Shown: positions 1 to 37,383 of the stretch, one piece after another
Layout: every line of letters starts with the position of its first letter
How positions within the stretch are numbered: position 1 is the first letter of the stretch
Virus record (IMG/VR): IMGVR_UViG_3300025087_000205
Location: 1-37,383 of that record
DNA length: 37,383 nt
Reading direction: 5' to 3' (one strand)
Source: a virus
Position numbers and translations under genes: made by a program
The notes under the pieces: model-generated
Seen by the model: only the letters and a program-made list of their open reading frames with translations
Databases searched by the model: none
Told to the model about the DNA's origin: nothing

Positions 1-1
1 T

Positions 2-406
2 TCAATGGCGCGTGCCGATACTCTCGCGGAGCAGTTTACCGTCGAACGCAAGGCGCGTGCCATTGAAGGCTTGAAAGTGCGTGCGGAGAAGTTCGCCATC
101 GCGCTTCCCGTCAAGCCTGATGAGTACGCCGACAAGTTCTATGCGCTTGGTGAGCAGAATGCTGAACTCGCCAAGTGGTTCATGGACAAGTTCGATGCAC
201 TCAACACTGTTCTCGCGCAGTCAGCGGTTTTCACGCAACTCTCGCGTGACAATGCGGCTAACACCGACGAAACCATTGAAACTCTCGCCACTAAGATCGT
301 GACCGAGAAGTTCTCTGGCAACATGCAGAAATATGGCGAGGCTCTTGTCGAGGCCGGTAAGCAACGACCCGACTTGGCCGAAGCCTATGCCAACCTGAGC
401 CAGTAA
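2..406 (+). CDS. Capsid scaffold/protease, C-terminal part
   Basis: The reading frame is open to the left edge of the window, so this is probably the C-terminal part of a longer gene; the ATG at 5 has no visible upstream site and may be internal. The visible 133 residues are rich in Glu, Lys and Ala and look largely helical, as in the scaffold part of phage capsid maturation proteases (Mu protease I type). It lies just before a decoration protein and the major capsid protein, the usual place for protease/scaffold. Catalytic residues would lie outside the window. The role in capsid assembly is inferred from position and composition. Confidence 0.6.
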   Translation, partial: SMARADTLAEQFTVERKARAIEGLKVRAEKFAIALPVKPDEYADKFYALGEQNAELAKWFMDKFDALNTVLAQSAVFTQLSRDNAANTDETIETLATKIVTEKFSGNMQKYGEALVEAGKQRPDLAEAYANLSQ

Positions 407-419
407 GGAGTGATGAAAA

Positions 420-887
420 ATGGCTAACTATCGTGATCTCGGAATTGCAGATGCGCCATTTGTCGCGGGAGAGGACTTCTCTTCTTGCGGTCTGTGGCAA
501 GCGGTTGCGCCTGGTTCGGCTGCGGGTGAAGTGATCCTTGCCGTTGGGCCATCGGGCAACCCCTGGCCGATTGGTGTGTTGCAGAACAATCCCTGCTCCA
601 GCCAAGAAGCCGAAGTGCGTGTCCTCGGCTTTACCAAGATGAAGTGTCGTGCCAACGCTTGTGGTCTAGCATTTGGTCGCTGGCTGATCTGTGCCTCGGA
701 CGGTGTGGGTGAGCCTCTCCTGACTGAAGCAACGGCAGCTGTGTCTGGTTACTCACACGGCGGCTCGCCAGTCTTCGCTCGCTACATGGACAGCGGAACG
801 GTTGCGGCAGGGGGCGGCTCGGTTATCGCACAAGTTCAAATCTTCCCGAAGATTGAAGGCGCGTGCGGTCAGATGAGTGCGTCATAA
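420..887 (+). CDS. Capsid decoration protein (DUF2190-like)
   Basis: 155 residues, started by ATG after an AAGGAG site that overlaps the end of the upstream gene. The small all-beta-looking protein has a Gly/Ala-rich N-terminal half and a central segment VLGFTKMKCRANACGL followed by WLICASDG, which resembles small head-decoration proteins of the DUF2190 type. These sit on the outer capsid surface and stabilise the shell. It is placed between scaffold/protease and major capsid protein, the classical order. It could instead be a head fibre base; the decoration call rests on position and overall resemblance. Confidence 0.7.
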   Translation: MANYRDLGIADAPFVAGEDFSSCGLWQAVAPGSAAGEVILAVGPSGNPWPIGVLQNNPCSSQEAEVRVLGFTKMKCRANACGLAFGRWLICASDGVGEPLLTEATAAVSGYSHGGSPVFARYMDSGTVAAGGGSVIAQVQIFPKIEGACGQMSAS

Positions 888-903
888 GAAAGGACAATAA
901 ATA

Positions 904-1827
904 ATGCCTACTCCGACTCGTTCACAAGTCCATATCGATGGGCCGCTGACGAACATCAGCATTGCCTACCGCAATGGTAACTACATCGCGGAGCAAATCT
1001 TCCCGGCTGTTAAGGTGCAGAAGAACTCCGACAAGTATTTCATCTACACTAAGTCTGACTGGTTCAGGGATGAAGCGGCAGTCCGTGCGCCGGGTACTCG
1101 CGCCCAACTGGTGGACTACACCATTTCCACTTCGACCTACTCGTGCTTTGAGTATGCCGATGCGAAGGTTGTGCCTGACGAAGTGGTGGACAACGCTGAT
1201 ACGCCTCTGCGACCGTTGCAAGAAGCAACTGAGTTCGTCACTGATAAACTTCTGCTTCGGCAGGAAATTGACGTGGCGGCCAAAGCCTTTGGCACATCCT
1301 GGTCGTCCAGTGCAACACCAGGAACGCTCTGGTCAAACGATACCAGCGATCCAGTTGGCGATGTCAATCTCGCGGTGGATACCATTGCTAAGGCCATCGG
1401 TCGTGTTCCCTCGGTGGGTGTGATCGGACGTGGTCTCTGGCGACACGTCACTAAGCACCCTGACTTGATGGATCGCATCAAGGGTGCAGCCACCCCTGGC
1501 TCGCCGGCTATTCTTACCTACTCGGCTATCGCGGCCATCTTTGAACTTGAGAAGATCGTCGTGGGTAACGCAATCAAGGATACTGGTGCAGAAGGCGGAA
1601 CATCGTCTCTCGGTTACGTCTGGGGCAACCACATGCTGGTGGCTTTTGTTACTAGCACACCATCTCTCCTGACGCCAAGTGCGGGATACATCTTCAACTG
1701 GAAGTCACGAATGGCTAACCGCTATCGCCTTGAGCCGGAGCACTCTGACTTGGTTGAGTGCTTGCAGTCGTGGGCAACGGTGCTCACGGCGGTTGATGCG
1801 GGGTACAAAATCGTCAGTGCCGCCTGA
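904..1827 (+). CDS. Major capsid protein
   Basis: 307 residues. An AAAGGA site precedes the ATG. The pattern of an N-terminal segment IAEQIFPAVKVQKNSDKYF, then W-F-R-D-E and R-A-P-G-T, then a V-P-D-E-V stretch, is typical of a family of phage major capsid proteins seen in Mu-like and many metagenomic phages. It forms the icosahedral shell. It follows the decoration protein by 16 bases and is followed by a 150-base structured intergenic region, which may tune expression of downstream genes relative to capsid protein. Confidence 0.92.
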   Translation: MPTPTRSQVHIDGPLTNISIAYRNGNYIAEQIFPAVKVQKNSDKYFIYTKSDWFRDEAAVRAPGTRAQLVDYTISTSTYSCFEYADAKVVPDEVVDNADTPLRPLQEATEFVTDKLLLRQEIDVAAKAFGTSWSSSATPGTLWSNDTSDPVGDVNLAVDTIAKAIGRVPSVGVIGRGLWRHVTKHPDLMDRIKGAATPGSPAILTYSAIAAIFELEKIVVGNAIKDTGAEGGTSSLGYVWGNHMLVAFVTSTPSLLTPSAGYIFNWKSRMANRYRLEPEHSDLVECLQSWATVLTAVDAGYKIVSAA

Positions 1828-1836
1828 TCAAACGTA

Positions 1837-1895
1837 ATGATATTTTGTGTGCATAGGGTATCTCTCTATGATACTTTCGGCACACAAAGTATCAT
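1837..1895 (+). promoter_or_regulatory. Two competing hairpins after the capsid gene
   Basis: Bases 1837-1852 can pair with 1880-1895 (16 bp, one G-U). The 3' arm also forms a different perfect hairpin, 1868-1877 with 1886-1895 (10 bp, 8-base loop). The two structures exclude each other. No strong U-tract follows, so this is not a classical terminator; it may be an RNA processing or partial termination site between capsid and downstream genes. Confidence 0.5.
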
Positions 1896-1914
1896 AAGCA
1901 CAAGTGCAAGTGTG

Positions 1915-1959
1915 CAGTTGGACAGTCCTCCCTCAACGGAGTGCGGCATGTGCCAACTG
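1915..1959 (+). promoter_or_regulatory. Stem-loop ahead of the next virion gene
   Basis: CAGTTGG at 1915-1921 pairs with CCAACTG at 1953-1959; inside it CTCC at 1928-1931 can pair with GGAG at 1938-1941. The AAAGGAAAAG ribosome site for the next gene lies just 3' of the stem. Seen as base pairing only; function is unknown. Confidence 0.35.
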
Positions 1960-1980
1960 TGTAGAAAGGAAAAGTGAGAC

Positions 1981-2799
1981 ATGCCTGCTGAAAGACAACG
2001 ACTTCTGTGGCGGTTCATAGGCGGACTTCGCTCTGGAAACGCTACGAACTACACTCAACTTGCCAGTGACGGAACGCTGACCCAAGTTGACGCCTCAGCC
2101 CTCCTAGGCGCAAGCGATAACGGCACGACCTTCAACGCCAGCGGCTATCAGCGCATGGCGAAGAAGGCGCGTGTGCTTCGTGACATCTGGATACCGGCGG
2201 CGAACTTTGATGTGCCGCTTGGCCCGGCCTCAGGTGCGGGTGTGGGCGCGAGTGGCGCATGTGGGGCGGGATCGCTCTTCGCCTCGTGTGTGCTGTTTAA
2301 CATCACCGGCTCAGTCTTTGGTGGAACGGTTGGCTCACCTGCTATTACCGCACTCAACATGGGTGTTGGCGGATCGCCGGCCTCGCCTCTCAGTGCAATG
2401 GCTACGATCACCAAGCCGACCGATGCTGACACATCGGGTAGTATCATCGCCTACGTGGACTGGACGACCGGGCAAACTCCCGCCACGACTGGCTCGAAGG
2501 TCAGCATGATCGTTGGCTTGGGCTTCCTTGGCACGGGTAGTTCCATTCGCACGGCGGCCTCGGCGGGTGTACCTATTGGTACAGCCTCGTACAGTGGAAC
2601 GTCATGCGGTCTGTTCCAAACAACTTGTGTGGGCAAACTGCCGTCGTTCACCGCCAATGACCAACTTGGCTTTGTAGTTTTGCAACTTGGCGCATCGGCC
2701 GGCGGAGATAGCGGTAAACTCTCGACCGCCTGTGTGTTCGTGCTCGGTATGCGCCTGCGCTATGTAGCCTGTGCGCTTGGTGCGCAGTCTACTGAGTAA
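1981..2799 (+). CDS. Hypothetical virion protein
   Basis: 272 residues, not recognised. The ATG follows AAAGGAAAAG by a few bases. Composition is dominated by Gly, Ala, Ser and Thr with alternating hydrophobic residues, as in beta-sandwich virion surface proteins; there is no signal peptide or membrane segment. The end of the protein (FVLGMRLRYVA) looks like a buried strand. Its place directly after the major capsid protein suggests a minor capsid or decoration component, possibly made in high amount. No enzymatic motif is visible. Confidence 0.6.
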   Translation: MPAERQRLLWRFIGGLRSGNATNYTQLASDGTLTQVDASALLGASDNGTTFNASGYQRMAKKARVLRDIWIPAANFDVPLGPASGAGVGASGACGAGSLFASCVLFNITGSVFGGTVGSPAITALNMGVGGSPASPLSAMATITKPTDADTSGSIIAYVDWTTGQTPATTGSKVSMIVGLGFLGTGSSIRTAASAGVPIGTASYSGTSCGLFQTTCVGKLPSFTANDQLGFVVLQLGASAGGDSGKLSTACVFVLGMRLRYVACALGAQSTE

Positions 2800-2812
2800 C
2801 CACTTGAACAAT

Positions 2813-2846
2813 TGAGGGTGATTAACCTACAGGTTAGTCACCCTCA
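2813..2846 (+). terminator. Strong hairpin after 1981-2799 gene
   Basis: Arms 2813-2827 and 2832-2846 pair over 15 bp with one G-U and a 4-base loop (TACA). The hairpin starts 13 bases after the stop codon. It is strong enough to pause polymerase but lacks a U-tract, so it may act as a transcript 3'-end stabiliser rather than an efficient terminator. Confidence 0.5.
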
Positions 2847-2853
2847 CCTACAT

Positions 2854-2893
2854 ACGGGCATAACCGCGAGAGTCCCTCTCTCGTTCTCCCCGT
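2854..2893 (+). promoter_or_regulatory. Nested stem-loop in leader of 2913 gene
   Basis: ACGGG at 2854-2858 pairs with CCCGT at 2889-2893 and encloses CGAGAG (2867-2872) paired to CTCTCG (2878-2883). It ends about 20 bases before the start codon at 2913 and just before the GATTGGAG ribosome site. Possible translational control or mRNA stabilising element. Confidence 0.35.
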
Positions 2894-2912
2894 AGAGATT
2901 GGAGTAATAGTT

Positions 2913-3275
2913 ATGCGTACCTACGCTCAAGCCCCCAAAACCGTTTGGGACATTGATTACGCGACTGCGGCAGCGGCTAGTCTTCCTGCCGCTAGTTCTG
3001 TTCATAGCGGTTCTTTTGCCTCCATTGGATACTCTCGCCTGACCGGAGTTGTCTATTCGGATGCCTCCATGTCTGGTGTGTGTGGTATCAGAGTGCGGCA
3101 ATCCTCAACCTCTACCCCCAATTGGGATTACGAGTCCAACTTTGCGCTATCAGCGTGTAGCGGTTCTGCATTCAGCGTAGAGGTTATCGGTCGCTATGTG
3201 GACATCCAACTGTTCTCAGGTGCGACATGCGCGGCCTCTATCCTTCGTTCTTTCTGGGCATTGCGTCCTATCTAA
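2913..3275 (+). CDS. Hypothetical virion protein
   Basis: 120 residues, no recognised family. ATG is preceded by GGAG about 10 bases upstream. The protein is Ser/Ala-rich with several short hydrophobic strands and ends in RSFWALRPI; it has no membrane segment or enzymatic motif. It sits in the block between the capsid protein and a fibre-like protein and is preceded by two stem-loops, so it is likely a small virion or fibre-associated protein. Function cannot be assigned. Confidence 0.55.
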   Translation: MRTYAQAPKTVWDIDYATAAAASLPAASSVHSGSFASIGYSRLTGVVYSDASMSGVCGIRVRQSSTSTPNWDYESNFALSACSGSAFSVEVIGRYVDIQLFSGATCAASILRSFWALRPI

Positions 3276-3281
3276 GATAAT

Positions 3282-3485
3282 ATGATCAAAATTGCTAATA
3301 CACCAAATAAAGATGGCAATATCTTGCAGGCGTGGTTGCCCGATCATCCTCGCCTGAACGCAGATGGTATACCAGGGCGCGGGCCGTACTTTGGCAATTT
3401 GAACCTGGACACACTGGAGTTAGTATTGCTGGATGACGAGCTTGAGATAGAGAAAACAGTCAATACACAATTGACTACGGAGTAG
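3282..3485 (+). CDS. Hypothetical small protein
   Basis: 67 residues, starting 7 bases after the previous stop. It contains Pro/Gly/Asn-rich turns (PNKDGNILQAWLPDHP) and an acidic C-terminus (DDELEIEKTVN). The ribosome site is weak, so translational coupling is likely. It fits between two virion genes and may be a fibre or capsid accessory protein. Not recognised. Confidence 0.5.
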   Translation: MIKIANTPNKDGNILQAWLPDHPRLNADGIPGRGPYFGNLNLDTLELVLLDDELEIEKTVNTQLTTE

Positions 3486-3492
3486 ATCAATC

Positions 3493-4797
3493 ATGGGCAC
3501 AAAACTTACAGCACTCACCGAAGTTGCCGATCCCGCCTCTACAGACATCTTATACATCGTAACCGATCCTGGGGGTACACCAGTTTCCAAGAAGGTTACG
3601 GTAGCCAACTTGCTCGCGGGAGAGACCGTTACCGGCAGTTTGACGCTGACTGGTGATTTAGGTGTCAATGGTGGTGATATTACTTCGACCGCGACGACCT
3701 TCAACTTGCTCAACGCGACCGTTACCACCCTGAACATCGGCGGAGCGGCAACCGCTATCGCTCTCGGCGCGGCTTCGACCGTTCTCACGCTCGGATCGAA
3801 CGCGAGGATCAACGGCGGCGCGGCGGCCAACGACGACTTGACGTTGCAGGGGACGAGCCACGCCACGCGCACGACGAGTTACATCATCCTGCAACCCAAC
3901 GGCGGCAACGTCGGCATCGGGACGACGTTGCCGGGAAGCGTCGCTCCTGGTACAGCTTCACCTGCTTACAACGCTGGTAAAGTATTGGAAATAGGCGGTT
4001 CTGACTCTACTGACCCTGGTTTGTTCTTGAGAGATGCGGGTACAGGAGCGACGGGTCTTGACATGTGGCTTGATACCACTGGGGCGCACGGATATTTTGA
4101 CAGCCGTCTTGATAGTGCAACCATTAGAAGTTTCAATTTCAGAACACGAACAGTGGGAACTCCCATAAATGCGTTGACTATTTTAGGTAGCGGCAACGTC
4201 GGCATCGGGACAACGTTGCCGGGTGGTGGTACGACTGTTGGCACGGCTGTATTGTCACTCGCCAATGGCACCACGCCGGTTGGCGGAGTTGCCAATCAAG
4301 TGTCGCTCTACAGCGCGGATGTGGCGGCCAGCGCGGAATTGTTCGCGCTTGACGAGGCCGGCAACACGCCGCAATTGACACCGCACCCGACCGACTTTCT
4401 GAATACGTTGCCTCTTGAGGGCCGTGAATATCCCTGGGCTTATCGTTCGACGAACTGCTATCTGGGCCAGCAGATTGACGTGGATATGATGGGCGCAATC
4501 CGTGAGATAGAGAAGTTGAGCGGCAAGCAATTCATTTACCTCCTCGACCTACCGCCCGAGACGAGATCGGATTGGGATACGGAGCAAGAGGCTCGGCGAA
4601 TAGAGCGTGAGACGGCGATTGCGACGGCCGGGGCTCTCGTGGTTAGCCTGGATGAGCGGATTTCCGCTGAAATGGATCCCGCGAGGAAGACGGAACTGGT
4701 TCGGGAGCGCAATGAGGTGAAGATTCCGTCAATGTATCAGAAGAAAGCACTGCCACAGTGGTTGAAAGATCGCGGTGCGAAGAGCCTGATACAGTAA
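3493..4797 (+). CDS. Tail fibre-like protein with GNVGIGTT motifs
   Basis: 434 residues. The N-terminus (KLTALTEVADPASTDILYIV) is the usual phage fibre/appendage head. The middle holds beta-structured, Thr/Gly/Ala-rich sequence with two GNVGIGTTLPG motifs near residues 137 and 235, typical of trimeric tail-fibre shafts. The C-terminal part has LFALDEAGNTPQLTPH followed by a conserved YxGQQIDVDMMGAIREIEKLSG-like helix and a charged tail. Stretches around 3660-3930 are more GC-rich than the surroundings, suggesting module exchange. It may form a capsid- or tail-attached fibre that contacts the host; the receptor cannot be inferred. Confidence 0.7.
   Translation: MGTKLTALTEVADPASTDILYIVTDPGGTPVSKKVTVANLLAGETVTGSLTLTGDLGVNGGDITSTATTFNLLNATVTTLNIGGAATAIALGAASTVLTLGSNARINGGAAANDDLTLQGTSHATRTTSYIILQPNGGNVGIGTTLPGSVAPGTASPAYNAGKVLEIGGSDSTDPGLFLRDAGTGATGLDMWLDTTGAHGYFDSRLDSATIRSFNFRTRTVGTPINALTILGSGNVGIGTTLPGGGTTVGTAVLSLANGTTPVGGVANQVSLYSADVAASAELFALDEAGNTPQLTPHPTDFLNTLPLEGREYPWAYRSTNCYLGQQIDVDMMGAIREIEKLSGKQFIYLLDLPPETRSDWDTEQEARRIERETAIATAGALVVSLDERISAEMDPARKTELVRERNEVKIPSMYQKKALPQWLKDRGAKSLIQ
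3902..3935 (+). repeat. 34-bp repeat with internal dyad, copy 1
   Basis: This segment is repeated at 4190-4223 with a single mismatch. Each copy holds an inverted repeat (GGCAACGT at 3904-3911 and ACGTTGCC at 3925-3932). It encodes the GNVGIGTTLPG motif of the fibre protein. Confidence 0.7.
4190..4223 (+). repeat. 34-bp repeat with internal dyad, copy 2
   Basis: Second copy of the repeat at 3902-3935, one mismatch (A at 4212 for G at 3924). The dyad GGCAACGT 4192-4199 / ACGTTGCC 4213-4220 is kept. Identity at DNA level beyond the protein motif suggests recent duplication or a recombination site within the fibre gene. Confidence 0.7.
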
Positions 4798-5174
4798 TGA
4801 TCAAAATTAGGCTGTCTCAACTGGTCGATGCCTCTGCTGCTCTTTCACGCTTGGGGGCTCGGGAGCCAAAAGCCATAGTCGCCTTGCACATCAAGAAGGT
4901 GCTGCGCCTGTCGCAGATCGAACTCGCTGATTACGACGCGGTTCGCAAGCCGCTGCTGGCGAAGTACGGAATTCTCTCGGTGGACGGGACACATTATGAT
5001 TTCGAGACGCCGGAGAAGGCCGCGGCGCTCAACGCGGAAATGAGGCCGGTTCTCGATGCGGAAATTGAACTGGACGTGAAGCCACTCCTATTTGCGGAGA
5101 TTGAAGGCATGTCGATTAGCGGTAGCGACCTGCTGTTGCTTGATTGGTTGGTGGAGGAGCCGATAGACGGGTGA
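4797..5174 (+). CDS. DUF1617-like phage protein
   Basis: 125 residues from the ATG at 4797, which overlaps the TAA of the fibre gene by one base (TAATG), so translation is probably coupled. A longer version starting at 4758 would lie inside the fibre gene and is less likely. The order IKIRLSQLVDASAALSRL, a Lys/Leu helix, LLAKYGI, PEKAAALNAE and a closing hydrophobic segment resembles DUF1617-type small siphovirus proteins of unknown function, which often lie near fibre or tail genes. The family match is from memory of the pattern and is not certain. Confidence 0.65.
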   Translation: MIKIRLSQLVDASAALSRLGAREPKAIVALHIKKVLRLSQIELADYDAVRKPLLAKYGILSVDGTHYDFETPEKAAALNAEMRPVLDAEIELDVKPLLFAEIEGMSISGSDLLLLDWLVEEPIDG

Positions 5175-5190
5175 GGGAGATGATTCAATA

Positions 5191-5391
5191 ATGACAACTG
5201 TTCTCATCTGTCTTGCTGCGCGGCCGGTGTCGCAATCTGTCGCTGCCCGGACTGTGCTGCATCTCCGTGTGGCGGCTTATACCAACCGCCAGCCACATTC
5301 CGGGCAGGGATGGGAGATTGGTAGTAGAGTCGATCTGGTAAAGTGTGATGGGAGTTTGACGCCCATCGGTCAAATATACTCAGAATGGTAG
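5191..5391 (+). CDS. Hypothetical small protein (uncertain)
   Basis: 66 residues, not recognised. Only a distant GGGAG precedes the ATG. The protein has no membrane segment or motif. It would fill the gap between the DUF1617-like gene and the connector gene. Another frame over the same bases is Cys-rich but has no start codon. Coding status is uncertain. Confidence 0.35.
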   Translation: MTTVLICLAARPVSQSVAARTVLHLRVAAYTNRQPHSGQGWEIGSRVDLVKCDGSLTPIGQIYSEW

Positions 5392-5434
5392 TACCCATTG
5401 CTGGCGGAACGGGCTGTGGTGGCTAACTCGTTTG

Positions 5435-5443
5435 TGATATAAT
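5435..5443 (+). promoter_or_regulatory. Extended -10 promoter (TGATATAAT)
   Basis: TGATATAAT with no good -35 lies 16 bases before the ATG of the connector gene. Initiation about 7 bases downstream would leave a leader of only about 10 bases and remove most of the GGAG at 5445-5448. It is one of four TGnTATAAT boxes in the window. Confidence 0.5.
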
Positions 5444-5458
5444 TGGAGACACTCCACG

Positions 5459-5974
5459 ATGTCATATTCTTCCGCGTCTGACGTTGCCATTTTAACGCCT
5501 CACCTCCTCGGTACAGCGTCCGACTTCACTACCTCGACCTCCCCTACTCTTGCGGCTGTCAACTCGTGGCTGTCCTCAGGTTGTGCTGTTATCAATGGTA
5601 AACTCGCGGCACACGGCTACGGTGCGATACCCGCTGGTAATGCCGTCTATGGTATTGCGCAACAGGCTGAGGCAACCTATGGCGCGTGGTTTGCCGAACG
5701 CTCGCGCCTCTCTGCGCGTGTGGCGCGCGATGAAAACACCCGTGATACCGCGTTTCGCAAGGACTTCTTCGACTTGCTCAACCAACTTGTAAGTATAGAC
5801 CTGACAACGGTTGGCGTGTCGAGAACGAGTGCGCCACCAGCCACATACGCAGGAGGTGTGTCAATTGCGGATAAGGAAGCGAATGAGGGTGACTCGGACA
5901 TTGTACAAGGAAGATTCAGGCGAGGAATTTTTAGGAATACCGAGGCGTTGACGCCGAGTACAAGCGGGAGTTAG
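5459..5974 (+). CDS. Head-tail connector / adaptor protein
   Basis: 171 residues. The order of an N-terminal YSSASDVAILTPHLLG, a T-S-P-T-L-A-A-V-N-S-W-L helix, then a long helical centre ending in FRKDFFDLLNQL, matches gp6-like head-tail adaptor proteins that form the ring under the portal. A flexible Gly/Ser tail follows. It lies after the head genes and, apart from inserted HNH and glycosyltransferase genes, before a gp10-like and a tail terminator candidate, the usual neck gene order. Confidence 0.75.
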   Translation: MSYSSASDVAILTPHLLGTASDFTTSTSPTLAAVNSWLSSGCAVINGKLAAHGYGAIPAGNAVYGIAQQAEATYGAWFAERSRLSARVARDENTRDTAFRKDFFDLLNQLVSIDLTTVGVSRTSAPPATYAGGVSIADKEANEGDSDIVQGRFRRGIFRNTEALTPSTSGS

Positions 5975-5980
5975 GCTATA

Positions 5981-6505
5981 CTATTCTATCCATTGGTATC
6001 CTAGTAGGATGTTGCTTGCTTGAGATTTCTTGATACCGAATTTGTCTGCTAATTCTTGCTTGGTATATTTTCCAGTGGAAAACAGTTGTCGCATCTCTCT
6101 TACTTTTTCCCAAGTCATAATAGAACGACCATTGTTTTCACCAGTATTGTCCCTATCGAATATACCAAATACTTTCCCTAGTTCGTGACGTGCGTGAAGC
6201 GTGTTTCTTGAACGGGTAACACACTCAAGGTTAGATAAACGGTTATCAGACTTGATACCGTTCTTGTGATTTATCTCATAGTCATTTGGAATTTCTTGAC
6301 CAGAAGCCAGCCAGATAAATCTGTGTGCTAGAATAGAATGATTTCTGGCGGAAAGATTGCAGTATCCGTTACCTTGTTTAGAACGCATTTCTCTATGTTT
6401 ACCAGAGAGATATGAGAAGATTTTTCCAGTATCAAAGTCTATCTCAAACAAGCTATTATGATAGAGAGCGAGGAAGACTTGTTCACTTTCCCATCTGCGT
6501 TTCAT
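5981..6505 (-). CDS. HNH homing endonuclease
   Basis: 174 residues, the only leftward gene. The N-terminal half has a NUMOD4-like region, followed by an HNH core: ILAHRF near residues 58-63, EINHKNGIKSDNRLSNLE near 77-94. The C-terminal region (133-170) looks like a helix-turn-helix (LADKFGIKKSQASNIL) for DNA recognition. An upstream in-frame ATG at 6544 would lie inside the promoter, so the ATG at 6505, preceded by AGAAGGG, is chosen. The gene is AT-rich relative to its neighbours and is inserted between the connector gene and a frame-broken glycosyltransferase, as expected for a free-standing mobile endonuclease. Confidence 0.9.
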   Translation of the reverse strand: MKRRWESEQVFLALYHNSLFEIDFDTGKIFSYLSGKHREMRSKQGNGYCNLSARNHSILAHRFIWLASGQEIPNDYEINHKNGIKSDNRLSNLECVTRSRNTLHARHELGKVFGIFDRDNTGENNGRSIMTWEKVREMRQLFSTGKYTKQELADKFGIKKSQASNILLGYQWIE

Positions 6506-6526
6506 GGAGGAGTCCCTTCTCCACTC

Positions 6527-6555
6527 ATTATAAGACAGTTTCATTGGACTGTCAA
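6527..6555 (-). promoter_or_regulatory. Consensus sigma70 promoter of HNH gene
   Basis: On the minus strand TTGACA (6555-6550) and TATAAT (6532-6527) are separated by exactly 17 bases, a perfect consensus. The start would fall near 6520, giving a leader of about 15 bases that carries AGAAGGG before the ATG at 6505. Confidence 0.85.
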
Positions 6556-6576
6556 TATGAAGGGGGGTGATTTCTA

Positions 6577-6651
6577 ATGGCAGTTCCTACTCGTGGCACA
6601 CACATCACATATTTATATGCTGATAGCGACGCAGAATGGAACTGCTCTTGA
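6577..6651 (+). pseudogene. N-terminal glycosyltransferase fragment in another frame
   Basis: A short open frame with a strong AAGGGGGGTGAT site starts at ATG 6577 and ends at TGA 6649-6651 after 24 residues. Its end, ITYLYADSDAEWNCS, matches the usual first strand of GT4 glycosyltransferases of this kind, which normally continue directly into EWR..IPSDSLN. That continuation is present in the next gene in a different frame, so one gene appears split by a frame change near 6646-6650. Confidence 0.65.
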
Positions 6652-7901
6652 CTGAATGGCGAGCAAAAATACCCTCTGACAGTCTGAACGCCGAGCACGA
6701 GGCTGGTCGCACGCCTCACACGGCACAGTTGGTTTATCTTCCAACCGCGCTAGACTTCAACCACCCCAAGGTTCATCAGATACTTGGGAAGGCAGATGTG
6801 CTGGTATTCCAGCGTAACGCGCTTAGCCCCGATGTATGGGCCGCGATGGACTATTGGCGCACGCTTGGTAAAATTGTAACCTTGGACGCCGACGATCATT
6901 ATTATTGCCTGCCGCCCAGCAACCCGGCGTGGGCTTATTGGATTGCTAACAAGGGCAATATGCCAATGTATCCTCCTGACGCACTGATGGAGGGACTGAG
7001 GCATGTGGACGCTTTCACATCACCGAGCAAGGTGATGATCAAAGATGTAGAGCATATTGCTCCCGGCTTCTGGCTACCGAACTGGCCTCGGCGCATGTGG
7101 TATGAGAAGTGTGTGCCGAAGCCGTTAGGCTCGCCTGACATTGCGTTCTCGTACTCTGCCGATCCTCAAAACGCACAGCAGATGTTATTCAACGGGCAGT
7201 TTCGTGAGGGAAGTGAGGAGTGGATCGTACTCGGTTGGGGTGGTTCAATTAGCCATGTGGATAGTTGGGTGTACAGTGGGGCTATTGAGGCATTGGACGT
7301 GATGTTCGAGAAGTATCCCAACTTGCGCCTGAAGTTCTGCGGGTATGAGCAACGGTTGGACTATCTACTCAACCGATGGGGAGACAGAGTTATTCGACAG
7401 ATAGGCGTCAAGCCTGAGCATTGGCCATTCGTTGTGAGTACGTTTGACATTGGCCTTGCTCCTTTGGATATGCGCGTTGTTCCTAGCAACACGGGAAAAG
7501 AAGGCGAGACGATGTGGGAGGGTGGCACATACTCCTACGATGAACGACGCTCGTGGCTCAAGGGAATAGAGTATATGGCCGCTGGCGTTCCCTGGCTGGC
7601 GACTCGTAGCACAACGTATGAAGGCATTGCGCGACATGGTACAATGGTCGAGAACGCAATGGATGATCCGAAAGTGAGGACTGAGAATTGGACGAAAGCA
7701 CTAGACTCGGCGATACAGAACCTACCCGCACGCAAGATACTGGCGATGGAAAAGAAGAAGTGGGCATTACGCAAAATGTGCATGGAGGCGAGGGTGAACG
7801 AGTACGTCGAGACCTACGAGAGGATCGGCAACCTCAAGCAGACGAGACGCGGAACACTGCCGGGGGTGTTCTGGCACAAGCCGGTAGTGGCGACAGCATA
7901 A
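6636..7901 (+). CDS. GT4-type glycosyltransferase (N-terminus frame-broken)
   Basis: 421 residues as an open frame. GT-B glycosyltransferase features: early strand LVYLPTALDF, ADVLVFQRNA, a nucleotide-sugar region with LGWGGSISHVDSW, LRLKFCGYEQR, then FDIGLAPLD and YMAAGVPWLA (the EX7E-like C-terminal region). It probably glycosylates virion proteins or DNA, or modifies host surface sugars. The natural start is likely ATG 6577 in another frame (see the separate entry); the ATG at 6636 has no ribosome site. It is followed by a second glycosyltransferase and lies inside the head-tail connector block, which hints at virion glycosylation. Whether a functional product is made is unknown. Confidence 0.8.
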   Translation: MELLLTEWRAKIPSDSLNAEHEAGRTPHTAQLVYLPTALDFNHPKVHQILGKADVLVFQRNALSPDVWAAMDYWRTLGKIVTLDADDHYYCLPPSNPAWAYWIANKGNMPMYPPDALMEGLRHVDAFTSPSKVMIKDVEHIAPGFWLPNWPRRMWYEKCVPKPLGSPDIAFSYSADPQNAQQMLFNGQFREGSEEWIVLGWGGSISHVDSWVYSGAIEALDVMFEKYPNLRLKFCGYEQRLDYLLNRWGDRVIRQIGVKPEHWPFVVSTFDIGLAPLDMRVVPSNTGKEGETMWEGGTYSYDERRSWLKGIEYMAAGVPWLATRSTTYEGIARHGTMVENAMDDPKVRTENWTKALDSAIQNLPARKILAMEKKKWALRKMCMEARVNEYVETYERIGNLKQTRRGTLPGVFWHKPVVATA

Positions 7902-7942
7902 CTGATCCCGCCTCGTACATTGCGCGTAACTGGTATCGTGGG

Positions 7943-8050
7943 ATGAAACTTGAGTACAGCGGGGTAGACTTCGGCAAGTGCATGGAATACGATGTGCTAC
8001 AGGTTGTCAACCGAACAGTGGTGAAACAGAAGAATGAGCGAGAACAATAG
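7943..8050 (+). CDS. Small ORF or displaced C-terminus of the glycosyltransferase
   Basis: From about 7887 to 8050 a frame different from the upstream glycosyltransferase reads like protein (ITDPASYIARNWYRGMKLEY, then GKCMEYDVLQVVNRTVV). The first ATG in it is at 7943, which would give 35 residues. The text resembles C-terminal tails found at the end of phage glycosyltransferases. It may therefore be a separate mini-gene or a C-terminal part lost by a second frame change. It overlaps the next gene by 17 bases. Confidence 0.35.
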   Translation: MKLEYSGVDFGKCMEYDVLQVVNRTVVKQKNEREQ

Positions 8051-9275
8051 CCAACGTCCCACCCTGCTTATGCTCGGTGGTCACACCCTACAACCGTTGT
8101 GGCAACCGCTAAGTGATACCTACGATATTTGTATGGTACACCCTCAGTCATCGGCGCTGATGACCGAGATGGGTATACAAGGTGCGTTTGGCATACAGAA
8201 GTATCTCAACGCTGAGATACAAGAGGAAGCAACGAACATCGCCTATCGCATTGCGACAAAGGTACACCAACAGTCGGCTTCATTAGTGTCAGTTATACAC
8301 GAAGCCTTTGGCGAGAGCGTACCCGACAATTTTGCGCCAGACAAAGTGGCCGACTGGTTTCCCGCGATGGTTGGCGAGCACGTGCGACAAGAGGCATTGA
8401 TTCTCAACATGCTTGATGCGCTGAAGAACGATAGGCATATATCTGGTTGTGTGGTGCATGAGGATGTGACACCTGATGCGCGAGCGGTTGTGCTCTGGTG
8501 CAAGGTAAAAGGTATTCCAACAGTGCATGTGCCACATGCCAATTGCTTTTACATCGGTGAGGAGTGGGATATACACACTGAGAGCATATCGGACTGCATT
8601 GCGGCAGCAGGTGAATACATGTATGAGTTCTATGTCAAGTGGGGATACCCATCTGAGCGAGTGCGGGTGTGCGGTCAGCCACAACTAGATTCATGGTATG
8701 GACTCAACCCTCCATCTCGCACCGAGTCTAGGCGAGTGCTAGGCATAGACGATGGCACATTCTTGCTGGTGTACGCAACCTCGTGGGGACAACTCACCTC
8801 CGCTAGAGGCGACTTTGACGCAGAGTATGAGAACTCATTGCGCGAGGTTATTGAAACAACCAAAGAACTAGGTGCAACACTGTGCATAAAGATGCACCCT
8901 AGCGAAATGCAGAACCAAGAGCAGGTTTACTTGGAGGCCATGAAAAACAATGGCGTGACGGGGTTTGTCACGCGCCAGTTCAATGAGTATGTGCTGAGGG
9001 CGGCAAACGCTCTTGTGGCACATGGGCCAAGCAACATTTGTGTTCAGGCCGCGATACTTGGCTTGCCAAGTTGTTATCTGCCAACGGAGGGGTTTGAGTT
9101 TCCGCGTCCCGGCCCAGTGATGAGCATGATGTCACTCACTCATGCTGTGCGTATATCCCAAATGCTGGACAAGGGTAAAACTTGGGATATATTCGTGCGA
9201 CAGATGAATGCCAGTCATGATGTTGGCAACGGTGCGGAACGTGTTGCAGAGTTTGTGCGAGAGGTATGCCAGTAA
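8034..9275 (+). CDS. GT-B glycosyltransferase, CDP-glycerol/capsule type
   Basis: 413 residues. The opening PTLLMLGGHTLQPLWQPL, a central segment KGIPTVHVPHANC, VRVCGQPQLDSW, LLVYATSW and a C-terminal VAHGPSNICVQAAILGLPS are laid out like GT-B enzymes of the CDP-glycerol glycerophosphotransferase, capsule synthesis and UDP-GlcNAc 2-epimerase superfamily. The Gly-Pro-Ser-Asn site near the end is the nucleotide-sugar phosphate contact in such enzymes. It follows another glycosyltransferase and overlaps the gp10-like gene. The substrate is unknown; modification of virion proteins is the simplest guess. Confidence 0.75.
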   Translation: MSENNSQRPTLLMLGGHTLQPLWQPLSDTYDICMVHPQSSALMTEMGIQGAFGIQKYLNAEIQEEATNIAYRIATKVHQQSASLVSVIHEAFGESVPDNFAPDKVADWFPAMVGEHVRQEALILNMLDALKNDRHISGCVVHEDVTPDARAVVLWCKVKGIPTVHVPHANCFYIGEEWDIHTESISDCIAAAGEYMYEFYVKWGYPSERVRVCGQPQLDSWYGLNPPSRTESRRVLGIDDGTFLLVYATSWGQLTSARGDFDAEYENSLREVIETTKELGATLCIKMHPSEMQNQEQVYLEAMKNNGVTGFVTRQFNEYVLRAANALVAHGPSNICVQAAILGLPSCYLPTEGFEFPRPGPVMSMMSLTHAVRISQMLDKGKTWDIFVRQMNASHDVGNGAERVAEFVREVCQ

Positions 9276-9808
9276 TGGTAAGGATCACAATTGACATCTC
9301 CGAGATCAAGGCTGTTATTGCCAATCTCGGTCGTGCGCCACAGTGGATGCCAAAGGAGATAGATCGTGTCTTTCCCATACTTGGCAAGAAGGTCAAAGAC
9401 ATCATGGCTGATCAACTTGGCAAGCGGAGTTGGAGTGGGAAACTGGCAGGGAGTGTGCAGGACAATTACGATGCAGGCACAAAGACATTGACTATCGGGC
9501 CAACTCGCAAGTGGAAGGACAAAGATGCTGGCATGGTTCATCAACTTGGCACAGGGCCGTATCCAAATACCAAGAAACCGCCTTGGCTACCGATCAAACA
9601 ATGGGCTGAGGATCGAGGACGCGATCCTCGAAAGACCTATGTGAAGATATGGTTAGCAGGCGTATCGCCTCATCCATTCCTTATGGAAACAATGAACCGT
9701 CCCGACTTTCAAGCCGCACTGGAAGATGCCGCACAGAAACTTGGTGTGAATATCGCGGCACAGGCAGTAGCGGGTGACAAAACATTGGGTGTAGGGATAA
9801 CAGAATGA
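9266..9808 (+). CDS. HK97 gp10-like neck/tail completion protein
   Basis: 180 residues from ATG 9266; a second ATG at 9275 in the same frame overlaps the previous TAA and is also possible. The N-terminal IDISEIKAVIANLG, a basic GKRSWSGKLAGSV and a central MVHQLGTGPYPN with PHPFLMETMNRP follow the pattern of HK97 gp10-like minor tail proteins that complete the neck. The next gene overlaps it by four bases, consistent with a neck operon. Confidence 0.8.
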   Translation: MPVMVRITIDISEIKAVIANLGRAPQWMPKEIDRVFPILGKKVKDIMADQLGKRSWSGKLAGSVQDNYDAGTKTLTIGPTRKWKDKDAGMVHQLGTGPYPNTKKPPWLPIKQWAEDRGRDPRKTYVKIWLAGVSPHPFLMETMNRPDFQAALEDAAQKLGVNIAAQAVAGDKTLGVGITE

Positions 9809-10254
9809 GTCTCGCCAGCACACGTGCCGGTTTCTACACACACATTACAAGTTGTGGGCCGTATCTCTCAAGCGAGATAAGCGCGTGTGACTACGGAATA
9901 ATCGAGCGCACCTCTGGTTGCGCTATCATCTTCACGCCAACCGGTGAACATGTCAATGAACCATTGACTCATTCTGGCACAGGTATCACCGTCTCGCACA
10001 TGACGACGTGGCATATCACGGGTGAGTTGTACATTCGCTTTACTGGTGACTCGCCTGCGTTTCTCTCCAAGGTGTGGGGAGGCATTGACGATATACAAAC
10101 GACGATCAACAAAGACGTATCTCTTGGCAACAGTGTAGACTTCGCCTATCTCAGTAGCATGAGTTACGATGTGAACCGAGGATATGAAATTGGTGGGTTT
10201 GACTACGGCGTGATAGGCTTTGTTGTTACCTGTCAGGACTTGATACCACAATAG
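9805..10254 (+). CDS. Tail terminator candidate
   Basis: 149 residues, starting with ATGA overlap to the gp10-like gene. It has mixed alpha/beta-looking sequence with short strands (YGIIERTSGCAIIF, GFVVTCQDLIPQ) and no membrane segment or enzyme motif. The position directly after a gp10-like protein and before the tail tube genes is where the tail terminator normally lies. Assignment is by position only. Confidence 0.6.
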   Translation: MSLASTRAGFYTHITSCGPYLSSEISACDYGIIERTSGCAIIFTPTGEHVNEPLTHSGTGITVSHMTTWHITGELYIRFTGDSPAFLSKVWGGIDDIQTTINKDVSLGNSVDFAYLSSMSYDVNRGYEIGGFDYGVIGFVVTCQDLIPQ

Positions 10255-10270
10255 GCAATAGGGTGAGGGT

Positions 10271-11128
10271 ATGGCTAAAGCAGATCGCACAACACTCAAG
10301 AGTTACTTTGAAACCGGCGACCGACCAACACAGGCTCAGTTCATTGATCTAATTGACTCGTCAATTGATATTATGATTGCTGGTCAGACGCCGTTACAGG
10401 CTACCGCCTCTCTTGCGGCTGGCACGGGAATTAGCCTTGCTCAAAGCGGTAGCACTATTACTGTTACCAGTACCGTTACATCGTTTGCCATTGCCGCCAG
10501 CGAACAGGCAGATCTAAGTTCTACCGCCTCCATTCAGGCGGGCGATGGAGTAGAATTAAGTCAGACAGGTAGTGTGATAAAGTTCACTGGTTTGTCCATT
10601 GCGGCCAGTGGTGCGGCCTCGCTCACCAAGTCAGCATGTTTTCAAGCAGGCGATGGGATCGCACTGGCACAAACGGGTAGCATTATCAAATTCACTGGCT
10701 TATCTATTGCCGCAAGCCTTTCCACATCGCTGACACAAACTGCTTGCTTTCAAGCGCCTACGGCTTGCGGGTTGACCATTTCCCAAAGTGGCAGTGTGAT
10801 CACACACGGTGTTGGTAATGACTATCGTATCAAAGCGTGGATCAACTTCGATGGACAATTGGGTACACCAACTGCACGCGCCAGTTTCAACGTAGACAGC
10901 ATTACCGATAATGGCACTGGTCAATATACGATCAACTTCATTACTCCCTTTGCCAATGCGAACTACGTAGCCGTTGGCACATGCGCCTCTCCCGAAGGCG
11001 GGGCTATTGTTGTTGCCTCAGTTGCGCTGCCAACAACCACCGCTTACCGTTTTGAGACACGCACTGTCGGCGCTGGCGCGCCAGTGGACAAGGCCTGGAT
11101 CAACATGATATTCATAGGCGATCAGTAA
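10271..11128 (+). CDS. Tail fibre / receptor-binding protein with repeats
   Basis: 285 residues. The N-terminal DRTTLKSYFETGDRPTQAQF is a common phage attachment domain. It is followed by three to four related modules (about residues 45-190) of the form AGDGIxLxQTGSxIKFTGLS with alternating IAAS and ACFQA segments. The C-terminal region (RIKAWINFDG, ARASFNVDSITDNGTG, YTINFITPFANANYVAVG) matches the widespread fibre-tip domain of phages. It probably forms a trimeric fibre whose tip contacts the host. It lies between neck and major tail protein genes. Confidence 0.8.
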   Translation: MAKADRTTLKSYFETGDRPTQAQFIDLIDSSIDIMIAGQTPLQATASLAAGTGISLAQSGSTITVTSTVTSFAIAASEQADLSSTASIQAGDGVELSQTGSVIKFTGLSIAASGAASLTKSACFQAGDGIALAQTGSIIKFTGLSIAASLSTSLTQTACFQAPTACGLTISQSGSVITHGVGNDYRIKAWINFDGQLGTPTARASFNVDSITDNGTGQYTINFITPFANANYVAVGTCASPEGGAIVVASVALPTTTAYRFETRTVGAGAPVDKAWINMIFIGDQ

Positions 11129-11130
11129 CC

Positions 11131-11162
11131 AAGCATTCAGTTCAAGCATTCAGTCTAAGCAT
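11131..11162 (+). repeat. Tandem 13-bp repeats upstream of tail promoter
   Basis: AAGCATTCAGT occurs at 11131-11141 and 11144-11154 and a third partial copy, AAGCAT, at 11157-11162, giving a 13-bp period. The array ends directly at the extended -10 box at 11162. A similar array lies before the promoter at 33541. It may bind an activator. Confidence 0.7.
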
Positions 11163-11170
11163 GGTATAAT
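11162..11170 (+). promoter_or_regulatory. Extended -10 promoter of the major tail gene
   Basis: TGGTATAAT with a weak -35 (TTCAAG near 11141). It lies about 90 bases before the major tail protein and is preceded by 13-bp tandem repeats. Transcription would begin near 11177, just ahead of two hairpins. Confidence 0.7.
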
Positions 11171-11180
11171 AGTACGAGCA

Positions 11181-11199
11181 TCCCGCACATCTGGCGGGA
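11181..11199 (+). promoter_or_regulatory. Leader hairpin of the major tail transcript
   Basis: TCCCGC at 11181-11186 pairs with GCGGGA at 11194-11199 around a 7-base loop, a few bases from the predicted transcript 5' end. A 5' hairpin commonly protects abundant phage mRNAs from decay; here it is followed by a terminator-like hairpin. Confidence 0.55.
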
Positions 11200-11216
11200 C
11201 AAGTAGCGGAAACGTA

Positions 11217-11247
11217 TGCGCCGACACAGTTTGGCGCATTTTGCTTT
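11217..11247 (+). terminator. Attenuator-like terminator before major tail gene
   Basis: TGCGCC (11217-11222) pairs with GGCGCA (11233-11238) followed directly by TTTTGCTTT, a weak intrinsic terminator. It lies between the promoter at 11162 and the AAGGAGG ribosome site of the major tail gene, so it would stop upstream readthrough or attenuate the local transcript. Confidence 0.6.
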
Positions 11248-11262
11248 AAGGAGGCACAACAA

Positions 11263-11682
11263 ATGACTCAAGTTCACGGACGCAATTTGGTTCTACAACT
11301 CTTCCCATCAGGTGCGGCTTCGCTGAATGTTTCGGGTGATATGAACAGCGCAAACCTCACTTGGTCACGCAACAACCCAGAAACAACCACATTTGGGAAG
11401 GATACTGTTCAGCGTATCGCCGGTCTACGTGACTACACGCTGGACTTTGCCGGTATCTGGAACAGCGGTAGCGTTGCGGTTGACGTTCTAGCAACCGAAA
11501 TAGCGGCCTCAACCAATACATTGTTTAGGCTTGCGCCAGCAAGTGTGGCGGGTAGTCCAATGTACACGGGTTGCGGACTGCTCTCGAACTGGAATGTCAC
11601 CGGGCCTGTTGGCGGGCCAATAGCGATGTCATTCACAGTGCAGTCTGGTGCGGGATCGCTCACGACAACCGGTGCTGTCTAA
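11263..11682 (+). CDS. Major tail tube protein
   Basis: 139 residues with a good ribosome site (AAGGAGG). Sequence is Ser/Thr/Gly-rich with beta strands: an N-terminal VHGRNLVLQLFPSG, WSRNNPETTTFGKD, a strand DYTLDFAGIWN and a C-terminal MSFTVQSGAGS, matching the short major tail proteins of siphoviruses. It forms the tube through which DNA passes. It has its own promoter region and is followed by the chaperone pair and tape measure, the canonical order. Confidence 0.85.
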   Translation: MTQVHGRNLVLQLFPSGAASLNVSGDMNSANLTWSRNNPETTTFGKDTVQRIAGLRDYTLDFAGIWNSGSVAVDVLATEIAASTNTLFRLAPASVAGSPMYTGCGLLSNWNVTGPVGGPIAMSFTVQSGAGSLTTTGAV

Positions 11683-11717
11683 ACGCACAATTTACGTCTC
11701 AATAAGGAGGTCAGCGC

Positions 11718-12026
11718 ATGGCTGACAACAAGAAAGTCCTCAACGGGGATGAAAACATTTGGGTTGTTTTCAAGCCTAGTGGCTATCCTTTTCGTCTATC
11801 GCGTCAGTTGAAAGAAGCGACACGCGAGAACGAGATACTTGATACTATCCTCCCGTACATTAGCGCGTGTAAATTGCCAAGGGTGGACGGCACACTGCTT
11901 GAGGCTGAAACACTCTCCAATAAAGAATTGCTAGACGAAGTGGATGAGCAGATCGTCGTAGCGATCATTCGCGCGTTCTACGAGTTTCGACAGGAGAGGA
12001 TGTACCAGCCTGTCTCCCCAAACTAA
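11718..12026 (+). CDS. Tail assembly chaperone, short form (gpG-like)
   Basis: 102 residues, good AAGGAGG site. It lies between the tail tube and tape measure genes, where lambda carries G and GT. It is acidic and helical. Its last codons CCA AAC TAA carry a CCCAAAC slippery heptamer (12017-12023), so a fraction of ribosomes should shift -1 into the following frame and make a longer fusion. Such proteins keep the tape measure protein soluble during tail assembly. The role is inferred from position and the frameshift site. Confidence 0.8.
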   Translation: MADNKKVLNGDENIWVVFKPSGYPFRLSRQLKEATRENEILDTILPYISACKLPRVDGTLLEAETLSNKELLDEVDEQIVVAIIRAFYEFRQERMYQPVSPN

Positions 12027-12069
12027 TGCGGCAACTTGCTCTCTACGCAAGAGGTGAGGGTGGGTTGCC
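12017..12069 (+). promoter_or_regulatory. Programmed -1 frameshift signal
   Basis: Heptamer C CCA AAC at 12017-12023 lies directly before the TAA of the upstream gene in the correct frame. After slipping, reading continues CTA ATG into the next frame. Six bases later a stem begins: GGCAAC (12030-12035) pairs with GTTGCC (12064-12069), and CTTGC (12035-12039) with GCAAG (12047-12051). Spacing fits known -1 frameshift stimulators. Confidence 0.8.
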
Positions 12070-12295
12070 AGCCGAAACAACCGAGGCCGACATCTGCGAA
12101 CGCTTCGGCTGGACGTTTACCGAACTGGATAACGAGGATCAAGATCGCGTATATACGGCAGTAGCACTGGCGAATATACGCGATTGTGTTAGCAGAATTA
12201 AGCAGTGGCTATCGAGTAGTGGCAAGTCGCATATTGATGAGAGAGACCTGGAGATTTGGGGTGTCATTATGAAAGCGGAGAAACAAGATGGCTGA
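12026..12295 (+). CDS. Tail assembly chaperone, frameshift extension (T-like)
   Basis: 89 residues if started at its own ATG (overlapping the previous stop as TAATG), but most likely expressed as the C-terminal part of a -1 frameshift fusion with the upstream chaperone. The sequence is helical with Asp/Glu-rich parts (FTELDNEDQDRVYTAVALAN). It overlaps the tape measure gene by 8 bases. In lambda-like phages the T domain contacts the tape measure protein. Its exact expression route needs the frameshift, which is seen in sequence only. Confidence 0.75.
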   Translation: MRQLALYARGEGGLPAETTEADICERFGWTFTELDNEDQDRVYTAVALANIRDCVSRIKQWLSSSGKSHIDERDLEIWGVIMKAEKQDG

Positions 12296-14939
12296 TGCAC
12301 TTGCAAGGATCATCGTCCAAACAAAAGATCAAGCCTCTCAGCAATTTGAGGAGATATTCGCACGCATAAATGCACAGTATGGCAATTCTATGAGTGTATA
12401 TAAGAAAATGTCCTTGGCGAATACGGAATTTATGCAAACACAGCGCAAGATGGCCGAGGCTGGTGTTAGCATTACTGGAGTCACAGCCACACAAACAAAG
12501 GCACACCTTGATCTTGCTAATGCCGCTGGACAGAACGCACAGAAGTACAAGGAGTTAGAGAGTAGCACAACCACTGCTGGTCAAGGCTTCAAACTCTTCG
12601 GCATGAACATTGTGGACATCGCCGCAAAATTTTATTTGTTGCAGACAAGTATTCGCGCTGTTATTCAGGGAATTGAGGGACTGTTCAAACTGGCCGAACT
12701 TGGCGCACAGGTGCAACAGTCTGATATTTCATTCGCTCGTTTATTGAAAACACTTGATGCTGCGCCAGATGTGATGGATCGTCTGCGTGAGGCGGCTGGC
12801 GGACTGGCAACCGACTATGAGTTGCAATCGAAGTCGGCCATTGTCCTAATGGGTACGAGTGGAGAACTTGGTAAACAACTAGCAAATAATTTACCTCAAT
12901 TGATGGAAATTGCTCGTGCGGCAAAGATAGTCAACCCCGCCATACGCGATGTAGACTATGCCTATGAGTCATTGACAACGGGTATCAAACGCGGTGAGAA
13001 ACGCTGGTTGGATAACATCGGTATTATTTTCAAGGCTGAAGATGCCTATATAGAATATGCTACAGCAATTGGGAAAAGCGTTGGAGAACTCACCGCTGAG
13101 GAACAACAACTTGCATATTTGGAGAAAACATTGCGAGTCGGGGAGATAATCAAAAAGCAGGCCGGAGAGAGTACGGACTCACTTACTGATAAATATGGCA
13201 TACTCAAAACAGAATTACAAGAGTCTAAACAAGCCTTTGGAGAATTTCTCAACGAGGCACTTTCGCCCACTCTTATCGAAATGACAAGATTGCTGAGCAT
13301 TGTTAACGATCATGCTCCTACTTGGATCGCATGGGGAGAGGCAATTGCCCCAATTATTGAGAAGGCATACAAACTCAATATGCAACTCAACCCAGCCTTT
13401 ATTATACTCAAGGCTATCTCTGACCTGCTTGGCCCCATGCCAGAAGAACATAGGGAGGTTGCTGATTCCATTGATACTGTTACAGAGGCCGTTGCTAAAG
13501 AATCGGATGTTTTCGCCTTAGCCATTGAAGGTATAGAAAACTACTCCGATAAATGGCGTGCGGCTGCTGATAAAATTGTTGAAACTGAGTTGGATAAAGT
13601 CAACCGTCTACTAGATGAGAATGAGAAATTCGGGGAGAAGATAGCAGACCTTGAACTCGATCTCAATGATAAATTACAAGATATTCGTGAAAAGGCAGAT
13701 AAGAATAGACTTGATACTTACAGGAAATATGATGATCGCATTGTTGATGCAAGGGAATCTTTCAATGATCGCATGATTGATCTGGAAAGATCGCTCATGG
13801 ATAATCTCCTGTCCGAGAATGAAAGTTATGCACAAGCACGCATGGCCCTTATGCAACGACTAACTGATTCTCTTAGAGATTTCGATGAGCGTCGTGCAGA
13901 CTCAATTGAAGACGTCAACCAAGATTTGGCCGAATCCGATTCTGATTATGCCCGTGACCTTGCTAGAGTCAATGAGGATGCATTAACTGATATTGAGAGA
14001 GCACGGCGTGATTATGGTGATGATGCCGAGAGATTAGCCGCGCGTTTGCAAGATATAGAGGATCAGCGTCTTGATCAATTGCTTTCTCTTGAGAGACGAC
14101 ATATCGATCAAAGAGCCGATCTACAAAGAAGAATGGCCGAGGTAGAGGATGATTATTCCACTGAGCGTCGACGGCGTATTGAGGAAGAGATACAACGTGA
14201 TTTGGATGCACTAGAAGCCAAACACACAGCAGAACTTTCTATGATACGAGATAAGTATGTCCGTGAGTTGGATGAGGCTAATATAAAACATGCACGAGAA
14301 ATAGAGGATTTGGAGACAGCCAAACAAGCACAGATTGCTGTTATTATTGCTGCTGAGGGAGCAGCAACAGAGAAAGCTAATGAAGAATCTCAAAAACGAC
14401 GTGAACAAGCCGAAGAGGATATAAAGAAGATTACGGAGGCAATTGAAAAAGGATTCAAGGTTGCCTGGCTTGATGCTTTGCTTTCGGTAACGACTGAGGG
14501 ATCACAGATTCATGAAATGCTTGAGGTTGCACGTCTTAAGACCATGGGTGCATCAGATGCTATGCTTGTGTATCGAGATCGGTTACAAGAGGCAGGAAAC
14601 ACAGCATTTGGTCTAGCCACAATAATGTATCAAATGGGCCTAATATCTACCCTTCCTAGCATACCACCCCCTCCAGATTGGACACGTCATCAGGGTCGTC
14701 AGCATGGTGGCCCGGTATGGCCCGGTGGGGCATTCCCTGTTGGCGAGGCTGGCCCAGAACTCTTTATGCCAAAAACTGCTGGCACAATTATTCCTAATAA
14801 TATGCTCGGTGGCGGCACAAATATAACTATCAGTGCGGGTGCATTCCTCGGATCGCGCGCTGATGCTATTCGCTTAGGCAATGAACTTGCGCCTATCATC
14901 GCACGCAGTTTGAAAGCACACGGGATACAGATACAGTAG
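12288..14939 (+). CDS. Tape measure protein
   Basis: 883 residues, the longest gene. A GGAG site precedes the ATG. The N-terminal third is Ala/Gly-rich and contains a hydrophobic stretch; the middle (about residues 420-730) is an almost continuous coiled coil full of Arg, Glu, Asp and Leu (for example DLERSLMDNLLSENESYAQA), and the end holds GGPVWPGGAFPVGEAGPELF plus a Gly-rich tail, a pattern common to tape measure C-termini. It sets tail length and is ejected ahead of the DNA. No lysozyme or peptidase domain was recognised. Confidence 0.9.
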   Translation: MADALARIIVQTKDQASQQFEEIFARINAQYGNSMSVYKKMSLANTEFMQTQRKMAEAGVSITGVTATQTKAHLDLANAAGQNAQKYKELESSTTTAGQGFKLFGMNIVDIAAKFYLLQTSIRAVIQGIEGLFKLAELGAQVQQSDISFARLLKTLDAAPDVMDRLREAAGGLATDYELQSKSAIVLMGTSGELGKQLANNLPQLMEIARAAKIVNPAIRDVDYAYESLTTGIKRGEKRWLDNIGIIFKAEDAYIEYATAIGKSVGELTAEEQQLAYLEKTLRVGEIIKKQAGESTDSLTDKYGILKTELQESKQAFGEFLNEALSPTLIEMTRLLSIVNDHAPTWIAWGEAIAPIIEKAYKLNMQLNPAFIILKAISDLLGPMPEEHREVADSIDTVTEAVAKESDVFALAIEGIENYSDKWRAAADKIVETELDKVNRLLDENEKFGEKIADLELDLNDKLQDIREKADKNRLDTYRKYDDRIVDARESFNDRMIDLERSLMDNLLSENESYAQARMALMQRLTDSLRDFDERRADSIEDVNQDLAESDSDYARDLARVNEDALTDIERARRDYGDDAERLAARLQDIEDQRLDQLLSLERRHIDQRADLQRRMAEVEDDYSTERRRRIEEEIQRDLDALEAKHTAELSMIRDKYVRELDEANIKHAREIEDLETAKQAQIAVIIAAEGAATEKANEESQKRREQAEEDIKKITEAIEKGFKVAWLDALLSVTTEGSQIHEMLEVARLKTMGASDAMLVYRDRLQEAGNTAFGLATIMYQMGLISTLPSIPPPPDWTRHQGRQHGGPVWPGGAFPVGEAGPELFMPKTAGTIIPNNMLGGGTNITISAGAFLGSRADAIRLGNELAPIIARSLKAHGIQIQ

Positions 14940-14948
14940 GCAAAGTGT

Positions 14949-16499
14949 ATGGCATCTGCATCTCTAATTGTTGAGACTGACTGGCCGAGCAAGGGAGACT
15001 ATGCTAGTCTTGGTTGGAGGATCGTTGCTACGCCAACGAACGACGATGATTTCATTGTTGGCGGCTTGCTTGGCAATGGCATCGGTGCGGGACTTGAAAA
15101 CATTGTTTACCTTGTGCAAGACTATAGCATCACGCGTGGTCGCACGAGTGAATTGGAGCGTGTGGGTGTCGGTACGGCAACAATCACAGTTGACAGTCCG
15201 AGTGCATTGTTCTCACCATTGAACACAAGCGGATGCCTAAGTGGAAGCCTACTGCCAAATAGAAGGATCAACATCGGTTGGAAGTTCGGTAGTCCCGCGA
15301 GTACGTTCTATCGCTTTGTTGGTAAGTTGAAAGAGATCAACTCTGAGCCTGACACTGGTGGCGGTCGCAATGCCGTGCTAGTGTGTACGGATGACTGGAA
15401 TGAGTTACAAAGGGTTGAGACACGGAGTACGCTATATCAGAATGTGCAAAGCGGAAGCCTTGCCGGTAGCCTGCTTGATAACGCTGGCTACTTCACTACC
15501 TGCCGAAACATTGCCGATGGCGCAGATAACTATCGGTATGCCTACTTCGAGCGGCGCAAGTTGGATGAGGTATTGGTTGACATTGAACGCACCGAGTATG
15601 GGTTCATATACATCAATGGTGCAGGCGCATTCGTGTTCCACGATAGGAACTATCGAAGCGTTACGTCAACAGTAAGCGCATCGTTCGACAACACAATGGC
15701 GGGTATTTCCTACCGTCGAAGTGATGATGACATTGCAACAGTAGCAGAAGTGCCGTATGTGCCAAAGGTGCAGAAGGCCGAGACAACGGTTTGGACGTTG
15801 CAACCGCAGGGTGCGCTAGACATACCTGCACAGTCTAGTGGAAGTTTCTTTGGCAACTATCTTGATCCCGGCACTTGTCAACTTGCACCAGCATTAGGTG
15901 TAGCCAGCGGCACGGCCAATTTCTTCACTGCCTCAGATGGCACGGGAACGAATGTTGGCGCGGACTTTAGCACTTCGTTTGTGGCATTTGCGGAAAGTTT
16001 CAAGTTTGTTGCTAGTAACAGTGGTAGTTCTACTGAGTGGTTGACAGGGTTTACTGTTACTGGTTCGCCACTGGTGAGTTACGAGCAACAGACGGCAACA
16101 GCGCGTGACGTAACAGCATGTGCATTGTATGGAGAAAGAACGCTAACCTACGGTGGGCAAAACCTTATTCATCTGTCTGGCAAGGCGCGTGATCTTGCAC
16201 AATATCTAGTCAACCGCTACAAAGACCCACAGAACCTTGACGATGTTACTTTGAACATCGTCAATGATAATGCAACGAATTGGGAGCAGATACTACGGCG
16301 TGACTTGGATGATAGACTGGCAATTAGTAACAGTTCACTTGGTCTGAATGGGCAGGACTTCTTCATCGGTAAGTTGGATGAACAATGGTCGGTCGGCGGT
16401 GTGCACAGTGTTACATATACGCTAGAACGCGCCTCAACACAGAATGTGTTTGTAATAGACCTGAGCGAAATAGGTGGAACTGATGGGTTGGGATATTAG
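14949..16499 (+). CDS. Tail-tip / minor tail protein
   Basis: 516 residues. It follows the tape measure directly. Beta-rich sequence with RGRTSELERVGVGTATITVD near residues 62-85 is typical of distal tail/baseplate proteins, where it builds a ring at the tail tip. A C-terminal region includes LARYL-like and TYTLERAST segments. No peptidase motif is visible. Position and the conserved N-terminal phrase support the call; distal tail protein or tail-associated hub cannot be told apart. Confidence 0.7.
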   Translation: MASASLIVETDWPSKGDYASLGWRIVATPTNDDDFIVGGLLGNGIGAGLENIVYLVQDYSITRGRTSELERVGVGTATITVDSPSALFSPLNTSGCLSGSLLPNRRINIGWKFGSPASTFYRFVGKLKEINSEPDTGGGRNAVLVCTDDWNELQRVETRSTLYQNVQSGSLAGSLLDNAGYFTTCRNIADGADNYRYAYFERRKLDEVLVDIERTEYGFIYINGAGAFVFHDRNYRSVTSTVSASFDNTMAGISYRRSDDDIATVAEVPYVPKVQKAETTVWTLQPQGALDIPAQSSGSFFGNYLDPGTCQLAPALGVASGTANFFTASDGTGTNVGADFSTSFVAFAESFKFVASNSGSSTEWLTGFTVTGSPLVSYEQQTATARDVTACALYGERTLTYGGQNLIHLSGKARDLAQYLVNRYKDPQNLDDVTLNIVNDNATNWEQILRRDLDDRLAISNSSLGLNGQDFFIGKLDEQWSVGGVHSVTYTLERASTQNVFVIDLSEIGGTDGLGY

Positions 16500-16502
16500 A
16501 AC

Positions 16503-17087
16503 ATGACTTGGACTGCAACCTCTCCAATATCGGGATCGAAGTGGGATGGCCCCTCGGGGTGTCCCATCATCTCGCCTAGCAATTGGCAGGTACAAGTATT
16601 GGACAACTTGACAGTATTAGCAAGTCACGATCATAGCGGGAGCGCAGGAGAGGGATTATTTGTTCCACCAGCAAGTTTCTTTCCAGCAATTGACAATGAT
16701 ACCTTTAGTGCATTCTTTCCCACTGCTTGTACGGGATGGATTAAAGAGACAGCTCCCACTGGAAGCAATGCCGCATGGATATACAATGGAGTTGTAGCAA
16801 CTTCTACACTCGACGCATCTATAGCCTATGACATTTATACTAGAACTGGAACGTATACACTTGATCTGTATGGCAATCTTCCCGCTGGATTAAGCAGAGG
16901 AGTTCTTACAGCGTGTATTAATGGATCGGGGATAGGAACAATGGGGTATGGCAGCAATAATAGTGTTTGTGGTTTCTCTATCAATACCAATGGAGAAAAG
17001 ACTCTTACTCTTATAGTAAGTAGCTGTATAGAGAATGAGTATACAGTAAAGTTCTCAGCAATATACATTCGCAGGACTGGTTCATAA
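16503..17087 (+). CDS. HxH tail fibre protein, paralog 1
   Basis: 194 residues. An N-terminal VLDNLTVLASHDHSGSAGEG holds an H-x-H-S-G motif (His 42 and 44); such His pairs bind iron or zinc in the fibres of phage T4 gp37-type tips. The rest is Gly/Ser/Thr-rich beta sequence with a YTLDLYGNLP strand and IYIRRTGS end. It is the first of three tandem genes sharing this layout; the next overlaps it by one base (TAATG), suggesting coupled translation. Probably virion receptor-contact proteins. Confidence 0.7.
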   Translation: MTWTATSPISGSKWDGPSGCPIISPSNWQVQVLDNLTVLASHDHSGSAGEGLFVPPASFFPAIDNDTFSAFFPTACTGWIKETAPTGSNAAWIYNGVVATSTLDASIAYDIYTRTGTYTLDLYGNLPAGLSRGVLTACINGSGIGTMGYGSNNSVCGFSINTNGEKTLTLIVSSCIENEYTVKFSAIYIRRTGS

Positions 17088-17662
17088 TGGCATATAATAC
17101 ACTTCCCTCACTTTCTGCCAATAAGGTGCTTACCGCTTCTTATCTCAATCAATTGAATGATGACTTAAGAATCATTGGTAGACACAATCATTCGGGTTCT
17201 CTTGGCGAGGGTGCATCAACTCTTATCAGTGCTAGTGCCGCCAGTCCATATACAAACCGATACGAGATTGTTTGTCACACACCAGCAAGTCAGACCGGCT
17301 TTTCTACTATCGCGGCATGTATAGGGCTAGTCTTTGGCGGGTTTCGAGGAACGAGCGCATCGGTTGCATCGGCAAAATGGCCGGTTGGCTTATTCGCCGG
17401 AGTATACACATTTCAACTAATGTATTCTGCATGTCCCACATTGGGAACAGCCTCAGTGTTACTTGGGTCGAGTACATTGGGAGAAATTGATATGTATGGT
17501 GCGGCAGTATCACAAAATACTATTGTATCCCTTCCAGCAAGTGTGCCAACATCGGGAAGTTATGAATTGGCTATTACTGCTGGTGGCAAGAAGAATGCGT
17601 CATCGTCTGGTTCTATTGTTCGTATTCAAGCATTCAAGATCAGAAAGACAGGCGGATACTAA
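17087..17662 (+). CDS. HxH tail fibre protein, paralog 2
   Basis: 191 residues. It shares with its neighbours the N-terminal plan: SYLNQLNDDLRIIGRHNHSG (His 33 and 35), then small Gly/Ser/Ala-rich beta sequence (FGGFRGTSASVASAKWPVG, YTFQLMYSACPTLGTASVLLG) and a C-terminal IRKTGGY. Starts on the TAATG junction with the previous gene and ends in the same way. Metal-binding fibre component by motif. Confidence 0.7.
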   Translation: MAYNTLPSLSANKVLTASYLNQLNDDLRIIGRHNHSGSLGEGASTLISASAASPYTNRYEIVCHTPASQTGFSTIAACIGLVFGGFRGTSASVASAKWPVGLFAGVYTFQLMYSACPTLGTASVLLGSSTLGEIDMYGAAVSQNTIVSLPASVPTSGSYELAITAGGKKNASSSGSIVRIQAFKIRKTGGY

Positions 17663-18249
17663 TGTCTTGGACTAATCCTATAAACTACTCGGTTGGGCAA
17701 TCAACTTGTATAGCAAAGCTTGACGAACAAACTTTGGATAACATAGACTTTGCCGGATCACATGGTCATACTGGCGCACCAGGAGATGGCGCACAACTGT
17801 TGGCAAGTGGTAGTTCTATTCAGGGAAGTCAGTATAACAAGGTTGCGTATCAGACAATTTCTCTCCTGCCATTTTTCTGTGTTTGTGCACACGCAGATGT
17901 ACAAACGTCAGGAGGAGGGGGTTCCGATCTAAACGCATACTCTATCTTTCATACATCCAATGGTGCTTCCGCCAAATATCTAATTGACATGACAGATGGA
18001 ACATGGGAATTTCAACTTATGTATACCCAATTCTCTACTCGTGGAATACTTGCCGCGAGTATAGGATCAACTAAAATTGGACAAGTTGATACTGGAGGTG
18101 CACTTGCTTACAATGTTCTTACCACTGCATCAAGGTTTACTATATCTGCCAGCGGGACGCAGACCTTGACTATTGAGGGAACAACTGGTTCATCTGGAGG
18201 TGCAAACATAGTGTATAATCATCTTCTATTCTATCGCGTGTCCTCGTAG
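17662..18249 (+). CDS. HxH tail fibre protein, paralog 3
   Basis: 195 residues. The third member: TLDNIDFAGSHGHTGAPGDG carries HGHTG (His 34 and 36). The centre WEFQLMYTQFSTRGILAASIG parallels the same region of paralog 2, and the end GGANIVYNHLLFYRVSS parallels the other ends. It is the last gene of the structural operon, followed by a promoter for the early module. Three successive copies suggest duplication with divergence and possibly a heteromeric fibre. Confidence 0.7.
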   Translation: MSWTNPINYSVGQSTCIAKLDEQTLDNIDFAGSHGHTGAPGDGAQLLASGSSIQGSQYNKVAYQTISLLPFFCVCAHADVQTSGGGGSDLNAYSIFHTSNGASAKYLIDMTDGTWEFQLMYTQFSTRGILAASIGSTKIGQVDTGGALAYNVLTTASRFTISASGTQTLTIEGTTGSSGGANIVYNHLLFYRVSS

Positions 18250-18308
18250 GGTATCTCCGAGTTATTATGTCAACCTCCCTCTCTCACCTTAAACTTATCT
18301 AATGCCCA

Positions 18309-18337
18309 TTGACATTTAGCATAAGTCGTTATATATT
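18309..18337 (+). promoter_or_regulatory. Sigma70 promoter for early module
   Basis: TTGACA (18309-18314), 17-base spacer, TATATT (18332-18337). Start near 18344, about 58 bases before the GTG at 18402. The same pair and spacing occur at 36207-36235. Confidence 0.75.
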
Positions 18338-18401
18338 GTCCCCTGTAAGCATGTGGTGAAAGTAAACCATAACTCAAACTCAATTCACAAGGAGAAAAAA
18401 C

Positions 18402-18737
18402 GTGGACATCAACAGCCTCACCATCGGGGAAGCGAAACAACTGACGCAGATGTTTGGCACACCAAACGAAGGAAAAAGTCACTCGTTTGAAGTGGGCAAG
18501 TCCTACTTCATTCGCACGGTGACGAGTTACTTCACAGGAAAACTCGTGGCTGTAACCAACAGCGACATCGTTCTCTCGGACGCGGCATGGATCGCAAACA
18601 TGGGACGCTTTTTCAATACACTCCAAACAGGAAATCTTGATGAGGTTGAACCATATCCCAATCCAGTGATCCTCAACCGAGACTCCATTGTAGATATAAC
18701 TGAATGGGTACATAAACTTCCGCGGGAGCAAAAATGA
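18402..18737 (+). CDS. Conserved small phage protein of unknown function
   Basis: 111 residues from a GTG preceded by AAGGAGAAAAAAC. The phrases TIGEAKQLTQMFG, VGKSYFIRTVTSYFTGKLV, SDIVLSDAAWIANMGRF and the closing ITEWVHKLPREQK are, to my recollection, recurrent in many unrelated phages, where the gene is often followed by a Gly/Ser-repeat mini-protein. The function is unknown. It follows a TTGACA/TATATT promoter and overlaps the repeat microprotein, starting an early operon. Confidence 0.75.
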   Translation: MDINSLTIGEAKQLTQMFGTPNEGKSHSFEVGKSYFIRTVTSYFTGKLVAVTNSDIVLSDAAWIANMGRFFNTLQTGNLDEVEPYPNPVILNRDSIVDITEWVHKLPREQK

Positions 18738-18856
18738 TCAAGAAGTTTACTGGTTCGCTCTGGTCGGGGTCGGGGTCGCGGTCGCGGTCGCGGTCGCGGT
18801 CGCGGTCGGGGTCGCGGTCGGGGTCGCGGTCGGGGTCGCGGTCGGGGTCGCAGTAA
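18734..18856 (+). CDS. Ser-Arg/Ser-Gly dipeptide repeat microprotein
   Basis: 40 residues, too short for routine gene finding. It starts with ATGA overlap to the previous stop. After MIKKFTGSLW the rest is 15 dipeptides Ser-Gly, Ser-Arg or Ser-Gln ending in TAA. The repeat is made from the hexamers TCGCGG and TCGGGG. Basic, disordered, resembling RS-type peptides that bind nucleic acid or are phosphorylated in other systems, but no function is known for this phage peptide. A start codon in the right place and the translational coupling favour a real gene. Length variation would keep the frame. Confidence 0.65.
   Translation: MIKKFTGSLWSGSGSRSRSRSRSRSGSRSGSRSGSRSGSQ
18763..18853 (+). repeat. 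Hexanucleotide G-rich tandem repeat
   Basis: About fourteen head-to-tail units of GGTCGC or GGTCGG. It codes the Ser-Arg/Ser-Gly tract; on the complementary strand it would encode Arg-Pro or Asp-Arg tracts, which are shadows. G runs and short period make it prone to slippage and secondary structure. Confidence 0.8.
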
Positions 18857-19012
18857 AACATGCCAAAGCACATCTGCCTTCTGTGAACTACCGAGACAAA
18901 CACACACACAACGAATGACCGACAAAATCAAAAGTAGTTTGCAGAAAGCAGTTGTGCTTTAGCGTTTGGCTTAGTTCATTGCTCAAGTCACTATCTCCAT
19001 AAGGACAGGTGT

Positions 19013-19264
19013 ATGCCCACTCAAATTCTTGCTTGCAAGTGTACGAACGAGTACCAAGATCGTGTCTATGGCGTGAGTATGCGCGTGCATAACCACTCTC
19101 CGAAGGTCAATCAAGGTACGGGAGGCTGGCGGTGTACAGTGTGCAAGCGCGAGCAGGGAAAGCAGAAGGTTGAAAAGAAAGCCGAGCCTGCTACTGACAA
19201 TACAAAGCAGGGTAAGAGCAAGAGCAAGAGCAAGAGTAAGAACAAGGGTAAGAAACAAAAGTAA
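19013..19264 (+). CDS. Small zinc-binding protein with Lys-Ser tail
   Basis: 83 residues, ATG preceded by AAGGAC. The N-terminal half holds four Cys/His candidates: CKCTNEYQDRVYGVSMRVHN then WRCTVCKRE. The closest known shape is a small phage zinc-ribbon protein with the phrase YQDRVYG..RVHN..WRCTVC. The C-terminal third is low complexity (GKSKSKSKSKNKGKKQK) coded by hexamer repeats. Probably nucleic-acid-binding; function unknown. It lies directly before a 377-base non-coding stretch. Confidence 0.7.
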   Translation: MPTQILACKCTNEYQDRVYGVSMRVHNHSPKVNQGTGGWRCTVCKREQGKQKVEKKAEPATDNTKQGKSKSKSKSKNKGKKQK

Positions 19265-19620
19265 CTGTCACACCCAGTCGCGCTGAGTAGCCACACAACT
19301 GCGAGTAATGACGTAGGCAGTGGTGAATAAACTGCACCGCCATCGTGCAACGCAGGTATCTGCAACCCATGTGTGAGCGAATAACAACGGACGCTCTAAC
19401 TGTAGACTTGCGAGAAACTTGAAGTTGCTAGAGCCGGGGTGCGACAGTAAGTAGGACGTGCGATCTACGGGTCAACTCGTACCTATCCGAGTGAAGGAAG
19501 AAAGGCCATAAGATCGTAAATCGTTGCTATCTCGTAAACCAACAGCGTCCAATGCAGGGAGGTGACTAGAGAAGCATAAACTCAGGGAGTCGGGTACATC
19601 CTCAACTTTCACATCCAACT
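19265..19620 (+). ncRNA. Candidate large structured RNA (unclassified)
   Basis: No credible open frame between 19265 and 19641. Several helices can be drawn: TCACAC 19268-19273 with GTGTGA 19371-19376; GCAGT with ACTGC near 19317-19335; GGACGCT 19389-19395 with AGCGTCC 19544-19550, a 7-bp helix closing about 150 bases; GCTCTA 19393-19398 with TAGAGC 19429-19434; GCGATCT near 19460 with AGATCGT near 19511; ACTCG 19475-19479 with CGAGT 19488-19492. The layout looks like a multibranched RNA. No known class (tRNA, tmRNA, RNase P, group I intron) was matched. Its exact ends are unknown; it may also be a long leader for the next gene. Confidence 0.45.
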
Positions 19621-19641
19621 TTCAACTAAGGAGAAATTACA

Positions 19642-20646
19642 ATGTCTGACAGTGACACTCAGAACGACTATGGGTTTACTGGCGAAGATCATGGCCCTCT
19701 TCCAACTGGCGAATTCGTCCAGCGTGGGATGATTGGCAAGGTCAACGCTAACCACCGCTGGTTCGGTGGAATCATCAAAGAACCATTCCAGACCTCGGAG
19801 GGAAAAGAAATTCCCAAAGGCCCGCTTTACTTTCCCGGTGATAAAGAGAGTGCTGACAAGTTTGTAAAGCAATACCTGGGAGATAAATACTTTGTCAAGC
19901 CATGTTTCGTGATGGCTGTGCCGCTTGCCAGTGTCACCAACATGACAGATGATGCAAAGGGAAAGTGGGGCTTGGTTCAATCCTCTCACGCTCTGGTTCA
20001 GGGCATCGGAAAGAACTACAAAGCCGCGAAGAGCAATGCGGCAGGTTTCAATCTCGTCACTCTCCCCGCAGTGGTAGACGCTTGGGCACGCTACAAAAAG
20101 TGGTACGAAGAGCCTCTCTTTGATCCATCGGCCATCGGCGATATTCACAACGAGTTGGACACGAGCGATCTGCTGGATCGTCTTCAGGCCATGCGTGTTA
20201 TGATTTGGTCTAAGTTGGGAACACAAGACTGGATCATTAACTCGAAAGAGGCGGGGGCAAGTGACAAGTTAGCCGATGCACTCCAATTCGGTCAGAAGTC
20301 GTGGGATCGGTGGGCTGAGTTGCTTGTGGTTCAGAACCCTGCACCCGGTGCGATCTACGAGACTGTGAAAGTGGGATTGGGCGGGCATGATCGAAACCGT
20401 GTCCCGGTCATTCTACGCTTCTTCGCTGGCGAGCGTGAGGCAATTGCGGCTGGCAACAAGGCTAGTGAGACCTCTACGATCAAATGGGATGACCTTTCTG
20501 ACAAGGCGAAGGAAACCTACGGTGATGTAGAAACCTTGCGGATGAGCATCCCGGAGATCACCGATGCTCTCAAGACAAAAGCCAAGCCGAAAGTTGCGGC
20601 TGAGTTCGGTCTGACGATGGGTGATCTCAACATCGTGATTGCCTAG
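19642..20646 (+). CDS. Hypothetical early protein, 334 aa
   Basis: 334 residues, AAGGAG site before ATG. Not recognised. The sequence begins YGFTGEDHGPLPTGEFVQRG, has a Lys/Gly-rich early part and a mixed alpha/beta centre with WARYKKWYEEPLF and LLVVQNPAPGAIYETVKVGLG. No Walker, Zn or membrane motif. Located at the head of the replication/recombination block, so it may bind DNA or be a single-strand binding or recombination protein, but this is inference from place only. It is followed by a strong hairpin terminator. Confidence 0.6.
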   Translation: MSDSDTQNDYGFTGEDHGPLPTGEFVQRGMIGKVNANHRWFGGIIKEPFQTSEGKEIPKGPLYFPGDKESADKFVKQYLGDKYFVKPCFVMAVPLASVTNMTDDAKGKWGLVQSSHALVQGIGKNYKAAKSNAAGFNLVTLPAVVDAWARYKKWYEEPLFDPSAIGDIHNELDTSDLLDRLQAMRVMIWSKLGTQDWIINSKEAGASDKLADALQFGQKSWDRWAELLVVQNPAPGAIYETVKVGLGGHDRNRVPVILRFFAGEREAIAAGNKASETSTIKWDDLSDKAKETYGDVETLRMSIPEITDALKTKAKPKVAAEFGLTMGDLNIVIA

Positions 20647-20667
20647 ACAGAGATATGTAGTTAGGTT

Positions 20668-20711
20668 GAGTGGTGGTTAGTAGTGAAATAACCACCACTC
20701 ATACTTTGCTT
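20668..20711 (+). terminator. Terminator-like hairpin
   Basis: GAGTGGTGGTTA (20668-20679) pairs perfectly with TAACCACCACTC (20689-20700), 12 bp with a 9-base loop, followed by ATACTTTGCTT. The T-tract is interrupted, so termination may be partial. Confidence 0.65.
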
Positions 20712-20723
20712 GTGGGAGGAAAC

Positions 20724-20882
20724 GTGAGCAATACAATTGACCATCGTGAGTGGCACAAAGAGCCAGAGGAACTTGCACCTGTTTGGCAGAGAATGCTTAT
20801 GTACATTGGCATAGTCTTATTTGGTTTGGCGTTCTGGGCTGGAGTGGTGTTGCTTATCCTAGTTCTGGCGGGATGGCAATGA
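20724..20882 (+). CDS. Small membrane protein
   Basis: 52 residues from a GTG (20724) preceded by GGGAGGAAAC, an excellent site; the ATG-like frame further upstream would run through a hairpin and is rejected. A charged N-terminal half (DHREWHKEPEELAPVW) is followed by a single membrane segment IGIVLFGLAFWAGVVLLILV. Function unknown; perhaps membrane anchoring or a host-takeover peptide. Confidence 0.65.
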   Translation: MSNTIDHREWHKEPEELAPVWQRMLMYIGIVLFGLAFWAGVVLLILVLAGWQ

Positions 20883-20921
20883 GCGAACTCATAAGAGCAG
20901 AGTTTGACTAAGGAGAATATC

Positions 20922-21251
20922 ATGGATTACTATAGTTGTGAGATTTGCGGACGGCCTGGTGTGCCGGGTCTGATCATTGGAGATTTTCATGTCATCATCT
21001 GTGTCCAGCACGCGCGTGCCTGGCGCGAGCATGTTGTCAGACGGGCGGAATTCGTTGCGCTGGAATCAGCAAAAGAGCGTCTGCGCTTGCTTGAGGCGGC
21101 AACTGCTAGCGGACATTACGAAGTTGACCAGGCATACCCGTTGGCCGTTGACCTGCTCGCGGTCATTCGTGAGCAACAAAACATTCTATTTGAACTTGCT
21201 TGCGCGTGGATCGTGGCACAACAGAACTCACTGACCACGAGCAAGACGTAG
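20922..21251 (+). CDS. Small zinc-finger-like protein
   Basis: 109 residues from ATG 20922, which has AAGGAGAATATC in front; an in-frame TTG further up is not needed. It opens with CEICGRPG and has CVQH some 20 residues later, a C-x2-C / C-x2-H zinc site. The remainder is helical with many Ala, Glu and Arg. Function not known. It is followed by a 3-base gap to the next gene. Confidence 0.6.
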   Translation: MDYYSCEICGRPGVPGLIIGDFHVIICVQHARAWREHVVRRAEFVALESAKERLRLLEAATASGHYEVDQAYPLAVDLLAVIREQQNILFELACAWIVAQQNSLTTSKT

Positions 21252-21253
21252 GT

Positions 21254-22054
21254 ATGACCAAGTTTATTCTCGCTGACCCGACCGAGGAGCGACACCTACA
21301 CCCATCTATTCTTGAACTGGTACGCGAGTATGTGACGGGGTTAGAGGACATGACCGGTGCAGACCTTATCATTACTCCGCTGTCCCTCCCTACCAAGTCA
21401 GATGCAATGCTCAAGCGACATGCGCGAGAGGGATTGTGTGTCCAGCGTAAGGACATCAACGATTTCATCACCTCGTTCTTTCAGACCGACAACCGTTTGC
21501 CAAACCAGTTGTTGCGAATGTGCCAAGTAACGGAGATACCCTGGCTGTTGATCGTAGGTGATCTCAAGTGTGATAAGGAGGGCATGTCGGTTGCCGATGG
21601 GCGAACGCGGGAGATACGCTATGATAGTGTTATCGCAGCAATGGACTCGTGGCAGTTGCGCGGGAGTGATAGGTGCAGTGGTCGTCTATCGTGGATACTC
21701 AGCGACAGGCAGATGGCCTCGTGGTGCATGGACTGGTACAACCGCTTAGTCAAGGTACAAGAGCGCAAGGCGATGGGGTACGATGGATGGGGTGACTATC
21801 CCGTGTTTCGTCCTGCGCCACAGACGCTTTACAAGATACCCGATGTACAACGGACTCTGATGACATTCCCCGGCTTGGGATTTGAGCGAGCGCAATTGGT
21901 GTACGATGAAGCTAGGAAAAAGTCGGAGAACCCAACGCTGATGGACTGCCTTGTGATTATCAGCGATCATTCCGTTGTCGGTGTAGGCAAGAAAACGCGC
22001 AAGTCCATCCTTGAGTTTGTGGGATGGAATGACATGCAAGAGGAAAAGGAGTAA
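21254..22054 (+). CDS. ERCC4/XPF-like nuclease
   Basis: 266 residues from ATG 21254. An N-terminal ERCC4-like domain: ILADPTEERH, then LCVQRKDINDFITSFF, where the family normally has E-R-K-x3-D, and WLLIVGDL as the following strand. A C-terminal helix-hairpin-helix region includes FPGLGFERAQLV and VVGVGKKTRKSIL, as in XPF/Mus81-type nucleases. Probably a structure-specific endonuclease in phage replication or recombination. The first acidic residue of the motif is replaced by Gln (Q64), which might weaken or change metal binding. It is coupled to the following genes with short gaps. Confidence 0.7.
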   Translation: MTKFILADPTEERHLHPSILELVREYVTGLEDMTGADLIITPLSLPTKSDAMLKRHAREGLCVQRKDINDFITSFFQTDNRLPNQLLRMCQVTEIPWLLIVGDLKCDKEGMSVADGRTREIRYDSVIAAMDSWQLRGSDRCSGRLSWILSDRQMASWCMDWYNRLVKVQERKAMGYDGWGDYPVFRPAPQTLYKIPDVQRTLMTFPGLGFERAQLVYDEARKKSENPTLMDCLVIISDHSVVGVGKKTRKSILEFVGWNDMQEEKE

Positions 22055-22058
22055 TAAC

Positions 22059-22277
22059 GTGGCAAAAACAACTGGTCGTCAGGATAAGGATTTTCTGGAT
22101 CAATTATTTGTCTCGGTGTCAGACAGTGATGTTACTCGTGCTATCCGCGATTTGTTTGGGGATGCGGCATGGGTAGTAGATTAGGTAAAAGAGAACTTTT
22201 CTCCAGAAGAGGTGTTTGACGAAGCATTCCTATCCGCATGGGCAGAAGAGAACAATTACGAAAAGAAGGAGCAATAG
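22059..22277 (+). pseudogene. Small phage ORF interrupted by in-frame amber
   Basis: GTG 22059, preceded by AAGGAG, opens a frame of 41 sense codons to TAG 22182-22184. The same frame then continues for 30 more sense codons to TAG 22275-22277. The second part (VKENFSPEEVFDEAFLSAWA then EENNY) is the familiar acidic C-terminal phrase of many phage mini-proteins and ends one base before the next start. The first part ends AWVVD, so a tyrosine-like codon is expected at the stop. It may be a real mutation, a sequencing change, or a readthrough site. Other genes here end in TAG, so general recoding is not supported. Confidence 0.65.
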
Positions 22278-22278
22278 C

Positions 22279-22656
22279 ATGGAAACATCAGTTGTAGATA
22301 TGCTTGACCAGTTAGTGGAGTATCAGGCACAGCGCGATGTTTTGCGTCTTGACAAGGAGACATTGATCGCCAGTGTTATTCCTGATGAGATCAGAGCCAA
22401 AATTGCCGAAATTGAGGCAGAGTTTTCTGGCAGGACAGAAACGGTTAATGGAAACATTGTTGAGATCGAGGCTAATATCAAAGCCGAAGTTGTAGGCTAT
22501 GGCAAGACCATCAAGGGGCAACGACTCATGGCCGTCTGGAGCAAAGGACGCACAAGTTGGGACACAAAGGCACTAGAGGGTTATGGTGCGGCACATCCCG
22601 AAATTCTCACTTTCTGCAAGGTGGGCGAACCGTCTGTGAGCATCAGAAAAGTGTAG
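22279..22656 (+). CDS. Hypothetical conserved phage protein
   Basis: 125 residues from ATG 22279 (AAGGAG site); an earlier in-frame ATG at 22216 lies inside the preceding ORF and is rejected. Coiled-coil-like N-terminal half (LRLDKETLIASVIPDEIRAK, IAEIEAEFSG) then a beta-like part GQRLMAVWSKGRTSWDTKALE and an end FCKVGEPSVSIRKV. This order is common in many unrelated phages, mostly without a known function. Possibly DNA-binding or nuclease inhibitor-type; not assigned. Confidence 0.65.
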   Translation: METSVVDMLDQLVEYQAQRDVLRLDKETLIASVIPDEIRAKIAEIEAEFSGRTETVNGNIVEIEANIKAEVVGYGKTIKGQRLMAVWSKGRTSWDTKALEGYGAAHPEILTFCKVGEPSVSIRKV

Positions 22657-22683
22657 GACATGAAAAAGAGAGGAGTAGATTCC

Positions 22684-22932
22684 ATGAGTACATTTCAGAC
22701 AGACACCATCTATCAACTGCTAGAAGGTCGTGTTGTAATTGACATAAAAGATGGTCGGCCAGACGGAAACATTATCATTAAGTTTGATGATGGAATCTGG
22801 CTGTTCGTCAGGGATGCGGGACTTTGGAAAAGAGATACTGACGAGTCGCGGGAAATAGGCGAACATACACTTCCACTTCTTGACAAGATTCGCGCTTGGG
22901 CTACTCAATATACGAATAGACACAAGGCATGA
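22684..22932 (+). CDS. Hypothetical protein
   Basis: 82 residues from ATG 22684; AGAGGAG lies 8 bases before it. An in-frame ATG at 22660 (MKKRG) carries the ribosome site inside its first codons and is rejected. Short beta-rich sequence with DGNIIIKFDDGIWLFV and a helical C-terminus. No known family. The same MKKRG-type overlap occurs in front of the next gene, suggesting copied upstream sequence. Confidence 0.55.
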   Translation: MSTFQTDTIYQLLEGRVVIDIKDGRPDGNIIIKFDDGIWLFVRDAGLWKRDTDESREIGEHTLPLLDKIRAWATQYTNRHKA

Positions 22933-22949
22933 AGAAGAGAGGAAATCCA

Positions 22950-24140
22950 ATGGACAAAAACATTATCAAGAATCTAATCACGATCACAGGTGCGCGTGGC
23001 TTAGGAAAGACTCGTCTCGGTCTGACTTTCCTTCCCCCATCGCAAAGAAGCAAGATGGTCATCCTAGACGCGGAGCGGTCGTCCAATAACATCCTTGCTC
23101 GTCTGAAGAAACACGGCCATGCTGAGACTTTTGAGGGATATATTGATCTGGAGGATGTAGAAGAACGTTATGGCTTTCCAGATGAAGACAACATCCTTGA
23201 CAGAGTTGTAAAGGACAACTTGCCTTGGGCGAACGAGAAAGAGCGTGATGCCATGCTCTCGTACTATCGCTACATTCTCAAAACTCTGTCCGAGATACCT
23301 AAAGACAAGTACAAGTGCCTCGTTCTCGACACCGGCCAAAAGTTCGAGTACGGCATGAGGGCGTGGGTTGATTACAACATGGCGAAGTTCGGCTTATCAA
23401 AGGATTGGGCTAAGGCTGAGGCCAACCTTCTGCGTCCTTTGTACGAGAATGTTCTAAACGGCATTTGGGGACGCGGGATCGAAACCATTATTTTCACCTT
23501 CCATCTTCGCAACGTGTGGGATAAGCGGATTAAAGCACCTATCCCCAACAAGGTGCAGATGGCTGGCAACCCGACCGTTTTGTTTCAACGCAGTAGCCTA
23601 ATGCTTTGGCTTGTACCTGAGCCACTGAATACCAACGGTGAACCCGCTGGCTTGGTGATCAAAGAACGCATGGGCGAGTTTGATATTGATGTAGAGAATG
23701 ACAAGTACATTCAAAAGAGACTGTTGCCATATCGCATTCCGATCTGTGATTGGGAACATATCAATCAATATCTTGAAGTTGGATGTGACTTGACAAACCT
23801 TCAGACGAATGAGAAATGGAGTGATGACGAACGTGATATGGCCTCCGAGTTTCTAAGCAATATCCAAATGAAGATGATGATCAAAGACTTGGAAATTCAG
23901 GAGATGGAAAAGACACTGGCGTTGGTTGACGCCGGTATCGTTGGCAACAATGTCAGTTTTAGCGATAAGTCTGCAACAGACATGCAATTCTCGGAGAGTG
24001 GCGGTGTACCCAAAACACGCTCCGAGGCTATCGCTACATGGAAAGCCTCTGGCAAAAAATTACCCGACTTGCTCAAGCACATTGCCGGTCTGAGCGATGA
24101 TCAAATTACCGCACAATGGGAGACAATCAATGCCAAATAA
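22950..24140 (+). CDS. RecA-like AAA ATPase
   Basis: 396 residues from ATG 22950 with AGAGGAAA in front; the ATG at 22929 is judged too early. Walker A GARGLGKT at residues 14-21 and a Walker B-like KCLVLDTGQ around 121-129. Overall the layout is like AAA_24 ATPases of phages, implicated in DNA recombination, repair or replication. A charged C-terminal third ends with WKASGKKLPDLLKHIAGLS, a small helical domain. It may act together with the nuclease at 21254. Confidence 0.75.
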   Translation: MDKNIIKNLITITGARGLGKTRLGLTFLPPSQRSKMVILDAERSSNNILARLKKHGHAETFEGYIDLEDVEERYGFPDEDNILDRVVKDNLPWANEKERDAMLSYYRYILKTLSEIPKDKYKCLVLDTGQKFEYGMRAWVDYNMAKFGLSKDWAKAEANLLRPLYENVLNGIWGRGIETIIFTFHLRNVWDKRIKAPIPNKVQMAGNPTVLFQRSSLMLWLVPEPLNTNGEPAGLVIKERMGEFDIDVENDKYIQKRLLPYRIPICDWEHINQYLEVGCDLTNLQTNEKWSDDERDMASEFLSNIQMKMMIKDLEIQEMEKTLALVDAGIVGNNVSFSDKSATDMQFSESGGVPKTRSEAIATWKASGKKLPDLLKHIAGLSDDQITAQWETINAK

Positions 24141-24594
24141 AGGACGGAAGCAACCCCCTCTCTCCTCCATTCGGTCACGCAAGGCGTTTCTCCAAGCCTT
24201 GCACGATGACGGTGGGTGGGTGGACATTCTTACGCCGAAAGTGGAAACATATATCTCACGCGCGAACATCGTGAATGCGTTTCTCAAGATGGGTGCAATT
24301 GAAACGAAGCCCGGCAAGGGTAAGCAAGTCCTAGCGCGTATCACTATGTACGGTCGTGAACTTCTGGCTGGCAACTGGCTCACTTACACAAAGGCGAATA
24401 TGAGCCTCGGTATGCCACGCAAGTTGTATAGCGAGGCGTGCGAACTAGCAAAGGAGTTGGGCATGATCCACCGTGCCGGAACGCACGCCGGCGAGCGCGG
24501 TAGCGTTATTGCGTTGGTGCGTGCCATTGTAAATAGGCGTGATGCGTTCAAGCGATGGTATAAGAGTAACTATGCTGAGGAGTTGGGAGGATAA
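24130..24594 (+). CDS. Hypothetical helix-rich protein
   Basis: 154 residues from ATG 24130, overlapping the ATPase end by 11 bases, so coupled. Basic (pI high) with IRSRKAFLQALHDDGGWV, an Ala/Leu/Lys helix centre, and ERGSVIALVRAIVNRRDAF near the end; this might be a winged-helix DNA-binding fold. Not recognised. Confidence 0.5.
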   Translation: MPNKGRKQPPLSSIRSRKAFLQALHDDGGWVDILTPKVETYISRANIVNAFLKMGAIETKPGKGKQVLARITMYGRELLAGNWLTYTKANMSLGMPRKLYSEACELAKELGMIHRAGTHAGERGSVIALVRAIVNRRDAFKRWYKSNYAEELGG

Positions 24595-24595
24595 C

Positions 24596-24856
24596 ATGAA
24601 ACCCGAAACGCAAATGAGTCGAGAGGAGATCGTCATGATCATGGAAGCACGTAGCGCCGATTTCTATGCGACGCTGGCCCGACCGCTCGACGATCAGGAG
24701 CTCGACGCTGCCCTGCGCGAGGCCTTCGAGCGCGGGGCGCGGGCGATGCGAGATATAGTTGCAGAAGCAAGCGCGCAGGAGCGAATTCAATTTGGTCGTG
24801 GCATTATCGCAGTCCAGCGAGTCCAGGACTTGCCTCTCCCGAAATACACAGCATGA
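24596..24856 (+). CDS. Hypothetical protein, GC-rich segment
   Basis: 86 residues from ATG 24596 with GGAGG 5 bases before. The central part (LARPLDDQELDAALREAFER) is coded by markedly GC-rich DNA, unlike its neighbours, so it may have been acquired. Acidic and helical; no recognised family. Confidence 0.55.
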   Translation: MKPETQMSREEIVMIMEARSADFYATLARPLDDQELDAALREAFERGARAMRDIVAEASAQERIQFGRGIIAVQRVQDLPLPKYTA

Positions 24857-25023
24857 CCATTGATCCCTCTCCCTTCTCACTTCTCACCATCGGTTTCACT
24901 CCCTATCTAATTCTCGTGGCCTCCCCGCTGGCGTCATTGCTGGTGACAATTGCGGCACTCGTACATTATGATCACAAGCAATATGCCAAAAAGTGGAGGC
25001 CACAATGTCACAATTCAAGATAA
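24853..25023 (+). CDS. Small membrane protein
   Basis: 56 residues, starting with ATGA overlap to the previous gene. One hydrophobic stretch PYLILVASPLASLLVTIAAL then a His/Lys/Arg-rich tail that overlaps the next gene. Short, not recognised; possible membrane-bound phage peptide or antihost peptide. Confidence 0.5.
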   Translation: MTIDPSPFSLLTIGFTPYLILVASPLASLLVTIAALVHYDHKQYAKKWRPQCHNSR

Positions 25024-25715
25024 ACCAGCAAGACGATGGAATGCCAGACTTCGAGGAGTTGCAACGTCTCGGAGATGAGGCGGAGAGGAAGGAAAAAGAA
25101 TTCTTTATCCCGCAAAAGGAGGAAAAGAATTCGCGTCGTCTCAACCTTATTCATATTCCAGAGGATGTGTTCTGGTGGTTATCTGAGGAAAGTAATAACC
25201 GAGGTTGGAGCAAGGAATTCTTCGCCTCGTGGTGCATTATTGAAATGCGTCATGTGATAGCTGGAGGTGGCGAGCCCAAGGATAACTTGACACGCCGAGT
25301 CAAAGCCGAGATCATATCTTCGCAGTATGCTGAGGCATATCATATTGCCAGTATCTATAAGGATACTCCCAATGAGGAAATCGAGCGACTTCTTACAGAT
25401 GCTTGTGATGATATTGGACTGACTCCTAAAGAATTATTGGATCGTGTCAAGAGCGATCCGTTTCCTGAGTATGCACAGCGTTACGATCTTCGCAATGACA
25501 CGAAGACAAAACGATGTACTCGGTTCATAGCCAGCTTGTTTCAGGATAGAGATGAGATACCTTCCGAGGAAATGAACGAGCGTGCGGTATTGGCTGGATT
25601 CAACAAGGCTATGGTACAAGAGGCTAGGAAGCGACTTGGCATAAAACCAGTCCAGCGAGATGATGGATGGGTGTGTGTTAGGGGTAAATCATCAAAAATT
25701 CTTATGTCAAGTTAG
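25005..25715 (+). CDS. Hypothetical replication-associated protein
   Basis: 236 residues from ATG 25005 with GGAGG 5 bases before. Acidic N-terminus (DDGMPDFEELQRLGDEAERK), a helical centre, and a C-terminal ARKRLGIKPVQRDDGWVCV resembling the small winged-helix region at the end of some phage primase- or helicase-associated proteins. It is the last gene before a terminator and a large palindrome. A role in replication is inferred only from context. Confidence 0.5.
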   Translation: MSQFKINQQDDGMPDFEELQRLGDEAERKEKEFFIPQKEEKNSRRLNLIHIPEDVFWWLSEESNNRGWSKEFFASWCIIEMRHVIAGGGEPKDNLTRRVKAEIISSQYAEAYHIASIYKDTPNEEIERLLTDACDDIGLTPKELLDRVKSDPFPEYAQRYDLRNDTKTKRCTRFIASLFQDRDEIPSEEMNERAVLAGFNKAMVQEARKRLGIKPVQRDDGWVCVRGKSSKILMSS

Positions 25716-25716
25716 G

Positions 25717-25785
25717 TAGGGGGGTGTAAGTAGGGGTGCATGGTACTTACACTACTCCTTACACCCCCTATTTGTCTGTTTTTGT
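25717..25785 (+). terminator. Strong intrinsic terminator
   Basis: A stem formed by bases about 25717-25733 and 25753-25770 (GTGTAAG paired with CTTACAC, extended by a G5-C5 run) is followed by TTTGTCTGTTTTTG. It begins 2 bases after the stop of the previous gene. Confidence 0.75.
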
Positions 25786-25808
25786 CAATACATGCACCAC
25801 TCCTTGCA

Positions 25809-25921
25809 GGGGGGGTGGGGGAGGTGGAGGTAGTATATGCTACTATAATAGATCTTAATAGAGTCTAGGATAGGGATACCTGTTCTCTATAGAGCATACA
25901 CTACTACCTCCCACCCCCCCC
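25809..25921 (+). repeat. Large G-rich imperfect palindrome
   Basis: Arm 25809-25840 (G-rich, then GGTAGTATATGC) is the near reverse complement of arm 25894-25921 (GCATACACTACTACC then C-rich). The loop is AT-rich and contains TATAAT at 25844-25849. The G runs could form a quadruplex. It lies in a 246-base gap without a gene between the replication block and the helicase, and may be an origin, an operator region or a transcription roadblock. Confidence 0.65.
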
Positions 25922-25961
25922 AACAACAAATGTTCTAATTTACAGCGAGAGGAGAGAGAGA

Positions 25962-26390
25962 GTGAAAGACCCAACCTGCTACATGTGCGGAGGGCCGATA
26001 TGGGGAAGTGCAAAAACCATATGTCCGAAGTGTGTAGGGATCAAAAGTAGCCAGCGGCAGAAGGCCAAGTATTTGCTTGAGAAAGCACAGGGTGGTAAAC
26101 CTTATCAAAGCAAGGTGATCAAGACGGTGACAGTTATATGGTGTCCGAGTGAGGATGATGTGCCGGTGTACGAGAAGGGGAGTAAGTTTCCATACGACCA
26201 GTTTCGGGTAAGTCTGGCAAGTGAGGTATGGCCGAAGGGGATGGTTGTACAAGTGAGGTTGAGCATACTTGACTTGCATCGTGATACGAAGAGGACTTAC
26301 GTGATGCCGAGAGAGGATAGGCAGAAGGAGTTAGTGGAGAGGATGGACAGGGAGTTAGCGGTGTGGGAAGCAAAGGCGAGACGTAAGTAA
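25962..26390 (+). CDS. Zinc-ribbon protein
   Basis: 142 residues from a GTG with GAGAGGAGAGAG in front. The opening CYMCGG and TICPKC make a C-x2-C ... C-x2-C zinc ribbon, followed by a basic helix (SSQRQKAKYLLEKAQGG), a small beta-rich domain and a charged helical end. Probably binds DNA or RNA. It begins the operon of the helicase and may help its loading; function is not established. Confidence 0.6.
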   Translation: MKDPTCYMCGGPIWGSAKTICPKCVGIKSSQRQKAKYLLEKAQGGKPYQSKVIKTVTVIWCPSEDDVPVYEKGSKFPYDQFRVSLASEVWPKGMVVQVRLSILDLHRDTKRTYVMPREDRQKELVERMDRELAVWEAKARRK

Positions 26391-26414
26391 TAGACAAACA
26401 GGAGAGAGGGATAC

Positions 26415-28022
26415 ATGACTGACAACACAAGAGAGAGACCGAGCAACTACGGACTCACACACAATGACTGGCGCAAGGGACAATGGGAGGCCACACAAAC
26501 GCTTCTCAAGAAACCGGTGGGGAGTGTGATATTTTTACAAGCGCCTGTCGGGTCTGGAAAGACGGCGTATGCACGTGCATTAGCTGAACGTCTTGGCGCA
26601 ACGGCTTGCATGAAGACTAAAGCCTTGCAGGAGCAATACCGCGAGTTGTACGACTTCGACATGCTCTTTGGCCGGGGGAATTATCCTTGTGTGCATAACG
26701 GGAGAGCATATGTCGAGGCGAGCGCAGCGGAGTGCTTGTACGAATTGCAGATGGACAAGTGCGAGGTAGCAGATAAGTGTCCCTACTTGATCCAGAAGGC
26801 TATTACGCAGCAGTCGCACAAGCGCGCGTTGAATTACGCTTACATGCTCACGAGCCGGTGGGTAAAAGACAAGAAGTGGTCTACTGGCTACCTTGTGCTA
26901 GACGAGGCACACATTCTCCCCGATGAAGTGTTGGAGTTTGTGAGTTGCACGGTGAAGGAATCGGAGAGGGTCAAGTGGCGATTGGCTGACTTTCCCTCAT
27001 GCTATGACTCAAGCAAGGAGTCATTCGACGCTTGCCTAAAGTGGTTGGAGGATACAACTGAGCGTCTGGAACTCCATGTACATACGCTCAAGGGGGAGGA
27101 GAATAAACCGCGCAAGGCGCAAGCCGAGCGTATGCAGATGAAACTCGAACAAACGCTTATCGCCATGAGCAACGCAAGCGACGACTGGCATATACGCTCG
27201 GGTAGACAGGCTATTGCGAGGAGCGATGGCACGAAGTCAGCGGGCATGTTCATCAAGCCGTTGACGGCGCGGCATCACTTTCCTCGGTTGTTTCTCGGTG
27301 TATATCCGAGGGTAATGATGATGAGTGCAACGCTAGGCAATGTGCAAGACTTGGCTGAGGAATTAGGTATCGAGCATTACGACTTTGAGCAGGTGCAGAA
27401 CCAGTGGCTGCCAGAGACAAGACCGGTGCATGTGCTGGACTGTCCAACGATGGGCATGAGCGCAAATGAGACCGCGAGGGACAAGCAAGCAGAGATCATA
27501 GCCAATGCGTTGAACCAACTCCCTGAGGACTGGAGTGGCATTATTCATGTTACAAGTTGGCGACAGGCAGACGACCTAGTTGCACGACTGATAAAGCATA
27601 AGGTAGACAAACAACGGTTGTTCGTGCCTGACCGAGGGAATACAAGCAACCAACTCGCACAGTGGAATGCAACGAAGAGAAGCAATGGGAAGCGAGGGAT
27701 GCTAGTCGTGACGCCGACATTCAATGCGGGAGTTGACTTAGGCGAGGAGAGAATCGCTATCGTTGCAAAATGTCCTTTCCCCTACTGCGCGCCGGGAACG
27801 TATGAGTTCGAGCGCATGAACTACGACCGCAAGTTCTACAAGTGGCAGACGGCAAGCGATCTTGAACAAAGAGCGGGAAGAACGCGACGCGGGAGAGACA
27901 TTGACTACGATGATGCTTTCAACGTGCGAGGGTACGTGGCAATTGCCGATGGCGCGTTTCGCAAAATGGGTATGCAGAAGAGTTGTAGTAAGGACTTCGT
28001 GGAGTCGTTGGTTGAGGGATAA
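26415..28022 (+). CDS. XPD/DinG-type DNA helicase
   Basis: 535 residues. Motifs in order: Walker A APVGSGKT (43-50), four cysteines at 92, 107, 116 and 122 that likely hold an iron-sulfur cluster, DEAH (163-166), SAT at about 304, a late FNAGVDL and the motif VI QRAGRTRRG near 490. This is an ATP-driven 5'-3' type helicase of the XPD/DinG group. The protein is shorter than cellular DinG. It probably unwinds DNA in phage replication or repair. The stop is followed by a 27-bp repeat. Confidence 0.9.
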   Translation: MTDNTRERPSNYGLTHNDWRKGQWEATQTLLKKPVGSVIFLQAPVGSGKTAYARALAERLGATACMKTKALQEQYRELYDFDMLFGRGNYPCVHNGRAYVEASAAECLYELQMDKCEVADKCPYLIQKAITQQSHKRALNYAYMLTSRWVKDKKWSTGYLVLDEAHILPDEVLEFVSCTVKESERVKWRLADFPSCYDSSKESFDACLKWLEDTTERLELHVHTLKGEENKPRKAQAERMQMKLEQTLIAMSNASDDWHIRSGRQAIARSDGTKSAGMFIKPLTARHHFPRLFLGVYPRVMMMSATLGNVQDLAEELGIEHYDFEQVQNQWLPETRPVHVLDCPTMGMSANETARDKQAEIIANALNQLPEDWSGIIHVTSWRQADDLVARLIKHKVDKQRLFVPDRGNTSNQLAQWNATKRSNGKRGMLVVTPTFNAGVDLGEERIAIVAKCPFPYCAPGTYEFERMNYDRKFYKWQTASDLEQRAGRTRRGRDIDYDDAFNVRGYVAIADGAFRKMGMQKSCSKDFVESLVEG

Positions 28023-28028
28023 GCATAA

Positions 28029-28055
28029 CCCCCTCAGTATTTTTTCGCCTCAAAA
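28029..28055 (+). repeat. 27-bp direct repeat, copy 1
   Basis: Perfect copy of 30234-30260, beginning CCCCCTCAG and containing T6. It starts 6 bases after the helicase stop and 22 bases before the GTG of the next gene. Both copies lie 6-7 bases after a stop codon and bound a 2.2-kb block. Confidence 0.85.
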
Positions 28056-28076
28056 TGTTATAAAGGAAATAGCACA

Positions 28077-28388
28077 GTGCAATGTAAAGACATTCCAGAT
28101 AGGCCGATTCTTGAGTTTATTCTTTCCCAGAATGGGAACTGGTGTACTTGGGGCAAGGGTTATTCTATGCCAACCGTGCAAGATGCTATGCCAGAGGGAA
28201 CACCCTCAAAATTGCAGATGGCTAAGATGGCAAAATTAATCAAGCGTGGACTAGTTCATGGTTGTCCGTGCGGATGTCGAGGAGACTACACAATAACAGA
28301 GATGGGAAAAGACTTCTTGGTTGGAAATAAAAGTCTACCCACGACATTTGATCGGGAATTAACCAGAATAACGAGTCTGGGAATATGA
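28077..28388 (+). CDS. Small winged-helix-like protein
   Basis: 103 residues from GTG 28077, with AAAGGAA about 10 bases ahead. Helical N-terminus (ILEFILSQNGNWCTWGKG) and a later LIKRGLVHGCPCGCRGDYTI, the wing-like beta turn with three cysteines, consistent with a winged helix and perhaps a small zinc site. It may regulate the cassette. Function not known. First gene inside the 27-bp repeat-bounded block. Confidence 0.6.
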   Translation: MQCKDIPDRPILEFILSQNGNWCTWGKGYSMPTVQDAMPEGTPSKLQMAKMAKLIKRGLVHGCPCGCRGDYTITEMGKDFLVGNKSLPTTFDRELTRITSLGI

Positions 28389-28469
28389 ATGATCAACTGG
28401 TTACGGTTTCGTCCGTTACAAAGATGCACCGATGTTCTATGTGAACCGAAAGCACAACCAGACATATCG

Positions 28470-28478
28470 TGGTATAAT
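28470..28478 (+). promoter_or_regulatory. Extended -10 promoter in front of methyltransferase leader
   Basis: TGGTATAAT with no good -35. Transcription would begin at about 28485, just where the pseudoknot-like leader starts. Confidence 0.6.
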
Positions 28479-28484
28479 GTCCGT

Positions 28485-28582
28485 GCTGAGGGGTTGCGGA
28501 CATTTTCGTTTCTTGCAATAGAGCCGTTGTCTTGAATGTCCCATTCCCCTCAGCAAGGATGAGAAACCAAGACAGCGGCTTT
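28485..28582 (+). promoter_or_regulatory. Pseudoknot-like leader of the methyltransferase gene
   Basis: GCTGAGGGG (28485-28493) pairs with CCCCTCAGC (28546-28554), and bases 28522-28534 pair with 28568-28580 (13 bp, one G-U). The two helices interlock (i<k<j<l) as in a pseudoknot. The second helix is followed by TTTATCG. The gene starts 21 bases after the end of the structure. It may be a small RNA, attenuator or metabolite-type leader; no known class was recognised. Confidence 0.55.
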
Positions 28583-28602
28583 ATCGCTTCATGGAGTATC
28601 TA

Positions 28603-29703
28603 ATGAAATTCCATAAAGTATCCAACTTATTCCCAATGATGAGCAAGGATGAGTACGAAGCACTCAAAGCCGATATATCTGTCAATGGTCAGATAGAGCC
28701 GATCTGGATTTATCAGGATCAAATTATTGATGGGAGGAATAGATACAATGCCTGTAAGGAGTTAGGAGTAGAGCCGAAGTTCAAGACATGGAGTGGCAAG
28801 GGATCGCTGGTTGAGTTTGTTGTGTCGCTGAATTTGCATCGGCGACACTTGAGCAGTACGCAGAAGGCAACTATCGCAGTGGATATGTTGCCAATGTTGG
28901 GGGAAGAGACAAGAGAAAAACAGAAACTTAGTGAGGGTAGAGGAAAAAAGGTAGCCAATTCTTTGGCTACCTTATCTGACAAGGAGGCAAATAAGCAAGC
29001 ACACGAAAATACTGCTACAGAACAAGCTGCTAAACTAACAGGTACAAACCGCCAATATGTTTCCGATGCCAAGAAGATAGCCAAGAAGCGTCCCGATCTG
29101 TTCGAGAAAATGCGTTCTGGCGAAGCAACTATCTCCGAGGCTAAACGTGAGATCGTCAAATCTGAAAAGAAGCCTCCTCCAAAACTCTCTGGCCGATATT
29201 CAGTCCTCTACGCTGACCCTCCCTGGAAGTATGGCAATGCGGGCATTATCAACGATGACAACTACGGCCATGTCGAGCGTCATTATCCAAGCATGTCCAT
29301 CAAGGAACTATGTGCATTAGATATTAGGGGTGTTGTTGAGGACAATGCTGTGTTATTTCTTTGGGTTACATCACCCTTGTTGGAGGAGTGTTTCCCTGTT
29401 GTCAAAGCATGGGGTTTCAAGTATAAAACTTCGTTCGTGTGGGATAAGGTGAAGCACAATTTTGGTCACTATAATTCTGTTAGGCATGAGTTTTTGTTAG
29501 TATGTGTACGCGGAAGTTTTACACCGGAGAACAACAAGTTGTTCGATAGCGTGGTTCAAGTTGAAAGAACAAAAGAACACTCGGAGAAGCCGGAGGAATT
29601 CAGGAACATTATTGAAACACTGTATCCCTCTGCCAATAAGATAGAACTCTTTGCCCGGAAGAAGATAAAGGGCTGGAGTATATGGGGGAATGAAGATGTT
29701 TAA
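28603..29703 (+). CDS. ParB/MT-A70 DNA adenine methyltransferase
   Basis: 366 residues from ATG 28603, with GGAG 6 bases before; an in-frame ATG at 28591 is possible. The N-terminal part has a ParB/sulfiredoxin fold (VNGQIEPIWIYQDQIIDGRN, then NLHRRHLSSTQKA) and a helix-turn-helix TGTNRQYVSDAKKIA. The C-terminal part is an MT-A70 methyltransferase with motif IV DPPW at 205-208 and LFLWVTSPLLEEC. It likely puts m6A into DNA, protecting phage DNA or controlling gene expression. It overlaps a QVK-type nuclease gene. Confidence 0.9.
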   Translation: MKFHKVSNLFPMMSKDEYEALKADISVNGQIEPIWIYQDQIIDGRNRYNACKELGVEPKFKTWSGKGSLVEFVVSLNLHRRHLSSTQKATIAVDMLPMLGEETREKQKLSEGRGKKVANSLATLSDKEANKQAHENTATEQAAKLTGTNRQYVSDAKKIAKKRPDLFEKMRSGEATISEAKREIVKSEKKPPPKLSGRYSVLYADPPWKYGNAGIINDDNYGHVERHYPSMSIKELCALDIRGVVEDNAVLFLWVTSPLLEECFPVVKAWGFKYKTSFVWDKVKHNFGHYNSVRHEFLLVCVRGSFTPENNKLFDSVVQVERTKEHSEKPEEFRNIIETLYPSANKIELFARKKIKGWSIWGNEDV

Positions 29704-30226
29704 CACCGCACTTGTGAAATATGGTATTGAGGAAGAAGAGAGTGACTATCGAGCGCATGTATCGGCAGTTACCAAAACGGTGTTTGTCTTTGAGACTCAG
29801 AGAGCAGTTGAATATATCGAAACAAGCGCAAGTTGTCTGAGACAAAGAGAGGCTTGGACTGGCGACATTAAAACCGCACAAGGGTATATCATTTCTCCCA
29901 ATGAAATTCCGTCAATGCTTGAGTTTGAAATACCCGATGATCTTATTCCTCCTATGGGACTCATTAGGAGATGGTCAACAAGTGATAAGGGTGTATGGGC
30001 CGTCAATGTGGTAAAGAACATGTTTCTGATGGGGCTTATTAGGCTTCCACTTATAGCAATGGATGTCACTGACGCAGACTTGCAAATTAGAGGTACTGAT
30101 CTTATCATTTCTCCGAGATTCAAGATACAAGTGAAGTGTGACTTGAAGGCGGGTAAAACAGAACTTGGTGGAACTGGCAACTTGTACATTCAGACTCACG
30201 AGTGTAACCCGTACAGAATGCGATAA
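29690..30226 (+). CDS. Putative PD-(D/E)xK-type nuclease (QVK)
   Basis: 178 residues, starting inside the methyltransferase (ATG 29690, or ATG 29696). Near the C-terminus TDLIISPRFKIQVKCDLKAG has an Asp (137), a strand and Gln-x-Lys (147-149), the core of the restriction-fold nucleases with E replaced by Q. A conserved GGTGNLYIQTHECNPYRM follows. The overlap with a DNA methyltransferase makes a restriction-modification-like pairing, though it could also be a resolvase-like enzyme. Activity is not shown by sequence alone. Confidence 0.6.
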   Translation: MKMFNTALVKYGIEEEESDYRAHVSAVTKTVFVFETQRAVEYIETSASCLRQREAWTGDIKTAQGYIISPNEIPSMLEFEIPDDLIPPMGLIRRWSTSDKGVWAVNVVKNMFLMGLIRLPLIAMDVTDADLQIRGTDLIISPRFKIQVKCDLKAGKTELGGTGNLYIQTHECNPYRMR

Positions 30227-30233
30227 TTGCATT

Positions 30234-30260
30234 CCCCCTCAGTATTTTTTCGCCTCAAAA
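30234..30260 (+). repeat. 27-bp direct repeat, copy 2
   Basis: Identical to 28029-28055. It lies 7 bases after the nuclease stop and marks the right end of the methyltransferase/nuclease block. Recombination between the copies would remove about 2.2 kb precisely. Confidence 0.85.
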
Positions 30261-30290
30261 CTCTCTCACGAAATACTCATACTTCTATGC

Positions 30291-30319
30291 TTGACAACTA
30301 CCCTATATTGACATAGTAT
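30291..30319 (+). promoter_or_regulatory. Sigma70 promoter giving a leaderless transcript
   Basis: TTGACA (30291-30296), 17 bases, TAGTAT (30314-30319). The start would fall on or next to the ATG at 30326, which has no ribosome site. A second TATAGA (30317-30322) could be used with a 20-base spacer. Confidence 0.65.
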
Positions 30320-30325
30320 AGACGC

Positions 30326-30613
30326 ATGACTACTTCCATCAAGAAAACCAAGCGTAGAAAACTAATACCAATGACTCCAGATCATCCTAAATGGTCTGAG
30401 TTTATTGAGAGACTTTGTGGCTCGGAGGGATGTGATTTTCGCGGAGAGGGACTTGAGGCACAGTGGAATTGTGGTGGAGGACGCGATCAGTCAAAAGCAA
30501 CGGCCATCCTTAAGAAAATGGGGAATATCAACATAGAGGAGTCACTTGACTATTTTACTAAACATGGTGGTTATTGTGACTGTGAGATAGTATTCAATGT
30601 TGATCCCAGATAA
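30326..30613 (+). CDS. DUF2695 family protein
   Basis: 95 residues. The segment CDFRGEGLEAQWNCGGGRDQ followed by SKATAILKKMGN, then a C-terminal YFTKHGGYCDCEIVFNV, matches the DUF2695 pattern. Function unknown. The N-terminus is basic (KKTKRRK). The lack of a ribosome site together with the promoter spacing suggests translation of a leaderless message. It is the first gene of the accessory/lysis operon. Confidence 0.75.
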   Translation: MTTSIKKTKRRKLIPMTPDHPKWSEFIERLCGSEGCDFRGEGLEAQWNCGGGRDQSKATAILKKMGNINIEESLDYFTKHGGYCDCEIVFNVDPR

Positions 30614-30821
30614 GAAGATGGATGCTGGAAACCTCAACCTTCGCATGGACAGCAAGACGGCGAAGAAACTGGACTGGCTGGCTAGAGTTTCCAGTTGGCC
30701 GAAGAGCATGATCGTGCGTGTTTTGATACGCAAGGCGCAACCCCGCGATTTGGCAATTCCCGACGAAGACGCAATGCTCTTACCGAAAAAGCCAAAGAAT
30801 GACCTCAAAAACGAACCTTGA
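30597..30821 (+). CDS. Ribbon-helix-helix DNA-binding protein
   Basis: 74 residues as called; an internal ATG at 30618 is also plausible. NLNLRMDSKTAKKLDWLARV followed by KSMIVRVLIRKA is the ribbon-helix-helix layout of small repressors. It probably regulates phage transcription, perhaps the nearby promoters with tandem repeats. It overlaps the DUF2695 gene and the lipoprotein gene. Confidence 0.65.
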   Translation: MLIPDKKMDAGNLNLRMDSKTAKKLDWLARVSSWPKSMIVRVLIRKAQPRDLAIPDEDAMLLPKKPKNDLKNEP

Positions 30822-31254
30822 CCGTCTGGTGGTCATCCTGGGCATGGTTTTTGCCTTTTCAATAGTGTCCCTGGCGTGTCTTGCGCCAGGAATAACGCCT
30901 ACCCTACCCCTCCCCACACCGCGAGTGACAACGCCAACTCTTAGCACTACTTCTACCCAAGTTCTAACCGAGACGATTTATGTCAACGTGCCTACACGCA
31001 CTTCGACTAGCACGCTGACTTCGTTGCCATTGAAGACACGCACGCCAACGCCAAGCAAGGTATCATCGTTGCCGACAATACTTCCAAGTGCTACGCCAAT
31101 GGTATATGTTGTGCAACGAGGAGATACGCTGTCGAGTATTGCGGTGAGGTTTTGTGGTAGGCAAGAGGCATGGCCTCGGCTGGCACAGATGAACGACATA
31201 GGTGATCCAAACCAGTTACTTGTTGGACAGACATTGCTTATTGAGTGCGGATAG
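30799..31254 (+). CDS. Phage lipoprotein with LysM domain
   Basis: 151 residues. A signal peptide with hydrophobic core VVILGMVFAFSIV ends in the lipobox SLAC (Cys 27). A long Thr/Pro/Ser-rich linker follows (about 30-100), then a LysM domain VYVVQRGDTLSSIAVRF ... WPRLAQMNDIGDPNQL that binds peptidoglycan or chitin-like sugars. It would be anchored to the cytoplasmic membrane or outer leaflet and bind the wall; possible roles are lysis or superinfection exclusion. The T/P linker is usual in Chloroflexota exported proteins. Confidence 0.75.
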   Translation: MTSKTNLDRLVVILGMVFAFSIVSLACLAPGITPTLPLPTPRVTTPTLSTTSTQVLTETIYVNVPTRTSTSTLTSLPLKTRTPTPSKVSSLPTILPSATPMVYVVQRGDTLSSIAVRFCGRQEAWPRLAQMNDIGDPNQLLVGQTLLIECG

Positions 31255-31274
31255 AACACAATAGGAGAAAAGAG

Positions 31275-31466
31275 ATGCACCCCACCATTTTTGCAACACT
31301 GTGCGAGGCTATTGAGAATTGGATGTCCAACCACTGCGAAGATTCGGAATGGCCCGATACATGGTTTCCCGAAGACCTTGCTATTGATATGGCAAAGAGT
31401 GCCCGATTGGTATTTGACGCTTCGATAAAGTCTTCTGAGTTTACTCAAGGTCAAATTGTGAAATGA
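31275..31466 (+). CDS. Hypothetical small protein
   Basis: 63 residues from ATG 31275 (AGGAGAAAAGAG in front). Trp- and Asp-rich start (ENWMSNHCEDSEWPDTWFP) then a helical end. No family recognised. It overlaps the next gene by four bases, so it belongs to the operon of lysis-type genes. Confidence 0.55.
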   Translation: MHPTIFATLCEAIENWMSNHCEDSEWPDTWFPEDLAIDMAKSARLVFDASIKSSEFTQGQIVK

Positions 31467-31747
31467 CCATTGCGGAGATAACCGAGACGCTAGAACAATA
31501 CCTGACGCACCTAGAGCGTATCTCGGTGATCATCGAGCGTTGGGCAAAAGGTTACAACACGACAATAAAGTTCGTGCTTGCCATTGCGTTTTCCATGTCC
31601 CCTGATCAGTTGGATAAACTGTCAAACATGGCTCAGGTAATGGATCATTGTCGTGAGGAGATGATCGAGGCGCTAGAGAACGTGGCACAGGACGTAACGA
31701 AGATGGGGAAATTCTTTCTTGAGTTTGAAAAGGAGAATACGAAATGA
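31463..31747 (+). CDS. Hypothetical helical protein
   Basis: 94 residues. A helix with LEQYLTHLERISVIIERWAK, a short hydrophobic run FVLAIAFSMS, and a C-terminal coiled coil ending FLEFEKENTK. Starts and ends with four-base overlaps to its neighbours. It might assist the adjacent holin-like protein. Function unknown. Confidence 0.5.
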   Translation: MTIAEITETLEQYLTHLERISVIIERWAKGYNTTIKFVLAIAFSMSPDQLDKLSNMAQVMDHCREEMIEALENVAQDVTKMGKFFLEFEKENTK

Positions 31748-32106
31748 CAACTGAACAAGTCCAACAACTCATTAATCTCGTGATACAAATTGGGGGTGCG
31801 CTGGCCGAAAAGGGGTTTATTCTAGCACACAAACAAGTGGTTATGGAGGCCATTGCAGACATTGTTGCACTGGCGTTGGTGCTTGTGGCGATGATCGTTG
31901 GAAGCAGAATTGCTCTAGCGATGGCTAGGAAACATGATGAGCAAGGAGGTTTTGGGGATGATAGTCTGCTCCCTGTTGTTGTCACAATTGGGATCGCATG
32001 GTTATTCTACATGGTTGTCTTTATTCTCTTGGTAACGCAAAGTATCAAAGTGCTTCTCAACCCAGATTGGTATGCGGTGAAACTCTTGATGGAACTTCTT
32101 AAATAA
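31744..32106 (+). CDS. Holin-like membrane protein
   Basis: 120 residues with two membrane segments: IVALALVLVAMIVGSRIALA (about 39-58) and LLPVVVTIGIAWLFYMVVFI. A charged loop lies between. This topology and its operon position next to a LysM lipoprotein support a holin or antiholin that opens the membrane for lysis. It is also compatible with another small membrane function. Confidence 0.6.
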   Translation: MTTEQVQQLINLVIQIGGALAEKGFILAHKQVVMEAIADIVALALVLVAMIVGSRIALAMARKHDEQGGFGDDSLLPVVVTIGIAWLFYMVVFILLVTQSIKVLLNPDWYAVKLLMELLK

Positions 32107-32131
32107 AACAGAAGCATAAGGAGAATACGAA

Positions 32132-32380
32132 ATGACAAGTGACAAAGATGGCGAAATAATGTACGAGGTCGATCATAAAAGACTTGAAAAGGACTTTACC
32201 TATCACGCGCCTAATTCAGAACAGTCAGCCCGCTATAACGCAATACGTTCAGCGGCAAAACTCATGGGTGAACTTCTAATGAGTTCATGTCCTCTGAGTC
32301 GTGAATTGTCTGTGGCATTGACAAAATTGGATGAGACAGTGATGTTTGCCAATGCTGCAATTGCAAGAAACGAATCATAG
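32132..32380 (+). CDS. acb2: Acb2-like cyclic-nucleotide sponge (anti-CBASS)
   Basis: 82 residues, AAGGAG before ATG. Layout matches Acb2/Vs.4 (short phage proteins that sequester cyclic nucleotides made by CBASS and related defences): basic start, FTYHAPN (22-28), a helix RYNAIRSAAKLMGELL, a CP pair at 53-54, and a C-terminal helix with ALTKLDETVMFANAAIARN. The W/F-A-N-A-A-I-A-R ending is a hallmark of the family. It would bind signalling nucleotides in the cytoplasm and block abortive infection. The family match is by pattern; affinity and nucleotide are not predictable. Confidence 0.8.
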   Translation: MTSDKDGEIMYEVDHKRLEKDFTYHAPNSEQSARYNAIRSAAKLMGELLMSSCPLSRELSVALTKLDETVMFANAAIARNES

Positions 32381-32392
32381 GGAGAATGTAAA

Positions 32393-33055
32393 ATGAAATG
32401 GCTTGATCTCAACCGTGACGGGCGGGTGAACACCGCCGACCTGCTTATCGGCATTGTGTACCTGTGTGCGGCCATTCTTGGTCTAACACTGATGTTCAGC
32501 ACATGGGCACGCTCGTTTCATTTGCTCAGTTCACCGCAGATGAATCCCGGTGTGTTCTCATTGTGGCCTTGGATCACCTCACTCTCGCCAGAGGCGGGCT
32601 TTTTGCTGGCGTACTTCTGTATGCACGCCGGCATTCGCAAGCAATACCTCACCGGCATTGCGCTTGGCGTCATCGGAATGGTGCTCTTCGGCTTGGTGAT
32701 CGGCACAATGCAGTGGTATGACGTTGAACTTGTGCGTGGCGCATCGTTAGCCGAGGTGGGAAAGTGGGCTGACTACGTTGCGACATTCGTTGCGCTCATT
32801 ACCATTGGATACGCGGCAGTGGTAACGGGTGTCATTGAGTACATCAACATTGATAGTCGCTCGGCTGGTGGAAGCACGTATACCTCTGCCAGACCTATTG
32901 TGAAGGCAACCGTGCCGCGCATGAGTTTGCCAGAGGGTGATGAGCAATTAGAGGAATTGAAGTTCATCGCACCTCAAAGCACGAGTAAGGGAAACGGAGC
33001 AGGGGAGGATCATCCCCAACAAGCAAATTTTCAGCGACCGCCAGTCCGCCGATAA
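32393..33055 (+). CDS. Membrane protein with dockerin-like calcium loop
   Basis: 220 residues. The N-terminal DLNRDGRVNTADLLIG matches a dockerin/EF-hand calcium loop (D-x-N-x-D-G-x-V). Several membrane segments follow (IVYLCAAILGLTLMF, AGFLLAYFCMHAG, ALGVIGMVLFGLVIG, ATFVALITIGYAAVV), then an acidic, disordered C-terminal tail. No known function; possibly a membrane-associated phage protein for lysis control or superinfection. It lies right after the Acb2-like gene, with good translation signals (GGGAG). Confidence 0.6.
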   Translation: MKWLDLNRDGRVNTADLLIGIVYLCAAILGLTLMFSTWARSFHLLSSPQMNPGVFSLWPWITSLSPEAGFLLAYFCMHAGIRKQYLTGIALGVIGMVLFGLVIGTMQWYDVELVRGASLAEVGKWADYVATFVALITIGYAAVVTGVIEYINIDSRSAGGSTYTSARPIVKATVPRMSLPEGDEQLEELKFIAPQSTSKGNGAGEDHPQQANFQRPPVRR

Positions 33056-33057
33056 CA

Positions 33058-33282
33058 TTGGCTGACACGGACTGGCGGTTGCAATTGGTCAACATCGGAA
33101 CAAAGGGAAAGAAGGGATATGTTTACAGACAAAAGCATCCCGACAAATACGGTGGACGAGCATTCGAGTTCGATGCCGCACCCGAAGAACTCAAGGGTAG
33201 GACGCAGAGGCAGGCGCAAAAACTTGCTCTCGCCAAACACGCTTCTAAGCATCTTCCAGTCGAGTCTAGTGCGACTGGGTGA
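33058..33282 (+). CDS. Hypothetical small basic protein
   Basis: 74 residues from a TTG 3 bases after the previous stop. The sequence DTDWRLQLVNIGTKGKKGYV and GGRAFEFDAAPEELKGRTQR is basic and shows no known motif. Start codon uncertain because no strong ribosome site is visible; it probably depends on coupled translation. Confidence 0.45.
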   Translation: MADTDWRLQLVNIGTKGKKGYVYRQKHPDKYGGRAFEFDAAPEELKGRTQRQAQKLALAKHASKHLPVESSATG

Positions 33283-33421
33283 GGCAAGCATTGGATATGC
33301 AATTGACACCAACGAGGCTGGGGGAAGTGTAATAATTACTTTGCTTGGTGCGCACTTGTGCCAAGAGAAAAAACACCTCATTTCCACCGAGCCGTGTGAG
33401 GAGTGCCAGCGTGAGCGTTGA
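33269..33421 (+). CDS. Small cysteine-containing protein
   Basis: 50 residues from GTG 33269, overlapping the previous gene by 14 bases. It contains GSVIITLLGAHLCQEKKHLI and ends EPCEECQRER, giving a C-x2-C plus an earlier Cys/His that could bind zinc. Short and not recognised; the reading is coherent but the start is uncertain. Confidence 0.4.
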   Translation: MRLGEASIGYAIDTNEAGGSVIITLLGAHLCQEKKHLISTEPCEECQRER

Positions 33422-33506
33422 TGGCTACTTACGCTTGTTCGTGTTTGTTGTTGCAACGATAATACTGTTCGGCGCGCTTCTGTGGCACTTTCAAGAGAAT
33501 GGGTAA
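33411..33506 (+). CDS. Single-pass membrane microprotein
   Basis: 31 residues from GTG 33411, preceded by GAGGAG at a good distance. Nearly all of it is one membrane segment (LRLFVFVVATIILFGALLWH) followed by FQENG. Its overlap with the upstream mini-gene suggests translational coupling. Could be a lysis peptide; no known family. Confidence 0.45.
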   Translation: MSVDGYLRLFVFVVATIILFGALLWHFQENG

Positions 33507-33539
33507 GCAATTAGCGTGCAATTAGTGTGCAATTGGAGT
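33507..33539 (+). repeat. Tandem 11-bp repeats upstream of lysis promoter
   Basis: Three head-to-tail units GCAATTAGCGT, GCAATTAGTGT and GCAATTGGAGT at 33507-33517, 33518-33528 and 33529-33539. The 11-bp period is close to one helical turn. The array ends at the promoter box TGGTATAAT (33541-33549). Likely an activator or repressor site. Confidence 0.75.
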
Positions 33540-33540
33540 G

Positions 33541-33549
33541 TGGTATAAT
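33541..33549 (+). promoter_or_regulatory. Extended -10 promoter with dyad
   Basis: TGGTATAAT directly after the tandem repeats. A dyad GTGTG (33538-33542) / CACAC (33554-33558) spans the box. It lies about 65 bases before the holin at 33614. Confidence 0.7.
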
Positions 33550-33613
33550 TCCTCACACAATAAGCACAACGAGTAAGTATCAATTCAACTAGCACAATGG
33601 AGACACAAAGAAC

Positions 33614-33994
33614 ATGGACATCCTCAACCTCGTAGACTGGACTCTCGTACAGGCGTTTCTCACCAACGTTTTGACTACGCTACTTATTACTGCGCTTGGC
33701 TTTGTCGTAGCGTACGTGCAGAAGAAACTCGCGCTGGTCAAGGCACAAGTCAATGTCGATCAATGGGAGTTCATCGAGCAGGTGGTTGGCGCGGCAGTCA
33801 AAGTAGCCGAGCAGACCGAACTGGCGCGCAAGGTCACCCTCGCTGGCGCTGAGAAGAAGGCCATTGCTCTGCAATATGCGCAGACTGCACTCGACTCCTA
33901 CGGCGTGAAAGTGAACGTGACCACGCTGGAAGGTGCAATTGAGAAGGCCGTTCTGGAACACTTCAACTGGGGTCGGCTGAATCCGCCAGACTAA
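33614..33994 (+). CDS. Holin, LLH family
   Basis: 126 residues. One N-terminal membrane segment (LTNVLTTLLITALGFVVAYV, about 16-35) followed by a long, charged helix and a C-terminal part like phage holins of the LLH type (YAQTALDSYGVKVNVTTLEG, AIEKAVLEHFNWG). It should act in the cytoplasmic membrane for lysis. Upstream promoter and tandem repeats may time its expression. Another holin-like gene lies at 31744. Confidence 0.75.
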   Translation: MDILNLVDWTLVQAFLTNVLTTLLITALGFVVAYVQKKLALVKAQVNVDQWEFIEQVVGAAVKVAEQTELARKVTLAGAEKKAIALQYAQTALDSYGVKVNVTTLEGAIEKAVLEHFNWGRLNPPD

Positions 33995-34039
33995 CTCGTC
34001 ACAAGGGGGAAAATTGCGGAATTCATCCACCGTGAACAC

Positions 34040-34081
34040 GGCGGCAGAATAGTAATTGTTCTGCCGCCATTGTTATTTATT
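34040..34081 (+). terminator. Intrinsic terminator after holin
   Basis: GGCGGCAGAA (34040-34049) pairs perfectly with TTCTGCCGCC (34059-34068), then ATTGTTATTTATT. It ends the lysis transcript shortly before the next gene. Confidence 0.8.
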
Positions 34082-34091
34082 GGGAGATCAT

Positions 34092-34409
34092 ATGCCAGAT
34101 ACTATTGCTACTCAGGCTGATATTGAACGTGTACTAGAAACAATGAAAGCTGGGTTTTCTAGTGCCGAGAAATCGCTCGGTGAAATACGCGAGAGGCTGG
34201 ATCAGATCAATGGTCGTGTCCGAACTAATGAAACGGATGTAGCCGTTCTTAAGGATCGGGACATGCGTCGTCTAGGTGGTGAGCAAGAGGATAGGCATAT
34301 TGAGAGAACAGAGCAAATGATTGCTAGATTGATCAAAGAATACGGCACACCCACGAGTGTTATTGGGTTGCTCGTTTATCAAGTGGGAAAAACTCAGAAT
34401 TGGTGGTAG
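34092..34409 (+). CDS. Hypothetical coiled-coil protein
   Basis: 105 residues from ATG 34092 with GGGAG in front. Long charged helix with ADIERVLETMKAGFSSAEKS and LKDRDMRRLGGEQEDRHIER, ending in a short hydrophobic segment (SVIGLLVYQVGKT). Possibly an oligomeric phage protein related to hemolysin-like or membrane-linked coiled coils; function unknown. Confidence 0.55.
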   Translation: MPDTIATQADIERVLETMKAGFSSAEKSLGEIRERLDQINGRVRTNETDVAVLKDRDMRRLGGEQEDRHIERTEQMIARLIKEYGTPTSVIGLLVYQVGKTQNWW

Positions 34410-34410
34410 C

Positions 34411-35490
34411 TTGATAAAACAAAACTGGAAGTCCATCATCCCCGCGCTCAAAATGTCGGGGGAGGACTACATCCGCCAGAATGCAATGCGCATGACCGAC
34501 CACGACATTGTTCATCGTCTAGCCTCCGCTGGCGTAACGACTACCGTAGTCGCAATTGAGAAGCACCGTTACCGTATGGGCATTATCAAAACAGGCGGCA
34601 CAAACTCACAAGTCATTGGCGAGTCTCCGTTTGTAAAATACGACTCGCCGCTTGTTATTGAGGCAGATCGCATTGCAATTCTTGGGGATATTCAGTTCCC
34701 GTATCACGAGGCAGCGTTCATCAACAAGGTATTAGACTTGTGCCGCATTTGGAATGTGCGGCACTGTGTTTTAGCGGGGGATGTGATCGAATGTGCTTCT
34801 TTGACTCACTTCGATCCCAACTGGGAGGGTGAGGGTAACTCGCACGGCATTCCCGATGAAGCACTAGACGATCTCATTGCTATCAAACAGTCTCTTGTCA
34901 AGAATAGCACGATGGCGGGGAAACTTGAGGCCATTATCGAAAAGCATGGCCGACAGGAGAAAGCCTCCGCTGGTAACGTATCCGAGGAGTGGGGGTACGC
35001 CAAGAAAGACCTCGCCAAGTTGATCCAACAATTTGATGATATTGTCTGGGAGGTCGGAAACCATGAGGGTCGTGTCTTACGCCAGATGCAGTCGCCGTTT
35101 CTTCCCGACGATCTCAAGCGCATGTTCGTGGGTGAGGAGCCAAAGGTGAGAATTGCGCCATACTACTATACACTGGCTAAGTCAAGCGGTGTAGAATGGC
35201 GCATCACCCATCCGAAGTCAAGCGCAAAGGGTGACTCGAAGTGGTACGCCAGCAAGTATCTCACGAATGTGATCATGGCACACAACCATCATCTGGTTAT
35301 GCAGCGGGATCGTAGCGGCAAGTTCTGGGCAATAGAGATCGGGTGTTGTGTTGATGAGCGAAGACTTCCATACGTTTCTCAACGTGACAGCAAGGGGGAC
35401 GCACACGTACTCGGCGCGGCTATTTTGCGTGATGGCAAATGCTGGCTGTTGCATGAGGACGTGGACTGGGAGACATTGGCAAAACTATGA
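34411..35490 (+). CDS. Calcineurin-like metallophosphoesterase
   Basis: About 359 residues from a TTG at 34411 that has GGTGG close by; an ATG at 34453 gives a shorter protein and is also possible. Metallophosphoesterase signature in order: ILGDIQFPYHE, LAGDVIE, WEVGNHEGR and late AHNHH, all metal-binding motifs. An N-terminal region MTDHDIVHRLASAGVTTTVV looks like a helix-turn-helix. It could be a nuclease or phosphatase acting on DNA or nucleotides; in phages such enzymes often join replication or defence-related roles. Confidence 0.8.
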   Translation: MIKQNWKSIIPALKMSGEDYIRQNAMRMTDHDIVHRLASAGVTTTVVAIEKHRYRMGIIKTGGTNSQVIGESPFVKYDSPLVIEADRIAILGDIQFPYHEAAFINKVLDLCRIWNVRHCVLAGDVIECASLTHFDPNWEGEGNSHGIPDEALDDLIAIKQSLVKNSTMAGKLEAIIEKHGRQEKASAGNVSEEWGYAKKDLAKLIQQFDDIVWEVGNHEGRVLRQMQSPFLPDDLKRMFVGEEPKVRIAPYYYTLAKSSGVEWRITHPKSSAKGDSKWYASKYLTNVIMAHNHHLVMQRDRSGKFWAIEIGCCVDERRLPYVSQRDSKGDAHVLGAAILRDGKCWLLHEDVDWETLAKL

Positions 35491-35606
35491 CACTCACTCC
35501 TGATCCCAAGCCTAAGAAGCACAGAGGCTACCGCGTATGCAAGTGGTGTCTCACACAATATAAGCGCACGCTGGTAAAGTGTCCGAGATGCAAGCAGAAG
35601 CCTTAG
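35487..35606 (+). CDS. Small zinc-ribbon protein
   Basis: 39 residues, four-base overlap (ATGA) with the previous gene. VCKWCLTQYKRTLVKCPRCK gives C-x2-C twice, a compact zinc ribbon, with basic flanks. It probably binds nucleic acid and may cooperate with the metallophosphoesterase. Too short for routine annotation. Confidence 0.6.
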   Translation: MTLTPDPKPKKHRGYRVCKWCLTQYKRTLVKCPRCKQKP

Positions 35607-35713
35607 TTGCGCTTTGTGTTGTGCTGTATGTAATTGGGATTTACAGCGCGCTTGTGTTTGTAGAAGTTGCTTGTACGAGGTCTTACCGAGGTTTTGGGAA
35701 ACGGGGGGTGTAG
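35588..35713 (+). CDS. Single-pass membrane microprotein
   Basis: 41 residues from ATG 35588, overlapping the zinc ribbon gene. One hydrophobic segment (ALVALCVVLYVIGIYSALVF) then a basic tail (TRSYRGFGKRGV). No obvious ribosome site, so expression is uncertain. Confidence 0.4.
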   Translation: MQAEALVALCVVLYVIGIYSALVFVEVACTRSYRGFGKRGV

Positions 35714-35742
35714 TTAAGTAAGCACGCTGAATAACGGCACGG

Positions 35743-35770
35743 TTGACAAAAACCCGCACGTCTATATAAT
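35743..35770 (+). promoter_or_regulatory. Sigma70 promoter of a gene-free region
   Basis: TTGACA (35743-35748), 16 bases, TATAAT (35765-35770). Start near 35777. No credible gene follows for almost 600 bases, so the product may be an RNA or a primer transcript. Confidence 0.75.
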
Positions 35771-35800
35771 ACGCAAGTCTCGATTCTCCTCCCTGCGACG

Positions 35801-35841
35801 ACAGCCGCCACTTCGTACTCCCTCTCCGATGTGGCGGCTGT
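35801..35841 (+). promoter_or_regulatory. Perfect 11-bp hairpin
   Basis: ACAGCCGCCAC (35801-35811) pairs with GTGGCGGCTGT (35831-35841) around a 19-base loop. It lies 25 bases after the predicted start and is followed by TCGCATTTAAG without a clear U-tract. Could be a terminator for a short RNA or a protein-binding structure. Confidence 0.6.
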
Positions 35842-35845
35842 TCGC

Positions 35846-35906
35846 ATTTAAGGGAACAAGCGAGATAGTTAAGAATACATTTAAGGGTACGGGCGATCAG
35901 TTAAGA
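35846..35906 (+). repeat. Two degenerate direct repeats (ATTTAAGGG..AGTTAAGA)
   Basis: Units at 35846-35874 and 35879-35906 share ATTTAAGGG, a central AC..GCGA and AGTTAAGA, in tandem with about 33-bp period. AT-rich; may be part of an origin or operator. Confidence 0.6.
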
Positions 35907-35940
35907 GGTCTTTTCACCCTTTCCCCTCTCGCGCCTCGGT

Positions 35941-36039
35941 GCGTGTAGCCAAGTGCGGATAGGCATACTTCGTCGTTTGCGTGTAGCCACATTTCCTATG
36001 TTTGCGTGTAGCCATAGTTTTTCGTTTTGCGTGTAGCCA
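35941..36039 (+). repeat. Four iteron-like repeats (GCGTGTAGCCA)
   Basis: GCGTGTAGCCA at 35941-35951, 35979-35989, 36004-36014 and 36029-36039. The last three are preceded by TTT or TTTT and lie 25 bp apart; the first is 38 bp away. Regular spacing fits iterons bound by a replication initiator or packaging protein. Spacers are only about 14 bp, which excludes CRISPR. Confidence 0.75.
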
Positions 36040-36062
36040 TTGTCACCGGCTGAACCTGCTCC

Positions 36063-36113
36063 GCCGACGATCCGCCACTGCCGATAACTTGCCGACGATC
36101 CGCCACTGCCGAT
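36063..36113 (+). repeat. Two 23-bp direct repeats
   Basis: GCCGACGATCCGCCACTG plus CCGAT occurs exactly at 36063-36085 and 36091-36113, a 28-bp period. GC-rich, directly after the iteron-like repeats. Confidence 0.75.
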
Positions 36114-36152
36114 CCCGACTCGCGTTTGTAATGTACAACGGTTAGCGTACTT

Positions 36153-36180
36153 CCCCGAAGCGCGAGGGGTAAACCTTTTT
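36153..36180 (+). terminator. Possible weak terminator
   Basis: CCCC (36153-36156) and GGGG (36166-36169) can pair with a 9-base loop and T5 follows at 36176-36180, separated by TAAACC. It could end a transcript from 35743 that would run through the repeats. Weak evidence. Confidence 0.3.
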
Positions 36181-36206
36181 CGTGTCATCAATTTGGCATT
36201 TGCCTA

Positions 36207-36235
36207 TTGACAAGCCGCGAGTTATCGGTTATATT
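36207..36235 (+). promoter_or_regulatory. Sigma70 promoter for rightward operon
   Basis: TTGACA (36207-36212), 17 bases, TATATT (36230-36235), same as at 18309. Start near 36242. A leader of about 120 bases includes AACCGGGG twice (36259-36266 and 36291-36298) and a hairpin CCCGGC/GCCGGG at 36327-36342. Confidence 0.75.
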
Positions 36236-36365
36236 GTTCTTACATCTGTCCTTCAAAGAACCGGGGCGTAAGTGGCGAGGCAATACGGTTAACCGGGGAA
36301 TGCTAATGTCAGCAGATGCAAAGCGACCCGGCGCACGCCGGGACATAGCCGACAGGAGAAAAACC

Positions 36366-36572
36366 ATGACATGCTCGGACTGTGGACAAACAATTAGCAA
36401 ACATGCAGATAACACATTCGCGTGCTCATGTGAATTTGCATCCCCGGCAGCGGGGGATGACTTTCCCCTCTGCTGGATAGCAGAGGACGAATGGGGGAAT
36501 ACTCTGGAGGGAAAGTACAACTCCCTGCGGCAGATGTACGACGCGGGAGAGTTTGTACCGGATTTTCCATGA
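36366..36572 (+). CDS. Small zinc-binding protein
   Basis: 68 residues from ATG 36366 with GGAGA in front; an earlier in-frame ATG at 36306 is possible. MTCSDCGQTISKHADNTFAC then SCEF gives a C-x2-C with a later C-x-C and a helical C-terminus (LEGKYNSLRQMYDAGEF). Function unknown. First gene of an operon controlled by the promoter at 36207; the next gene overlaps by four bases. Confidence 0.6.
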   Translation: MTCSDCGQTISKHADNTFACSCEFASPAAGDDFPLCWIAEDEWGNTLEGKYNSLRQMYDAGEFVPDFP

Positions 36573-36769
36573 CCAAATGCGCCAACTGCGCTCGCGCCCT
36601 GCCCCTGCCGCCGGCCCGCTGGGATCGGCAGTGCTTGGCAACGTATCGAACATTGCTGAAGCGCGCATTGAGGCGGGCAACGCGACTCGTTGACAATGAC
36701 ACGTCAACCGCCGAATCAGTGCTCCTCGCATGGGCAGAGTGGGCATTGTTTCAGGAGGTGGGCAAATGA
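36569..36769 (+). CDS. Hypothetical small protein
   Basis: 66 residues from ATG 36569 (ATGA overlap). Starts MTKCANCARALPLPPARWDR with a C-x2-C pair and continues as a Leu/Ala/Arg-rich helix. Probably DNA- or metal-binding; not recognised. Overlaps the next gene by four bases (ATGA). Confidence 0.55.
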   Translation: MTKCANCARALPLPPARWDRQCLATYRTLLKRALRRATRLVDNDTSTAESVLLAWAEWALFQEVGK

Positions 36770-37071
36770 TAACCCCCACAATAGCCGAGATCAAACAGGC
36801 CACGCTAGACAAGTCGCCCCACTTCTTCGACCGTGCTACTCTCAAGTTCTTCGGTCAAACGATGCGCGCCTTCAAAGTGAAACGATCCCCCGGCGGGCGA
36901 GTGTTCATCTTTGCGCCGAACTATGACAGGAGTGGAGAACGGGATCGGTTCATGGGCTATACCCTCCGCGAATTCATCGGAGGTGATCTGATCGTGCCAC
37001 ATGATGAGGACGGCACAATCCCGCTTCACAGTACATTAGCCGAGGTTCTAGGCTACATTTCGACACACTGA
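36766..37071 (+). CDS. Conserved hypothetical phage protein
   Basis: 101 residues from ATG 36766, AGGAGGTG in front. The phrase TIAEIKQATLDKSPHFFDRA, then KFFGQTMRAFKVKRSPGGRV and a late GYTLREFIGGDL, recurs in many phages. Function is unknown. Position in an early operon suggests an accessory role. Confidence 0.6.
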   Translation: MITPTIAEIKQATLDKSPHFFDRATLKFFGQTMRAFKVKRSPGGRVFIFAPNYDRSGERDRFMGYTLREFIGGDLIVPHDEDGTIPLHSTLAEVLGYISTH

Positions 37072-37085
37072 GAGGAGAGAGGGAT

Positions 37086-37383
37086 ATGAGTAACTATGTG
37101 GATCGTAACGAAACAATCAAGGCCATCCGGGACGCGCTGAAACACCGATCCGGGAAATCTTGGAGTGTGACGGGCGGCAGTGGCACGGCTTACGGCTGGA
37201 TCACGATTGACGCACCGCTAGCCCGCCGAACATGGGGCTGGCGGCTCAAAGTCGGGGAGTTTGTTGACCTGCCGGAGAATTACGAGGAGTACGACAGCGG
37301 GCAACCCAATCACCACACCAGCCCCGCCGAACGCACCGAACTCGCCAACCTGCTGGGCCTCGACCGCCCAGTACATCTCCAGG
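37086..37383 (+). CDS. Hypothetical protein (3' end outside window)
   Basis: At least 99 residues; cut by the right edge. GAGAGGAGAGAGGGAT precedes the ATG. The segment ALKHRSGKSWSVTGGSGTAY followed by GWITIDAPLARRTW is typical of small phage proteins of unknown function. GC-rich compared with the left part of the window. Confidence 0.65.
   Translation, partial: MSNYVDRNETIKAIRDALKHRSGKSWSVTGGSGTAYGWITIDAPLARRTWGWRLKVGEFVDLPENYEEYDSGQPNHHTSPAERTELANLLGLDRPVHLQ

Follow-up and report, generated by a model that had tools for sequence, protein, structure and literature searches.

A phage-encoded member of the Acb2 family, a probable cyclic-oligonucleotide sponge, in an uncultured tailed phage

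Introduction

In T4 and Pseudomonas phages, Acb2 homologues confer protection from CBASS through sequestration (PMC10419184, PMC12043709, PMC11722364). The Acb2 protomer consists of three helices, a short one and two long antiparallel ones (PMC12043709, PMC10419184), and the Y8A substitution in T4 Acb2 has been reported to abolish cyclic dinucleotide binding (PMC12657218). Proteins of Mycobacterium and Microbacterium phages have already been annotated as Acb2-type CBASS antagonists (PMC11953737, PMC13348362). Here, we analysed a small gene in the IMG/VR virus record IMGVR_UViG_3300025087_000205 (37,383 nucleotides; this whole stretch is referred to as the window) and compared its product with these systems.

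Results

An 82-residue acb2-like gene

An ORF of 82 residues with the layout of Acb2/Vs.4 had been predicted at 32132-32380 from the letters of the sequence, and it was found at exactly these coordinates on the + strand. Its start codon is ATG, with a strong ribosome-binding site 5' of it (AAGGAGAATACGAA-ATG). The features of the gene are as follows.

32117..32131, + strand: ribosome-binding leader before the start codon of the acb2-like gene
32132..32380, + strand: acb2-like gene, 82 aa, with the hairpin domain at residues 23-79 (PF24729, phrog_1454, AlphaFold2 model, Foldseek)
32201..32203, + strand: codon of Tyr24, aligned with Tyr8 of T4 Vs.4 and Tyr11 of PaP2 Acb2 (alignments)
32246..32248, + strand: codon of Arg39, aligned with a Lys in T4 Vs.4 and with Lys26 in PaP2 Acb2 (alignments)

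The marks on which the original prediction had relied were all present: FTYHAPN at residues 22-28, a central helix (29-52 in the model), the CP pair as C53-P54, and FANAAIARN at residues 72-80.

The segment GGAGAATACGAAATGACAA (32120-32138) is an exact 19-base copy of positions 31732-31750, the leader and start of the preceding gene. In each of these two successive genes, the repeat covers the ribosome-binding site together with the start codon (chance expectation, 0.05), which suggests a copied translation-start segment.

Profile evidence for family membership

The 82-aa protein matched PF24729, the Acb2/Tad1 hairpin family, over the full length of the model (residues 23-79; E-value 7.6e-17). 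A profile search had been proposed as a check on Acb2/Vs.4 membership, and the score, 61.7 bits against a curated cut-off of 27 bits, bore that membership out, as did the fold comparison described below, with Vs.4 and Acb2 ranking at the top. The protein also matched PHROG 1454 (phrog_1454, listed as 'unknown function') with an E-value of 1.4e-20, and an NCBIfam search returned a meaningless weak match only. Against a profile built from 69 relatives with the protein itself left out, the protein scored 111.5 bits; when 100 windows were codon-shuffled, the best of the roughly 86,000 peptides that they yielded scored 13.6 bits against the same profile. No PF24729 match was found in 14 well-known control genomes, and matches were obtained in the record of the window, in all seven relatives checked, and in 70 of the 70 members of the deep alignment. 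Relatives were found in 132 phage records and in at least 310 stretches of viral contigs. The 82-aa protein is a member of the Acb2/Tad1-hairpin family.

Although the protein is short, alanine-rich and helical, as might be expected of a small helical ORF resembling the family by chance, the leave-out and shuffle scores, the empty control genomes and the number of relatives make such a coincidence negligible. We regard a chance match as ruled out by the PF24729 match, the shuffle control and the control genomes.

Predicted structure

An AlphaFold2 monomer model, computed with 70 sequences, had a pLDDT of 89 and contained three helices at residues 3-21, 29-52 and 57-80, of which the N-terminal one is longer and less confident. 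This predicted three-helix arrangement fits the described Acb2 protomer. A Foldseek search of 350,542 PDB chains placed T4 Vs.4 with cGAMP at ranks 1-3 (probability 0.99-1.00) and the Acb2 structures 8h2x/8h2j in the top ten, or at ranks 4-6 when a shallower model was used. The Foldseek E-values were weak (best 0.06) and the TM-scores moderate (0.5-0.6), which is usual for small proteins made of helices, so the fold match backs the sequence result and does not stand alone. An N-terminal beta-sheet domain, the mark of Tad1, was absent from the protein, which has 82 residues and only helices in the model. This layout points to Acb2 rather than Tad1, and Tad1 was rejected as the family of the protein on the same ground.

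Pocket residues and conservation

Arg39 and N74 were invariant among 86 aligned sequences, and Y24 (95%), H25, P27, E58, A62 and T64 were each conserved in at least 95% of them. The SRE...A..T...ANAAIAR core was near-invariant in the same alignment. Y24 occupies the position of the stacking tyrosine of the dinucleotide pocket (Y8 in T4, Y11 in PaP2), as judged by alignment, and R39 supplies a basic residue at the site of PaP2 K26, which we take to be a ligand-binding residue. For this comparison, PaP2 gp26 was taken as the Pseudomonas-phage Acb2; its alignment, which places Y11 on Y24 and K26 on R39, is weak (9 bits). A strong Vs.4 match was obtained when T4 was included in the alignment, and it was not counted because it is circular; the T4-free profile and the Foldseek results were used instead. 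With the family profile that lacked T4, Vs.4 scored 17 bits and its tyrosine lined up.

Genome and local context

The gene is phage-encoded: the window is a virus record of a tailed phage and contains a major capsid protein gene at 904-1827. A second contig, L107 (IMGVR_UViG_3300025117_000241), is 99.99% identical to the window over 11.8 kb and adds 6 kb of the genome on the upstream side; this added part carries genes that, by their translations, are of terminase and portal type. The capsid protein has relatives in Verrucomicrobia, Sumerlaeota and Gemmatimonadota bins (32-47% identity), and phage matches to the capsid and methylase are scattered across many hosts. The gene order in the window is head, tail, DNA metabolism, a small-gene block starting at 30326, and holin. 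The following features lie around the acb2-like gene.

From 22929: AAA/Sak4-like gene
From 26415: DinG-like helicase gene
28591-29703: MT-A70 methyltransferase whose N-terminal part is ParB-like (phrog_359, phrog_4715)
30291..30319, + strand: match to a sigma-70-like promoter, TTGACA-17-TAGTAT, located in the gap that precedes the small-gene block (consensus match only)
30799-31254: putative secreted lipoprotein that has a linker rich in Thr and Pro and, at its C-terminus, a LysM domain (PF01476, E-value 2.6e-11)
31463..31747, + strand: 94-aa protein, upstream in the unit of the acb2-like gene, with no significant family in Pfam or PHROG
31744..32106, + strand: small membrane protein of 120 aa (phrog_1486, E-value 5.9e-10)
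32393..33055, + strand: putative membrane protein of 220 aa, with no relative in viral contigs
33614..33994, + strand: holin of superfamily 6 (Holin_LLH; PF09682, E-value 8.6e-13)
34040..34068, + strand: terminator-like hairpin of 13 pairs, just 3' of the holin gene (consensus match only)

No endolysin was identified among the window genes scanned. The promoter-like match at 30291-30319 and the terminator-like hairpin at 34040-34068 suggest, as matches to consensus only, a single transcription unit, in which the sponge gene and the holin gene are probably included. The original description of the surroundings as a lysis-type operon was therefore fair as to the unit shared with the holin, but the methylase gene ends only about 2.4 kb before the acb2-like gene, and the immediate neighbours of the latter are small membrane proteins. 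The accompanying statement that the gene does not lie with early genes was right in part, since the gene stands between the replication and methylase genes and the holin.

Location of the gene in relatives

Such a location had been called unexpected for an anti-defence gene. We found it not to be odd: the gene lies between DNA-metabolism genes and the holin, and its relatives frequently adjoin portal, terminase, head or tail genes. The relative in Gordonia phage Schomber follows the portal gene, those in Arthrobacter phage Jasmine and Mycobacterium phage MalagasyRose precede the terminase, and that in Paenibacillus phage Sitara is surrounded by late-regulator and DNA-metabolism genes. In viral contigs, the families most often hit by the 104 neighbours on the same strand were portal, terminase and head morphogenesis, though each in only a few members. 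None of the neighbours of the window gene recurred beside any of more than 80 relatives, and a conserved neighbourhood was dropped as a clue to a partner. The acb2-like gene behaves as free-standing cargo moving between phages.

Related genes with missing or wrong labels

Cyanophage S-2L carries an Acb2-type hairpin gene between two tail genes (L009:3998-4207, corresponding to about 35,202-35,411 of MW334946.1; PF24729 E-value 2.7e-20). This gene is unannotated, and the deposited record has no gene over most of the stretch. Proteins of the Acb2 family are often labelled 'hypothetical protein' or 'phosphomannomutase'; the latter label, carried by many of those from bee-associated Paenibacillus and Brevibacillus phages, is wrong by profile. 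Two genes (L104:4973-5575 and L079:5950-6474) encode the Acb2 hairpin followed by about 100-130 additional residues, and the L104 tail resembles an Ig-type beta sandwich by eye, which Pfam does not confirm. A 643-aa 'fusion' at a further locus (L063) was set aside as a probable artefact of a stop-free, GC-rich upstream frame.

Discussion

Proposed function

We propose, with a probability of about 0.85, that the 82-aa protein, a family member by profile and fold, is a phage-encoded Acb2-family sponge of cyclic oligonucleotides; we infer ligand binding, oligomeric state and specificity from its characterized relatives. By analogy with T4 Vs.4 and Pseudomonas-phage Acb2, the protein would form a compact homo-oligomer, most likely a hexamer. 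Cyclic dinucleotides would be held in clefts between protomers, and cyclic trinucleotides possibly in a central channel; the bound molecules would be sequestered, not cleaved. On the established biology of the family, sequestration of the cyclic oligonucleotides made by CD-NTases would prevent effector activation, so that CBASS-type effectors would stay inactive until lysis, and type III CRISPR effectors relying on these signals may also be kept inactive. In a host possessing a Panoptes-type guard, the sponge could just as well set that guard off (PMC12657218).

The most serious competing view, itself unlikely, concerns the ligand. PF24729 spans both Acb2 and Tad1, and Tad1 sequences also carry the second helix motif, SRE..ALT..EEA.MW.N; the natural target might therefore be gcADPR of Thoeris, through a Tad1-like use of the hairpin, or a cyclic oligoadenylate from a different signalling system, instead of a CBASS nucleotide. 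However, the model is all helices and has no Tad1-type N-terminal beta domain, the Tad1 alignment is limited to the last helix, and by fold Tad1 ranks below both Vs.4 and Acb2. The residue that we presume to be the gcADPR-holding arginine of Tad1's last helix aligns with an alanine in the 82-aa protein, which also counts against gcADPR. A little more doubtful again is that the hairpin fold has been retained for another role, for instance as a virion component, as a factor in lysis timing or as a partner of the adjoining membrane proteins. The holin at the end of the block, the structural genes that often adjoin the relatives and the extra domains of a few members (L104, L079) could be read in this way, but the neighbours differ in every relative, so that no fixed partnership is seen, and both the pocket tyrosine and the basic residue are conserved in phages unrelated to one another.

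Returning to the sponge reading, a refinement of it concerns timing. It is conceivable, at rather long odds, that sub-branch members whose genes are grouped with late or packaging genes are produced late, or even packaged into the virion, and that the sponge would then counter late-infection signals or enter with the DNA, instead of acting as an early protein. The frequent siting beside structural genes poses a small puzzle as to when such sponges are made. The gene described here extends the reach of Acb2-type sponges by one more environmental phage lineage, and the Acb2-type clade occurs widely, passes between phages that are unrelated and is often masked by a 'hypothetical protein' or wrong 'phosphomannomutase' label.

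Comparison with known systems

Tad1 has in common with the 82-aa protein the hairpin model PF24729 and the last-helix motif; it differs by its own N-terminal beta domain, and the solved Tad1 chains have 123-138 residues. T4 Vs.4 (Acb2; PDB 7uq2) is the best fold match, with three helices in common and Tyr8 corresponding to Tyr24, whereas sequence identity is about 23% and Vs.4 has about 20 extra residues between the two conserved helix motifs. Acb2 of Pseudomonas phages PaP2/PaMx33 (8h2j, 8h2x) matches by fold, and its Y11/K26 align with Y24/R39, but identity is about 15% and its hairpin is longer. Both are thus remote, at about 15-25% identity. The closest solved relative by sequence is Acb2 homolog 43 (9ptq; E-value 2.3e-6 with a small profile without T4), which is also remote and has F-D-T-H in place of F-T-Y-H, with no tyrosine at the aligned site. 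Much closer are the uncharacterised PHROG 1454/PF24729 proteins of Paenibacillus, Gordonia, Mycobacterium, Brevibacillus, Arthrobacter and uncultured phages, which reach 45-60% identity in the closest cases and are alike in length class and motif set. Compared with these, the 82-aa protein has a slightly longer N-terminal helix, unrelated gene neighbours, and two unusual residues, G46 (A in 97%) and F72 (W in most). The family, the fold and the function class are already known; what is new is another member, in an uncultured phage.

Follow-up and report, generated by a model that had tools for sequence, protein, structure and literature searches.

Introduction

Repressors of the cluster A mycobacteriophages act at asymmetric sites that are co-oriented with transcription, and the stoperators of phages such as L5 and TipsytheTRex are short, most variable in their middle bases, and located at promoters and in intergenic gaps, with 20–30 sites distributed genome-wide and a known repressor (PMC9283540, PMC6550527). 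A study of phages 7-11 and Xp10 (PMC4331800) describes control elements that are conserved intergenic repeats within one phage, revealed by self-comparison, with the repeats being the promoters themselves. Phages are already well known to carry control-site arrays between their genes. Direct repeats clustered next to a promoter are also found at iteron-type origins, such as those with the lambda O sites and the P1 RepA iterons. Both RNA-based and RepA-based prophage origins exist (PMC7157519).

The locus described here has short asymmetric sites with variable middle bases that are co-oriented and intergenic, as in cluster A, and in its presumed working the module appears most like the cluster A operator/stoperator sites. 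Cluster A genomes have a known repressor and 20–30 scattered sites, whereas the present phage has 13 co-oriented sites, of which two clusters account for 11, and neither a repressor nor an integrase was recognised in the four records scanned. We do not claim the module as a member of the cluster A stoperators, because the number and spread of its sites differ and no repressor was found. As in phages 7-11 and Xp10, the elements are intergenic repeats conserved within a single phage, but they lie upstream of ordinary sigma-70-like promoters. A direct-repeat array beside a promoter is shared with iteron-type origins, from which the locus differs in that no initiator gene was recognised among the proteins scanned, no DnaA box was found, and no unwinding zone is marked in 100-bp windows, and also in that the module is present twice and further boxes occur singly. 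The literature searched gave no description of this motif or of its duplication, and a text search for the letters of the box gave, among the matches listed, papers that are unrelated by title and abstract.

A phage genome on two adjoining contigs

The window, which is the whole stretch of DNA analysed, is the 37,383 bp virus record IMGVR_UViG_3300025087_000205, and nearly all of its main ORFs are on the + strand. It is one end of the genome of a tailed phage, an uncultivated bacterial virus. A two-box pattern search led to a second contig, IMGVR_UViG_3300025087_000233 (G001; 32,383 bp), the reverse complement of which (G001rc) provides the numbering for region A below. The end of G001rc is identical to window 7–132 (126 bp), and a third contig (L008, IMGVR_UViG_3300025117_000241), found through the capsid protein, lies across the join, with 6,166 bases at its start corresponding to the end of G001 at 100% identity and 11,818 bases corresponding to window 7–11824 with one mismatch. 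Because L008 matches both, G001 and the window adjoin; judging from these overlaps, they are neighbours in a single phage population genome, which measures 69,634 bp (69.6 kb) or more. The remaining contig ends are unjoined, and the last 25 bases of the window are absent from the other loci compared.

The window encodes the major capsid protein (904–1827, phrog_1005), a helicase (26415), a ParB-like/MT-A70 fusion (28591–29703), a holin (33614), and a metallophosphoesterase (gene end, 35490), with the portal and large terminase encoded on G001. ParA (PF13614) and the tyrosine and serine recombinase families are present in none of the four records, and HTH_3 gives no match above the cut-off in any of the four, with one sub-threshold match in an HNH gene. 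Either the phage has a strictly lytic life style, or lifestyle genes (ParA, recombinase, repressor) may be in the part of the genome that the contigs do not cover. No tRNA genes were found, and Rfam has no known-RNA match in the window or G001. Comparison of regions B and A with 50,697 phage records by blastn yielded no match, and no relatives were identified in viral_contigs through the neighbouring phosphoesterase or the protein of the last gene. A distant relative by capsid (G004) has a single TGCGGATAGCCA. The host might be a member of the Chloroflexota, a guess based on P/T-rich linkers, which we take to be a habit of that phylum.

Organisation of the intergenic region

Region B (window 35714–36365) is free of genes, as proposed in the original prediction, and all of the elements listed there exist, together with an additional variant box at 35954; all features described in this section are on the + strand. 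At the left, a first AGTTAAG heptamer (35712–35718) sits just before the element CGCACGTCTAT-A-TAATACGCA (35755–35775), which overlaps P1, a sigma-70-type promoter-like sequence (TTGACA-16-TATAAT, 35743–35770) with a 12/12 match. These are followed by a strong, terminator-like hairpin with an imperfect T tail (35801–35841; fold z -5.4), containing 11 perfect pairs (35801–35811 with 35831–35841, 19 nt between; extended 15-nt arms, 93%). Terminator scans did not class this hairpin as a terminator, nor its counterpart in region A. To its right are two AT-rich direct repeats (35845–35863 and 35878–35896), 33 bp apart and 84% alike, each of which contains TTTAAGGG and is followed by a further AGTTAAG (35867–35873 and 35899–35905). 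A pyrimidine tract seen by eye between the hairpin and the boxes (34 of 40) does not stand out.

The boxes themselves are four exact copies of the 12-mer TGCGTGTAGCCA, at 35940–35951, 35978–35989, 36003–36014, and 36028–36039, with spacings of 38, 25, and 25, the last three constituting the 25-bp period; the variant box TGCGGATAGGCA is at 35954–35965. Two exact 23-bp GC-rich direct repeats are positioned at 36063–36085 and 36091–36113, ahead of a second promoter-like sequence, P2 (TTGACA-17-TATATT, 36207–36235, 11/12). The promoter had been thought to lead to no gene, and this is incorrect; a gene for a 68-residue protein of no family (36366–36572, ATG at 36366) begins 131 bases past P2, preceded by a leader hairpin (AGCGACCCGGCGCACGCCGGGA, 36322–36343) and a ribosome-binding site (AGGAG, 36354–36358), and short ORFs follow. 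A later gene of this block (36766–37071) encodes 101 residues with a weak match to DUF7447 that is below the curated cut-off.

The repeats of region B are real, and chance falls well short of explaining them. When its 652 bases were dinucleotide-shuffled 1000 times, no 12-mer was present more than twice (four copies observed), the longest exact repeat was 13 at most (23 observed), and a 12/12 promoter appeared in none. The shuffle test used a loop limit of 15, which places the 11-pair hairpin with its 19-nt gap outside of it, and the significance of the hairpin is given by its fold z of -5.4.

A second, diverged copy of the module

A region on the adjoining contig, region A (G001rc 2257–2836), aligns colinearly with window 35755–36368 of region B. 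Among the shared blocks are stretches of 22, 21, and 21 nt without any difference, and the block order is the same in both copies: CGCACGTCTAT(A)TAATACGCA (G001rc 2257–2276 in A), hairpin, AGTTAAG repeats, boxes, sigma-70-type promoter, and leader hairpin. The hairpins occupy equal places but differ in sequence (z -6.1 in A, -5.4 in B), and the last three TGCGTGTAGCCA boxes are exactly 25 and 25 bp apart in A as in B. The promoter of copy A (TTGACT-18-TATAAT, 11/12) corresponds to P2 in block order, with the two being in different columns of the alignment. The 22-nt leader AGCGACCCGGCGCACGCCGGGA, with a 6-bp stem and a GCAC loop, is located directly before the ribosome-binding site and is the same in both copies. 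Taken whole, the two leaders are no more stable than shuffles (z -0.25 and -0.66).

The stretches that separate the blocks have diverged, and two components are particular to B, namely the 23-bp repeats and P1 as a 12/12 promoter, the promoter match of which is not conserved in A. That the blocks are kept while the spacers are lost suggests that the blocks are what matters. Each copy precedes short ORFs with ribosome-binding sites. G001 is the sole match in viral_contigs both for the AGCGACCCGGCGCACGCCGGGA leader and for CGCACGTCTAT(A)TAATACGCA, in scans that may omit the window's own record.

Distribution of the boxes

The box has the 12 bp consensus TGCG(NR)TAG(S)CA, and the pattern TGCGNRTAGSC is found 14 times in the joined 69.6 kb, compared with a mean of 0.33 and a maximum of 2 in 60 shuffles. 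Thirteen of the 14 are on the + strand, along the direction of transcription, and lie in four intergenic gaps: six in A, five in B, and one each at G001rc 4314 and 5566. By reading, the box at 4314 is within a hairpin ahead of the ribosome-binding site of a gene, and the one at 5566 is intergenic and is followed about 70 bp downstream by a 10/12 promoter. The remaining box, on the - strand, is within the LysM gene. AGTTAAG is present five times in the 69.6 kb, always on the + strand and only in A (two) and B (three); given a shuffle mean of 6.0 per genome, the number is ordinary and the placement is not.

A candidate control region for early genes

The colinear duplication of the module, with each copy heading a block of small genes, and the recurrence of co-oriented boxes upstream of other genes support the control-site part of the original prediction. 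We consider it about an even call that region B is a control region heading an early operon of small genes, with the boxes as candidate sites for a phage or host protein. The DNA itself shows what the parts are, how they are ordered, duplicated, and co-oriented, and how rare they are elsewhere; that the boxes are bound by a protein and act on transcription is what we infer from these, and the genes are presumed to be early from their position and size alone.

A plausible sequence of events is that the hairpin would shut off the upstream transcript, and that the phage or host protein would bind the boxes located behind the AGTTAAG repeats, each box being 12 bp long and asymmetric, with TGCG and TAGCCA as its two parts and two variable bases between them. 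The bound protein could then set the activity of the sigma-70-type promoter P2, about 170 bp downstream, and the 6-bp hairpin of the transcript, before the ribosome-binding site, may tune the translation or stability of the first gene. Copy A would control another early operon of the same phage in a similar manner, and single boxes may serve two further genes of that region, which they precede.

Two aspects of the geometry count against a control region. The boxes end about 145–185 bp upstream of P2, which is far for a simple operator, and the 25-bp period corresponds to 2.4 helical turns, so that neighbouring boxes are not on one face of the helix. Also unfavourable are the unremarkable stability of the two whole leaders and the failure of the terminator scans to class either hairpin as a terminator. 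No regulator was found in the four records using HTH_3 and recombinase profiles. One candidate binder (24097–24594) was dropped, its model being too poor (mean pLDDT 51) and its sequence having no PDB relative.

This phage has never been grown, and its early control is perhaps a reusable cassette, consisting of an insulator-like hairpin, a box array, a promoter, and a leader, and heading two operons. Divergence between the copies provides an internal evolutionary comparison that marks the important bases, and the binding protein can therefore be sought with a defined bait.

Replication, packaging, and partition

The locus had been proposed as a replication origin with a priming transcript, in which case the boxes would be iterons for a phage or host initiator and P1 would provide activating or priming transcription; the two copies would then both be origins, or else one would be an origin and the other a control copy. 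Consistent with this are the direct repeats, which form clusters and in both A and B include three copies at a 25-bp period, the promoter beside them, and the 50-bp windows of B, which rank within the least stable 2.7% of the genome (4.9% for A). With 100-bp windows no marked zone of low stability is seen, B and A being at the 13th and 21st percentiles. A search of A, B, and C for the DnaA box (TTATCCACA), allowing one mismatch, gave no match, and no initiator was recognised among the 97 proteins scanned, in tallies giving the first 25 of 45 and the first 25 of 79 families. That P1 is not conserved in A also argues against an origin, and single boxes ahead of other genes are unusual for an origin.

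The skew analysis that had been suggested as a check gave a positive GC skew nearly throughout the 69.6 kb, without a lasting change of sign, which is one of the outcomes that had been named beforehand as refuting the proposal. A single skew result favours an origin at B or A: the third-position skew is -0.113 for the eight small genes between B and A (window 36366–37382 and G001rc 72–2233), as against +0.087 for eight genes upstream of B (window 19–35 kb). This value may be a consequence of the genes being few and short. The skew returns to +0.066 for the seven genes behind A, and two genes further along G001rc have -0.06, so that negative values are not confined to the block between B and A. 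The combined skew, stability, DnaA-box, and initiator results lower the probability of an origin, which we regard as the main alternative explanation of the boxes, though a rather unlikely one. The check for repeats in relatives had a positive outcome, as the repeats recur in the same genome and in an unrelated phage (G002).

A packaging (cos/pac) site had been offered as well, and region B is indeed only about 1 kb from a contig end. Similar boxes are also present about 280 bp upstream of TerS-like and terminase-like genes (named by reading translations) in another stretch, L023, but these differ from ours and were found with a loose pattern, so may be chance matches. In this phage about 22.6 kb separate the large terminase gene from A, and 26 kb or more separate it from B; the genome also has the module twice, and a packaging site is thus very unlikely. 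Least probable, to the point of being scarcely credible, is a partition centromere (parS) of a plasmid-like prophage. Two direct-repeat arrays in one genome and the ParB-like/MT-A70 fusion at 28591–29703 would accord with it, but the ParA family missing from the four records was detected in all 14 control genomes.

Boxes in other phages and in chromosomes

Pairs matching TGCGKRTAGCCA are found in two stretches of viral_contigs, G001 and G002. In G002, which ends just past its pair, TGCGTGTAGCCA occurs twice, exact, at a distance of 33 bp, and CCCGCACGTCTAT precedes the pair by about 380 bp on that strand. This phage has one convincing protein in common with ours, which is methyltransferase-like (blastp; 68 ORF pairs passed E 0.1). 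If the boxes were sites of a bacterial host regulator, their exact presence twice in an unrelated phage would be explained. Against this, the 13-mer CCCGCACGTCTAT of G002 is within a possible 55-residue gene and may be there by chance, and exact box pairs are also found in unrelated chromosomal tandem arrays; docking of a host protein is a doubtful proposition. A chromosomal source of the box was rejected, as the two genome_contigs matches are tandem arrays of Prevotellaceae and Stenotrophomonas and not phage modules. In the Prevotellaceae locus (L006 3440–3600) a 22-bp tandem array with GCGTGTAGCCA adjoins a long hairpin with GCACGTCTAT, between convergent genes, and the likeness is probably a coincidence.

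A loose three-box pattern is matched by 23 stretches including G001, and most of these are, by reading, repeats within ORFs; the non-coding ones are L023 and L033 (one sequence) and L028. Of these, L023/L033 enters only the control-code idea below and, weakly, the case for packaging. Six copies of TGCGYATAGSCA are present in G005/G007 in a gene-free segment upstream of TerS-like and terminase-like genes, again with a loose pattern that may be matched by chance. The exact box in G002, together with the variant present six times in G005/G007, raises the idea that TGCG-NR-TAG-SCA with an upstream CGCACGTCTAT is a control code common to unrelated phages of one uncultivated host group. The reader would be an undescribed host protein or a widely exchanged phage protein, and modular copies would start early operons or replication; we think this quite unlikely.

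A palindromic 17-mer, TTTAGGCAAGCCTAAAT, is common to L003, where it is on the reverse strand and 46 bp ahead of the boxes, and the L023 intergenic region, in phages that are otherwise different. It has no match in A or B, and resembles a palindromic operator of a metal regulator.

Other features of the genome

Among the LysM and holin genes, window 32132–32380 encodes an 82-residue protein that matches PF24729, the Acb2/Tad1 hairpin domain (E 7.6e-17), a family of anti-CBASS/anti-Thoeris sponges. Sugar-type genes (NeuB, a TPP enzyme, a polysaccharide synthase/epimerase, a cytidylyltransferase, and an ATP-grasp protein) are located at L004 9075–15925 and L005 599–7710, with an RNA ligase (PF09414) among them; the cluster is perhaps for surface-glycan or virion modification. 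A segment of about 1.35 kb (L005 8764–10114, G001rc 6270–7620) has two ORFs of 40–48 codons with a good ribosome-binding site and no Rfam match, and is a possible large non-coding RNA. An HNH endonuclease gene (window 5981–6544, - strand), the start of which is overlapped by a 12/12 promoter-like site (6527–6555), is probably a mobile homing gene. Following the tail-type genes, a tandem array of the six-base unit GGTCGC extends for 15 copies (window 18762–18851).
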